Below, piece after piece: positions 1 to 64,000 of a DNA stretch of 64,000 bases (position 1 is its first letter; each line of letters begins with the position of its first letter). The stretch covers positions 9,108,188 to 9,172,187 of the forward strand of contig CM055111.1 of assembly GCA_029204225.1 (NCBI GenBank), in the 5' to 3' direction. The notes beneath the pieces were generated by a model. That model searched no databases, had not been told where the DNA came from, and worked only from the letters and a program-made list of their open reading frames with translations. The DNA comes from Diphasiastrum complanatum. Taxonomy: Eukaryota > Streptophyta > Lycopodiopsida > Lycopodiales > Lycopodiaceae. The translations under genes were made by a program, and so were the position numbers.

Positions 1-929
1 AATTAGTTCCTTATACATTCACAACTTTCAAGTCATTACTTAGCTATTGATTGAGTCACCAAGTATTTAAGAGGATGAGTCTTGCTAGCAGTAGTACTCT
101 TAAACCTTCTCATTGCTCATTCTTGAGTCATTGGGTAAGTAGCTTTTTGAATACTTTTAGATTGTACTAGTAATGCCTGCCCGACCAACGGCGGGCAAAT
201 TCAAATGTGAGGGCGGCGGGCATGTGCCCATCCCCCTGCTCGCCCATGTCTCCGCCCCTGCTCGTGCCCTCCCGTGCATCTGGCCTTCACCCTTTCTTCA
301 CCCTTCCTCAGTAAAAACATGGGTTTTCGGACAGCTCACGTTGCTCGTGATAGCGTGATGGGCAGCGTGAGCTACCTGGAAACCACTTTTCTTTTAGTAT
401 ATATAGATTTTACATCAGCTATTTGTAACTTGCAACTTGCATTGTGCAATGCGCAATCCAATTAAGTTTAAATATCACATTTGATTTAACATATTTAATC
501 CTAAGTGCCCTTAGGACTTGTTAAACAAATTTTTGTTTCACATTTTTTAGGAATTAAATTTAGCCAAATTCAGAAAGTCACAAATCTAAAGAGGTAAACT
601 GCCCAAGCCTATTTATATTTATCTAGTTTTTATGAGCAATGGCACATTTCAAAAGAATCCTTAACTTTTTGGTTTAACTTTGTAATGCTCTTGATGCATC
701 TTTTAGAGTTGTCATTACTACCCAAGGTCAATGATAACCAAGGTGTTTGCTTCACAATAATCAAAGTAATCAACTTTAGTGTTGTAGTTTGAAGGGAAAA
801 TTGCTCAACAAGGGCCATATGTCCTTTAAGTGACAACTTATCATTTTTTAATAGATATTTGGCTCTTATGCTTTTTGTGTTTATGATTTTGTGCTACTCT
901 AAAAGTGAACAAAAACATAGGTTATCAAT
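1..929. other. No gene recognised
   Basis: I see no gene here. Bases 170-300 are a GC-rich island, unlike the AT-rich surroundings, with only short open frames that resemble nothing I know. A TATA-like stretch (TATATATAG) lies near 399-407. The rest is AT-rich spacer without a recognisable repeat. Confidence 0.4.
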
Positions 930-1690
930 AGAACATACAAAGGGAGTTGCACAGGTGAAAACTTGTTTGTGTGGATTCCAATGCGTGGATGTTCCATATG
1001 AAGGTATAATCTGGTGATAAATAGCACAAGCTAGCCAAAAATTTCAATTTTGGATTGCATAGGTAATTCACAAAATATCTTGAACAAATCCACATCACTC
1101 CCCCTTAGTTGAGATTGATCCATTTTAGTCCACGAATATATGTTGAAACTTGGTAGGCATTATCTACGAGTGCCTTTGTATGCTTGTCTTTTAGTGAACC
1201 TTTGTGAGATGATGAATATCAATATGCTTAGTCCTAGAATGAAATCTAGCACAAAAACACAATGGCCAAATATCTACTCATGATATATTCATGAAACATA
1301 TAAAGGAGGTCATGTGAGCAAAAAATTGTTTGCATGGATATAGTCATGGATTTGCTTGGAAATAAACATGGAGACCATTGTTGGATTATTCACACATAGA
1401 TGTTTCATGCAAATGTATTTCTGGCTACAACTAGCACAAACTTAATCAGAATTCCAATTTTTGAATTGTGTGGATAATCCACACAATGGTTTACACCAAA
1501 TCCAAACGCTCCCTTAGTTTACATCCAACCAATTTAACATATGTAAAACTTAGTATGCGTCTTTTAGTACCGACTTTCTATGCTTGTCTTGTAGTAATGA
1601 TTTTGTGAGAATATGAGTTGTCAAATCTTTTGTTTGCAGTAGACCAGTTGTATAGTGCCGCCCATCATTATTTTGTCTCTAATAATATAA
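930..1690 (-). repeat. Two diverged copies of a copia 3' end
   Basis: Two related blocks, about 930-1240 and 1290-1640, share the same order of words: a stretch near ACAAATCCACATCACTCCC, then CCTTAGTT, then an AACTT(G/A)GTA block and a TATGCTTGTCTT block. Read on the minus strand, the second block gives a weak Ty1/copia C-terminus (residues like THILTKSL, cf. the usual ADIFTKPL) followed by a purine run (AACTAAGGGAGCG) that looks like a polypurine tract. I infer two nested or duplicated ends of one minus-strand copia family. No intact coding sequence remains. Confidence 0.4.
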
Positions 1691-1778
1691 TAGTGATCCA
1701 CTTATTGTGCTAACTTTGATATTTATTGATCATGCGTACATATCATGTGCTCAAAGTCGCAATAGATGTATTGTGTTG

Positions 1779-1779
<1 letters not shown>

Positions 1780-1862
<83 letters not shown>
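1780..1862. repeat. (CT)n microsatellite
   Basis: About 41 uninterrupted CT dinucleotides. The open frames across it (Ser-Leu or Glu-Arg repeats) are artefacts of the repeat. Confidence 0.98.
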
Positions 1863-1867
<5 letters not shown>

Positions 1868-2829
1868 GTTCCTGCATTTGTGCATGGTCGTCGAAAAAAA
1901 ATGTTTTTTTTTTTGCGATAATTTTTATTTTGTAACATTTTTTTTTTAATAAACTCAAATTTTTTTCACGAGTAAACCAACGTTTTGCAATATGATCATT
2001 AAAAAAATTGCCATACATTTTAAATTTCTTCTATGATCTTAATTTCTTTATGACCAAATGTTTCAAAGAAAACAAACTTTTTTAATAAGGGCCTTATTTT
2101 AAGTTGGTTTAATTATATTTAATTCTATATTTTCTTCATATCCTCACATCTTTTTTGTTTGATCTTGGAATCAAGTATTGTAAAAATAAGTAAAATTCAA
2201 TTTAACGAGCCGAATACCATGACTCAGTATTTTTGTAATCTTTACTTAATTTATTATTATTATTCTAAGTACACCCTATTCTAAGTTAATTTTCTAAGTA
2301 CACCCTATCCTAAGTTAATTTTTTTTTAATTTTCTTCTCAAACACATCATTCGTGAGGGGTTCGCCATTTGAAACATTGTTCTAGTGCCTCTTGCAGTCA
2401 TAGCTTCATTGATATGGGCAATGATGTGGTCCTTCACGACCACATGGTAAGGCCTTTTGTGCCCTTTTGTTGAATGAGCAAATGTCGGTTGGAGTTGTAT
2501 TTGGGCATTGCTCCACCCCAGTGAAGATATCTCACAGCTTCTTATCCATCAAAATACTCTTCATTTTGAATTTCCAAATGCTATAATTGGACACCTCATC
2601 CAATTTACTGGCTTCTCCAAGCACGAATTCTCCAAATCCTACCATTCTGCCAAAAAGTGCTCCTATAATATCTTAATGAGCTAAATGAAAGGCTTATATT
2701 GTAATGAGAATAGGCATTGTGCCCACTCCTCAGAAATTGGCACTCATCACCATTCGACTCCATGAAATTGGTACATGTCACCATTCGTCGACGCAACTCT
2801 GTCTCGATCGTTGGTGAGCTCCAGCTTCT
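1863..2829. other. No clear gene
   Basis: AT-rich at 1863-2340, with T and A runs and a short tandem repeat near 2270-2320 (TTCTAAGTACACCCTAT twice). The part from about 2340 to 2829 may be the decayed continuation of the copia gag fragment just to the right on the minus strand, but I could not fix a frame. Confidence 0.35.
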
Positions 2830-3110
2830 GAAACCACAATTTGTTGTTAGTCATATGCCTTTTGCTCCTAAATCCACGTACCAATGCATGTGATCAATGG
2901 AATGTTGTGATTCCAATGTCATAGCAAATGTCGTACTTGGGCCTTTATTGTCATTATCATGATCATCTTCAACAAGATTGGTCAATTGTTTCACCTTGCC
3001 CTTTTTAATATCGGCCTTCTTTTTGTGGCAAATCCTTTGCCCAATGTCTAGGCTTTTGGCAATCATAAACACTTGTCTTTTTTCTTCTTTATTAGTAGGG
3101 TGACCTTGGT
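2830..3110 (-). pseudogene. Copia Gag-protease fragment
   Basis: The minus strand encodes a short stretch with a basic CHKKKADIKKGK region, an acidic linker and then HWYVDLGAK. That fits the Ty1/copia order of zinc-knuckle tail, linker and aspartic protease active site (usually WYVDSGAS), with Ser of the D-S/T-G signature replaced by Leu. Stops follow at once. It is a broken fragment without LTRs of its own that I can assign. Confidence 0.5.
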
Positions 3111-3211
3111 CTAGGCCTCTAATTCCATTGAAATTAGTTGAGAATTGAGTTTGATTGTGCCAAAAATGACCTTGGAGGACATGATTGACTATGTGTTTGT
3201 GTGGGTGGGTG

Positions 3212-3365
<154 letters not shown>

Positions 3366-4373
3366 TTACACAGTTTCACGTAGTTCCTCTTGACAAAGCA
3401 AGTCTAAGCCCTCTTAAGCCTTCATTTTGGCTTAAATAAACAATCAACAATCGACGGTGAACAAATTAGAGACAGATTCTAAGAAATTATCAAATGCTCC
3501 ATAGTTGTCCATGCAGCGTGAGTATACACATTAAAAAATGAATAAGAAGCATGAGGTAGAACCATTGCTGGCCAGCGAGCTACTACAAAGTATAGTGAAT
3601 TGAAAACTTCATGAATGGTCCATGTTGGTCCATCGATGTGATCAGCAGACCTTCCACAATATAAATCCTTGTTATCAAGATGTTATGATTACTTATGTGG
3701 AGTGACAACACTTCCCACATACATCTGAAATGATTGCATAACTAAAGAGATGATTGCATCAACAAGTCTAGATAAAACAAACCACTTACCATGAAGTAGA
3801 AACCAAAGAAGGCAAGCTTGATAGGGTGCACTTTCTACAATGAGCAACATGCTGCCCTCTCCTCACACCGTGTTGTGAAGAAACGTCAGTCGAGAATGGG
3901 TGATATATAGTGGTTTGTGAGGAAGCTTTAAGGATAGTGGTATTTTTCCTTGATGGGGTGGCAACAAATCCTATCCATTCATTAAAGCTAAGCTCTAGCC
4001 AATATTAGAGGTTATCTATTAAAAATGGTAGGAAAAATTGAATAGTATAGTATGGGTTAGGGGTGGTATTGGTGTAGGACCTTTAAATGAGAAGTTTTGT
4101 TGTCTTTGGCATGGCTCAGCGTAGGGAGGTACCTTATAGTATAGAAGCATCCATGAGAGAGAGCCTGACAGAGAACCCACCAATTGTCCCTCAATTAGTG
4201 AATCCCTTAGGGGGTAGTTAGCCCCTCATAAGGGATAGCTAACTGCTCGCCAAGAGACCATTGATATTGTGTGGTAGAACATAGGATAACCCTGGAAAAG
4301 AATCTGAAAGAAGAAGTTTGCTGATAATAAGACAAAGTTGTAGGGTCTTCAATCTAACGATGTAGTAATAGCC
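3366..4373. other. Intergenic, nothing recognised
   Basis: No coding frame resembles a known protein on either strand. The composition is ordinary AT-rich spacer. Confidence 0.4.
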
Positions 4374-4993
4374 CTCCAGCCTATCAACAAGGGTTAGTTC
4401 ACTGGATAGGCACCTAACTATGCATAGATGCTACTTTTAGTCAGTTCCCTACTTTTTATCTAACTCTACCTCCACTAACACTACTCACACTAACTCTACT
4501 TCCCTAAACTAACTTCATCATGATTGTTGGTGAAAGGGAAGGGTAGAATAGAAGAGAAAGACGGAGAAGAGAGAAAGAGAGATAGAGTTGAGGGGGAGGT
4601 TAGCTCAAAAGCTCAAGATGCATGCTAATGGAGAAACCATAACTATTAAAACAAGAACATAGAAAAGGAAACAATTAGAAACACACAAGAAAAGCATTAG
4701 CATGAGTGCTTAGCAAATGAGGATGCTTGGCTCTCCACATTGGTAGAGTTTCCTCCTTCTCATTAAGCATGGAAATAGAGTACAAATGGTGCTTTTTTAT
4801 AAAATGGAGAAGGCCCTTGCCCCAAAATCCTATTGGCTAATATTTACATTGATCCTATCCATTCATCTTGGACCCAACTTGATCCAAGGGTCCACAAAAA
4901 GTACATTGAAATTCACAAGATTCATGTGAGTTCCAAATTGGACCCAACTCTAAAAAAGTAATCTCAAAGTTTAAAATTGACTTTGGGCTTGGA
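4374..4993 (-). repeat. Truncated LTR, left copy of direct repeat
   Basis: This block is nearly identical to 7640-8257 and in the same orientation: both begin GCCCTC..GCCT.TCAACAAGGG and run through a GA-rich tract into GGACCCAACTCTAAAAAAGTA. The right copy continues a further ~165 bp to a CA end, so the left copy has lost that part. I read the pair as LTRs of the minus-strand gypsy element between them. Target duplications are not visible, so rearrangement is likely. Confidence 0.65.
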
Positions 4994-5030
4994 GGGCGGG
5001 CAGTGCTTGCAACTCATTGTCTTTTATTGT

Positions 5031-6392
5031 CTATGCGAAAAATGATATTTGCCAGTCGCCTCTTGATGACTCGTGGGGATACTTTGCTAGAAATTCATTT
5101 ATTTTCTCCTCCATGGACTTTGGTCTTCGGAAGGCTCGGCTGGCAGATATGGTGCGCGAACCTCTTGATGATGAGGCATGTCCTTCCTCTTGGCTTTGGC
5201 TCAGACCTGCGTCTTGGCCTTGGTCTCGCGTTTCAGCACCCGTATCTGCTGGTCTTTGGTCTTGGCCTTCGGACCCTTGATCTTGACTGAACCCCCCTGC
5301 TACTTGCTGGCCTTGGTCATGGCTCATGCTCGTCTGTGCAGCATCAAAAACTGGTGGCGGTGGAATCACCATTGGAGTGGATTGGGTCTTCTTCTCCATG
5401 TACTACTGGCAAGCCTTGAGGGCTTGTTTGGCCTAGGCGAGCTCGTGAGTTGCGCTTGTCCGGTACTTGTCGAACTCTATCTGGTAGTTGTATAACATTT
5501 GGCTATATACCTGCACCTGACGCCTAAAGAGATTCATCTCTACTTGAGAGAGCGACCTTGAGTCTAGTGTAGGTTGAGCTAGCCAGACGAGTTTTTCATT
5601 TTGTAAGGCTTTTACTTCCATCCTCGGGCGCGTATTCTCTGCTTTAAAAATTTGTAGTTGCACCTGGAGGGAGGCCTCTTTCAGCACTTTGGAGAGGCTT
5701 TGGATATATTGGTTGAGACCATTATCCTTCTGCTGCAACTTGGCAATCTCTCGGTGCCCTTCTTGTTCATGATGTTGAGCTAGAATAAGCTCTTGCTGCA
5801 GCTTTGTGAGTTTCGCTTGTAGTTGTGTGTTGCTTGTCACCAGGTGGAGTACCCTGCTGTCCAAAATGGCCTTGGCTGCTACCGCCTCCAAGATGTATGT
5901 GCCTAAGGTTTGGTACGCCGTTGATAAGTCTGTTGGAACAGCCAGTATGCTGGCACTGATAGGGGCTTGTGTGGTAGTGGCCCCAATGACTTGTGGAGCT
6001 CCGTTGTCGTTGTCTTCAATCAGGTTCTCAGGGGGCCTATTGTCATCTGGGGCGGTGGGATCTGTCCGATCTGGTGATGGTATGAAAACTGTCTAAACAA
6101 ATGTGCCATCAGGCAATGGTTGGTCGTCCTCGATAACCTTTGGTGGCAAAACAGGTGGTGTGAGAGAAGCAGCAGTGGAAACAGGGGTGGGGACTGTTTG
6201 TCCAAACGAGAGGATGGGAGGAACAGAGGGGAACTGAAGTGTGGTGTGGAGCACAAAAGACGAGGATGGAGCAGAAATGGTCTGATGTGGGAGTGAAAAG
6301 TTGATGACTTGCATCCATGCCAGAGTGTCCAGAGACAACTGAGAATCAGAGGGATTTAACTGGAGAGGAGACTCAAAGAGGTCTGCGAGAGT
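5031..6392 (-). pseudogene. Coiled-coil ORF of a gypsy element
   Basis: One continuous minus-strand frame of about 450 codons, broken only by TAG codons at 6093-6095, 5433-5435 and 5403-5405. The first third is rich in Pro, Ser and Thr. The middle is a heptad-rich coiled coil (around TQLQAKLTKLQQELILAQ). The last third is Gln/Gly/Asp-rich with a basic RGSRTISASRAFRRP patch. I do not recognise the protein and saw no catalytic motif. It lies downstream of integrase in the same orientation, where some plant gypsy elements carry an additional or env-like ORF; the function is unknown. The start is unclear: no ATG lies in frame before 6338, and the frame is open back to about 6392. All three stops fit CAG to TAG changes. 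Confidence 0.6.
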
Positions 6393-7106
6393 TCAAAAGG
6401 TGATTTGACTACCCTATGAAGGTTCTGCGAGGGTTCGACTCTCGCAGGAGGTGATCTCTCACACAACATGTTCCTGTGCTTGAATTTTCAATATCAAACT
6501 ATGTAAGCAGGCTAATTTCACTACTCTGATTCCATTTAGGCCCCTTGCGAAGGTTGGTATGATGATCTTGATTCTCTACTAAGGTTTTGAAGATTCAACT
6601 TCTGGGAACCCTTGCACACACCAAAAAATGATTATTTCTCTATCAAGAACTCTCGCAAAGATTTTTATGGATGCATCTGGGTCAGATCTAGTGATTTCCA
6701 AGTCTCAAGAGCTATCTCCCAGGGCATCTCCAAAAATCATGAAAAAAGTGCTCTTTTAGAGTGTTTTCTGCCTAGATCTTGAGATTCTTTGATTTTTAAG
6801 TTTTGCAAACTGGTAATCTGTTGCATCCATGTTAGATCTGACTATTGGTGATTCTCTGAAAGTTTTGATAGATATATTTGGTAGCTGATCCATCAGTTTT
6901 GGGTGAAATTTGCCCTTAAACTGCCATAGTTACGAAGATCGAGGTCTTTGATCTACAATTTTGAGGGACTTATTGGCATAATCTGGCTGAATCTTGATGG
7001 ATCTAGCTTTATTTGGCTTGTTCTTCCTAGATCTAGTTGTGATGGCCTAGCATAATAGCTTTTCGTCACATGCGACCACCAACCTGGATCTACTTCACTG
7101 CGGTGG
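6393..7106. other. Gypsy internal spacer
   Basis: No coding frame. The word CTCTCGCAG or its complement recurs near 6385-6450. Its position between integrase and the coiled-coil ORF suggests an untranslated or intron-like spacer of the gypsy element. Confidence 0.4.
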
Positions 7107-7640
7107 CTAGTACTTGTGCAACCAGCTATCGTTGATGGGTGTGTCGAACGGTGTCCCATCTAGCTTTTCCAGATTCATGGCTCCATGATTAAGAATTTCC
7201 TTGATTTGATAAGGACCTTTGTCTATGAATTTTAATTTTCCCTTGATCGCCTTGGTTTTATACATCACGACCATATCTCCGAAACGAAGATCCTTCTTTT
7301 GTAACATGCGATTGTGCCATGCTTTGCGTCTTTTCTTTTCAGCTGTCATTGCATGCACAGCTAGTAAGCGTGTTTCACAAAGTTTATGCAGAGCTTCATG
7401 GCGTAGTTGTAGAGATTTGGATTCATTAAAGCGTTGCGTTGTGGCAATCCTTAATGAAGGGACTAAAAACTCCACTAGCATTACAGCATCCTAACCATAC
7501 ACCAATTGGAAAGGTATTTGATTAGTGTTTCCCTTATATGTTGTCCTGAATGCCCACAGAGCAGCATGCAACTTATGTTTTCAATCTGATCTACTAGCTT
7601 CAACTGTTTTCGTGAGCATGCTACACATGATCTTAAGCCC
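7107..7640 (-). pseudogene. Gypsy integrase C-terminal region
   Basis: The minus strand reads as the end of a Ty3/gypsy integrase. A core-end segment (LHAALWAFRTTYKGNT, then IPFQLVYG) is followed by the basic HNRMLQKKDLRFGDMVVMY and the C-terminal module GKLKFIDKGPYQIKEIL..GAMNLEKLDGTPFDTPIN. This module is typical of plant Tat/Athila-like integrases, judged from memory. A TAG interrupts the QLVYG(Q)D region. Gag, protease, RT and RNase H are absent: integrase sits within ~10 bp of the right LTR, so the internal region suffered a large deletion. Confidence 0.8.
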
Positions 7641-7647
7641 TCTTGCC

Positions 7648-8424
7648 TGTCAACAAGGGTTAGTTCACTGGATAGGCACCTAACTATGCATAGATGCTAC
7701 TTTTAGTTAGTTCCCTACTTTTTATCTAACTCTACCTCCACTAACGCTATTCATACTAACTCTACTTCCCTAAACTAACTTCATCATGATTGTTGGTGAA
7801 AGGGAAGGGTAGAATAGAAGAGAAAGACGGAGAAGAGAGAAAGAGAGAGATACAGTTGAGGGGGAGGTTAGCTCAAAAGCTCAAGATGCATGCTAATGGA
7901 AAAACCATAACTATTAAAACAAGAACATAGAAAAGAAAACAATTAGAAACACACAACAAAAGCATTAGCATGAGTGCTTAGCAAATGAGGATGCTTGACT
8001 CTCCACATTGGTAGGGTTTCCTCCTCCTCATTAAGCATGGAAATAGAGTACAAATGGTGCCTTTTTATAAAATCAGGAAGGCCCTTGCCCCAAAATCCTA
8101 TTGGCTAATATTTACATTGATCCTATCCATTCATCTTGGACCCAACTTGATCCAAGGGTCTACCAAAAGTACATTGAAATTCACAAGATTCATGTGAGTT
8201 CCAAATTGGACCCAACTCTAAAAAAGTATTCTCTAGGTTTAAAATTGACTTTGAGCCTCAAGTTTTATCTTACTTACAAAGGTCCCAAGACTATTACTTT
8301 ATTTACAACTTAGCTTGTGTGCTCACTGGGCCATGGGCTTATACGCGTAGGATGCCATGCCCTCGTAGCACATTTTATTGGATGAATTTTATTTATTTAC
8401 ACTTCGTCGGGAATACCCCCAACA
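7648..8424 (-). repeat. LTR, right copy of direct repeat
   Basis: In minus-strand sense this repeat starts TGTTGGGGGTATTCCCG at 8424 and ends CTTGTTGACA at 7648, a proper TG...CA pair of about 777 bp. It matches 4382-4993 over most of its length. It would be the 5' LTR of the deleted gypsy element. Confidence 0.7.
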
Positions 8425-8502
8425 AAAGTTTATCAATCATGAAACCAACTTTTTTAAAGGCATTTAGTAAAATTTCTCTCTCTTTAATGAAGATATCTTG
8501 TT

Positions 8503-9851
8503 TGTTACAGTAATACATTGCAGAAATAACTTGGGAAATAATAATCTTGTATGAGTTGTAGACTGGTCTATTAGAGGCCAGATGTATATATTGTAAAAAA
8601 AGAAAAGGTAATTCTTTTGTTCTATCAAAATTGTTGGAAAGAGATGTGTAAAAGATAGGTCAAAAAGAATTGAATACAAATAATTCAAATGACAAGAAAA
8701 AGAACTTATCTTGCGCAGCGAAATAAACTATCTTCCTCTTTCTTCATGCCATACTATGCCTATCAATTTCAAACCAAACAATAGTGATAAAAATCACGTT
8801 CGATCTTATAGTAACTAACTTTGAAATCATTAGTACTACAGTGATTATGTAGCCAAACATTAAAGCATTGGATTATCAGACAAATAATCAATCACAAAGA
8901 ATTATAGAAACACATATATTCTGAGACAAAACTGAACGCAATAAAAAATAGTATTGATTCAGTATGAAATAAAACAGAAGTAAATGATTATAACAAGTTT
9001 GCAGATCGAAGCCGCGTATTGTAAGCTATTTCTAAACGACTAAGTCTGAATTAAGTGCAACTATTGATAAGCAATAAGTGCAATAGCAATCTCTAATCAA
9101 CTCTAAAGAACTGAGCTAGAATGCTCAAGAGTGTTCAAGCTCGCAGGCTTGAGAGAGAGCTAACTATTCAATACTTGATCTCTTTTGAATTGAGAGTTCT
9201 AATCATGTTGATATAGGAATATGAACAACTATTTATACTAAGCAATTAGGTCGCCAAATGCGACTGCCAGTTGGCTAGAGTCTGCTGACATTCATCCAGT
9301 TCTTCTCAGAAGTTGCTTGCTGATATTTGGCCATAAACAGTTTGTCTACAGTGGTCGTAAACGGTCTGTCTGCATTAATAAACATGACTGTCACTCTGTA
9401 GAAATGAACGTAAACTGTCATCAGGGAAAAGCGAAAATGCCAAAGTGAGAGAAAATCTTGAAGGGCAAAAAATGAGAAGGTCTTCAGTCAAGTCATTTTC
9501 TTAATTTTTAGGGCACTTTGAAAATGCAAAAAATGCGACACTGCATTTTTACTCAAAATTTCTGACAAGTGAAAAATGCAAAAAACGTGACACTGCATTT
9601 TTACTTGCAATTTTTTATAGTGTCACTTTAAGAGAAAATTGACTGTAGCAAAAAGACGAAAATGTTGGATTTTGTAGTGGAAGAAAATTTCTGAAACTGT
9701 TGTCAAACTCCGTGTATTTCTATAGACTGTGTAAAAACACTTGTAATTTTGCAGACTGTGTAAAACACGGGAGAATATGCAGAATTGGATAAACAGTTGG
9801 ATGAAGATTAAAAATCGATTAGTGAATTAGTAGGAAGGAGAATAATCAACG
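8503..9851 (-). repeat. Copia LTR (family F)
   Basis: In minus-strand sense it starts CGTTGATTATTCTCC next to a polypurine tract (TTAAGGGGGAG) at 9852-9862. The same start occurs as TGTTGGATTATTCTCC at 63,871 on the plus strand. The far end near 8503 (TGTTACAG on the plus strand) is a guess. It is the 3' LTR of the copia fragment at 9863-10,810. Confidence 0.6.
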
Positions 9852-9862
9852 CTCCCCCTTAA

Positions 9863-10810
9863 TCTAAATCCATGAATGCCTTGACCTTTAAACTTAGTTC
9901 TGCACAGAAGCTTAATGCTTTAGTAAAAATATTTGTTGTCATAACAATACTACAATCTGACCTCTTTGTCGAGAACTTTGCTTCTGACATAGTGATACTT
10001 CAGTTCATGATTTTTTCATTGTCTCCAAATAGATGCAATTGATGATACTGACATAGTCAGAAATGACGAGAAGAAATGCAATGAAGAATTTTTGAAGGAC
10101 ATGATCCCTCTGTGGGTAGCTGTAGCAAGCTATGTGGCTCTGGCTACCATCTCCACTGGCGTCATCCCACAAATCTTCTAACCTTTGAAGAGGTATTTTG
10201 TACTGGTCTACTACATTCTGGCTCCCGTTCTCCTTTCAGTAGATATTACTTCCGTTGTTGCTCATTTTAGCTCACTAAATATTATCTATTGTTCATAAAA
10301 TTAATATCAGATCTATGAAAGTTTCTCAACCAAATTGCTTTCTTTGTAGCTTGTGAGGCTACAATATACTCTGATTCTATAGAAGATAGTGCTACCGAAG
10401 ATTACTTGCGATTGTTCTAGGAAATTGGACCATTGTTGAGGAAAAATGTAAATTTGAAAGTGGATTTACGAGTGTCTAATCTCTAGTCCAACTTGCATCT
10501 GTAAAACCAATGAATAAATTGACTTTGTCATTGGCGACTTCTCCATAACAAATGCAAAAGTCCATAGTAGCTCAAAGATATCTCATGACTTTGATAAGAG
10601 CCTTCCAATGTGTTACACCAGGGTTTGCCATCTACTAGCTTAAAGAGATGATTGCAAAAGCTATCGCTGGCCTGGTACAAATCATTGCGTACATAAGAGT
10701 TCCTATAATAGAATGGTAAGGATACTCACGCATCTGCTCCTTCTCTCGAATTGTTTGAGGACACTGGTCCTTTGACAATTTGAGACCTGGTTCCATTGGT
10801 GAGAGAGCTA
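9863..10810 (-). pseudogene. Copia RT/RNase H remnant (element F)
   Basis: The minus strand gives copia landmarks in several frames: PMEPGLKLSKDQCPQTIRE, a degraded SIIGTLMYA..TRP motif after RT, then RNase H remnants towards the polypurine tract. Many stops and frameshifts. The 5' part of the element is missing: at about 10,810 the sequence passes straight into copy 3 of the multi-gene element. Confidence 0.65.
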
Positions 10811-10814
10811 ACTT

Positions 10815-11084
10815 GCAATGGAGCCTAAATTACATCACGCAGGAACTACTTCTCCTACAAGATGATATACCTTCAGCCTTCATATTCATTTCAAATGGTA
10901 AACTCGTAAGTAACTGTAAACACTCTATTCTTTATGTATAGTTTTTTTCAAAAATTTATCGTATAATCTTTATCCTAAATGTAACATACTTTGTGTTGAA
11001 TTTATGCAGATATGTAAAAGACATGAGCTCGAGATCAAATGTAGAGATATTGGTGAAACTATCCAACTGATGGAAGAACACTGA
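10815..11084 (+). pseudogene. Gene R C-terminal exons, copy 3
   Basis: Two exon-like blocks match copy 2 (62,400-62,670). The first contains WSLNYITQELLLLQDD. The second begins after an intron-like TTTATGCAG at 11,009 and ends ETIQLMEEH with TGA at 11,082-11,084. Against copy 2, the 21 codons from HELEIKC to the stop differ at five bases, all third positions and all synonymous, so this frame was translated and selected. How the two blocks splice is unclear, because the obvious donor gives the wrong phase. Upstream exons are absent here. Function unknown. Confidence 0.55.
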
Positions 11085-11315
11085 GATTTACTATTTGAAA
11101 ATACATGTCCATCATCGTTATTGAATATGAAAACAAGAATCTTGTTTTTTTTATCAATCTAGAAGATTGCAATCCAGTATTGTACTATGGACACAGCTTG
11201 ATTATAAGAATGATATCAATAAAAATCCCATAAATGGGCTGTTTACATGTAAGATTGTATCTCCTTTTTTGGATGGTAACATATACATGTTTACATTTGA
11301 AATCCTATTCAGTAA

Positions 11316-11875
11316 GTTTATCTTTATTTTCTATATCAGTATCAGGAGCTATCAAGGCAACAGTCTCTTATCCTGTAATTTTGCCTTCCTCTGTATTAGC
11401 AAGGATTCTATGCCTCTTTGATCGTATATAATAAAATCTGCATCCTGAGCAACCTTAAGGCTGTTAAGGGAGGAGCAGCATTCTTTTTCATGCCCTCAAG
11501 CTCTGGCACAAAATTCACACCATTCTGTACAAAAGTTTTGACCAACTCTTGCCGCAATCTATACACTTCGTCAGGATTGTACAGGTCAAGGGTGAACTAT
11601 CATGACAAACCAGGTGAATGAGCAAATTAGTAACAATGACACTAAATAGATAATAATTAGAATGAAAGCAACAAATGAGCAAAATATTACCTTGTCAATA
11701 TCGACATCGACTTGTAGATTGTACCACTCAAAAAAGAGCTTTGTATTATACAGGACAAACCATGCACAACTAAAAGCATCCTTTTGTTGTATAGGGAGGC
11801 TGCAGATATTGAATGGAAATTATAACATCAAATCCATCAAGGATCATGTTTTTGAAGTCAAAATCGAATAGTTCT
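11316..11875 (-). pseudogene. Ulp1-like protease C-terminal exons, copy 3
   Basis: Minus-strand homologue of 24,640-25,234. One exon (about 11,691-11,800) encodes the protease signature with catalytic-type Gln and Cys (QQKDAFSCAWFVLYNTK), followed by a donor-like GTAATATT. The next exon (about 11,630 downwards) begins FTLDLYNPDEVYRLRQELVK, matching FTLEPYTPNDVYRFRQELIR of copy 1, then decays by frameshift and stops. The N-terminal protease exons and the H3 domain are missing; the copy ends at 11,875 against a copia gag fragment. It converges with gene R, as in copies 1 and 2. Confidence 0.7.
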
Positions 11876-11995
11876 TGAATGGTGGGAGCACATTCAATCC
11901 TATATGACCAGAATAAAGGCAATAAAGAATGAATTGCATTCCATAGGCGACTGCATTAGAGAAAATATGGGCCCAAAGAAGGCCCTATAAGAAAT
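11876..11995 (+). pseudogene. Copia gag fragment
   Basis: About 110 bases encode EHIQSYMTRIKAIKNELHS, closely matching EHIQTYMTRIKTMRDELHS in the gag of element B at 26,464. Nothing of the rest of the element is attached. Confidence 0.7.
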
Positions 11996-12536
11996 GCCAT
12001 GTAGGAGAAAGAAAAATAACTATAAAGTAATTATAACATCATTTTCTAACTTCTTTACGCATATGCCTGCACTACTTTCCATGTAAATGAATGCACCTTA
12101 GTTTAGTTACATCAAACTTCATTGGTGTTTAACCACAGTTAAAATAGAATTTTTCAAAATGCTGAAATATTCCCTCCCAATAGTTGGAAACACTCAAAAA
12201 TTTGAATTAGGAGTGACATTTTTGAAAAAAGCCTACGCCATCTCTATCTCCAGTAGAGTCGTTAGCGCCATCTCCAGCTTTGTTATTGTCATTGTGTTGT
12301 TTATTACTATACTACTGTACTAATGACAAAGCTTTATCATCTTCATGTGGATCTATCACCAGAATATGCTTCGCTCAGGACGAGAAATTCAAAGTAACCC
12401 AAATTGTCAACTTCTGATATGGTCCGATACAGTAAAGTCAGCTAATAATCTATATGTATCATGGTGAAAATGGTCTTTTGGGTTACTGTGAGAATTTGAT
12501 GCTCTATGGGAATGCACATTCAATGCAAAGAATACA
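11996..12536. other. AT-rich spacer
   Basis: No coding frame or repeat recognised. The left end of copy 1 of the multi-gene element should lie here or just to the left, but I found no terminal inverted repeat. Confidence 0.35.
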
Positions 12537-14950
12537 TTGTTTGGAAGAGGAATAAGGAAAATATCAAAGGAGTGCAAAGAAAAATCTACAAAGATGAAAA
12601 CTTGTTTGGATGAAAATGAGATGCTCAAGGAGGAGATCCAAAGGTTGAAATCTTCTTTGCATCATTATACAATTAGTAATGATGAGATAAAAATTGCATT
12701 TCAATCCATGCGTATCTCATATTTGTCTCTTGTTAAAGATATGGATGTGCTCAACAAAAAGGTCCGAAGCAACAAGAGGAAAAGACTGGTAAACAAGGAT
12801 ATATGTGATCTATCATCCATAGGAGGTCATAGAAAAGGCGAATCCGTGCATTCAAGTAAGTTATAGCTTATTTGGTACTGAAAATTGCTTGAGCTTTTTG
12901 ATTTATTCATAATCACTGATTTTGTTATTTATTCATTTATGCTTTCTGTTGATTTGCTTATTACATATTGTTGTGAATACTATGAGTGTCCTAATTTCTA
13001 CTGACATTTTCATGAACATTATATTTGCAATGCAGATCAGCATTGGTTGTTGAAGACCATTTGGCCGATAAGATTTCAATTGGAAATTCACTAGGCTCTA
13101 TCTTGACTTCTAAATCTATGAAATCAATGTTAAATAATAACAAAATGAAAAAGATTAAGGTTTCAGTTACTGATAGCATTATGGATTAAGTTGGAAAAAT
13201 ATTAGACACTACATTGCTTCAGGGGGCATGTGACTTTTCTAGCATCAGTAGAGAAGCATATGCAACAATGTTTAAGATGATAAAGGAGGCATTTGCACAG
13301 GTAAATATTAAAAAGTTTCCAATCCCACGACCATTTCATCTTTAAAAAAAAAAAGACATGTTAAACCATGGTATGCAAACAATAGTTGGTAATCCATCTC
13401 ATATCAATGAAGTATATTGCTCGAAAGGAGAAAGTCTAGCATATAACAATTCCAACAATTTATTTATTGACATTAATCAGTTATTAACATTCATCATAAT
13501 TTTTTATGGTATTACAAATGAGAATGTCAATAACAAGTTGATAGTTGTTCTCAAGTTAGATGAGTCTGAAATTATAAAAGGACAAAAAATGGAAAGAGTC
13601 AATCTCACGATCATGAATGGAGCACTTTCATATTCAAAAGACTCAAAAGGCCTCAATTTCAGTGTTAATCAGAAAATGATATTTGGTGGTTGGCAGCATT
13701 TCAGGTATAGCAGTTCCTTTGCATAATAAATAAGGATAATCATTTGAATATAGATTTCATATCTAAAATCTTCTCTGTGTTAATATTATGAGGCTAATCA
13801 CATTTTTGTATTCTCTTATAGGTGCTGAAAGAGAACCATAACATTTTCTCATGGATATTTAATAGAACATCATATCCGGCTACCATAAAAAATCACATGG
13901 AGGGAGTTCCACTCAATATTCCTGGAATTGGCACTTTCAACATTGAATGGCATTTAGCGGGAGATCTGAGGACATTAAAATGTATGTTCAATGTATCTCA
14001 TGGCGCTAACTCTAGACACCCTTGTTTGTACTGCACCTGTACTACCGATTCCTCTACGAAATGTTCATATCTGTACATTGCATGCGAAGGTGCATATTAT
14101 AGAAAAAATAATATATCTTCACATCTTGTTTATATCCTCTGCAAAAGAAGCTATTTCCAGATTAGAGGATGTGTTGTCCAAAGCAGGCTTACATAACGGC
14201 CACATTAAAATAAAAAGAGATGACAAGTTATCAGGTAAAACAGGAAATATTCCATGCAAGCTGAGCATTAGATGATCTAAAGCTCAAAGATTTTTATCAA
14301 ATTATTCTGGAAAACAACCTAAGGTTCAATACACGGTTTGGAAAGAAATTATTGCAGCAACTCAAGATTTCAAAGAAAAAGATTCTACTCGTATACACAA
14401 AGTAGAAGTTTGGAAAAAGTTAGACAACATGGTGAAATTCTTGAGAAAAGATAAATTTTCAAATACTGATGTTCAAATGATACAGAAAACAACCAATGAA
14501 TTTGTGGATGCAGTTCAGAGTGCATGGGGTGTTGATCTTATAACACATTATATAGTAAGATTTCAGTGTAACACTATTATCGACAAATATGTGCAATTAA
14601 TTTAGATACTTTTGGTACTGATTTATATTTTGTTTCTATGACATGCAACACATATTATGGCATTATGCGACATTCTTTGCAAGAAATAGTGGAAGTCTTA
14701 GCATATGGTCATCGCAAGGAATGGAAAAATCTCATTCGCAAGAGCGGCATTTCATAAAAGTACACAACATGGCGGGACTAGCACAAAAAACAGCTATATA
14801 CTGCAATTTTTTCAATGGTTTTACAGAAGAATCCAAATTCGTCATAATACAAAATCGACGGAAAATTTCAAAAAACATACAAATTTATACAAGTCAGTAG
14901 GCTATAGACACACAATAAAATTTTGTATATTTACAAAGTACAATTCAGCA
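12537..14950 (+). pseudogene. Gene T: transposase-like gene, decayed
   Basis: Exon-like blocks in order: 12,537-12,855, a basic coiled coil (LDENEMLKEEIQRLKSSLHH), ending at a donor GTAAGT; 13,036-13,300 after TTGCAATGCAG, with ISREAYATMFKMIKEAFAQ and one TAA; about 13,358-13,703, with VVLKLDESEIIKGQ; 13,822-14,115 after CTTATAG, with FNIEWHLAGDLRTLK and then RHPCLYCTC; and about 14,647-14,900, with SSQGMEKSH and QHGGTSTKNSYILQFFQWF. The GDLRTLK...GA...HPCLYC and QG(M/V)EK patterns remind me of large uncharacterised transposase-like proteins in animal genomes. That comparison is from memory only. Several frameshifts and stops make it non-functional. It is the likely mobility gene of the element. 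Confidence 0.5.
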
Positions 14951-14954
14951 GTAT

Positions 14955-16131
14955 CTAATCTGCTTCCGATATTTTTTCCAATGAAAGTTGCAACTTAGAA
15001 TCATGCAACAATTTTCTTCTTTCATATGGATCCAATAGCTCATAGTTTTCATGCTTACTCACATCAACGTAAGCAGCATACACTGCAAAATGAGATGATC
15101 TGAGCATGGAATTCACTGGTCCATATCCTAAAATTTTAACCGCAATAGTTTTCTTTACAAAAATTATTTTATGCACCTTATTAAAATTATGTCCTCCAAA
15201 AAAATGAGACAGTGCCTTGATTGCCATAATCATAGTTTCACCATGTTGATGAAATTTTGAATGGCCAACACTTATCTCATTATTCTTGAAGGACTTTAGA
15301 TAGTGCCCGAGTGCATGGTCTCTTGAAAATTCTCCCGCAGAAGAGGCCCTCCTCGATGAATTGTGAAATCATCAAGGAAAATTGTTTCCTGAAATGATAA
15401 AAAACAAGGTAAGCTCCAGTATATAATCTGACATAACAAATCTACTAGTACTTGATAAGAGACAAAAACTTACGCATTCGTCTTTGTCTTCTCTGATTAC
15501 TGTCTCTGGAAACCAAGTTGACTTTGGATTCTACGAAACTCCTCCTCAGAGGGTAGATCATCTTCTTTGTTGCGCATTTCCTCCACAACCATTTTCAAGC
15601 AATCTTTCCCTGAATAAAACTTATCATTATGTACATCGTCAACACCAGGGAGAAGATCATCAGCATCAAATTCAATTATATTCGAAAATTCATTAAGCTC
15701 TTTGCTCAAAATGCAAAGAGTCTCAGCTTCAGTGAAGTCAAAAAGATCCGATATATCCGATATTATCAAAAAGGACTTATTGTTTATAATATAAGTAGGC
15801 AAAGTGATCAAAGATTTATTAGAAGAAGAAAGGGTAGTGGGTTTTCTAGGGCCTATAAAAGTAGCCCTATTTCGAACAGGATCAAAATCAGAACAATCAT
15901 CTAAATGGACACCCGTGTCAATTAAAAAAGTATCTATATCTACAATCTTTGACTTTTCAGACTTTGTACCACTAGAAGAAGCTGCTTCAGAAGTGGAGGG
16001 CACAGAGTCTGAATTGTCAAAAATATTTAAAAAAAGAAAAAAAACAAAAATAGACTGAAAATCAACAAATCTACATTTTTTGTTATGAATTGGGCACTCA
16101 TCTACAGACTTAAAATCATTATGTAACATTG
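14955..16131 (-). pseudogene. Gene X, unknown protein
   Basis: Minus-strand gene with at least two exons. The first (16,131 to about 15,475) starts at MLHNDF and carries an acidic, Ser-rich region (SVPSTSEAASSSGTKSEKSK), then FSNIIEFDADDLLPGVDDVH, and probably ends at a donor GTAAGT. The second begins after TTTATCATTTCAG near 15,390 (ETIFLDDFTIHRGG) and continues in a shifted frame with GHYLKSFKNNEISVGHSKF and AIKALSHFFGGHNFNKVHKI to a TAG at 14,955-14,957. I recognise no domain. The frame is open further upstream to 16,261, but that part overlaps the CACGTG cluster and is probably untranslated. It is convergent with gene T and divergent from H3-Ulp1. Confidence 0.5.
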
Positions 16132-16420
16132 CACGTGTGGAGGACTGGCGAAGGAACACGTGTCGACTTATGATTAGCCAAATTAAATGTGTCGTACCTA
16201 GTATGATTGATCTGACATCTGTCACGTGCGAGAATGACATGCGTCGATTAGGGATTCGCACACGTGTCTCAGCCCACGTGGCCTCATAATTGGCTCACCA
16301 TTGTCCGTACGGACATTCCACGTAATCTAATCATTTGACGACACATGTCTCGGTCATCTTTTCACACGTGCAAAAATTTCGTATATATAAGTCCTTGGAA
16401 TTTTTATTTTTTCTATAAAA
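16132..16420. promoter_or_regulatory. Bidirectional promoter with six G-boxes
   Basis: The spacer between divergent genes X and H3-Ulp1 holds six CACGTG palindromes, at 16,132, 16,157, 16,223, 16,261, 16,275 and 16,365, within 240 bp. CACGTG is the plant G-box, bound by bZIP and bHLH factors. A plus-strand TATA box (TATATATAA, 16,382-16,390) would place transcription start near 16,415, leaving a ~280-nt leader before the H3 ATG. The leader has two similar segments around AAGCGCGCTCTTTCATC and AAGCGCCCTTTCATC. Confidence 0.65.
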
Positions 16421-16696
16421 TTTTTGTTTTTAGCTCCCGATATCGCTCTAAAGCGCGCTCTTTCATCTTTCAAGCTTTTGTCCTCTCACAGTGCGCTCGA
16501 GTCCGATACCGCCTGCTGTGCAATATCGCTTTTGAGCACTCATCTCTTTTCTACAAATAATCTCTGTAGATCTTGCGTTCGAAACCGATATTTAGTACTG
16601 GTATCGATCTCAAGCGCCCTTTCATCGCAAATTTTTTTGTTTTGATCCAGTTTTGTTTTGTTCAAACTTTTTTTTGTTAATTTTTTTCTTCCGAGA

Positions 16697-17017
16697 ATGA
16701 TGGCCAAGACCAAATCCACCGCCCGTGCCATCACTACTGTACAGCCATCCCATTCTCGTGGTCCTCCTGGTACTAGCCATAGGCGTGGCAAGAAGCAGGT
16801 CTGGCTGAGGAAGATCAGAAAACTCTAGAGATCAACTGAATTGTTGATCCCTAGAACTCCTTTCGGCTGATCTGTACGGAATGTCACTCTGTCACTTGGG
16901 TTGGATGTTCGTTTTGTCGTGACAGCCATGCAAGCCTTGTAGGGTGCTATAGAAGATTTTTTGTCCCAGTTTTTTGAGGATACTTGTCTTTTGACAGTGC
17001 ATGTTAAGCGTATCACC
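16697..17017 (+). pseudogene. Histone H3-like domain of H3-Ulp1 gene (5' part)
   Basis: The frame starts at a double ATG and gives AKTKSTARA (histone H3 tail: ARTKQTARK), a short Ser/Pro/Gly tail with HRRGKK, then the histone fold: LRKIRKL.RSTELLI, PFG..VRNV, LDVRF, a helix 2 block and FEDTCLLTVHVKRIT, ending at 17,017. Element A interrupts it there; the fold resumes as IMPKDFVILKRI at 23,454. In-frame stops stand at 16,826 (TAG), 16,868 (TGA) and 16,940 (TAG), where H3 has Gln, Arg and Gln. Loop 1 has the length of canonical H3, and the tail is about a dozen residues shorter. The Lys4 position is kept; the Lys9 position is Ala. The frame runs on into the protease at 23,778. The stops and the insertion make this copy inactive. 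Confidence 0.85.
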
Positions 17018-17672
17018 TGTGAAAAATACAGATCCTAAGTGGATCTAAACTCCAAGATCATTGGCTTGAATGCTTGCACTCCAAACTACATAAGCTAGAA
17101 ATTGGCAACACATTCTATGCTACCTAGAATGCAAAGAACTTGATCAAAAAGCATTTATCACAAATGGAAACTTCCATAAACATCAAGTGCGGCCCAAAAT
17201 AGCATTATACAGTCCATAATACATCAGCCTATCACTTTTGGAAAGCACCTAAGATCATACACAATAGCTTGAAGACAATACACACAACAATGCTCTCAAT
17301 GGAGGAAGAAACAATGACAATGATCTATTGATCTCAATGAAGCATACAAAAGGTTTCTCCAACCTGTTCTCCACGACTTCCCTACTATTTATGGATGAGG
17401 AAGATGACTCTCTCTCCTCTCTCTAGAAGGTACTTGACCCTAGATATTTCCTATATAGGAAAAATAGCTAAAAATGGCTTATATGACCAAAATACATCAA
17501 AATGGTCTCATTTTGAAGGGTATGAAGTTTGACACTTCATCATACTGAAAAAATACAGTAAATAAAAACATTGTGGCCTGGTTCACACATGTGAAACTCC
17601 AGAACCAAAACTATTTACAATTTTAGCCAATTTAGGCCTCAAACTAGCTAGGAAATGTTGACAATTTTCACA
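17018..17672 (-). repeat. 3' LTR of copia A
   Basis: 655 bp, starting TGTGAAAAATACAG and ending TTTTCACA on the plus strand. It differs from the right LTR at only about four bases. Confidence 0.95.
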
Positions 17673-17683
17673 CTCCCTCTTCA
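17673..17683 (-). other. Polypurine tract of copia A
   Basis: Minus-strand GAAGAGGGAG lies directly before the 3' LTR, where plus-strand DNA synthesis would be primed. Confidence 0.8.
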
Positions 17684-17796
17684 ACATTGGATGCTAGTTT
17701 CAACATAGTCTTTGAGCACATTCCAAGATTAGATCTATGCATTAAATATAAGTCCTTTCCCAATGGTTTGGTGAAGATATCAGCCACACACTCCTT

Positions 17797-20700
17797 TTAA
17801 GAGACATGTTGAAGCTCCACCTCTTTGGCAATGACTTGATCTCTCACAAAATGGTGAGCAATCTCAATGTGCTTGCTCCTTGCATGAAAAACAGGATTGC
17901 TTGCCAAGCTTTGGGCTGAAAGGTTATCACAAAGTATGATTGGAGTCTTCTCTGGTTCCAGCAAGTGAAGATCCAATAACATCCTCTTGATCCAAAGAAT
18001 CTCCTTGGTGCATGTTGTTAATGCCTTGTACTCGGCTTCGGTGGAAGATAGAGAGATAGTTGGTTGCTTCTTTGATAGCCATGAGACCACTCCATCTCCA
18101 AGATAGATTGCAAAGGCACTTGTTGACTTCCTATCCATTTGATCACCTGCAAAATCTGAATCTGAAAATCCACAAAGGTTAGGTGTAGTACCTCCATACA
18201 AGATGCCAAAATCTCTAGATCCCGAGATGTATCTAAGTACTCTCTTTCCTAGCTTCCAATGAGCCTCACTAGGATCTTGCATAAATTGACTTAGTTTACC
18301 AACCACAAAGCTTAGATCAGGTCTTGTGATGGTTAACCATATAAGAGATCCTATTAGCTTTCTATAGAGAGTAATGTCCTTGAAGGATCTTTCATTACTT
18401 CTTGTAGTTAGCTTTACATTTGATTCCATAGGAGTAGAAACAACTTTACAATCTTCCATATGAAACCTTTTTAGAATAGAGTTAACATACTTTTCTTGAC
18501 ATATGAATGTAGATTTAGAAGTTCTAATAATCTCTATTCCGAAGATATAATGAAGTTTACCAAGATCTTGAATTTCAAACTCTCTTTTGAGTGCCATCTT
18601 GATTTCATCTATATCTAGATTGTTACCACCACTTAAGATAATGTCATCAACATAGATCAAAAGTAAAGTGATATCATTTTCATTCAATCTAAAGTAGAGA
18701 GAATGATCATACTCACTCATAACAAAGTTTTGAGAAAGTAAGAAGGAATTGAGCTTAGCATACCAACTCCTTGGTGCTTGCTTTAGCCCATACAAACTCT
18801 TTTGGAGATAGCACACATGATTAGGCTCATCATGTGAAACATAGCCCTCGGGTTGCTCCATGTAAATATCTTCTTCAAGATCACCATTCAAGAAGGCATT
18901 AGTAACATCCATTTGCCACATATCCCAATCATAAAGAGTTGCAAGAGAGATTAGGATTCGAATAGTTACCATCTTTGCCACGGGTGCAAAGGTCTCATCA
19001 TAGTCAATACCATATTCTTGAGCATACCCCTTTGCCACCAACCTTGCCTTGTACTTGTTGATTGATCCATCTTGATTTGTCTTGATCTTGAAGATCCACT
19101 TACAGCCAATTGCCTTCTTGTCCTTTGGAAGCTTTACCAACCTCCATGTGTTGCTTTTGATGAGTGCTTGATGCTCATGATCCATGGCTTGGATCCATTC
19201 CTTCTTTTGAATTGCTTCACCTACACAAGTTGGTTCATCAAAAGAGGTAAGAAAAGCAAAGTTAGAGTTGTCCACCACTTGCTTTCCTTTTTCATCATAG
19301 GTTAGCCTTGATGGCTTAGCCCTTTGCCTTTGAGTCTTCCTTGAAGTTTGCTTTGGAGTGGCATCTCCATCTTCATCCAAGACATCTTGCACATCATGAT
19401 GATTAGTAGGCACATCAACATCAACATCAACAACATTGGAAACATTCTCTTCATGAAAGATGACATCCCTACTTATGACAACTTTCTTTGTAGAAGGAAT
19501 GTACACTTTGTAAGCCTTGCTTACTTCACTATAGCCAACAAACACACCCTTCTTTGATGAAGGATCTTCTTTAGTTCTATCATCAAGTGTGATATTGACA
19601 AAACATGTACATCCAAAGATCCTACAATGCTTGACACTCGGCCTTCTACCATAAAGAACCTCATGAGGAGTTTTACCATCCAAGGAAGCACTTGTCCATC
19701 TATTACATAGATAGTTAGCACATGCTAAAGCTTCCCCCCAAAAAGACTTAGCAAGATTAGCATGTAGTCTCATTGCCTTGGCACATTCACAAAGGGTTCT
19801 ATTCTTCCTCTCGGCCACTCCATTCTGTTGTGGAGTCCTAGGACTAGACATCTCCCTCTTAATCCCATGTGCTATACAAAAGTCTTTGAACCTATTTGAG
19901 GTGTATTCCCCTCCATTATCAGATCTTAAGCATTTGATCTTTGTATTGAATTGGTTTTCCATTTCATTCTTGAACTTGACAAATGCAGCAAACACTTCAT
20001 CCTTACTTTTAAGAAGATAGATCCAAGTATACCTACTAAAGTCATCAATGAAAGTTGCATACATCTTTGCCCCACCATTGCTAGTTGTACTAGAAGAATG
20101 AATATCAGAGTGCACAAGTTGAAAAGCTTCTTTAGATCTAGAAGTAGATCTAGAATAAGCAAGTCTATGAGATTTGGACAAGGCACAATGTTCACAAACA
20201 CTATTATTTGCAACAAGACTTTTAGGGAGACCAAGAACAAGCTCTTTCTTTGCCATTACCTCCAAAGATTTGAAGTTGGGATGGCCCAACCTCTTGTGCC
20301 AAACTTCTTGGTTTGTCAATTGCTCCCTAGCCATACATCCTTCATGATTAGAGATCACACATGCATCAAGCTTGAAAAGTTTACCATGCCTCCTACCTTG
20401 AGCAATCAAGGATCCACATTTACTTATCAAACATGCATCTCCAATGAACTCCACATCAAGTCCTTTGTCAATCATTTGACTTACACTAAGCAAATTCTTA
20501 GTGATTGAAGGAATGTACAAAACATTTTCAAGATTTGCTTTCCTATTTGTTGAAAGGGAAATAGGAATAGTGCCTATGCCTTTGATGTCACATTGACCAT
20601 CATTTGCAGTGTAGATGATGTTACCTTCTCCCTCATAAGACAATAAGGATGTAAAGTATTCCTTATGTCTTGTCATGTGAGATGAGGCTCCACTATCAAT

Positions 20701-21621
20701 CCACCAAGGATCATTATCATCTATGTTGGCTAACAAACTTGAAGTCATAACAAGTGATTCACATGTGTTATGTTCTTCCTCATCTATTGTAAGATTTCCT
20801 TGCCTCTCTCCTTGCTCTCTTTTCTTCTTATAACATTCATTTGCAAAATGACCTTTTATCCCACAATAAAAGCACTTGAACTTTGACTTATTGTTCTTAG
20901 TAGAAGAGTAAGAGGAAGAGTGATCATCATGATCAAAGTTACCACCTTTGGACCATTTCCCTTTGCCTTTACCTTTGCCCTTGAATTTGCCTTTTGTGAA
21001 GAAAGCCTCTTCACCTCCACCTTGCAAGGATGCACCATCAAGCTTTGATTGCAACCTATGTTCTTCAGCCAATAAGATTTCTTGCAAGTCAACCACACTT
21101 GGCAAGACTCTTTGAATGGCAAAACTTTGCACAAGGTTAGCATGTTCATTTAGCAAACCATTCAACATAACTTGGACTATTTCACCATCTTTTATGTTCT
21201 CATCAATGCATGCTAAATCATCACTTAGGGACTTAACTCTCAAGATAAATGCATGAGCACTTTCACCCTCTCTTTGCCTACTAGAAAATATTTGTCTCCT
21301 TAGGGTCAATACCCTAGATGTGGACTTTGATTCAAAGAGCTTCTTTAAGGCATTCCATGCCTCACTTGCACTTTGACACTTTCCAACTTCCTTGAGAAGT
21401 TCATTTGTAACATTCATTTTAATGATATGAAGAGCCCTTTTGGCCTTCTTATCAAACCTTTGTTGCTCTTGAAGTGTGAGAGGTCTCTCTTCAATTTCTG
21501 CAACTATGTCCATGAGTTCATTCAACTCAAGTAAGGACTCCATCCTCACTTTCCAAGTAGAGTAGTTTGATGAACTCAACCTTTCACTAGACTCTAGCAT
21601 GATCCCACCATTGGAAGCCAT
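17797..21621 (-). CDS. Copia A Gag-Pol polyprotein
   Basis: 1,274 residues in one frame. Domains in order: Gag (UBN2-like, residues ~10-195); Lys/Gly-rich linker; zinc knuckle CFYCGIKGHFANEC (250-263); aspartic protease WWIDSGASSHMT (~306-317); pre-integrase WHKRLGHPNF with CEHC; integrase with VHSDIHS, LRSDNGGEY and QQNGVAERKN supplying the D,D,E residues; reverse transcriptase with CKWIFKIK, MDVTNAFLNGDLEE and YVDDIILSG; and RNase H with SSTEAEYKALT. The frame stops at TAA 17,797-17,799, after ELQHVS. The usual copia end (ADIFTKPL) follows in the same frame just beyond it. One nonsense change therefore cut off ~30 residues, or the element ends slightly short. Otherwise it looks complete. 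The gag resembles that of element D. Confidence 0.95.
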   Translation of the reverse strand: MASNGGIMLESSERLSSSNYSTWKVRMESLLELNELMDIVAEIEERPLTLQEQQRFDKKAKRALHIIKMNVTNELLKEVGKCQSASEAWNALKKLFESKSTSRVLTLRRQIFSSRQREGESAHAFILRVKSLSDDLACIDENIKDGEIVQVMLNGLLNEHANLVQSFAIQRVLPSVVDLQEILLAEEHRLQSKLDGASLQGGGEEAFFTKGKFKGKGKGKGKWSKGGNFDHDDHSSSYSSTKNNKSKFKCFYCGIKGHFANECYKKKREQGERQGNLTIDEEEHNTCESLVMTSSLLANIDDNDPWWIDSGASSHMTRHKEYFTSLLSYEGEGNIIYTANDGQCDIKGIGTIPISLSTNRKANLENVLYIPSITKNLLSVSQMIDKGLDVEFIGDACLISKCGSLIAQGRRHGKLFKLDACVISNHEGCMAREQLTNQEVWHKRLGHPNFKSLEVMAKKELVLGLPKSLVANNSVCEHCALSKSHRLAYSRSTSRSKEAFQLVHSDIHSSSTTSNGGAKMYATFIDDFSRYTWIYLLKSKDEVFAAFVKFKNEMENQFNTKIKCLRSDNGGEYTSNRFKDFCIAHGIKREMSSPRTPQQNGVAERKNRTLCECAKAMRLHANLAKSFWGEALACANYLCNRWTSASLDGKTPHEVLYGRRPSVKHCRIFGCTCFVNITLDDRTKEDPSSKKGVFVGYSEVSKAYKVYIPSTKKVVISRDVIFHEENVSNVVDVDVDVPTNHHDVQDVLDEDGDATPKQTSRKTQRQRAKPSRLTYDEKGKQVVDNSNFAFLTSFDEPTCVGEAIQKKEWIQAMDHEHQALIKSNTWRLVKLPKDKKAIGCKWIFKIKTNQDGSINKYKARLVAKGYAQEYGIDYDETFAPVAKMVTIRILISLATLYDWDMWQMDVTNAFLNGDLEEDIYMEQPEGYVSHDEPNHVCYLQKSLYGLKQAPRSWYAKLNSFLLSQNFVMSEYDHSLYFRLNENDITLLLIYVDDIILSGGNNLDIDEIKMALKREFEIQDLGKLHYIFGIEIIRTSKSTFICQEKYVNSILKRFHMEDCKVVSTPMESNVKLTTRSNERSFKDITLYRKLIGSLIWLTITRPDLSFVVGKLSQFMQDPSEAHWKLGKRVLRYISGSRDFGILYGGTTPNLCGFSDSDFAGDQMDRKSTSAFAIYLGDGVVSWLSKKQPTISLSSTEAEYKALTTCTKEILWIKRMLLDLHLLEPEKTPIILCDNLSAQSLASNPVFHARSKHIEIAHHFVRDQVIAKEVELQHVS

Positions 21622-22780
21622 GATTCTAATGTTTCTTCAACTTTTAGGTTCTGTCCTAAAGCACTTAGCACTCACTTTTCTCTCAACAAATGATAGATAA
21701 AGAGATCTATGAAGATTTAGGACCCTAAAACACTTCTATCTTGAACCTAGATGGTTTCCAAGCATAGAAAGGAAGATTGAAACACATGCAACACTTTGCA
21801 CACACTAAGAATGGATTACAAAATCAAACCAACCTGAACACACTCTTGCTTAAGCTCTCAAACTTTCCAGCAAGTGACCAAATCAAGTTATGGTGTGAAG
21901 AGTTACTTGCATTCTTAGAAAATACCCAAAACTAGGATGCCAAGATTACCTAGTAATGAACAAACTTGATCAACATATGATCAACACACTAAGATATTGA
22001 TTCAACCTGTAAAACCACATGTAAACCACACTTCTAAAAGTTTATAAACTCCAGCAAGTGATAAATACAAGATTTAGAGGTGAATGAATGAGCACACTTA
22101 GTGAATCACAAGACTAGCTTCACTATCTTGTCAAATCTTGGTGTTTAGATGTAGATCTAAGATCACTTCACATGAGAATGTTCCTCAACCTGTTAAGAAC
22201 CTGAAAACACACTTGCATAATGGTTAACACCTTCCAGCAAATGCTCCAATCAAATTACATAAGGAGAGTTACTTACATGCTCAACAAAGTACACCAAAAT
22301 TTATGCCAAAATTGATGACAATCTTTACAATATGCTCTTCACAATGGAGCTTACAATATGTTCACCCAAAAAAGGGGATCTTTCATCCAAATGGGAGCTT
22401 TGCTCAGCCTTTAGGAGAATTACAACTCACTCAAAAGAGCATTTGTCATCCACTTAAGGAGAAGTTTCATCCACTTAAGGAGAGTGTTCATCCAAGAATG
22501 GAGATTGTCAACAATAGGATTGAAAAGAACATTGTTAGTATTGAATATGCACAAGCCTCACAATCACAAATGATTAGGTGTTATGATCTGATCCAAAATA
22601 GTTTCTTTTCAGCCTCTGATCTTCAATAGACCTGAAATATGCTTTTGATCCACAAGTTCAACTCACAAAACAAAGGTTAGTAAGATTTGATCAACAAAGC
22701 AATGCAAAATCATGCTAGAACTTGATCAAACATCCAAATATCACCAAAAATGGAATACTTACTGTAAATAGAAGCCAACC

Positions 22781-22793
22781 AGCTCTGATACCA
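22781..22793 (-). other. Primer binding site of copia A
   Basis: The minus strand reads TGGTATCAGAGCT directly after the 5' LTR. This complements the 3' end of plant initiator methionine tRNA, the usual primer of plant copia elements. Confidence 0.93.
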
Positions 22794-23448
22794 TGTGAAA
22801 AATACAGATCCTAAGTGGATCTAAACTCCAAGATCATTGGCTTGAATGCTTGCACTCCAAACTACATAAGCTAGGAATTGGCAACACATTCTATGCTACC
22901 TAGAATGCAAAGAACTTGATCAAAAAGCATTTATCACAAATGGAAACTTCCATAAACATCAAGTGCGGCCCAAAATAGCATTATACAGTCCATAATACAT
23001 CAGCCTATCACTTTTGGAAAGCACCTAAGATCATACACAATAGCTTGAAGACAATACACACAACAATGCTCTCAATGGAGGAAGAAACAATGACAATGAT
23101 CTATTGATCTCAATGAAGCATACAAAAGGTTTCTCCAACCTGTTCTCCACGACTTCCCTACTATTTATGGATGAGGAAGATGACTCTCTCTCCTCTCTCT
23201 AGAAGGTACTTGACCCTAGATATTTCCTATATAGGAAAAATAGCTAAAAATGGCTTATATGACCAAAATACATCAAAATGGTCTCATTTTGAAGGGTATG
23301 AAGTTTGACACTTCATCATACTGAAAAAATACAGTAAATAAAAACATTGTGGCCTGGTTCACACGTGTGAAACTCCAGAACCGAAACTATTTACAATTTT
23401 AGCCAATTTAGGCCTCAAACTAGCTAGAAAATGTTGACAATTTTCACA
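22794..23448 (-). repeat. 5' LTR of copia A
   Basis: 655 bp, with the same ends and length as the left LTR. In minus-strand sense it precedes the primer binding site. Confidence 0.95.
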
Positions 23449-23453
23449 TCACC

Positions 23454-25234
23454 ATCATGCCAAAGGATTTTGTCATTCTCAAAAGGATTTGAAACAGATA
23501 TTCTGGTCTGCGTATTGATAATGCCAGCACCTCCAGAGACCTGCCTCTGGATAGAACCAACGTGCCTACTACCTCTAGGAGGAAGAGAAAGCAGACTGTC
23601 CTCAAGAAGGCTAGATCTTGAAGGCTAGTTGCTTCCCTTCCTCCTAAACGTATCTCGGCCAAGAGACCCCGTGTCTTCCTAAGCTCTGAGTCAGATGCTG
23701 AAGAATCTTACTCAGATTGAGAATCTAGTCCTCCTCCTGTTATTAGTCCATCTCCTCAACAGGTTTCATCATTAAAAGTGTTGATTACCCAAGAGGAGCT
23801 AGACAGAATAACAGAGAAATTTGTAAATATTCCTTCCACTTCTGTTTCTGCTCCTATACATAATGTTTTTGTGAGAATTCCATACGATCCAAGCCAAGTT
23901 TTTTTTTATTCTGACCATTATAATCAATACGAGACCTACCTAGCTAACAAAATTGATCTTCTTGACAACTTTTTTGATTTTTTTTTTCCAGATACACGTA
24001 GAAGCTTTAGATTAGGTCCCAAATTTTGTGTCGAGCTAAAAGATAAGACCTCAAAAATTTCAGATGCAATAGTAGAGGCTGGAGTTTCTTTTTTGTTGAA
24101 TAGTATTAGTTTTGATTCCCATGGTATAGTTTTTGTAGTTAGTCCATTTTTCATGGGAGCGGTAAAGGCAAAAGAAGCCAATTTTGAGAAGGCTGTCTAT
24201 TTTATCGAGTGCAGTCCTATGGCAAAATTTTATTTGATTCCATATGAAAATAAGTAAGAATCGCTCTTTTGTTTTTGTTGCTTTAATCTGAACTGTTGCA
24301 TGCCTCATTGCTTTAATAAGAACGGAAGTTTTTCATGAATATGAATTTAACAATATTTGTATCTTGGTTGTTGCAGTCGGCATTGGAGCCTAAACATTCT
24401 TTTTGTAAAGATAAATAAGGAGGGAGTATCAAATTTTCTATGTGTAAAATTAAACTCAGCTGCAATACACATAGAGAATTTGATTTCTACTTCATGATGT
24501 CGTTCGAGAAATATCGACAACGGCAACTTCAATTGGAGATATAATTATTGAATCTCTCAAGGTATATTCAATTTATCTATGATAGGCATGTATTTCTTTT
24601 TTAACTCAAATGTATCGTCATAGCATAAATAAAATTTCTATCATAATATTACTAATTTTCGTTCTATATATGGAGTGTGTACAACAAAATGGCGCTTTTA
24701 GTTGTGCATGGTTTGTCTTGTACAATACGAAGTTATTTTTTGAATGGTATAATTTACAAACGGATGTAGATAATGAAAAGGTAATATTCTATTCATTTGT
24801 AGTTCATTTCATTCTGATTCATATTTTATTACTATCATTGTTTGTACATTGCTGATTCTCGTGTTTTGTGATTACAGTTTACTCTTGAGCCGTATACTCC
24901 TAATGATGTATATAGATTTCGGCAAGAGTTGATCAGAACCTTTGTCCAATATAGTGTAAGCATTGCACTTGCAATCGAGGGCCCTCAAAAGGAAGATACT
25001 CTTGCCTTAACAATCTTTCAGGTTGTTCAGGATGCAGATCTTATTTTATATGATAAAAAAGGAATAAAAGTCCTTCCTAATACAGAGGAAGGCAATTTTG
25101 TAGTAGATATTCCTCTTGCCTTATAAGACATTGAGGCCCTTCCCGAAACAGAGGAGGCCAAGGTTATAGAAGGAGTTGTTGCTTTATCAGTTCCTAATAC
25201 TGATATAGAAAATATAGAAAAATTGATTGAATAG
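23454..25234 (+). pseudogene. H3-Ulp1 gene, 3' part: end of H3 fold plus Ulp1-like protease
   Basis: Continues the frame interrupted at 17,017. IMPKDFVILKRI ends the H3 fold. A basic linker follows (TTSRRKRKQTVLKK, PPKRISAKRPR: likely nuclear localisation), then an acidic Ser patch. From 23,778 comes a C48/Ulp1-like protease: the N-terminal lobe (ITQEELDRITEKFVNI ... SDAIVEAGVSFLLNSI ... FYLIPYEN) up to a splice donor at 24,254; after TTGCAG at 24,376, the His block RHWSLNILFVKI (24,381) and LNSAAIHIENL, where the usual Asp is Asn; then QQNGAFSCAWFVLYNTK with the candidate Cys at 24,703-24,705, exon end 24,780; and a last exon from 24,878 (FTLEPYTPNDVYRFRQEL) to TAG 25,232-25,234. Stops at 23,490, 23,619, 23,718 and near 25,124, and a probable frameshift near 24,490. 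Ulp1 enzymes cleave SUMO or related conjugates; here the target is unknown. Confidence 0.8.
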
Positions 25235-25786
25235 AGATCTATTTGTAAATAGTGAGACATAAAAAAAAAGATACAATCATTTTACTTGTAAACAACCCGT
25301 TTATGGGTTTTTTTTATTGATATCACAATAGATTCTTACAATCAACTTGTGTCCATAGTCTAATAATGGAATGCAATTTTTCTATAATGATAAAAAGACA
25401 TTGGCATGTAATGTTGGATGGATATAAATCTGCAAGAGAAAAATGATCAGATTGGCAAGTTTATTATTAGACATTTATGAATGACAAAAATCAAAGTATC
25501 AAAAATATCAATACTCACAGTTGTTCTTTTTGTGATCTTGACGATTGAATCCTTGTACATTTATCTCTGAATGCATATATACATGTTGAACTAGAATTTC
25601 AGAAAGATTTTCCTCCTGATGGTGTTCTGAAATCCAGAATTCTGGCCTTCCAATAAGATCGAAATGATAGTTTTGGCCTTTTCCTTTTTTGAAATGCTCC
25701 TCTTGATGATGGATGCATCAAACCCAAGAGTTTTTTGAATATTTTCTTGGCACCCATAATCCATTATCATCTGTCCCTTCACAAGT
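25235..25786 (-). pseudogene. Gene R, truncated, copy 1
   Basis: Minus-strand homologue of 61,350-62,906. From 25,786 the frame reads DDNGLWVPRKYSKNSWV, a TGA, then FDLIGRPEFWISEHHQEEN and HVYMHSEINVQGFNRQDHKK up to a donor GTGAGT. This frame is better preserved than in copy 2. Near 25,405 about 965 bp present in copy 2 (61,724-62,688) is missing, removing all downstream exons. The remainder is the shared 3' region between the convergent genes. The 5' end is lost at about 25,787, next to copia element B. The protein is unknown to me. Confidence 0.55.
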
Positions 25787-26103
25787 GAAGAGTGAAGTTT
25801 CCTCAAGGTAAAGTAACAGTTCAAAAACAAAGAAAATCCCTATTTTTGGGTCCTTTGCCCGTTTTGACCCAAACGAAAGGCTGTAACCTCCAAAAGAAGG
25901 GCACTCGGACTGTACTTGCAAGTACGGTACAACAAAACAGAGTGATTGTAGTGGAGAAAGTGTTCGGAGTGTGCCAAAAGTGATTTCACCATTCCACTGG
26001 GCACGTATTTGGGAGTTGACGACTTAGTGCATTTCGGAAGGCGACGCCGATTTGGCTTTCAAATTGGTGTTAGCCTACAACAGAACTTTCAAGCAGTTTT
26101 GCG

Positions 26104-26804
26104 ATGGCAAACATGGGAGAGTCCATTTTGAGTGAAAGTAGTAAATTGGACGGGATTTCCAACTATGCAGTGTGGAAATTCAAAATGAAAAACATACTGA
26201 TGGAGAAAGATGTGTGGGAAGTCGTCACAGGTGATGAGAGAAGGCCGCCAAATGAAGCGGATATCAAAGTGTTCGACAAAAAGATGAGGAATGCTTTGAC
26301 TTTCATCAACTTGTCAGTGAAGGATCACATCATTATCCACATTTGTGATGCTGTTACACCCAGACAGGCATGGGATGTGCTAAAGGAGCAATTTGAGACG
26401 TCAAATCCGTCTAGAATCGTGTTTCTAAAGTCAAAGCTGAATAGTGTCCGCATGGAGCAAGGAGAGCACATTCAAACATACATGACCAGAATCAAGACAA
26501 TGAGGGATGAACTGCATTCTATTGGTGAGCGCATACGTGATGTGCAGCTAGTACACAATGCATTGTGTGACATTGTACAACCCTATCAGATGTTTGTGAG
26601 TGGAATAGCATCAAGAGAAAGATTACCAACCTTTAACGAGCTCATAGGAATCTTGATGCAGGAAGAGCAACGACGAGAAATGGTGAAAGCTAGATGTCAA
26701 AATACTGAAGATCAAACACTTGCAACACACCAAAAACGAGGCAAGGGCAAGAGCAAGAAGAAGTCTAAGCAGCAATTTGCCAAGTCTCAGGAGGATGAGG
26801 GATC
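26104..26804 (+). pseudogene. Copia B gag, 5' part
   Basis: An open frame from ATG 26,104 gives a copia Gag (UBN2-like: LDGISNYAVWKFKMKNILM, later SRIVFLKSKLNSVRMEQGE and EHIQTYMTRIKTMRDELHS), then a Lys-rich stretch (KRGKGKSKKKSKQQ) ending QEDEG at 26,804. A Gag-only LTR element is inserted there. The frame resumes exactly at 31,813 with SHKTKKKDKCFHCGKKGHW, so the two halves form one gag. I found no clear 5' LTR or primer site between 25,787 and 26,103. Confidence 0.85.
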
Positions 26805-27262
26805 TGTTGTGGGTATTTCCGACACAATAATGAACAAGTGGGTCCCACCACTTGAAATATTGTTGGCCAAGTTTTACCTAGTGGGCCCCGCCATAGTGCA
26901 GTGTACAGTTAGAATAATAAGTGTGAGGGCACTGGCGTGCTGCATGTGTAAGCCCAACCCAATGAGCACGCAAAATGGTTAGGCAGAACTTGAATAAAAG
27001 ACTTGGAGCCTTAGTTAGAATAAATTAATTTAAAAGCCCAAAGTCAAGTTCATAAGGTTCTAACTTAAAAGGGAATCTCTCAAACTCACATGAATCATGT
27101 GAGTTTGGCCCTTTTCCTAATGAACCATTAGATTGAAGTTCAATTAGTTTGAAGGGCTAGGATGCCACTGTAAATAGGCCAATGAGAGCCAAGATGGCCC
27201 TCTCTCCTCAACTATATAAGGAAGCCATTTCCCATTGTACATATCTTCATCTTTTCTCAATA

Positions 27263-27336
<74 letters not shown>

Positions 27337-27427
27337 AGGTTGATTGGTGCATAGCTATGGGTAGGCACTCGAGCCCCTATAGCCCCAACCATCCTTGGTG
27401 AACTCTCTTCTCCCTTTCTCTCTCTCT

Positions 27428-27497
<70 letters not shown>

Positions 27498-27588
27498 AGG
27501 TTGATTGGTGCATAGCTATGGGTAGGCACTCGAGCCCCTATAGCCCCAACCATCCTTGGTGAACTCTCTTCTCCCTTTCTCTCTCTCT

Positions 27589-27664
<76 letters not shown>

Positions 27665-27808
27665 CTCCTCTCTCCTCTCTCTAAACTCTCTCTCCTCTCT
27701 CCTCTCTCTCATCACTCCTTCCTCTCTATCTCCCTTCTCTCTCTCTTTCTATGCAGGTGTGCACGGGCGGCTCCTAGTGAACGGACCCCTATACTACGAC
27801 GGACTACA
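26805..27808 (+). repeat. 5' LTR of the Gag-only element
   Basis: About 1,004 bp, against 729 bp for the 3' LTR. The extra length comes from three long CT microsatellites (about 27,268-27,335, 27,429-27,494, 27,591-27,661) and a duplication of the ~85-bp segment beginning CCAAGGTTGATTGGTGCATA. The start and end match the 3' LTR. Confidence 0.9.
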
Positions 27809-27830
27809 ATTGGCGCCATTGCCTGGGAGC
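27809..27830 (+). other. Primer binding site of the Gag-only element
   Basis: ATTGGCGCCATTGCCTGGGA directly follows the 5' LTR. It resembles the TGGCGCCGTTGCCGGGG site of plant gypsy elements, usually assigned to an Asp tRNA. The assignment is from memory. Confidence 0.65.
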
Positions 27831-28059
27831 GCCAATGTTGCTCACCACATAGCTGCTTTTTTTTCTCCACTCTTCTCTACTTCCTCCCCTCACCTCCTCT
27901 TTTTTCCCATTCTTTAAAATCTTCCAAGTCCATTACAAAAAATCCAAGCCCTCAAGGGATTAATTTTGTTTTTTTAAGCTATATATTGTGTCAGATTTTT
28001 TCAAATTGCTCAGTGTTTTTTATTGCCGTAGTCTCAGTTTTGATATGGATCAAGCCTCC

Positions 28060-28980
28060 TTTTACAAAAAAAAAAAAAATCTCTCTCTTTGCTACCGCTC
28101 TCTCTTTGCTTCCCCTCCTTTCACCACCCCCTCTCGCTCGCTCGCTCTCTCCCTCCCTCATTTGCTGCTCGCAGCACCACTTCCCCTCTTGCTCGCACCC
28201 CCTGCTCTCTCCTCATCCGCTCTCTTCACCTCCCTTCCCATCCCCTGTCTCGCTCCTCACCCGCTCCCTTCCTCGCTACCACCGTGCTGCTCTCTCCCCA
28301 CCCTCCTTCATCGCTCCACCTCCTTCCCCTCTCGTCTGCCTCGCTACCTCCCATTACTCTCTCCTTCCCTGTTGCGATCTCCACTCCCTCCCCCTTCTCG
28401 CTCACTCCCTCCCCCTTCTTGCACCCTCCCTCGCTTGTTGTTCCCCCTCCATGCTCCTCCGCTCCTTCCCCCTTCCCCGCTGCTCATCCCTGCTCGCTCC
28501 TTCCTCCTGCTCATTGCCCCCCTCCCCCCCCCCTTCTCGCTCACTCCCTCCCCCTTTTTGCTCCCTCCCTCGCTTGTTGTTCCCCCTCCCTGCTCCTCCG
28601 CTCCTTCCCCCTTCTCCGCTGCTCATCCATGCTCGTTCCACCTCTACTCCTGCTCGCTCCACCTCTGCCCCCTTCTTCGCTTGTTGCCCTTCCCTGTCTA
28701 CTTGCTACTCCACTCCCTTCCACGCTACTCCCTTCTCCGCACCTCCCTGTCTGCTCCTTCACCCCCTGCTCCGCTCGCTCTTCTCCTTAGCCTACATGCC
28801 TGTCTGCCTGCTCTCTCTCTCCTCTGCTCCCTCCCTCGCCTGCTGCTCACCTCCCTGCTACTCTCGATCTTTTCCCACACTATCACACTCCAGGAACCCG
28901 CATCCCAAACTGTGCTCTCCATTCTCCTGTGTATACCATTCCGTCTCTTCTCCTTTTTTTCGGAGTTGTACTTTTTATTT
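28060..28980 (+). other. Pyrimidine-rich leader region
   Basis: About 900 bp made almost only of C and T on the plus strand, with recurring words such as CTCGCTCACTCCCTCCCCC. Long frames exist on both strands (Pro/Ser/Leu on plus, Arg/Gly/Glu on minus) because the composition excludes stop codons. I do not regard them as genes. Confidence 0.7.
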
Positions 28981-29052
28981 TTCATTTTTCAAAACTTTTG
29001 ACGATCTAGTTACCTTCGCTGGTTATTTTTACCGTAGTCTCTTCTTTTATAA

Positions 29053-29335
29053 AACAACAAACTTTTGTAGAGGCCTCTGAAGTTCCATCTGAGTCTCACT
29101 AAGACCAGAACACAGAGATATCTGCAAGAGTTTGTTGTCAAAAAAAAAAAAAAAACCCACAAACTTTTGTAGAGGCCTCTGAAGTTCCATCTTAGTCTCA
29201 CTAAGACTAGAACACAGAGAAATCTGCAAGAGTTTGTTGTCAAAAAAAAAAATCAACAAACTTTTGTAGAGGCCTTTGAAGTCCCATCTTAGTCTCACTA
29301 AGACCAGGACACAGGGAAATCTGAAGAGTTTATTT
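29053..29335. repeat. Three tandem copies of a ~100-bp block
   Basis: The block starts CAAACTTTTGTAGAGGCCT and ends in AGAGTTTGTTGTC plus an A-run. It occurs three times in a row, with A-runs of differing length between copies. It lies in the leader of the Gag-only element. Confidence 0.9.
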
Positions 29336-29885
29336 TTCTATAAAAATAAAGATAAAACTACGAATTGGGCCATTAGCCTCATTGGGAAGTGACTCTATCT
29401 CTGATAGATCCTCCCATGACTGTCGAAGGCCCTTTTCTATAAAAAATATTATAAAAACTTTTAGCCCAAGCCTCTTTGGTGAGTGACTTTATCTTTGATA
29501 GATTCCTTCCAAGACTGCCAAGGCTAAAACGAGTTATAGTTGGTATTGAAAAATCCTTCTATAAACTTGCGGAGAGGTGTAGAAAAGTAGTTTTTTGAAG
29601 CAAAACTAACCCTTTGCCAAAAAAAACCTACATAAGTACTTTTCCAATTATCATCCCTCGTCATAAGACTTTCGTTAGAAGGGCATAATTGAATTTATTT
29701 ATAAAATCTACCCTTGCCCAAACCGTGACTACTCTAGACTGAGGAATATTTCTATTTTTTTTCTTCTTCTTCCATCTCCTTATCATCAATTCTCGCATAT
29801 ACATTTCAAAAACTGCATCCCCCAATCTCTCTCTCGTACATCACCACACCACTCCATATCATCTTCATCTTGCACACAGCAGGCC

Positions 29886-30893
29886 ATGGCAATTTATGAG
29901 CAGCTTGCCCAAATCTCAATGCTTTCCGGAGAAACTCTCAAGGGCTACACTACACGATTTGTCAAGATGGCGGGAGATTAAAATTCTGGTCTTCCTAGTC
30001 ACCACAAAATGGCATTTTTCTATGCTGGATTACCGCACGAGATCAAGATTGGTATGTCACCCTTTACATCATATACCAGTCCAAACGAACTCTGTAAGGT
30101 GGTCGCTATTGCAGAAGCACAGATCTTGCACACACCATCACAACCCATATCCAACATTCAAATAATCAGGGATGATAGAGCATCTAATCCACAAGATGCC
30201 ACAGACAATGCTAGCCAAAGTACTAGCAACACGGACGATCAGATGCAAGTTGTCAATGACATAGATGAGATGTGCAGTCAATTTGATTACCTCCCAAAAC
30301 CACAAATTGCCAATCGGAAGATCCGACCACTGGACCAGTGCCATTATTGTTCTGGAAAACATCCAACACCTCAATGTCCAGTTCGGAATCCGAGATTACG
30401 AAATCAATCCAATAAGGAAATTTTGGAGATTCGAAATCAATCAACAAATCCCTCATCTATGCCATCTAGCTTGTCATCAGATCACTCCTCCAAAGAAAAT
30501 GGATCGGTCTCAGGGCTTTTAGAATTTTCTCTAGTGGCTAGGCAAGGTTCGGTGGGAGTATTGGTTATATCAGCGAGTGGACTATCCCAAGCAGGGGAAG
30601 TTCAAACTGTCTCACCACTATATTACGAGGAAGGGATCAAAGGACACCTGATACCGGTGTACGCGCATCAACTGAGAGGTGACGGAATCTTACACACGGT
30701 ACGGTGTTTCGGATGTGGAGGTAAACATCGTAGATCAGAATGCCCACACCGAAATGATCTGTCCTCCTTTTATCCTTATCCATTATATCAGCAAGACTTA
30801 TTTTGGGATCCTCGGATGGCATACCTCGACTACCCAATTGTCAATAAACAAGGCTATCCAGAATGGCCACCAGACCCTTATGGGTATTATTGA
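29886..30893 (+). pseudogene. Gag of the nested LTR element
   Basis: ATG at 29,886, in frame to TGA after residue ~335, with one TAA near 29,979 in place of a sense codon. A retrotransposon Gag-like segment (ETLKGYTTRFVKMAGD, MAFFYAGLPHEIKIGMSP) is followed by a polar linker and two zinc knuckles of the form C-x2-C-x3-H-x4-C: CHYCSGKHPTPQC and CFGCGGKHRRSEC. The knuckles bind the element's RNA in this family. There is no pol domain before the 3' LTR. The single stop would have to be bypassed for full-length Gag. Confidence 0.8.
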
Positions 30894-31083
30894 AAATTTG
30901 GCAAGTCCAAGTTCTTGCTGATTGCCATCATCCAATAAAGCCTCAGGTTTTACGTAAGCGAATTTTATCCACGCTTTTCCTAAAGCACCCATGTCCCAGC
31001 AATAAAAGAACCGACAACAGTGCCCCTTCACGACAGTTGCAGCCTAGTGCCGAGGGACCGGCACTACTTTGGGCCATGGACCC

Positions 31084-31812
31084 TGTTGTGAGTATTTCCT
31101 GCACAATAATGAACAAGTGGGTCCCACCACTTGAAATACTGTTGGCCAAGCCTTACCTAGTGGGCCCCGCCACAGTGCAGTGTACAATTAGAATAATAAG
31201 TATGAGGGCACTGGCATCCTGCGTGTGTAAGCCCAACCCAATGAGCACGCAAAATGGTTAGGTAAAACTTGAATAAAAGACTTGGGGCCTTAGTTAGAAT
31301 AAATTAATTAAAAAGTCCAAAGTCAAGTTCATAAGGTTCTAAGTTAAAAGAGAATCTCTCAAACTCACATGAATCATGTGAGTTTGGCCCTTTTCCTAAT
31401 GAACCATTAGATTGAAGTTCAATTAGTTTGAAGGGCTAGGATGCCATTGTAAATAGGCCAATGAGAGCCAAGATGGTCCTCTCTCCTCAACTGTATAAGG
31501 AGGCCATTTCCCATTGTACATATCTTCATCTTTTTTCAATAAATCTCTCCTTCTAGCTCTCTCTCTCTCTCTCTTTCCAAGGTTGATTGGTGCATAGCTA
31601 TGGGTAGGCGCTCGAGCCCCTATAGCCCCAAGCATCCTTGGTGAACTCTCTTCTCCCTTTCTCTCTGTCTCTACTCTCTCTCTCTCTAAACTCTCTCTCC
31701 TCTCTCCTCTCTCTCATCACTCATTCCTCTCTATCTCCCTTCTCTCTCTCTTGTTATGCAGGTGTGCATAGGCGGCTCCCAGTGAATGGACCCCTATACT
31801 ACGAGGACTACA
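31084..31812 (+). repeat. 3' LTR of the Gag-only element
   Basis: 729 bp, TGTTGTGAGTATTTCC to ACGAGGACTACA, followed by target duplication GGATC. It has only short CT runs, unlike the 5' LTR. Confidence 0.9.
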
Positions 31813-34800
31813 GGATCTTCCCATAAGACCAAGAAGAAAGACAAGTGCTTCCATTGTGGTAAAAAGGGCCATTGGAAGAGTGAATGTTGCAAATTCCTAT
31901 CGGAACAAGGCAAGGGGAAACCAAAACAAGCAGGTAACCTTGTCGATGAGGGTGAAATTGAAGATTCTAGCATCTTCATATCTGCATTGTCATCTAATCA
32001 AGATGATCAAGCATGGTATGTTGACTCGGGAGCCACAAGATACATGACATGTAACAAGAATTGGTTTAGTAGCTTGAAAGTGTTGGATAATGGAACGTCC
32101 GTTTCACAAGCAAATGGTGAGGTGTGCATGATCAAGGGGATAGGCACCGTTTCAATCCAACTACCTGATGGCAAAAGCAGGATGATCAGAGAGGTACTTT
32201 ACGTACCAGGTTTGAAGAAAAATCTACTTTCTGTTGGAGTCATTACTGATCAAAAGCTGAAAGTAGAATTCGCCCATGATCGTTGCTTTGTGAAGGATGT
32301 GAACCAAAAGTTCAAAGTTATTGCGGATGGAGTAAGGGAGCCCAATATTGTACAGGTTGAATGCTACAATCAAGGGGCAACATGGACTTGTATCATCCAT
32401 TCCATTGCTAACTAAGTTGTGGCATAAGAGGCTTGGTCACTTGAACTTGGAAAGCCTTAGTTTGATGAGAAAATTGGAGATGGTAACAAGATTGCCTAAC
32501 ATAGAAGATCACCTGAAATGAATGTGCGAATCTTGTGTATATGAGAAGCAGCATCGAGAGAAGTTCAATAAAGGGAGTGTTGCAAGAGCAAAGAACATCT
32601 TGGATTTAATCCACACGGGCCTATGAGGACCATGTCCTTAGGTAAAGCCTTCTATTTCATGACCTTTATTGATGATATGTCACGTAAGACGTGGATCTAC
32701 TTCTTGAAGAAGAAATCAGATGCATTTGACAACTTCAAGAGCTTCAAAGCATTGGTCAAAAATCAGACAGCTAGGAAGATCAGAGTCCTAAGATCAGATT
32801 GTGGAGGTCAGTACAAGTCTAATGACTTTGTAATCAATGTGGGATTAAAAGACAATTTACGCAAGCTCATACTCCTCCTCTCAATGGTGTAGCTGAGCGC
32901 AAGAATCGTACAATTGTGGAAAGTGCCAGATCTATGCTAGCTGAGATGAGACTACAGAAAGATTTTTGGTCAGAAGCATGCAGTACGGCAGTCTATCTTC
33001 AAAATAGAAGTCCTACCATTGCCATACCAAAGATAACACCTGAGGAAGCATTCACGAAGAAGAAGCCAAAGGTGAACCACTTGCGAATCTTTGGATGTAA
33101 GGCCTTTGTACACGTTCCCAAGGAAGAGAGACGTAAACTTGATGTAAAAGTTATCAAGTCTATATTTCTAGGATATGATGATCGTGTGAAGGGCTATAGA
33201 TGTTCTGATCCAGTGGAAAACAAAATCCATGTAAGTCGTGATGTTATCTTTTATGAATCCAAGATGTATGAAGACGACGATGCTGAGAAGATAGATACAT
33301 CCAGTGGGAAAGATGGTATAGTGAGGATACCTCTTGATGATGATCCATTCATTGACCTTCCAAGTGATGAAAAAGAGGATACATCTCAAGATACTACTAC
33401 TCAACCTCAAGAGACAGGTTGGAGAGGTAGGGACAAACCTTCTGGTGCAAGAAGAATTGAAGTTGCAGGTGACAAATGCAAGGAGAATGATGTACCGTGG
33501 GATACATTTTCACTAGGAAGCCGATCACCTGACAGGAAGCTCCCTAAGTGGTTTGAGAGATTGTTGGAGAGCCGCGACATGGATGACTTTCCAGGATCAT
33601 CTAGCCAAAGAGAGCTATGAAGATTAACAAGAGAGAAGACACAACCTGAAAGGTATAAAGCAAATTATGCTCTCCTATCTAGCATTATTCAAAGCAAAGA
33701 ACCTTCGACTTATGGTGAAGCGAAGGATGATGACATTTGGTTCAAGGCCATGGGAGAGGAGATGGAGTCAATTGCTAAGCATAGCACATGGGACTTAGTA
33801 GAACCACCAGTTGGCAAGAAACCCATTGATTGCAAATGGGTATACAGGACTAAGTATCATGTAGATTGTAGTATAGCAAAGCACAAGGCAAGATTGGTGA
33901 TCAAAGGGTATGCACAAAGTAAAGACATCGACTATGAGGAGACCTTTGCGCCGGTATGTAAGTGGAATACTCTACATCTACTTGTTGCTTTAGCTTCACA
34001 TTTTGGTTGGCCTTTGCATCAGATGGATGTGAAATCTGCTTTTCTAAATGGTGAGTTAGAAGAAGAGGTGTTCATGGATCAACCTAAAGGCTTTGTAACA
34101 AAGGGTTAGGAAAATAAAGTATGTCGCTTGAAGAAAGCACTTTATGGTCTTAAACAGGCACCACGTGCGTGGTATAGCAGGATTGACGCCTACTTTCGTT
34201 CAAAGGGAATGGTGAGAACACACTCTGATCTAAATCTATATGTCTTATGCTTTGATGGCATGGTTGCTTTGATTGCTCTTTATGTTGATGACTTGATTAT
34301 TGCGGGAAATAATCAAGAGCTGATAGATATGATCAAGAAAGACCTCATGGAACAATTCGAGATGACAGATCTCAGTCTGATGCATTATTGCCTTGGAGTA
34401 GAGGTGTGGCAAAAAGGACACGAAGTGGGTTTAACACAGGTGAAGTATGTTAAAGAGTTGCTGCACAAGTTTAGGATGCAAGATTGCAAACCAGTGAATA
34501 CTCCTATTGAACCAGGTAAAAAGCTTTCTAAGCTTGATGAGTCACAGTCATTTGATGCAACATTGTATAGGTAGTTAGTAGGGAGCTTGATTTACCTTAC
34601 CACGACTAGACCAGATATATGCTATGTTGTTGGCATTGTAAGTCAGTTTATGGCAACACCTATGGAAACACATTGGAAGGCAGCTAAACGCATTTTGCGT
34701 TATGTGAAAGGCACTTCAGAGTATGGCTTGATATACAGGAGGCATGATGGTTTACCTGAGTTGTGTGGCTATGTGGATCCGAATTGGGGAGGTGACTATG

Positions 34801-34838
34801 ATGATCGTAGATCCACCATAGGGTATGTATTCCAGTTT
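31813..34838 (+). pseudogene. Copia B pol region, 3' part
   Basis: Continues the gag of 26,104-26,804. In order: zinc knuckle CFHCGKKGHWKSEC; protease WYVDSGATRYMT; pre-integrase KLWHKRLGHLNLESLSLM (frame shifted near 32,400); integrase FIDDMSRKTWIYFLKK, VLRSDCGGQY, NGVAERKNRTIVES and RIFGCKAFVHVP; RT WKHKARLV-type core (AKHKARLVIKGYAQ), MDVKSAFLNGELEE, YGLKQAPRAWYSRID and LYVDDLIIAG; then the start of RNase H (DDRRSTIGYVF). It ends abruptly at about 34,838, where a gypsy fragment begins, so the RNase H end and 3' LTR are lost. Stops at 33,618 (TGA), 34,107 and 34,573 (TAG) and about three frameshifts. The three stops replace probable Arg, Gln and Gln. Confidence 0.9.
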
Positions 34839-34844
34839 TGTGAT

Positions 34845-36240
34845 CCCAGTCTGTAGCATGTGCAACAATGATCTTATTCAGGATCTTGCATAGCATTCCA
34901 TTAGCTCTCTCAGTTAACCCATTTGCTTTCAGATTATAAGAGGTTGTCATTCTGTGTTTCATCAAAAAATATATTGTTAGTAGTCAGATCGTATAATTAA
35001 GAAAATGGGTATCACAATCACTGACTAACTCAAGAGGACAACCATAACATGTGATAATAGATTTGAATAGAAAAACAATGACAATTTTTGAATCGTTTCA
35101 TTTCGTCGCTTCCGCTTCAACATTCTTCATTGCATAATCCGTTGCGACCTAAATATATCGAAACTTGATGTGTCGAGTTACTGGTCTTATTGGACCAACA
35201 AAGTCAATCCCCCACTTTTTAAATGGTGCAACAAGTGGTATGATTGGCATCAATGGCCAATTCATAGATTTGGTTGGTTTACCAGACCTCTGGCATGGAT
35301 CACAAGATTGAATATAAGTAGAGACATCCTTAAACATGGTAGGCCACCAATATTTGGCGGTTGTAATCTTATTAACAATGTTCTTCAAAGTGAAATGTCC
35401 ATCGACATCTTTGGAATCTAAGGCCCAAATATACCTTTGGAATATCTTCAACTTCAAGACACCTTCTTAACTGATGATCTGCACCAAGCTTGTACAAAAC
35501 ATTGTTCATAATGATATAAGGTGCAACTTTGTATTGAAATATTGTCTTCTCCAAGTCACATCCTTCAAGATATATCTGATTTTTGAGATAAGTAATAATA
35601 TCAGAATATAAAGAATTCGTAGAAGATATCTCGAATAAATGGTCATCTAGAAAATCATCATTTAATGGTTCTTCAATCCTTCTCGTGCTAAGTCATGAAA
35701 GATAATCAACATTAGTATGATATTTTTCTTGATGAAGCTCAACTTGATAACTGAACTCTTGTAGCACCAAAACCCAGCGAGCTATTCGGCTAGATAAATC
35801 AAGTTTATCAACAAGATACTTCAAAGCATAATGATCAACATGGAATATAAAAGCATATCCTAGCAAATAATGTTGAAATTTCTTTACATTAAAAATCACT
35901 CCTAGTGCACCCCTTTCTGTTGTCGAATAATTTTTCTCCAAGGAACTAAGTTGCAGTGACTAGCATAGTATATTGGATGATCTTTCTTCTATTCGTCCTT
36001 CTGGCTCAGACATACACCAATAGCAAATGTTGACACATCAACATAACTATGAAATAGTATTGACCAGTTAGGCAGTCTTAGAATTGGAGCATTTATCAGC
36101 CTTTGCTTAAGTTCTTCAAATGCTTTCTGTTGTTCTGCCGTCCAAATATAAGCGACTTGCTTCTTAAGTAACTGTGTAAAGGTTGCAGCAATAGAGGCAT
36201 GATTCTAGATAAATCTTTGACAACAAATGACTGTAATGAT
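34845..36240 (-). pseudogene. Gypsy RT-RNase H-integrase fragment
   Basis: Minus-strand Ty3/gypsy order: end of RT (AFEELKQRLINAPILRLPNW), RNase H (YSTTERGALGVIFNVKKFQ, FHVDHYALKYLVDK), integrase zinc-binding region (GHFTLKNIVNKITTAKYWWP, IQSCDPCQRSG), integrase core start (WGIDFVGPIRP) and a piece of the core near NGLTERANGMLCKILN at 34,930. Numerous stops; no LTRs. It abuts copia B and may have truncated it. Confidence 0.85.
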
Positions 36241-36390
36241 CTATTGTAACTATCTGACTAGAGGGTGATTTAAGCAATGTAAAAGAGATCGCTAGTAGAC
36301 CCGAAGTCACTCACACTCAACAATGTGGAGAACAGAGATTAGAGGAAATAACCTTAGATGCTCTATTCACTTCTTCAATCTCACAAGTAC

Positions 36391-36396
<6 letters not shown>

Positions 36397-36470
<74 letters not shown>
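36397..36470. repeat. (CT)n microsatellite
   Basis: About 36 CT dinucleotides in a row. The frames across it are repeat artefacts. Confidence 0.97.
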
Positions 36471-36472
<2 letters not shown>

Positions 36473-38420
36473 GGACTCTTCTTTATCAAAAACCACCACC
36501 CTTGATCATGCTTAAAATAAACATATATGGTTTGAGGGTCCTAAAACTTTTTTGCAAACCCAAGTTTTCTTCATACTTTTCAAAAATATTTTCCCACCTT
36601 TTTTGGCTAGAAGGGAGCTTCCACGATACTTCCTATGAAACCACTATATGTAGCTTGTTTTCGAAGGAGTTTCTTCTACTATACGGTGAGAAGAAGGTTG
36701 CGATGATCCAGTATTACCTTCCACATACTTCATAATGCACGTTATGTGATAAGCTGAGACAGAAGCTTCATAATGACCAGCAATGAAGCACTTCCTAACT
36801 CATGAATGATTGTTTGGTTTCAAGCTCCTTATCATGGATATGAATGGATGATATCTTGGTATAATAACTACAGTTTACATTATACGTTACTATCCTTCAA
36901 TGGATAGCATGAATATATGGTTGTTCCTTAAGTAACTAAGGGTTACGTACGTACTCCAAAAACGATGTTATTGTTGTTTCATACTTTTATCAAAACATAC
37001 AACTCAGTTGTTGGCACATTCTGTTTTTTATTACTATACCTCATGCTATAACCAATTTCGTTATCATACTTGCGAATGACTGCTCTTGCAAAGGGAATAC
37101 TACTATATATTAGCACTAACAAATCGAACTTGCGCTCTCTGTAGCATCAAATATTACTACTATCTTCATTTTCGGTTAGGTTTGGCAGATTTGTAATAGC
37201 AGTGAATGGTAGGCTCTCGATAAAGTACTTACTTTCGCTTTCAAAAAGGTTGACAATAACATTATGAACAGTTTAATACTAAGGAAGGAAAAGAGCACTC
37301 GAGGGGACTAAAACATGGCATCCTCACAAGATACCACTGCTACAATCATCCAGGTAAGAATTTTCTGAACAATTTGGGTGGTTTTGCTCCATTGTTATTT
37401 CTTTGTGTTTGTCTTGTAAGTTGAATGTTGAGGTGCCTTTGCTTACACAAAGGATATAGATTATCATTAAAATTCATGGATGTGTCATGAGCCAGCAATA
37501 ATCTCAAACTAAAGTCAAAGTATGGCAATAACAGAATGTGGTAGTCATGTTGTTTAGAGATCGCCATTGCTAGATAGAAGTAGCAACACATTCTTCCCAA
37601 TAGCACATTGGTATTCCATGCATTCTTTGCATGTCTCGATGGTAATTATTGACTAAGCAAAGGGTATCAGTGAATGGAGTGGGGTAACAGTAGATTATTG
37701 CTCTATACTTTTCTCATGGCATTGCATAAAGTGCACATCCAACACTCTCTTCCATCAATTGATTGCCAGGGTAGAAAGGTAGACATGGCGGCACATCAGA
37801 ATCATCTCATCCATACTGTGAATTAATGTCTTCTACATCTCCACATTTTTCTCATCCATTGTCAGTTGCCATGTCTCAGTCTCTCACTCACACAATTTTC
37901 GGAAGTCGATTTCTTCTTCATGTGATGGCTTCTTGAGGGAAAAGCTAATGATGATTTCTTTCTCTCTTGATCTTGATCTCCATAGCTATCAAAAAATGGG
38001 AGGCTTGTATACATGCTTTGATGAAGGGGGTGAGGGACCTTTCTCTTACTGGCACTTCCTAGTTTGGTCGCAACACACTTCTATGACTGTCATGTGTCCC
38101 CACAAGGTCTTTGATGTTGCCCAACCTACCTACTCGCCCTCTTGGTTGCCAACCAACTAACCACATGGCATGCACAATTTTTGTTGAGAGGTGGAATGCT
38201 CTGATATCACTAGTTGAGAGGTAGAACGCTCTGATACCACCTGATGGAGAACGGAAGGATGATGGGAGAGAGAGAAATGGAGTGCGGAACAACTCTCCCA
38301 CTATGGGCTACTACTAACTACCAAGAAGAACAATATGAAGAGATTGTAAATGCCAAACAAAATCACAGCTCGCGTTTTCAGGATAAGATCGTTAAAATAA
38401 TTGCATACTCAAATAAGTTG
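36471..38420. other. Intergenic, nothing recognised
   Basis: AT-rich sequence without a coding frame I recognise. A short direct repeat (AGTTGAGAGGT...GCTCTGATA) occurs twice near 38,185-38,240. Confidence 0.4.
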
Positions 38421-39431
38421 TGAGTATAGTCCATCATCGAAGAATATTGGGATTACCGTTAATCAATTTGAATGTGAAGGTTCAATATAGAAATAAAGTG
38501 ATGGTGCAACAAGATAGCGCTTGTTCCTCAGGCATCAAAGACAGCCATCGTCTAATCAAATTTTGAGGAGTCGGAGACGTCCATGATTTGATCAGACTGA
38601 GTGAACGAGCTGAGACAAAAAATAGAAGAGTGTAATCAAATCACAACACTGAAATATCTACGTTAGACACATATATGAAAATCGTTGCTTCTATATTACA
38701 CTGAATGCTTGTCATGGAGCAAGAGCAATGTGAATGGTTATAGCCTGAAAAGAGGTGTAAATTATATGCTAAATCTTCCGCTGTGTTGCACACCGCTAAA
38801 TAAGAGTTGGAGATGTATTTATACAGATCCTTGTTTATTACAAGAAGAACCATCTGTCGGATACTTCACGTACTTTGCATATTTTCAAAGTAGCTAAAAC
38901 TGCCAATCGTTGAAGTAAAGTGGACTTGTCGCAAACTTCACATTTTTTCAGAAGCTGCTAAGTGACTTAACTTGATGGTTGAAGTCATTGGAGATGGCCT
39001 GGTCTTCGATGTTATTCAAATACTTTGACATACAAATGTAGAAAATATCAAGAATGGTTACCCTTTAATCCGAAGATGAAGATCAAGCCGGAAGGTCGCA
39101 ATAGTCGTCCTTCGAGTAGTTCGGCTAATTCAATTCTGTGTAAAAGTTGCAGGTGTTGGACTGCTGTGCAGAAACCCGTGTATTTTACCAAGTGTTATTC
39201 TGCACACAAAATGAGAGTAGTTTTGTAGGTGTTGCGGTCTGTGTTAAGAAACATGACTAAATATGTAGAGATAGCAAAACAAAAAATCGTAATTCTTGCA
39301 GGTATCAGATGAGTAGACATAAAACCAAAATAGGTTGCATCTAATCCTAGATCAATGATCATAAAATGTGCAGAAAGATTCTTAAATAAATTCTATCACC
39401 AAGGAGAAAATTATGAGCTTAATTTCCAACA
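38421..39431 (-). repeat. Lone LTR of the copia E family
   Basis: Diverged homologue of 54,369-55,476: shared words include CATCAAAGACAGCCATCGTCT and CTATATTACACTGAA, and both end in a TTTCCAACA motif after CACCAAGGAG. No polypurine tract or coding sequence lies beside it, so it is probably a solo LTR. The left border is uncertain. Confidence 0.6.
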
Positions 39432-39853
39432 ATTTAGTCCCATAAGTTTTAGATTATAACATCATCTTTGGCATGTATGTAAAAAAAAGGTGGTTTTTCT
39501 CATGTGCATGCATGTGGTGCCCTTGAAAAATAAGGGTTCGCATGTAACGAGGTATTGGAGAATGACTTCATCATTAAATTTTTATTTTTACAATGATTAT
39601 GTTGAATAAATCAACTACAATTGCTTCTAATGCATCAAATTCAGCAAACTCATTCGGATATGGTAGCATAGAACATTCGAATATGGTAGCATAAGAAACA
39701 ACTCTAAACTATAATGAATTGGAGAATGCCAAGGCACATAACATCTTGGCCGATTTGGCATGTGCCCTTAAATTTCATCTTATCTTACTATGCTTTCACA
39801 AATTCGAGGAGTTCCCTCCGTAGGGCAGGACTGTACCATACCTTACACATGAT

Positions 39854-40403
39854 TCGTTGAGAGTTATTCTATACATTGAAGGAGCAGATCTTCTTAAAAA
39901 TAAAATGACATGTCACTTCACCATCAATCGATTATGTCTATATTCGTTGAGAGTTCGATGCATTGTAAAAGGAGATCCGCTTAAAAACAAATGACATGTC
40001 ACTTTACCATCTGTCGATTATGTCTATATTCGTTGAGAGTTCCATGCATTGTAATGTCACTTCACCATCTGTCCATTATGTCTATATTCCTAGAAAGTTC
40101 CATGCATTGTAAAAGGAGATCTGTTTAAAAACAAATGACATGTCACTTCACCATCTGTCCATTATGTCTATATTCCTAGAAAGTTCCATGCACTGTAAAG
40201 AGGATTGCTTAAAAAGCAAATGACATGTCTATATTTCTTGAAAGTTCCATGCACTGTAAAAGGAGATCTGCTTAAAAAACAAATGACATGTCACTTCACC
40301 ATCTGTCGATTATGTCTATATTCATTGAGAGTTCCATGGAATGCAAGAGGAGATCTTCTTAAAAACAAATTACATGTCAGTTCACCGTTTGTCGATTACG
40401 TCT
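39854..40403. repeat. Tandem repeat, ~87-bp unit, about seven copies
   Basis: The unit starts CGTTGAGAGTTCCATGCA and ends CGATTATGTCTATATT. About seven copies stand head to tail; two are shortened by internal deletions. The array ends ~290 bp before the RAD9 start codon. Unit spacing is not that of a CRISPR array, since the whole unit repeats without unique spacers. Confidence 0.9.
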
Positions 40404-40696
40404 GACATGCACAAGGAACAAGGTGAACACACCATGTATTCCCAACACTCACTAGGGTGCCGTTCGGCCCACTAGGCTAGTTGATTACTCTAGATCTAGC
40501 TCTCACTCCCCAAGTAGAGTCTAGACCTTCCCACGAGCTCTATAGTCGATGAGAGGCTTTATAGGGTTTTAGCTTTTTTTGAGTTCCAACTTTCAAATAA
40601 AGAACCTTAAAATAAAGAGGAAGTCTGAAGAATACTCACGAGTACCGATTTCATTCATGATCACGATCGAGGAGTAGTCGATACGTCGATACATCG
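40404..40696 (+). promoter_or_regulatory. Presumed RAD9 upstream region
   Basis: 293 bp between the tandem repeat and the RAD9 ATG, presumably holding the promoter and 5' leader. I see no convincing TATA box. A repeated GTCGATA(C/CG) motif occurs just before the ATG. Confidence 0.35.
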
Positions 40697-43328
40697 ATGG
40701 AGTGCGTTCTGAGCGGAAACCAGATCAAGAGCTTTCATCGTGCCATTGTTTGTTACGCTCGCGTTGGAACAGAGTTGCTTGTTGAAGCTCTTCCGGACAA
40801 GGTACTCCAGTTGCCCTGCTTCATCGCATTCTGCATTTAGGACTTTATAGCTCCACAGTCAATTGCAAATCTTCAACTCACAATTAAACCGTATTGGTAT
40901 AGCCATATGAGCAAAGGTAATAGATCTTGAAGTAGTTTCTTACATTTTCGGCTATTGCACTTGTGTGAAGTTCAAAACATAATTGACTCTAGGTCAAAGT
41001 TGAGCTTCATAATTTGCTACAAGTCATTTGATCAAGCGAGAGTTAGACATGAGCTGAGTTTGTAGGCTGTTTCACTTCCCAGAAGACGAGAAATATCGTT
41101 TCCGAGACTGTCAATTGACATTCTTTTGTTTGGAGAATCCATTCCAAGAATTGAAGATTTGGACTCTTCAGTTACGTCTGAATTGCTCTGCGCATAGTTT
41201 TGGGGTTAAAGAAAGTGCATCAGCGTCTAATAAGTCTTAGTGTTTTCCTTGTTATGCAACCTAGGAAATTTCAAAATTCTTGGTATAACATTCCAGTACA
41301 ATAAAACTTTTGAAACTTGTTAGCATATATAATCAGTACAATTTAGTACTTGTGGCCTTTTTTTTGACATGTGGCGATGTATGCAGTTAGTATTACGAAC
41401 ATTAAACGCATCTCGCTCAGCTTTCTTGGCTGTAACATTCAAAAGCCACTTTTTCGATACATTACAGCTCTCAGTACCAGCTGCACAATGCAGTATGCTC
41501 TTGAAGGTAAGATTGCAAAGAAGCATCCAGGCACAAATGAATATGCCAAGACTCATCAGAAATTTTACAGCTAATTTTGGATTTTTCATATTCACACCAT
41601 CTAGCCTGTATGTGGAGTTTCATTTGTGTGTATGTACTATGTATTGAAATAGCTTTCATTTTGCGATTCTTTGTTTACGATCAAATGACATGGTTTCATG
41701 TTTTTTTTCTTCCGATTATCAAGTCCGTTTGCACAATATTTAGGACGCCAGCCAGTATGCAGCGCTTGTCAATTAAATTGCCCGACAGGGATGCAGACAA
41801 AGTTCAGTGGACGCTTTTATGCTTCAACGGTAGGGAGGGTTCGTCCTATCCTTCTAGGGTTTAGTTCAATTAAGTACTCTATACCAGACACTTGCATAAT
41901 GCTGGACATTTCCTGTTGTAGTATTGACGTAGACCGGGCTTTGACGTTTTCAGGACTTAAGAAAACATATTGGATATCGTGTAACAATGGCACCGAGATG
42001 CAAGATGTAGCTATAAGCCGTAGGGACTTTCCTAATAATTTGGTGGTCAAGCCCCGTGACTTGACTAGGTTACTGGCGAATTTTCAATCGTCTCTTCAAG
42101 AAATCACCCTTATAGCAACTGAAAGCTCTATGACGCCAACAGATCCAATGACTGCCTCAGAAGCAAAAGCTTTGGAATTAAGAAGCTACATTGACCCAGT
42201 GAAAGGTGTGGGTTGTGTCTTTTTTGTAAATGAATTGTCGTTTCTAACCATTAATCTCCTTTACACTGCAGATTTATTTTGTGAACAGTTCTTGACTTAT
42301 CTGAAACGGCAGTGCTGAGTTTGCACCGCAGAGAACACAGATGGTGCATTGCATACACAGCTTTGGATTGATCCAACAGAAGAACTGCAAGATTATACTC
42401 ATACAGGCGATGCGGTTGATGTTACATTTAGCCTCAAAGAGCTCAAGGTGCATAGAAGATTTCTCGTTTTGAATTTATAAATGAAATATCACAAAAGCAT
42501 CATTTCAGAGTGTTGATTGATTGAGCCAAACAGCCAAATGAGAAGCTAGTTGGCTGGTGATGGCACTATGGCACTCTCTGAATTGTGCTACCAGCATTTC
42601 CAGCTCGAATAGACTTAATATACCTTGTGGTCCCCAAGATTTCGTTTAAGCTTTAGAGCTGACAGGCATTGATTGAATGAGTTCTTTTCATAGGGCATAA
42701 GATTGTCCCTTTGTGGATCGTTTCTGTCAATGGCTTACTGTATGTTGTGCCAGGATATTGATTCTCTTTTTGTGTCAGATAGTTGAGATCAGATGTCTTA
42801 GTAGTGACATTCATACAACTAGTTACCAATGGTGGGTTTCATGTATGATGATTTGGATATATTGTTGTGCATTCTGGCTTTTTGAGTTAGCAGTTTTGTC
42901 TTATAGAACATTGCCTAGTGTGGATTACATTAGTTATGTCGATTTCTCTGACGGTTGACGATTTCTGGATTATCATTTTCATTTAGTAGCAATGTTTTTC
43001 TGTATCCTAAGTGTTGCATGATTCTCCTAGGCTTTTACGGCTTTCTGCGAGGGAGCTGAGGCAGACATTCACATGTTTTTTGAGAAAGCTGGCAAGTATG
43101 GTGGCACAGCTCTCGGTTATTAGGTAGAAACTTGATTTTTCAGTGAGCTTGTCCAAGATCTTTCTAAAAGGTTTGATGCAGATGTTTGCTAAAGGTAGCC
43201 TATACAAATATCTGGGCTTGAAATTTTAGCAATGATAATTTTGAAGGTTCGTTTTGATAGCTCGAGAATTTTTGCTGCATTTTTGTGCTTGCAGGCCTAT
43301 TCTTTTAGCCCCTAGATTTGGCTTATGA
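40697..43328 (+). CDS. RAD9: RAD9 checkpoint clamp subunit, C-terminally short
   Basis: Host gene with seven exons: 40,697-40,801; 41,387-41,506; 41,724-41,829; 41,954-42,205; 42,332-42,447; 43,031-43,095; 43,295-43,328. All six introns are GT-AG and the phases join without a frameshift or stop. RAD9 is a subunit of the 9-1-1 clamp, loaded at damaged DNA to activate the ATR checkpoint in the nucleus. Recognisable segments: MECVLSGNQIKSFHRAIVCY, LRTLNASRSAFLAVTFKSHF, DADKVQWTLLCFNG, LLANFQSSLQEITLIATE, LHTQLWIDPTEE, FCEGAEADIHMFFEKAG and PILLAPRFG. The frame ends with TGA at 43,326, giving 265 residues. Plant RAD9 continues through the last strands of the clamp fold and a regulatory tail of well over 100 residues, so this copy is shortened at the 3' end. 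It may be a truncated duplicate or may use an exon I missed. Confidence 0.9.
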
Positions 43329-44379
43329 ATTGAAATATCTTAATAAGCATACATCACATCACAATTTTATCACATTTCAAGCCACATAGAGGGGCTGAAA
43401 TGAGGCCCCCTCCAATTGGGAACCTTCACTTATGCACGAAATCACCAACAATTGTCAATCACATTATATGATTCATCGCTCATCAACGAATCAAAAGAGA
43501 AATGTTTATACATTTAAAAAAAAGTTTCTTATTTATGCAATTCTATAGTCCCTACTTCTCGCAAAACAACCCTAGCAATAAATTCATTGTACTTAAAGAA
43601 AAAATTGGCATGAGAGAGAGAGAGAGAGAGAGACAGAGAGCTCCACTATCCCAATGGATTCTAGGAGAGCTTTGAATCCCCTTGTTCCATGTTCAACATC
43701 GTCAAATAAGAGAGTGTCGATTGTTGAGAGAGAGGAATGGAAAGAGTTGTGCTTCTAGTGTCTCTCCCAATGATTAAATTTTTTTCTTGAGAGCATTCGT
43801 GCATGAAAAATAAAAGATGCGCAAAGGGAGAGAGGTGGAAGTGTACCTCTCTCGGCGGGCCACCCTTCGTACCTCATGCAAACATTCAATACAAAGCTAT
43901 GCATCTAGGCTTTCAATACCAATGTTGATGTAATATTTCTTGACAATGTGCATTTATAACACTTGCTTTTATTATATGTACTAAGGTTTTTCTCATGCAT
44001 GAAGGGGACAACATCACCTTAGTGTCTCCCTTGAACCTTGTCCAATAAATGTTCCATTCTTCTTTGCTCTTATGTAACTTTTGTTTCCCATGACATCGAC
44101 ATAACCTACGATCTTCCTAGTTGCATCCTTGTGGTCATTCTCCTGTTTGACTTATTTTAGCATATTGTCCATTGTGCAGTTCCCATTATAGGGGGGAATA
44201 CCTACCTTTCATAGCGCCCTTTGTCAATGGAGTGGTGATTATGTGAAGTGCCTTTTGTTGACTAACGAAAAAAAAAGGAGTCTTTCTCTATTGTCTCTTT
44301 ACTAAGGGATGTTTTTTTTCTCTCGAAAAATAAATTTTTACAAAAGTAGAAAAAAGGAAGTTGTTCAAAATGAGCAATA
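43329..44379. other. Intergenic, nothing recognised
   Basis: Contains a short (GA)n run at 43,614-43,634. No continuation of RAD9 and no recognisable transposon protein. Some decayed retroelement sequence near 44,000-44,230 is possible but not supported by a clear motif. Confidence 0.35.
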
Positions 44380-45483
44380 TTTATCTCTTTTTGAGAATCC
44401 TTCTCATATTCCACTTGGCTACATGAGCGAAGGTTTCCTTATACTCTATACCTTTGCTTTGTACATACCATTTTACACGAGTCTTGCCTTCTGTTCTACT
44501 GGGGTTCCATCTGTATATTATACTTGGTTTTAAACACCAAGTTATTTCCAATGGGGTACTTTCCTTCAGGAAGATCAACCATCTTCCACGTATCGTGTCA
44601 CTTGATGGAATCTATCTCCTCTTGCATCGATGTTTGCCATATCTCATCATCTTTGGCTTCCTCATAGCAAGAGGGTTCTTTGAATTGGATGATATTGTTG
44701 ATAAGTGCAAGATTGACATGAAATCTATCAGGTTTCATTTTCTCCCTCGTGGAACATCGTAGCACTCCCTCTTTGCTAGACTTGACAACCTTGCTTTCTT
44801 TGTCATCAATTACCTTTGCATATCACTTAGGTAGTTTATGTTGAGGTAATCCACTATGAGGTAATACGTATCCCAAGGTGCATCCTTTTCTTTTCTTTTA
44901 TCACCAACAACCTCGATCTTCTCCAATCCAATAGGCTTGTCTTAAGCTCTCCATCTTGTTTCCACAATTGGAATAGTACCATAACTTTTATTTTCAACTT
45001 AATGGTCAGCCCGTGGTGGTGGTGGTAATGCTTCATCCCCAATGAAAATCTTGGATAGTCCATCATAAAGTTTCTCATCATCACGAAATTGGTGGATCTC
45101 TTCAAATATGACATCATGACTAATGTAAACATATCGTCTAACAATTATAGCACCTATACCCCTTAGTTTGCTCATTGGGCTTCTCTTTTGTAACAATACG
45201 ATTGTTGTTACAACTTTTTCTTAGAAAGAATCCATATTTCCCTTATGTGCCATCATTGCTTTAGCAAATTCAACTATACTATGATTCTTTCTTTCAGCTG
45301 CACCATATTGTTGAGGCGTATCAACCTATGCAAGTTGTCATATAATTCCATGCTTATTGTAAAAGTCAATAAATGATGTGGATCAATACTCACCACCACG
45401 ATTAGATCTAAGTATTTTGATGTTGCTACCAAGTTGATTTTCCACCAAAGCTTTAGCAGCTTGTCCATCAAAGACAAATCCAT
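44380..45483 (-). pseudogene. Copia integrase-RT remnant
   Basis: Minus-strand copia fragments in shifting frames: SNIKILRSNRGGEY and AERKNHSIVEFAKAMM from integrase, YISHDVIFEE from its C-terminus, a linker resembling that of element B (EVVGDKRKEKDAPWDTY against EVAGDKCKENDVPWDTF), and RT remnants (YVQSKGIEYKETFAHVAKWN). Heavily decayed; no LTR seen. It abuts plus-strand copia C at about 45,484. Confidence 0.7.
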
Positions 45484-45484
45484 G

Positions 45485-47526
45485 GCTCTATACACCAACA
45501 AGAAAGACTATTCCAAGGGCAAGAATCAGGTGCAACAGCAACATCAGAAGCCTCACACTCAAGGTGAGCATGGTGGATCGCGCAAGAAGCTTTTCTACAG
45601 ATATTGCAAAAGAGCTAATCATGACATCAAGGAGTGTCGCATCAAGATCTACAGTGAGGCAAAGAAGCAGCAATAACAACAGCAGCCAGACTCCTCCAAC
45701 ACGGTCGAATTCAAGGCCCAGGACACACACTTGTTAATGGCTTACAGCAGCAGCGAAGACTGTGACAACTAGTACCTGGATAGCGGCACTACCCAACACA
45801 TGACCTCTCACAAGGAATGGTTTACGGAGTACACAGCTTACATCATAGACCAATTTATCTACCTTGGAGATTCTAGCACCATACGCGTGGAAGGCAAAGG
45901 AGCAGTGAAGATCAGCTTCAACAACGATCTGTCCATTTGTGTTCCTAATGTCCTTCATGTTCCTCAGTTGTCAAAGAACCTGTTATCAGTCTCTAAGATA
46001 ACTGATGAAGGCTACACTGTTACTTTCTCATTTGAGCAATGTACAATACTCGAGGAAGATACTACTCTGACTACATGCACTAGAGTCGAAAATCTTTACG
46101 TACTCTCTAATTCAGTTGCATTAGCTAGTATCTCTAATGAAAATGTAAACAACAGTGCTGTTCTGTGGCATAGTCGATTTGGACACATGAATACAAGGTC
46201 ACTTTCTTATATGCTTTGTAATAATTTAGTTGATGGTTTTAATTTTCCGTCTTCATTAGATAGGAAATTTTTCTTTTGTGAATCATGCATCTACGGGAAG
46301 CACTCTAGAAGCAAGTTTCCAAAATCACATTCTATCAAATCAAAGCATATATTAGATCTTGTACATAGCGATATTTGTGGTCTAATGCCAACTCCATCCT
46401 TAGGAGATGCAATCTATTTTATCACTTTCATAGATGATTACTCCAGATGGTCTATAGAAATGTTCATTAAGCATAAATCTGAAGCCTTTGAATGTTTCAA
46501 GAGATTCAAGGCCATGGCTGAGACAAAAACGTCTAAGAAAGTGAAGGCACTCGGAACTGATGGTGGCGGCGAATACATCTCGATGTCCGACTACCTGGCT
46601 GAACATGGCATCAAAAGACAGTTCACTACTTCCTATTCACCTCAACAGAACGAGATTGCAGAAAGGAAGAACCGAACTCTTCTCAACTCAGCCAAATCAA
46701 TGCTACATCAACCACACCTACCTGCAAAGTTTTGGACAAAAGCTACAATGACAACTGTCACAGCCTGTTACGTGCAAACTAGATCTAGCACCAAAGCCAT
46801 CAACAACAAGACTCCTCATGAAGTTTGGCATGAGCACAAGCCTAGTGTCAGTCATTTAAATATCTTTGGTTGTATATGTTTTTTTCACATTCCTAAATGG
46901 CTTAGGAAGAAGCTGGATCATAGGACAAATAAATGCATTTTCATTGGCTATCTTGATGAACATAAAGCTTATAAAGTTTATGATCCATCCACCAATGTAG
47001 TATTTGCCTCTAGGGATGTAATATTTCAAGAACACGCATATTATGATTTCAAACAGCCATTGATAGATGATGCTATGTCATTTCATCTTATTCTACATAG
47101 CATTCAACCTTCCAACATTGATGATTCTTCTATAGAACCTGTAGCTACAAATACAGAATCCGAGCAGCAGACAGTACCTATAACAAGACAGACCAAGCAA
47201 GCTCGAGCATATCTAGAGAAGTTCAAGAAGAAGAATCAGTGCATCCTGGTCAACCCAATATTCGTAGATTCTCATGGACTCGGACAGTTCCTGAGAGGTA
47301 TGCACCTCCATCATTCTGGATTTCATCAGAAGAACTAGAAAGCCTAGTCCAAGCAATTAACTCCAAGGATGTTGTGAAGTGACAAGAAGCTATGGAAATC
47401 GAGTACAACTCAGTTTTGACTAATCAGACCTGGACACTGGTCAACTTTCTCACTCACAAGAGAGTTATCGACAACAAGTGAATCTTCAAGAAAAAAGATC
47501 AACTCTGATAGTTCCATCACTGAATG
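45485..47526 (+). pseudogene. Copia C Gag end, protease, integrase, RT start
   Basis: Plus-strand copia. A degraded zinc knuckle (FYRYCKRANHDIKEC, first Cys lost), TAA near 45,675, protease motif YLDSGTTQHMT preceded by TAG where copia has Trp, pre-integrase VLWHSRFGHMN with CESCIYGKHSRSK, integrase with LVHSDICG, LGTDGGGEY and NEIAERKNRTLL, and C-terminal IFGCICFFHIPKW. A single frame of 512 codons covers 45,800-47,338. RT begins after a frameshift (MEIEYNSVLTNQTWTLV). Element D interrupts RT at 47,526; the frame resumes at 52,100 as WNLRLVAKGFTQVQGVDY. No LTRs were identified. Confidence 0.85.
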
Positions 47527-48226
47527 TGTGAAAGTATTGAACTTTAGGACATAAATGGATCTAAAAAAGATCCACAAGAGTGATTGGATGCTTGCTTAAC
47601 AATCTATCAAAAAACTAGACACAAAAAAGTTGATCTAAATTGGCAGTTTGACAAACAACAAGCATTAACAATCAAAAGCATTGATCAACATTGAAATCTG
47701 AGCCCACACGTGTGTACTACAGGATGTAGTACGGTCTTCAACCTGAGAAACAAGTAGAAATCGATTTGGTTTCATTTGGATCACAAAAACTCAATGTACA
47801 TAGTGAACTAGCTTGAGATTGCCAATGAGCTCCAAAAATTTTCTATCTTCTCACTATGGGAGCTTGGAATACATAGCAAATTCGACTTCCTTCTTGAGGT
47901 TAGGTGGATTTCCAGCATGTAATAAGGAAGTTAACTCACCCTTCTTGCCCTAAAATGAAACCCTAGTCTATTTCCTAGAGCTATGTTTGGTAGGTAGCTA
48001 GTTGGTCAAATTTTCACCTTAAACTTAGGTGTAGGTCCTATAAAGTAGGGATAACCACCAAATAGACATGACCAACTCTCTTGACTTGACCTAACCTATA
48101 TTAGGATGGGTTTTTCATGTGGCATCATGGCCTCACATGTGTGGGACCCATTTGTGTACACAATTTACACTATTCTACATGGTTTTTGATCAAGCTAGAT
48201 TTGCCAATTTTTGGCAATTCTTCACA
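47527..48226 (-). repeat. 3' LTR of element D
   Basis: 700 bp, starting TGTGAAAGTATTG and ending CAATTCTTCACA, close to the right LTR with scattered differences. A weak polypurine tract (GAGGAG, minus strand) lies next to it at 48,227-48,232. Confidence 0.9.
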
Positions 48227-48434
48227 CTCCTCAAATTTAGCTTGATCTATTTACAACTCTCTTGATAGATGAATGAAAGCTTTTAGAAGTGTCTAAAAAA
48301 TCCAGCTACAAACAAGGAACTTTTGAGACTCCAATAGAGAATGATGTCCATGAAGGATCTTTCACCACCTCTTAAAGGATCCCTTACAAGATGTTCCACA
48401 AATGTGTCTATATACATGTAGCATACTTCAAAAC

Positions 48435-49555
48435 CTATACATCATGCCAAGCCATGGATTCCAAGGCATTTTGTGCACTTGAAGATACATCAATAAAACT
48501 ATTAAGTGCATACATAATGTTGCCAAAGACAACTTGCCTTGCTTGATCCATATGATTGAGCCTGGATGGCTCCATCTTGATACTCAAGATTCTTCTTGGA
48601 GTCCTTGGGTCTTGAGCTTGCTCCTCTACTTGACTTGACTCCGAAAAATCAATGAATTGAATAAGTTGTTGATCCAAAGGTGCTTCTTCAAGTTTACAAA
48701 TATTTCACTCTTGAAAGATCACATTTTTACCATTGACAAATTCTTTGGTTGAAAACAAGTAGATTCTACAATCTCTACTTGAAGAGGAGAACACTGCTAT
48801 TATTCCTATCATTGAAATATGATAATCTTTGGTCCTTACATTGGAATGATCATGCTCAAAGCATGTGGACCCAAAGATTTCCAATACAAATGATGTTTCA
48901 TCTTTTATGACACTATTCAAACTATTACAAAAATAGTCATCCAATGAAATTGCCTTATCAACAACAAATGGAGATTTGAAAGCATCTAATTTCATTGTCT
49001 TGTCATAAAGAGTACTAAACACCATAGATCTTAAAGATAAGCAACAAGTCACTCCATGTCTACTAATACTATCCAACAAGTATTCAAAGATAGTAGACTC
49101 TCCAATGCTCACCACCCTTGCAAGATGCACACTTGAATGGACAATTTGCATGCAATTTGATGACTTGGCCATTGTCATTGAAGACTCCCTTGGAACTCTC
49201 ATGCTTTGAGACTGATCCTCAAGATCTTCCTCCTTTTGATGCTCCTCCTCAATGCAAGCAAGATCACACTTTGCCAAGATCTCCTCTTGAGTGATCTCCT
49301 GCTTTGCCAAGCTCATTCTTTCAAAAGCAACACTAGCTTCCAACTTAAACAATCTTCCATGTTTGAATTCTTTTGCAATGCAAATATAATTCTTCAAGAT
49401 GAAGCAAACACCATGCTTAAAGTGGACATCCAAACCACTTTCTAAGAGTAGACCAACACAAAGCATATTCTTGACGATTGATGGTACATAAAGGGCATTT
49501 TCTAGATCCATGCATTTTGAGGATTCTAGACACAAAGAGATGGTGCCAACACCAT
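48435..49555 (-). pseudogene. Element D degenerate pre-integrase/integrase region
   Basis: From 49,535 the frame begins like the segment after copia protease (LENALYVPSIVKNMLCVGLL, then HGRLFKLEA). It then passes into a sequence without integrase active-site motifs and ends with a recognisable integrase C-terminal remnant (EIFGSTCFEHDHSN ... FVNGKNVIFQE). A second frame, 48,677-48,435, holds an RILSIKMEPSRLN linker. The integrase core and all RT are gone. Confidence 0.7.
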
Positions 49556-50613
49556 CTACCTACACTCTTCATCATTTGCAGTAAAGACAAACTTTTTAGC
49601 ATCATTGAAAGAGTGTAAGGTTGAGAAAAAGTCTTTTTCACAAGACATGTGGGAGCTAGCCCCACTATCGATCCACCAATTGTCTCTTGAATTGCTATTG
49701 CTTGTTGGTGAGGATGTAGATGCCATCAAGAATACACCTACTTCATCCTCCTCCTCCTCCTTTGCAAGGTTTCCTTGTTTGTCCTCCTCCACTTGTGCTC
49801 TTAGCCTCTTGTAGCATTCAGATGCATAATGCCCCTTCTTTCCACAAAAGAAGCATTTCAGCTTTGACTTGTCCTTTGAACTTGATGCATCATCCTCTTC
49901 TTTGGCCTCCTTTGGATGCTTTTTCTTTCCATTGGTCTTATTTTTGCCCTTGAATGAGAAATTGGCTTTCTCATCACCATCTTGCAAAGACAAGGAACTC
50001 ATTCTAGATTTTTCATGGAGCATCCTACACTCTTCAACCACTAATACGCTGTGAAGTTTTTCTATAGTTTGCAAAGTATCTTGGATGGCAAAACTTTGGA
50101 CCAAATTTGCAAAGTCATCTCCTAGACTATTAAGGACAATTTGTACAAGCTCTCCATCATGAATCTTCTCTCCAATGGAAGCAACTCCCTATTTAGAGAC
50201 TTGATTTTAAGTACATAATCATGTGCACTCTCCTCACTTCTCCTCATGCTTTGCAAAATTTGATTTATAAGCATGAGAACTCTAGAAGTGTTGCTAGACT
50301 CATAGATTGATTTTAAAGACTCCCAAGCCTCTTTAGCATTAGTACAAGCTGATACTTCTCTCAACAAATCATTGCTGACATTCATGTTCACACAATGAAG
50401 TGCAAGCCTAGATCTCTTCTTGTATCTAGCTAACTCCTGTGCACCTAGAGGTTCATCTTCATCTTCAATCAAGAACTCATAAAGGTCTTGGAGCACCAAT
50501 AGTGACTCCATTCTAACTTTCCAAATAGCATAATTTGTAGAATTCAACCTCTCACTAGCTTCTAGAAGGTATGCTCCAGCAGATCCCATCTTACTAGTGA
50601 CTTCTACAAACAA
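49556..50613 (-). pseudogene. Element D Gag-protease
   Basis: Gag starts near MGSAGAYLLEASERLNSTNY at ~50,590; a frameshift near 50,110 separates it from the second half. The second half holds LVVEECRML, a Lys-rich linker, zinc knuckle CFFCGKKGHYASEC and protease WWIDSGASSHMS. It closely resembles element A (LLEASERLNSTNYAIWKVRM against MLESSERLSSSNYSTWKVRM). The frame ends in TAG just after the protease, which marks the start of the deleted region. Confidence 0.85.
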
Positions 50614-50617
50614 GAAA

Positions 50618-50965
50618 TAGATTTGATTGACTTGAAACTCACAAAGGTCTCACACTTGCAGTGTTTCACTCAAATTTGATTTCTAATCCAACAAATGGAC
50701 TTATACTCACAGTTCTATCACTCCATCACAAAGATGGAATGAAGATAAGATGAAGTGAAAACTACTTTCAAACAAATATTGTCAAGAAATGAATTTGATT
50801 GTCTCTAGAAACTCACTAAGGTCTCTCTCTTGTAGTTTTTCACTCAAATTAGATTTCTAATCTAACAAATGGACTTATAATCTCAGTTCTAGCACTCCCT
50901 CACAAAGTTGGAATGAAGATAAGATGATGTGAAATCTACTTACAATCAAATCTTGCCAATTTTGG
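50618..50965. repeat. Duplicated ~170-bp leader segment in element D
   Basis: Two head-to-tail copies sharing AAACTCACAAAGGTCT/AAACTCACTAAGGTCT, CAACAAATGGACTTATA and GGAATGAAGATAAGATGA. They lie between the 5' LTR and gag. Confidence 0.75.
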
Positions 50966-51380
50966 CTATTTTTTGACAAAAAAATGACTTAATCTCTTTC
51001 TTCCTTCTTGGTGTACTTTCAAGATCTGTTTTTAACCTTAATAGGACTTGAATTCAGACTAGATTAATTAGATTCCATGAAACAAATTCAAATCTAATCA
51101 ATGGCAAATGATCTTGGTAGATTATCCTAGGATCTCCACCAAAAATTACACCAACAGCTCACAATTTGAATTTTTTTGGATCAAATGAATACCATGCATT
51201 AAATTCAGGTTCAGAGGTGCCCACACATGTAGACAGTATGGATTTGGACCCTTACCAAGTTTGGGAACAAATCTCCTCACCAAAATCAAGATTCTAGCTT
51301 GCCCTCTTAATACTAGTTTTTAGCACCAAAACTTGCTAAGAATGGATTTGCATTAGATCAATGGCTTATGCTCTTGTACT

Positions 51381-51394
51381 TGGCTCTGATACCA
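51381..51394 (-). other. Primer binding site of element D
   Basis: Minus-strand TGGTATCAGAGCCA directly after the 5' LTR, complementary to initiator methionine tRNA. Confidence 0.93.
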
Positions 51395-52095
51395 TGTGAA
51401 AGTACTGTACTTTAGGACCACAAATGGATCTACAAAAGATCCACAAGAGCGATTGGATGCTTGCTTAACAATCTATCAAAAAACTAGACACAAAAAAGTT
51501 GATCTAGATTGGCAGTTTGACAAACAACAAGCATTAACAATCAAAAGCATTGATCAACATTTAAATCTGAGACCACACATGTGTAATACAGGCTGTAGTA
51601 CGGCCTTCAACCTGAAAAACAAGTAGAAATTGATTTGGTTTCATTTGGATCACAAAAACTCAATATACATAGTGAACTAGCTTGAGATTGCCAATGAGCT
51701 CCAAAAATTTTCTATCTTCTCACTATGGGAGCTTGGAATACATAGCAAATTCGACTTCCTTCTTGAAATTAGGTGGATTTACAGCATGTAATAAGGAAGT
51801 TAACTCACCCTTCTTGCCGTAAAATGAAACCCTAGTCTATTTCCTAGAGTTATGCTTGGTAGGTAGCTAGTTGGTCAAATTTTCACCTTAAACTTAGGTG
51901 TAGGTCCTATAAAGTAGGGATGACCACCAAATAGACATGACCAACTCTCTTGACTTGACCTAACCTACATTAGGATGGGTTTCCCACGTGGCATCATGGC
52001 CTCAAATGTGTGGGACCCACTTGTGTACACAATTTATACTATTCTACATGGTTTTTGATCAAGTTAGATTTGCCAATTTTTGGCAATTCTTCACA
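51395..52095 (-). repeat. 5' LTR of element D
   Basis: 701 bp; pairs with 47,527-48,226. Confidence 0.9.
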
Positions 52096-52099
52096 CAAT

Positions 52100-52196
52100 G
52101 GAATTTACGACTAGTGGCTAAAGGATTCACTCAAGTCCAAGGAGTGGATTATGTTGAAAGAACATTTTCTCTTGAAATGGATTCAAGAAAACCTTA
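52100..52196 (+). pseudogene. Copia C RT fragment after element D
   Basis: Short continuation of the copia C reverse transcriptase (LRLVAKGFTQVQGVDYVE) ending at TAG 52,195. The rest of RT and RNase H is lost at a junction with a gypsy gag fragment. Confidence 0.75.
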
Positions 52197-52209
52197 GTAC
52201 ATAATTGCT

Positions 52210-53060
52210 TGAACTACAGCCAATTATAGATTGTTGGTTGAACATGTGGATCAGCCTCAACTTTTTTCCACCAAACATAAGCTAGACCCTCGAAGTTTAG
52301 CAAAGCACAAGCAATCTTTGCTTGGTCAGTCCTTGGGAATAATTGGAAATATTTATCTAATTTGTGTAAACATTCTTCTATCTCTATAGTATCGGTGTTT
52401 CCACTTAGGCATGAAGATTTTATCTTTAAAATCATTACCATCTCTCTTTAACCCTTGATTCTTTTGAGTGCGATCCATAATACTTATATGAGTATTAAAA
52501 TTTACAGCATTCTGATAATGAGGCGGCAGATTGTTATATGATTTAAGTTCTTGTAGTACCCATTGTTGTGGATCTTGAGCAGCCACACTAGCAAGAAGAA
52601 GTCCAGAAGATTGGAGTGGAAAATTGTTTGGTGTTGGAACAGTTGGTTGCAACCAAATAGGTTAATCATCGCATACTTGTTGCTTTCTCTTATTGTTTCG
52701 CAATGTCGCCAGATGATCATAACTACCTTGACCCGGAATTTCGGAAGTTGAAGCATTCAAGAATGACAAAGGATTCTGACGTTGATGAACATCTTGTTTT
52801 TGTAGAGTAGTACTCATGACATATTCAAAACATGACATCATCAACTCTATCATTTTCTCCCAATGCTGCTCTGAGCTTTTCTGCATCTGTTGCCATGTCT
52901 GTTTATTCACTTTGGTGGGGTCTTGTATAGCAGTTAAAACTTTGGTTAATATTTCCTCTATTCTAGTTGGATTTTCCGTATCAGGAATCAGTATTACTCG
53001 TTTGTTTTGGTGCCATTTTATTGAACTCGATATAATTACTACTTTTGTTTTTTTATTATA
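52210..53060 (-). pseudogene. Gypsy gag fragment
   Basis: Minus-strand Gag-like sequence in several frames: WEKMIELMMSCFEYVMS, then LSGNTDTIEIEECLHKLDKY and IACALLNFEGLAYVWWKKVE, the last matching the conserved LxGxAxxWW motif of retrotransposon Gag. Several stops and frameshifts. Confidence 0.7.
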
Positions 53061-54368
53061 AGATTGTTTTATTTTTGTATTGTTATTTTTTAATTTAATT
53101 TAATTTTATTTTTGCCAGTAGGGAATTCAAGGGGAAGACTCAATATCAAAAGGGCTTTCTATTGGTATAAGTTGTGTTTTTGGGATTTGTTTTTTTGGTG
53201 TTCATGCCTCTCTTTTTTTTGGAACCTCTAAGGCTCTGTCAAGATGATGGTTCGATCGAAATGGAAATCAGAAATCTCGGTCGAGAATTATGTGATTGGG
53301 CGTGGATTCGGTCCGGTCAAGATGGTGTTGAAGACATCCGATCGACATGGTCTTTAGAAGACTCGGTCGAGATGGTCTTCAAAAGACTCGATTGAGATGG
53401 TCTGCAAAAATTCAGTCGAGATGGTCTTCAAAAAATTTGGTCAAGATGGTGTCATGTACTTTTAGTACATCAATGTTTTTCAAGGCAATATAATATCCAT
53501 TGTAAGCTTTGTAGGCCCAGAAGGAGTTATTAGCCTTAATAACAAGGCAGTTTTCTCTTTAGGCCCTCCAAAGTAATTAATAAATGGTCTCAAAAAACAT
53601 TCGGTCGAGATGGTCTCCAAAAAAATTTGGTTGAGATGGTCTCCAAAAAATTTGGTCGAGATTTTAGCATTTTGCGAGTCGGTCGAGTTTTGATCACGTC
53701 CTGACTCGGTCGAGTTCTGAGTCCCAAAATCGATTGAGATGATGTTTTCTTTTTAAAGTTTTTGAAGGCCCTAGGGTTAGGGCTGAGCGTAGGTAGGGTT
53801 AGGTTAAAAAAAAATTTAATGAGTCTTTGGCAAAAACTTCAAAATGAAGAAATTGAAAAAAAAATTAACAAAGAAGCAAAACTTCAAAAATAAAAAGTTG
53901 AAGTGCTTCTCTCCAAAATCTCCTACCAAAGCTAAAATTTGACCTCCTTCTCAAGAAATGTCATCTCTCTCAATTTTCAACCAAATTGGCTGCAAATTGG
54001 TTTGAATTCAAGTTGAGATTGAGATCTACAATCCTATAGAAATACATTCATAAAATTCAGCCAAAAGTATAGCCAAAAATGGAGAAAAAAAGATTGCAAA
54101 AACTACCACTAACTAAAAATGGAAGGAAAACACAAAAACGGCCATAACTTGGTCATTATAGCTCCAAATCAGAAAATATTGATGAGGCAAGGGAGATAGG
54201 AAAAATGAGAACGAAGAAGAGAGCAGGAATATTGCGGAATAGCTCTTTCATTCTAATTGGCTGCTAGGTACAAAACCATTCTAATAGACAGCTTATGCTA
54301 AAGATAACACAACTTTATGCATTTTGATTGCCCAACAAGATCTTAAAAATTAATTCACACTTTAAAAA
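53061..54368. other. Non-coding; GTCGAGAT minisatellite
   Basis: No gene. A short degenerate repeat around GGTCGAGATGGTCTTCAAAAGACTC occurs several times at about 53,320-53,450 and again at 53,595-53,740, with unit spacing of about 29 bp. The two blocks are separated by about 130 bp of different sequence. The rest is AT-rich. Confidence 0.55.
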
Positions 54369-55476
54369 CAAGAGTACAGTCCACCGAAGAGATTGGAGAT
54401 AGTCTGTGTGTGGTACTATTGAAATCAGATTCAACATGAAGTACAGTTTTAAAATAAATGGAAGAGCAGTATGATATCACGAGTTCCTCAGCCATCAAAG
54501 ACAGCCATCGTCTGATCAGATACTTAGGAGTCATAGACGTCCGTGTTCTAATCAGAATAAGTATACAAGTGCGATCAAACAGCAAATGAAAGTGCATTCA
54601 ATCACAACTTGCATTCATCTACATAGTACATAGATAAAAGCAAACTGCTGCTATATTACACTGAAGCACAATACAAATAACAATTACAACCAAGATTGAC
54701 AACGTAATTGGGAGGCTCAAATAATGCGTCTCATGGACGGAGCAACATGCAATTTGTGCTTGAATGATCTTTTTATAGACTTCATCTATGTATTAAGTAC
54801 AATAAATGATTGTCACCTAATTAGGTAAGCCGCTTGTACTTAGAAGTATATGACAACTGTACATAGTGTATACTGTCAACCCATAGGGAATGTTGATGTG
54901 GACAAGAACGTTGCAAATTCTCTCACTTCGCTTTGTAAGGGAAGTGGCTTTCTCTCACTTCGCAAATTTGGAAAGTGGTTGGGAATGTTCCTCATTCAAA
55001 GTAGATGACCTTCGACATTTTTCTCTCTCTTTGAGATTTTGCGAAAAAGGCGAAGGTGCCTCTAAACAAGCGAAGGTGTCTTTAAAACAGTTCAACATAA
55101 AAAATAGATGACCTTCTGGAATTTTCTCTCTCTTTGCAAACTTTTCGTGAATAAAGTTGAAGGTGATAGAAATTATTTGGACTTTTGAACTGTCGCAAAA
55201 TTGTCGTGAACATAGTTCATTTCTGCAAACTGTCTCAAAAATAATGTAAATCCGCAGACTTGTTATAAATGCAAGTTTTGTGGAAGTCCTTGAAGATGGC
55301 CAAGTTTTCAATGATATCAAGTTATTAAACTTAACATCTGAACTTGAAATTATAATGGGATTGGTTACCCTTTGTTGGCAATCAACCGGAAGTCTGTCAT
55401 TGCAGATGCTCTTCAAGTAATTGGCTGTCTAAGTTATCATTCACCAAGGAGGCAACTATGGGCTTGATTTCCAACA
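54369..55476 (-). repeat. 3' LTR of copia E
   Basis: In minus-strand sense it starts TGTTGGAAATCAAGCCC directly after a polypurine tract (TTAAGGGGGAC, 55,477-55,487) and the RNase H end. Homologous to 38,421-39,431. The far border is uncertain. Confidence 0.75.
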
Positions 55477-55489
55477 GTCCCCCTTAAGG

Positions 55490-56710
55490 TCACGGTTGGT
55501 GCCTTGGTATTTTCGTCAGGTTCAGCATGTTGAAGAACTTTTGGTGCTTGATCTTGGGAAGCACTTTGGTGAAGATGTCTGCAACTATTTCTGTTGTGGA
55601 GCAGTATTGAAGGATCACTTGCTCTGAGAAAACTTTCTCTTGAATGAAATGATACTGGATTTCTATGTGCTTGGATTTGCCATGAAATCTAGGATTCAGT
55701 GACAGTGAAATACAGCTCAAGCTGTCACACGGAATGGTGGTAGCATTAAATTGAGTATGATATAAGTCGTGAAGTAACAACCTGATTTATATAGCTTCTT
55801 TTGAAGCTTGACATGCTGCAATGTACTATGCCTCTGTCAAATAAAGCGCAACTGATTTCTGCTTCTTTGAGTTCCATAAAATCGGTCCCCCTTGCAGATA
55901 GAAATAGAACCCGAAGGTAGATTTTCTGGTAGAAACTATTCCTGCCCAATCTGAGTCGGAATAGCCTCGCAGGACGAGTGGGTCAATAGCATTTCCATCG
56001 TAATATAAGATGTGATCTGAACTTCCCTGAATATATCTCATCACTCTCTTCAATGCTTTCCAATTAGAGATCCTAGGATTAGACATGAATTGACTTAATG
56101 TGCTAACAATATATGCTAAATCTAGTCTAGTACACAACATTGCATACATTAGAGATCCGATTAGTGAATGATAAGGGTACTTCGCTAAGTTGAGTACTTC
56201 ACTATCAGTCTCAACACAAGAAGGTTTAGTCAATACGATACTTGGATCCATTGGAGTACTAATTGGTTTGCAATCAGACATATGAAATTTTTCTAAAATG
56301 CCTCTTAGATATGCCTACTGGCTAAGATAGATCTTCTTCTGAAGTCTATTTCTATTAATGTGAATTTCTAACAAAGAATGAACAGCTCCTAGGTCAGTCA
56401 TGTTAAATTTCTTTGACAAATCACTCTTAGTAGTGTGCAGAAGAGAAGTGTCGTTAGACAAAATAAATGCATCATCTACGTAAAGAGCTATGTGAACTGA
56501 ACTGGTGCCTATATGCTTTGAATTAACATTACAATCAACTGAATTGTTTGCGAATCCCAATTGAATGAGATAAGAGTTGATTCTATTGAACCATGTTCTT
56601 GTGGCATGTTTCAGACCGTAGATTGCTTTGTGCAGCTTGCACACTTTGTGCTCATGGCCTTTGACTTCGAATCCTTCGGTTGGAAGGCGTACAACCTAGT
56701 TTAGCAAACG
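55490..56710 (-). pseudogene. Copia E RT-RNase H 3' half
   Basis: Minus-strand copia: CKLHKAIYGLKHATRTWFNR, ALYVDDAFILSND (RT YVDD), FHMSDCKPISTPMDPS, SLIGSLMYAMLCTRLDLAY, RNase H GYSDSDWAGIVSTRKSTFG and KHIEIQYHFIQEKV, with the C-terminal VADIFTKVLPKIKH. Interrupted by several stops. The 5' part is missing, truncated at about 56,710. The 3' LTR follows. Confidence 0.88.
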
Positions 56711-56759
56711 GGTTCAGTCCAGGAATATAATCATGAATTTTGGCAATTGACACTTTAGG

Positions 56760-58380
56760 TCAAACTGGACCAAAGTGCGCATGTACATCGATGACATACA
56801 TGGGTTACAACTACAAATTGGAGCTAATGTGGAAGCAGCCAGATGGTCAAATTTGGATTCAACAATGCAATTAGCTTTGATTTATGAGCAAAAATGCCCT
56901 TCAACAACTAAAATGTCCCAAAAACAAGAGTTGACTGCAATCAACACATCTTATAATACATTTGGGGCTCCAAAGTCTCAGTCTGGTATCCGTCAATTTC
57001 ATAAGTCACACATCTCGACTGGAGTCTCCAAGGATAACAAAAGTAGCAATAATTCCAATTTCTTGGGTTGATGACTTATTAGATGTCCTTAAAGGAGCAC
57101 AAGTGTTTTCAAAGATTGATCTCCGCTCTGGATATTATCAAATCAAAGTAAGCGAGGAGGATCAACACAAGACTGCTTTCCGAATAGACATGGGGCATTA
57201 TCAATTCAAAGTTATGCCTTTTGGTTTAACCAATGCACCGGCTATCTTCCAGGCATTGATGAATCGAATCTTTGGGCCATACATGTACAAATTTATCTTG
57301 GTGTTCTTTGATGACATATTGATTTATAGCCGGAACTTAAAAAGAACATGCTTAGCATTTGGAAGTGGTTTTGGAATTGTTGCAGGAATATAACTTGTTC
57401 GCCAAGATGTCAAAATGTGAGTTCGCCTAACAAGAGATTGAGTATTTGGGGCATATGGTGACTAACAATGGCATCAACATAAGGTCGAGGTGGTTAAAAA
57501 CTGGAAGAGCCCTAAAAATTTGCGACATTTAAGAGGACTTCTGGGATTTGCATCTTATTATCGATGATTCATATTCAATTTTTCAAGGATAGCAACAACA
57601 CTCGCGCACTTGTTGAGGAAAGGAAAATTCAAATGGAGTGAAGATGCTCAGAGGAGCTTCAATCAATTAAAGGTTTCCTTGGTGAATGCTCCAGTTTTGG
57701 TATAACCAGACTTCAGTTTACCTTTTAAGGTAACTGTTGATGCAAGTGAAAGTGGATTAGGAGCCATACTAAGCCAAAAGGATGGTGTGATTGCCTATGA
57801 GAGTCGAAAATTGACCATATCCTACATATGACAAGGAGATATTGGCTATAGTTCATGCATTGAAAAATGGCGACACTACCTTTATGGGCCAAAATTCATC
57901 ATTAAAAGTGATCATCGTAGCCTTAAGTATTTCATAACCCAAAAGCAGCTTACGGACAAACAAAAGAGATGGTTAGCACAAATTCAAGCATATGACTTTG
58001 TTATTGAATATCTCAAGGGCAAGGAAAATCAAGCTGCTGATGCTTTATCTAGGTTCTGGAGAATGCAAATGTGTGATACAGGCAAATCTTTAGAGGAGTA
58101 TTAAACTGTTCCTCCCCAAGATGTAGAGGAAAATTACATGTCCACAAAACAAGATCAGGCCTCACAAGGGATGTATTACATGTTAGAAAAATACATGCTG
58201 AATCCCCTCATTTCTTTAAAAAAATGACTGGAAGTCCGTCATCTTGGATGAGTATACTAAGGATGTAACTGTGACGCAAATTTTGGAAAGCTTATCGGAT
58301 CCCAAAGTTGGGGAACAGTGTCGTCACCAACTTAAAGATGGAATTTTGGTATACAACAATAAAAAGATATCCCAGTGCCA
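56760..58380 (+). pseudogene. Gypsy gag-RT-RNase H fragment
   Basis: Plus-strand Ty3/gypsy with an internal deletion. A gag piece (MRMYIDDIHGLQLQIGANVE) is joined at ~57,065 to RT ([44 protein letters not shown] with FFDD for the usual FIDD). Then follow a shifted frame with NNGINIRSRW-type sequence, RNase H (VTVDASESGLGAILSQKDGV, IIKSDHRSLKYF, KENQAADALSR) and a start of the integrase linker. Many stops; no LTR. Confidence 0.85.
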
Positions 58381-58639
58381 GTTTCAAAGCTGGTATATCT
58401 GTATTTCTGGGTACTTGTGTGATCTTTGCTGGTACTCTTTGGAGTGTGAGGGCAAAACAAGTTTTGCGACATGTTTCGTGTCACGTCGTTGGTTACGTTT
58501 CCATCGTTGGTTTCGTTTTGCTCATCTGCTTTCCTCTCGTACTAGACCGCAAAAGATTCTCGTGCCAGACCACAAAAGATTCTCATTCATGAACCTTTCG
58601 TGTTCGCAAACCGTTCGTCTTCGTCTCCTTTGACTTTTA
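58381..58639. other. Copia G 3' untranslated or LTR piece
   Basis: No gene. Words like TTTCGTGTTCGCAAA recur, suggesting the 3' end of the neighbouring copia G. Confidence 0.35.
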
Positions 58640-60830
58640 TGTTCGCAAAACTTTTTGTGTTTCGTGTCTCCTGACTTTCGTGTTCATGAACATCTTCGTC
58701 TGGCCAAGGGCTGAAAGCTAGCAAGGCTTCATAAACAGAAACGTTTTGTTTCTTCAGTTCCCTCTCAAAGTATGATAGCTTTACGATCCCGAGACTGCTC
58801 CTTTGTCTCTCAAAGAGTCCTTTGTCCAAGGCTTTAGTGAAGATTTAGCAACCATGTCTTTCGTTCTGATGAAGGTGGTTTGCAACATCTTCGTTTTAAT
58901 TAGATCCCTGATCAAGTGGTACTTGATCGCAATGTGCTTCATTCTGGAATGAAACACGGGATCTTTCGTCAGGTGTATTGCAGAGGTGTTGTCCATGTGC
59001 AAGACCAGAGGATCGTTCCTTGTTTCGTTCAATTCGTCTAGGAACCACCTTAGCCAGATTATTTTGTTGGCCATCTTTGCTACTGCAGCATATTTTGCTT
59101 TGTAGGATGACTGGATTACAACGGTCTACTTCTTGCTGACCCAGAGAACTGCTGCTCCTGATGCAATGGTGCATCCTCTTGAGACACTTTGACAGTCGTC
59201 TTTGAGAAATGCCCAGCTAGCATCACTGTAGGAAAGTATCCTGAAACCTGCATCACAACAATAACAAAAGCCATAATCCCTCGTTAATTGAAGATATTGC
59301 AAAATGCATTTTGCAATCTTCCAATGTGTCGAGCCTGGATTTGTACAGAATTGGCTCATCCTAAACACTACATAAGCAATATCAGGACGTGTGTTGTCTT
59401 CAAGGTACATCAGTGATCCTATCAGCTTCCTATAAGGTGTGAATTGCATTTGTTCTCTCTCTTCCTCAGTCTTTGGACAGTCGTCGCTTGTCAGCACCGT
59501 CCCTGCGAGCATCGAAGTGTTCACTCCTTTGCAGTTCAGCATCCCAAAGTCCTCTAGGATCTTCTGGGTGTATTTGGACTGGTGAAGGTATAACTTACCT
59601 CCCTCGTAGTCCCTTTCAATTTGTAAGCCTAGATAACACTTGACTTCTCCCAGATCCACTATCTCGAAATATTTTGAGATGTCTACCTTTACTTCAGCAA
59701 TTAGCTGCTCACTCCTGCAAAGTATCAGAGTGTCGTCCACATATACAGCCACTATGATGATCTGTCCATCTGTAACTCTGACATATACATTAGAATAAGC
59801 CAACAGAGGCTTGAATCCTAATGATTTCAGGGCTTGATCTTTCTTCTTGTACCATTGTCGGGCTGATTGTTTCAGACCGTAGATACTTCTATTCATTCTG
59901 CATGCATAGTCAAGAAGTGAATTCGAGACATATCCTGGGAGTTGATCCATGTAGACCTCTTCATCTAATTCGCCATGCAAGAAGACTGTCTTCTCATCCA
60001 CAATGTGGATCCTGAGGTCATAAGCTGCTGCATATGCAAATAACAAACGTAGGGATGAATGTTTGACGACAAGAGAGAAGGTTTTAGAGTAGTCAATACC
60101 ATATCTCTGATAGAAATCTTTCGCTACCAGTATTGCCTTGTATTTCGTAATGTTCCCATCTGGTCCGTATTTGAGCTTGAAAACCCATTTGCATTTGATA
60201 ATCTTGCGCTTATGTGATAATGGCTCCAACGTCCATACTTGGTTCTTCCTCATGGACTCCATCTCTTTGTTCATGGCTTGGATCCATCTATACTTCTCTG
60301 GACTATCAATCGCTTCCTCAAAAGTCTGTGGTTCGCCACTGAATCTGCACAACTCTTCTAATGTGGGAGCTGAGCTACCTGACACATATCTTGCTGGTGC
60401 TCTTCGTGGTCTTGTCGACCTTCTGGGAGATCCTCTTGGGACAGCTACACCTTTGCCTTTGTCTGCTCTACTCGGTCCGGAACCATCTTGGTTTACAAGA
60501 ACTACGGCGGCAGGTTGCCTCTCGAATCTTTTTTCATCAAATTCATCGTTCGAATGGAAGGCGACTCGAAAATCTTTGTTTTCTTGTTCGTCCTCTACTC
60601 CCTCTGTCATTGGCGGCAGGTCATAGTACTGTCTCTCCAAAACTTCATAGCTGACGATATCGTCACTGGCCATTGTCCTGCTCTCATCGAATCTGACATC
60701 TCTCACTGTTTTCATAGTGTTTGTGTCTGGCATGTAGACTCTGTAGTATGACAAATTGTTGTCATAACCTACCAGAAATCTCTGTTCGGCTTTCTCATCA
60801 ACCTTCTTTCGAAGCTTATCAAGAATACAT
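58640..60830 (-). pseudogene. Copia G integrase end, RT and RNase H
   Basis: Minus-strand frame almost unbroken for ~550 codons. Integrase C-terminus (RFLVGYDNNLSYYRVYMPDT, VRDVRFDES), a linker with a basic stretch (SPRRSTRPRRAPARY), RT (CKWVFKLKYGPDGNITKYKA, EKTVFLHGELDEEVYMDQLP, AVYVDDTLILCRSE) and RNase H (SYSDASWAFLKDDCQSVS, SGAAVLWVSKK). A TAG at ~59,124 replaces Gln in SKKQ; the frame then continues (YAAVAKMANKIIWLRWFLDE, HMDNTSAIHLTKDPVFHSR, HIAIKYHLIRD). Gag, protease and the integrase core are missing. Confidence 0.9.
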
Positions 60831-61303
60831 TAGAGAAACTTAGAGCCCGATGAGGCCTTTGAAAAAGACGCTTTTTTATTTTTTTTATTTTTTTCGCCAT
60901 GTGGGCCAATTGAAACCTTAGCTTTGGGGTTCTACGTAACGTAGAATTTTTCAAATATAAATAAAACAAAAACTTTTTAAATATATTGCTGTTTAATCGG
61001 ACAGCATGTGGAAATGCTATTGGTTGATGAGGCCTACCCTTCCAGCTCATCACTGCCTGAAGAGACCCAAAAATATTGAAAATGAATATGACAGATGGTT
61101 GAGATGAGAAAATCGATGTACTATTAATGTGTATACATTGTCAAACCATGGTTAACAGGGATAACCAGAGTTAATTTGTGGGGTCAAATAGATCAGTGTT
61201 TCAAATTTTTGCCAACACTTTTTCTCAAATTCATGGCTATTTGTCTACACAAATTTTTAGATTCATAGTTCATTGTGTCAGATTTTTGCATGCAAATTAC
61301 GAA
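60831..61303. other. Spacer, nothing recognised
   Basis: AT-rich junction between copia G and copy 2 of the multi-gene element; its right part should hold the gene R promoter. I saw no CACGTG cluster like that at 16.1-16.4 kb. Confidence 0.35.
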
Positions 61304-62670
61304 TGGCGCCATCAAGGAAGCCGTGCTCCTCAATCGACTCTGTGCTTCTATTCAATGAGACAAATGATAATGGATTATGGGTGCCAAGAAAATATTAAAA
61401 AACTCTTGGATTTTGATGCATCCATCATCAAGAGGAGCATTTCAAAAAAGGAAAAAGTCAAAACTATCATTTCGATCTTATTGGAAGGCCAGAATTTTGG
61501 ATTTCAGAACATCATCAAGAGAAAAATCTATTTCTGAAATTCTAATCCAACATGTATATATGCATTCAGAGATAAATGTGCAAGGATTCAACCGTCAGGA
61601 TCACAAAAAAAAAACAACTGTGAGTATTAATATTTTTGATACTTTGATTTTTGTCATTTCTTAAATATCTAATAGTAAACTTGCCAATCTGATCATTTTT
61701 CTCTTGCAGATTTATATCCATCCGACATAAATGAATGGGAACCGAGTGGATCTTTAGCAAGTGTGTTAGATGTTATTCACACTGATATTGGACAGCTGCC
61801 ATATCGAGGTAGAGCTGCAAAAGATCTAGCTAATCGTGGAATCTTTTTTTATGAATCAATGTACATTCCTAATACAAAAGGAAATTTTGGACAGATAGTA
61901 CCAATTCCATTACCTAGCTTTGAAAGTAATGAATGGATTGCACCAGATGCTACAGTTTCAGAATCATTTTGTTGCAAGATATATAATGATGTAAAAAATT
62001 CATTAAAAATGAGCACCAGATAAAAAACAGTCAGCTTGAGTTGGTTTATTTCCTTGAATATATTTGTGGATTTCTTTTGAAGTGTTAATGTACACAAAAT
62101 CCCAACGATGTTTGTATGCAAAAATTTATCAGATAGTTTATTATATGAACTTATGGATGAAGGCTGGGACAAAAGATCAGATGGAGAAATAAAATGCAGA
62201 ATTAAAATGTCTTTCATGTGCTTCCATTATCAAATTGAAAAACAAATGTTGAGCTTATGCTTCCATTATCAAAGATGGAAAAAAAATAAAGGTAAATGGG
62301 TGCCACTCGATCAAGACTTGGAAGCCAGTGGACATTCAAAACGATAAAATATTGAAATTATATACAATGATGCTGTTTTTGACATGTGTTGAGGTGGAAG
62401 AAGATTGGAGTCTAAACTATATCCGGCGGGAACTATTGCTCCTACAAGATGATGCACTTTCAGACTTCAGATTCATTTTCAATGGTAAATCATAAGTAAC
62501 TATAAACACTCGATCTTTTATGAATAGTTTCAATCAAAACTTTCTAATACAAACTCTGTACTAATTCTAACTAGCTTTGTATTAGTTTTATGCAGGTACG
62601 TAAAAGACATGAGCTCGAGATCAAATGCAGAGATATTGGCGAAACAATCCAACTTATGGAAGAACATTGA
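61304..62670 (+). pseudogene. Gene R, copy 2 (longest copy)
   Basis: ATG at 61,304 (MAPSRKPCSSIDSVLLFNET) continues with DNGLWVPRKY. A one-base deletion and a small insertion relative to copy 1 shift the frame before NVQGFNRQDHKK and a donor near 61,620. After TTGCAG (~61,710): DINEWEPSGSLASVLDVIHT, DIGQLPYRGRAAKDLANRG, GQIVPIPLPSFESNEWIAP to TAA at 62,023. Further exon-like blocks: FVCKNLSDSLLYELMDEGWD (62,108), KKNKGKWVPLDQDLEA, WSLNYIRRELLLLQDD (62,410) and a last exon ending ETIQLMEEH, TGA 62,668-62,670. I recognise no domain. It converges with the Ulp1 3' end, as in copies 1 and 3. Confidence 0.55.
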
Positions 62671-62687
62671 GATTCACTATCAGCAAA

Positions 62688-62906
62688 TACATGCCAATGT
62701 CTTTTTATCATTATAGAAAAATTGCATTCCATTATTAGATTATGGACACAAGCTGATTGTAAGAATCTATTGTGATATCAATTAAAAAAATCCATAAACG
62801 GCTTGTTTACAAGTAAAATGATTGTAATTTTTTTTTTATGTCTCTCTATTTACAAATAGATCTCTATTCAATCAATTTTTCTATATTTTCTATATCAGTA
62901 TTAGGA
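62688..62906 (-). pseudogene. H3-Ulp1 gene 3' end, copy 2
   Basis: Homologous to 25,180-25,405 read on the minus strand: the last Ulp1 codons (PNTDIENIEKLIE and stop at about 62,872) and the 3' region shared with gene R. The copy breaks off at about 62,906. Confidence 0.6.
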
Positions 62907-63638
62907 ACCCCCTTCATCTTTTTCACACCTTCATAAAAAATGCGACATAGTGGCCAGAATGCCTTGGAATCAATTTTAGGGCCACCTTCGTCTCTTTTGA
63001 ATTTTTTTTGCCTTCACTCTAGAGGCACTTTCAAAATCTACATACCTTCAGTCTAAGGGCACCTTCAAGTTTTTCGGGTTTTTGCCAACAATGGCAAATT
63101 TGGGGTAATGTTTGGCTGGTGAAACCTACTACAGGGCAGTACAATGAGGCATAATTACTTCTAAATCATTATTACTTACTTCTGGCAAGGTAATAGAGTG
63201 TTTGGAAGTGGTAAATTCAGTATGGGTACAAATAGCAAAATTGTGTGGCGAAAGCTAGTATTGGTGATGGAAGTGCAGTTTGGAGGCATGACTACTCATC
63301 ATTGGAGACAATTTGGAGAGGGAAAGCAATCACAAGTGAGAGGTAGGCACGGTATGCCAGTTAGAGGTGAAAAATTCTTGCGATCAAGTTCAACTCTTGG
63401 AGTTCGAACCAACCAACGTCAAGTGGCATGATAGTCAGATTGGGGACGAGTCAATTGGTCGAGAGTGCAATAGACTCTCTATATGAGCATTGTTTTTACA
63501 TAATATTTTGTGTGCCAAACCTGGTGGTTTGATGGTGTGCTTGAGTGTGAGTCAAGTACATGATAGCAGGGATATGCATAACATCTTTTGGACACTCAAG
63601 ACGCTATTGCAATATATTTCTTTATTCCTATCACATTT
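62907..63638. other. No gene recognised
   Basis: 62,907-63,090 has words resembling copia LTR sequence near 55,000 (GGCGAAGGTGCCT-like) and ends in CCAACA, so it may be an LTR scrap. The rest is non-coding interior of a small plus-strand LTR element. Confidence 0.35.
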
Positions 63639-63866
63639 GAGCTTAAGGGAGAGTGTTAGAAATGAAAGTTGATCTGATTCATATTTCGTAAGCTTCAAGT
63701 GTACTATAATTAGTGTACAGTTAATTAGATTTGTTGTAGTCTGTTGTGTTCGGGACAAGACCCACTATTGTCATATCAGTCGGGCACTGATCCCGTAGAC
63801 AACTACTTGGGTTAGCCGAGTAGCCACACATGTAGGAAAAACTTAGCCTATACAGAGTTATATACA
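63639..63866 (+). repeat. Polypurine tract and short LTR
   Basis: GAGCTTAAGGGAGAG (63,639-63,653) is followed by TGTTAGAAATGAAAG and ends near TATATACA at 63,866: a copia-style polypurine tract and a 213-bp 3' LTR. No copia coding sequence lies upstream within the window. Confidence 0.6.
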
Positions 63867-63870
63867 ATGG

Positions 63871-64000
63871 TGTTGGATTATTCTCCTACTAATCGACTAA
63901 TCGACATTTTAATCTTTGTCCAATTCTTATCCAAACCTGCAATTTTCTTCGTGTTTCTACGTAGTCTGCAGAACTACTTGAAAATTGCTCACAAATGGCT
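63871..64000 (+). repeat. LTR of family F, cut by window end
   Basis: Starts TGTTGGATTATTCTCC and matches the reverse complement of 9,720-9,851. Continues beyond the window. Confidence 0.7.

What the first reader, a model, noticed from the sequence alone, without database searches (positions are those of the whole stretch)
16697..25234. Histone H3-like domain fused in frame to a Ulp1/C48-type protease in a repeated multi-gene element
Seen: removing copia A and one TCACC leaves one frame of ~373 codons, without a frameshift, that starts with an H3 tail (AKTKSTARA), runs through an H3 fold (STELLI, FEDT, TIMPKD) and a basic linker, and enters a protease with HWSL and Q-N-x4-C blocks. Two splice junctions keep the protease in frame. 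Known: Ulp1-type proteases occur in several plant DNA transposons, and histone folds occur in giant viruses. Inference: a mobile element that encodes its own histone variant tethered to a SUMO-type protease could place the protease on chromatin or undo SUMO-dependent silencing. I know of no described family with this fusion.
Basis: partly seen in the sequence, partly recalled or inferred. Interest (0 to 1): 0.95.

Follow-up and report, generated by a model that had tools for sequence, protein, structure and literature searches.

The report
Transposon encoding histone H3–protease fusion
A clubmoss-like genome carries many copies of jumping-DNA families that encode their own altered form of the packaging protein histone H3, in two of them fused to a SUMO-type protease, which may help them escape the plant's silencing machinery.

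Summary
The window copy is decayed: in-frame stops, and a copia element with a TCACC duplication inside the H3 part. L047, a copy of the same family, reads H3, linker and protease N-half in one frame without stop or insert. In a related family (class A) the 122 best copies all span H3 and protease N-half in exon 1, 22 without a stop; two of nine fetched copies keep a 470-aa protein through all four exons, passing both Pfam cut-offs (Histone 1e-27 and 9e-27; Peptidase_C48 1e-10 and 5e-10). The gene is one of four in a 9.0–9.5 kb DNA transposon with CATTAG inverted ends: T (transposase-like, no Pfam family), U, H3-Ulp1, V. Class B has related T and V, a weak U match, and a long-tailed H3 without a detected protease. 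Between class A subfamilies the H3 fold looks constrained (dN/dS 0.11). All 24 tails read keep K4 and lack K9. Decay follows CG and CHG sites. Best reading: an anti-silencing factor, inferred and untested. Open: protease activity, target-site duplications, transposase class. I found no precedent in the papers searched.

The parts
12492..14900 (+). gene T of the element, decayed: transposase-like protein (KLDE, WHLAGDLRTLKCM, C-x-Y-C motifs)
   Evidence: tblastn of class A T: 52.7% over 226 aa at 13031-13705, 64.3% over 84 aa at 13822-14073; 25 database relatives of class A T
14955..16294 (-). gene U, unknown function, divergent from the H3 gene
   Evidence: tblastn class A U2 15967-15527 (35%, 7e-20), U3 15338-14997 (48%, 3e-32)
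16697..17017 (+). H3-like tail and most of the H3 fold; three in-frame stops
   Evidence: PF00125 1.7e-18; 84 of 106 aligned aa identical to stop-free relative L047
17013..17017 (+). 5' copy of the copia target-site duplication TCACC
17018..23448 (-). copia LTR retrotransposon inserted in the H3 part (LTRs 17018-17672, 22794-23448; 1279-aa ORF 17797-21636 on -)
   Evidence: absent from L047
23449..24253 (+). repeated TCACC, end of the H3 fold, basic/acidic linker, N-half of the C48 protease, to the donor of intron 1
   Evidence: 203 of 254 aligned aa identical to L047; 150 copies scored genome-wide, the window among them; donor
24377..24561 (+). exon 2 with HWSL (catalytic His); decayed
   Evidence: splice sites; class A relative aligned to Ulp1/SENP chains
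24676..24780 (+). exon 3 with QQNGAFSCAW (Gln and catalytic Cys)
   Evidence: 67% over 33 aa to the class A protease; splice sites
24878..25234 (+). exon 4, C-terminal extension to the stop; the part shared with a named protein (Diphasiastrum complanatum O6H91_Y440400)
25411..25858 (-). gene V, first part, convergent with the H3 gene
   Evidence: tblastn class A V1 25858-25511 (34%, 1e-13)
10819..11822 (-). second, truncated copy: last exons of the fusion gene and part of V
   Evidence: 75% DNA identity to 24653-25095; class A C48 match
61312..62908 (-). third, truncated copy (reversed): end of the fusion gene and gene V (V reads + at 61312-62164)
   Evidence: 96% to 25190-25410; V1, V2 matches

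Best explanation
The feature is a decayed copy of a four-gene DNA transposon (order T, U, H3-Ulp1, V; CATTAG inverted ends) that has spread through a lycophyte-like genome. SHOWN: the H3-Ulp1 fusion is one gene, stop-free in part of the copies; copies differ in flanking DNA and share ends; the H3 fold changes far less in protein than in silent sites between class A subfamilies; decay follows CG and CHG sites. INFERRED: the product is an anti-silencing factor. Its H3 part enters or docks on chromatin of the element. Its tail keeps K4 but lacks K9 and the ARKS motif, so it cannot carry the H3K9me2 mark on which CMT3-type CHG methylation depends. The tethered protease removes SUMO, or a relative of it, from silencing proteins there. 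The element would thus work like the plant VANC/KIU anti-silencing genes, with a histone in place of the DNA-binding part. Class B would use the K9-less H3 alone. My confidence is about 0.95 for the anatomy and 0.4 for this function.
For: Fusion. TIR matches with up to 2 mismatches: 1049+1097 for class A, reversed-pattern control 0+1; 1002+996 for class B, control 0+0. Elements of 9305, 9451 and 9016 bp between ends. dN/dS between class A subfamilies, 7 of 9 copies usable: H3 fold 0.11, tail 0.25. Tails: K4 in 24 of 24, K9 in 0 of 24; no ARKS in the class A exon 1 frames or in any frame of 1500 nt after 13 class B starts; 6 of 8 canonical H3 loci read show ARKS. Stops in 122 copies: TAG 162, TAA 17, TGA 13; singleton transitions per site CG 0.51, CHG 0.34, CHH 0.17, A/T 0.12. 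Precedents: Ulp1 in VANC-type KIU genes of VANDAL elements (PMC13317346, passages); VANC causes methylation loss (PMC5735166, abstract); CMT3 reads H3K9me2 and H3K18 (PMC9256654, abstract).
Against: The alignments to Ulp1/SENP place no Asp at the catalytic position, so cleavage is not assured. The C48 N-half shows weak constraint (0.62; dS only 0.076 against 0.56 in the H3 fold, which suggests exchange between subfamilies), and within subfamilies the tail and linker exceed 1 (2.04 and 1.63). Seven of nine fetched class A copies do not keep the whole gene open, and the copies bear methylation-type decay, so any defence is incomplete. Class B has the H3 without a detected protease. An unnamed database protein with H3 and a 240-aa extension (P0035) keeps K9, though its link to these elements is unproven. 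No expression, structure or binding data.
Confidence: 0.45

Rival explanations
1. The H3 variant is a targeting device: it brings element proteins, or the integration complex, to particular chromatin such as centromeric or H3.3 chromatin, and the protease acts in transposition rather than in silencing.
For: Best solved match of the decayed window H3 is CENP-A. 28 of the first 100 class A end matches listed (all without mismatch, all on C1) lie in 1.7 Mb.
Against: The stop-free class A protein matches canonical H3 chains best. The H3 tree does not resolve a place with CENH3. The cluster shows runs of one strand, more like a segmental array than independent insertions (not tested). The best class A and window-family copies lie on many contigs.
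Confidence: 0.18
2. The H3 coats extrachromosomal or newly excised transposon DNA, as viral histones do (recalled), and the protease processes element proteins.
For: T, U and V could be substrates. Class B keeps an H3 without a detected protease.
Against: No histone match in the T, U and V pieces scanned. No sign of a replicating or virion-forming element.
Confidence: 0.12
3. Passive gene capture: H3 and Ulp1 pieces were picked up and amplified as passengers, without function.
For: Gene capture is described as common in plant transposons (PMC13317346, passages). 100 of the 122 best class A copies carry a stop in exon 1.
Against: dN/dS 0.11 in the H3 fold between subfamilies. An H3 gene is present in three families whose T and V are related. 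Introns keep GT/AG in most copies read.
Confidence: 0.12
4. Chance adjacency or an assembly error joins a host H3 gene to a protease remnant.
For: The window copy alone is broken, and the H3 stretch is not unusually open.
Against: The fusion recurs in the 122 best class A copies, in L047, and as a whole 470-aa frame in two copies.
Confidence: 0.01

Closest known systems
KIU (Kaonashi) genes of VANDAL/non-TIR Mutator-like elements
   Same: Plant DNA transposon with several genes, one carrying an Ulp1 domain; VANC relatives are anti-silencing factors (PMC13317346 passages; PMC5735166 abstract).
   Different: The partner module is a core histone H3, not VANC; the element has TIRs starting CATTAG; T matched no Pfam family, so no Mutator domain was recognised.
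Ginger1 DNA transposons with Ulp1 or OTU domains
   Same: DNA transposon with an Ulp1 domain (PMC2836005 passages).
   Different: There the Ulp1 is part of a Gypsy-integrase-like transposase; TIRs 40-270 bp, CCGG/CCGT duplications; the word histone has 0 occurrences in that text.
CACTA (EnSpm) transposons
   Same: Ends CATTAG resemble CACTA (recalled); one of six copies read at both ends has identical 3-bp flanks.
   Different: T gives no match to a CACTA transposase model in Pfam; five of six copies lack a clear duplication.
Giant-virus histones and endogenous viral elements
   Same: Mobile DNA that encodes a core histone (recalled).
   Different: Single H3, fused to a protease in two families; no viral gene recognised above cut-off among the element proteins scanned; T relatives: 0 confirmed of 51 pattern matches in viral contigs.
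Host H3 and CENH3 variants
   Same: H3 fold; K4 in the tail; class A closest to canonical H3 in the PDB.
   Different: K9 and ARKS lost, canonical RPGTVAL segment replaced, LIPRxPF instead of LIRKLPF, C-terminal protease.

Membership tests
TIR DNA transposon | inverted ends shared by copies in different flanks | tested here: met
   not found at the window copy itself
TIR DNA transposon | target-site duplication of fixed length | tested here: inconclusive
   class A: 1 of 6 copies read at both ends has matching flanks (TCA); class B: none seen in the one pair read
TIR DNA transposon | encoded transposase with DDE residues | tested here: inconclusive
   KLDE Asp 18 of 18 filled rows, WHLAGDLK Asp 22 of 22; candidate Glu region missing from most rows of A1; no fold could be predicted
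CACTA superfamily | transposase matches a known CACTA model | tested here: not met
   no Pfam transposase match
Mutator/KIU | Mutator transposase and Ulp1 in one element | tested here: not met
   Ulp1 present, no Mutator domain in T
Histone H3 | Pfam Histone match and H3 motifs | tested here: met
CENH3 | groups with CENH3 in a tree; at centromeres | tested here: inconclusive
   tree unresolved; PDB: window nearest CENP-A, class A nearest canonical H3; location not testable here
Peptidase C48 (Ulp1) | Pfam match over cut-off | tested here: met
   natural class A proteins 42.2 and 39.9 bits against 20.7; the window copy alone fails, 13.2 bits
Peptidase C48 (Ulp1) | His-Asp-Cys triad with oxyanion Gln | tested here: inconclusive
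   His, Gln and Cys align; no Asp aligns at the usual place; by eye the LDS block reads KMNS
VANC-type anti-silencing gene | expression removes methylation from element copies | not testable with these tools
   needs plants

The most novel reading that the evidence does not exclude
A family of transposons rewrites its own chromatin: it encodes an H3 that carries K4 but cannot carry K9 methylation, places it on its copies, and uses the tethered protease to strip SUMO from silencing proteins there, a selfish nucleosome that blocks H3K9me2-CHG silencing.
Probability: 0.3. Interest if true: 0.97.

Novelty: new variant of a known kind. Interest (0 to 1): 0.9.

Why it matters
Transposons that fight silencing are known, but with sequence-specific proteins such as VANC. 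I know of none that encodes a core histone. If the product enters nucleosomes, this is a natural K9-less H3 spread by a selfish element, and a natural test of whether loss of K9 from nucleosomes is enough to break H3K9me2-CHG silencing. It would also bear on the open question of what Ulp1 domains do in plant transposons, since here the protease is tied to a chromatin protein.

Tried and rejected
Chance frame or assembly artefact, and host H3 beside a protease remnant: rejected by the genomic copies. CENH3: considered because CENP-A was the top PDB match of the window piece; the stop-free class A protein matches canonical H3 best and the tree is unresolved (one Arabidopsis CENH3 row recalled). 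Viral origin: one scan of viral contigs with the T alignment, 51 pattern matches, none confirmed. Fusion in another organism: the class A fusion query gave 19 proteins, all listed with a histone domain and none with C48; P0035 looked promising by eye, but its extension is not significant (hhalign probability 0.7%; z 0.0 to 1.6 over eight comparisons). Class of T: Pfam and PDB sequences gave nothing and structure prediction never ran. TnsA-like hint in V (E=0.003, under cut-off) not pursued. PF02902 against the whole genome found only 3 matches at E <= 0.001 among 150 scored of 520 candidates; I take this to be because the exons are split, which I did not test. The element's ends were not found at the window copy.
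Full report
WHAT WAS CHECKED. The window lies at C20:9108188-9172187 of a 1.745-Gb genome in 5176 contigs. The one database protein found with the window's protease gene is a Diphasiastrum complanatum gene model that holds the last exon (56% identity over 19% of the query), so the source is a lycophyte, most likely that species; this is not confirmed.

THE WINDOW COPY. 16697-17017 encodes an H3 tail and most of an H3 fold (PF00125, 1.7e-18) with three in-frame stops. A copia element (17018-23448; LTRs 99.4% identical) sits inside it with a TCACC duplication. The frame resumes at TIMPKDF, passes a linker and the N-half of a protease, and continues through three GT-AG introns to the HWSL exon, the QQNGAFSC exon and a C-terminal exon ending at 25234. 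The frame after the insert is far more open than chance (4 stops against 17.2 in shuffles, 0 of 2000); the H3 stretch is not (448 of 2000). The protease is too decayed to pass Pfam, and the element's ends were not found around this copy.

THE FUSION IN OTHER COPIES. A genome search with the window's protease N-half scored the best 150 copies (of 5398 first-look candidates) at 74-100% identity, the 100% being the window itself. One of them, L047, was fetched: it has no insert and no stop, and reads MMARDKSTAHA...TIMPKDF...linker...protease N-half in one frame. It is identical at 84 of 106 and 203 of 254 aligned residues to the two window pieces. A second, related family (class A, seen first in a search with the histone model) has the same design. 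With a class A exon 1 protein as query (L026, itself one of the copies), the best 122 copies of 9842 candidates all span the H3 part and the protease N-half at 84-100% identity, and 22 have no stop. Exon 1 does not hold the catalytic residues, so whole genes were checked in the nine class A copies fetched: L018 and L025 keep all six GT/AG sites and no stop through four exons, giving 470 aa each; the other seven do not (L026 lacks the later exons, L027 and L040 stop early, L016, L024, L028 and L041 break in or after the HWSL exon). The two open proteins match Histone at 1e-27 and 9e-27 and Peptidase_C48 at 1e-10 and 5e-10, both above Pfam's cut-offs. So the H3-protease fusion is a real gene of a repeated element.

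THE ELEMENT. Comparison of copies gave shared ends CATTAGAGGAGTTCTCAATATC and elements of 9305, 9451 and 9016 bp between ends; the 9305-bp one holds the open L025 gene. These ends occur 2146 times in the genome with up to 2 mismatches, against 1 for the reversed pattern. Internally deleted copies exist (L042, 2592 bp). Gene order is T(+), U(-), H3-Ulp1(+), V(-); the window holds homologues of all four in the same order. They share a WHxA-x-DLK block and a KLDE motif, invariant but for one residue among the rows filled, but no Pfam transposase family. T is the best transposase candidate; its fold could not be computed.

A THIRD FAMILY. Among 13 class B copies fetched, tblastn at E <= 1e-3 finds T in 7, V in 8 and, weakly, U in 6 (T 42-45% over 132 aa); several fetched stretches may end before those genes. 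Their ends CATTAGGGCCC... occur 1998 times, control 0. Their H3 gene encodes MARTKQTAR or near variants, a long Q- and P-rich stretch, and an H3 fold that ends at the stop in most; Histone 6.7e-29 for the L009 protein. No C48 was found in these loci. Gene order V, H3, U, T is shared with class A, but the H3 and U genes point the other way.

SELECTION AND DECAY. Between two class A subfamilies (10 pairs; 7 of 9 copies usable, L027 and L040 dropped for lack of a full exon 1) dN/dS is 0.11 in the H3 fold, 0.25 in the tail, 0.57 in the linker and 0.62 in the protease N-half, where dS is only 0.076 against 0.56 in H3, a sign of exchange between subfamilies. Within subfamilies (11 pairs) it is 0.89 over the exon: H3 fold 0.51, protease N-half 0.81, tail 2.04, linker 1.63, as may be expected of copies decaying after insertion. 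No significance test was made. Between the window and L047 it is 0.67 and 0.76 for the two pieces. Stops in the 122 copies are TAG 162, TAA 17, TGA 13, and singleton transitions per site are highest at CG (0.51) and CHG (0.34), against 0.17 at CHH and 0.12 at A/T: the pattern expected of methylation in both contexts.

TAILS. In all 24 tails read (9 class A, 13 class B, window, L047) K4 is present and position 9 is D, G or A, not K. No ARKS occurs in the class A exon 1 frames or in any frame of the 1500 nt after the 13 class B starts. Six of the eight canonical H3 loci fetched show ARKS; the other two were not matched by the search string and not read further. The 24 come from three families, so this is three observations, not 24. 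P0035, a database protein without organism name with H3 and a long extension, keeps K9; whether it belongs here is unproven.

PROTEASE SITE. A class A protease query aligned to Ulp1, SENP2 and other C48 chains at weak E-values (0.012 to 0.74); in the alignments shown His, Gln and Cys are in register where covered; no Asp falls at the usual place, and by eye the LDS block reads KMNS in class A and KLNS in the window. That query mixed exons of several copies; the two open natural proteins also read KMNS. An active site with Asn is possible (papain uses Asn, recalled), and so is a binding-only domain.

H3 TYPE. The decayed window piece is nearest CENP-A in the PDB, the open class A protein nearest canonical H3. 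The tree of H3 folds does not resolve where the transposon H3s belong (group support 38/20).

MECHANISM. In plants CHG methylation by CMT3 depends on H3K9me2, with H3K18 also read (PMC9256654, abstract). Ulp1 domains sit in VANC-type genes of Arabidopsis elements (PMC13317346, passages), and VANC removes methylation from TEs it targets (PMC5735166, abstract). A transposon H3 without K9, fused to a Ulp1 domain, in copies that decay at CG and CHG sites, fits an anti-silencing role. Each step after the sequence (nucleosome entry, effect on methylation, SUMO cleavage) is inference.

NOVELTY. The library says that most papers of subscription journals are missing and that no bioRxiv preprints are held. 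The element kind (TIR DNA transposon with a possible anti-silencing gene) is known; a histone as that gene is, as far as I can see, not. I rate it a new variant of a known kind, with high interest.

Noticed in passing
G000:C1:64973859-66677496: 28 of the first 100 class A end matches listed (no mismatch) lie in 1.7 Mb of a 101.6-Mb contig, in runs of one strand; perhaps a segmental array.
   Followed up: no
G000:C1:48608620-49758129: Run of same-strand class B end matches, perhaps a segmental array.
   Followed up: no
P0001 (Diphasiastrum complanatum O6H91_Y440400): An annotated gene model begins its last part at the acceptor of the element's last intron: the element's last exon has been joined to another gene in the annotation.
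   Followed up: partly
P0035: Unnamed 391-aa protein: H3 with K9 and a longer loop 1, plus 240 aa of extension ending IIILPY, like the end of exon 1 in the element; similarity of the extension not significant.
   Followed up: partly
E25 element (G000:C2), element positions 8495-8887 -; window 25411-25858 -: Gene V shows a weak TnsA-like endonuclease match in the class A copy (PF08722, E=0.003, below cut-off).
   Followed up: no
L009-L023: Class B H3 starts MARTKQTAR or a near variant, then has a long Q-rich and proline run and only then the H3 fold.
   Followed up: partly
class A exon 1: Silent divergence between subfamilies drops from 0.56 in the H3 fold to 0.076 in the protease N-half, as if subfamilies had exchanged that half.
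   Followed up: no
window 26074-31812: Further LTR-element remnants with 161-bp repeats beside CT-rich stretches.
   Followed up: no
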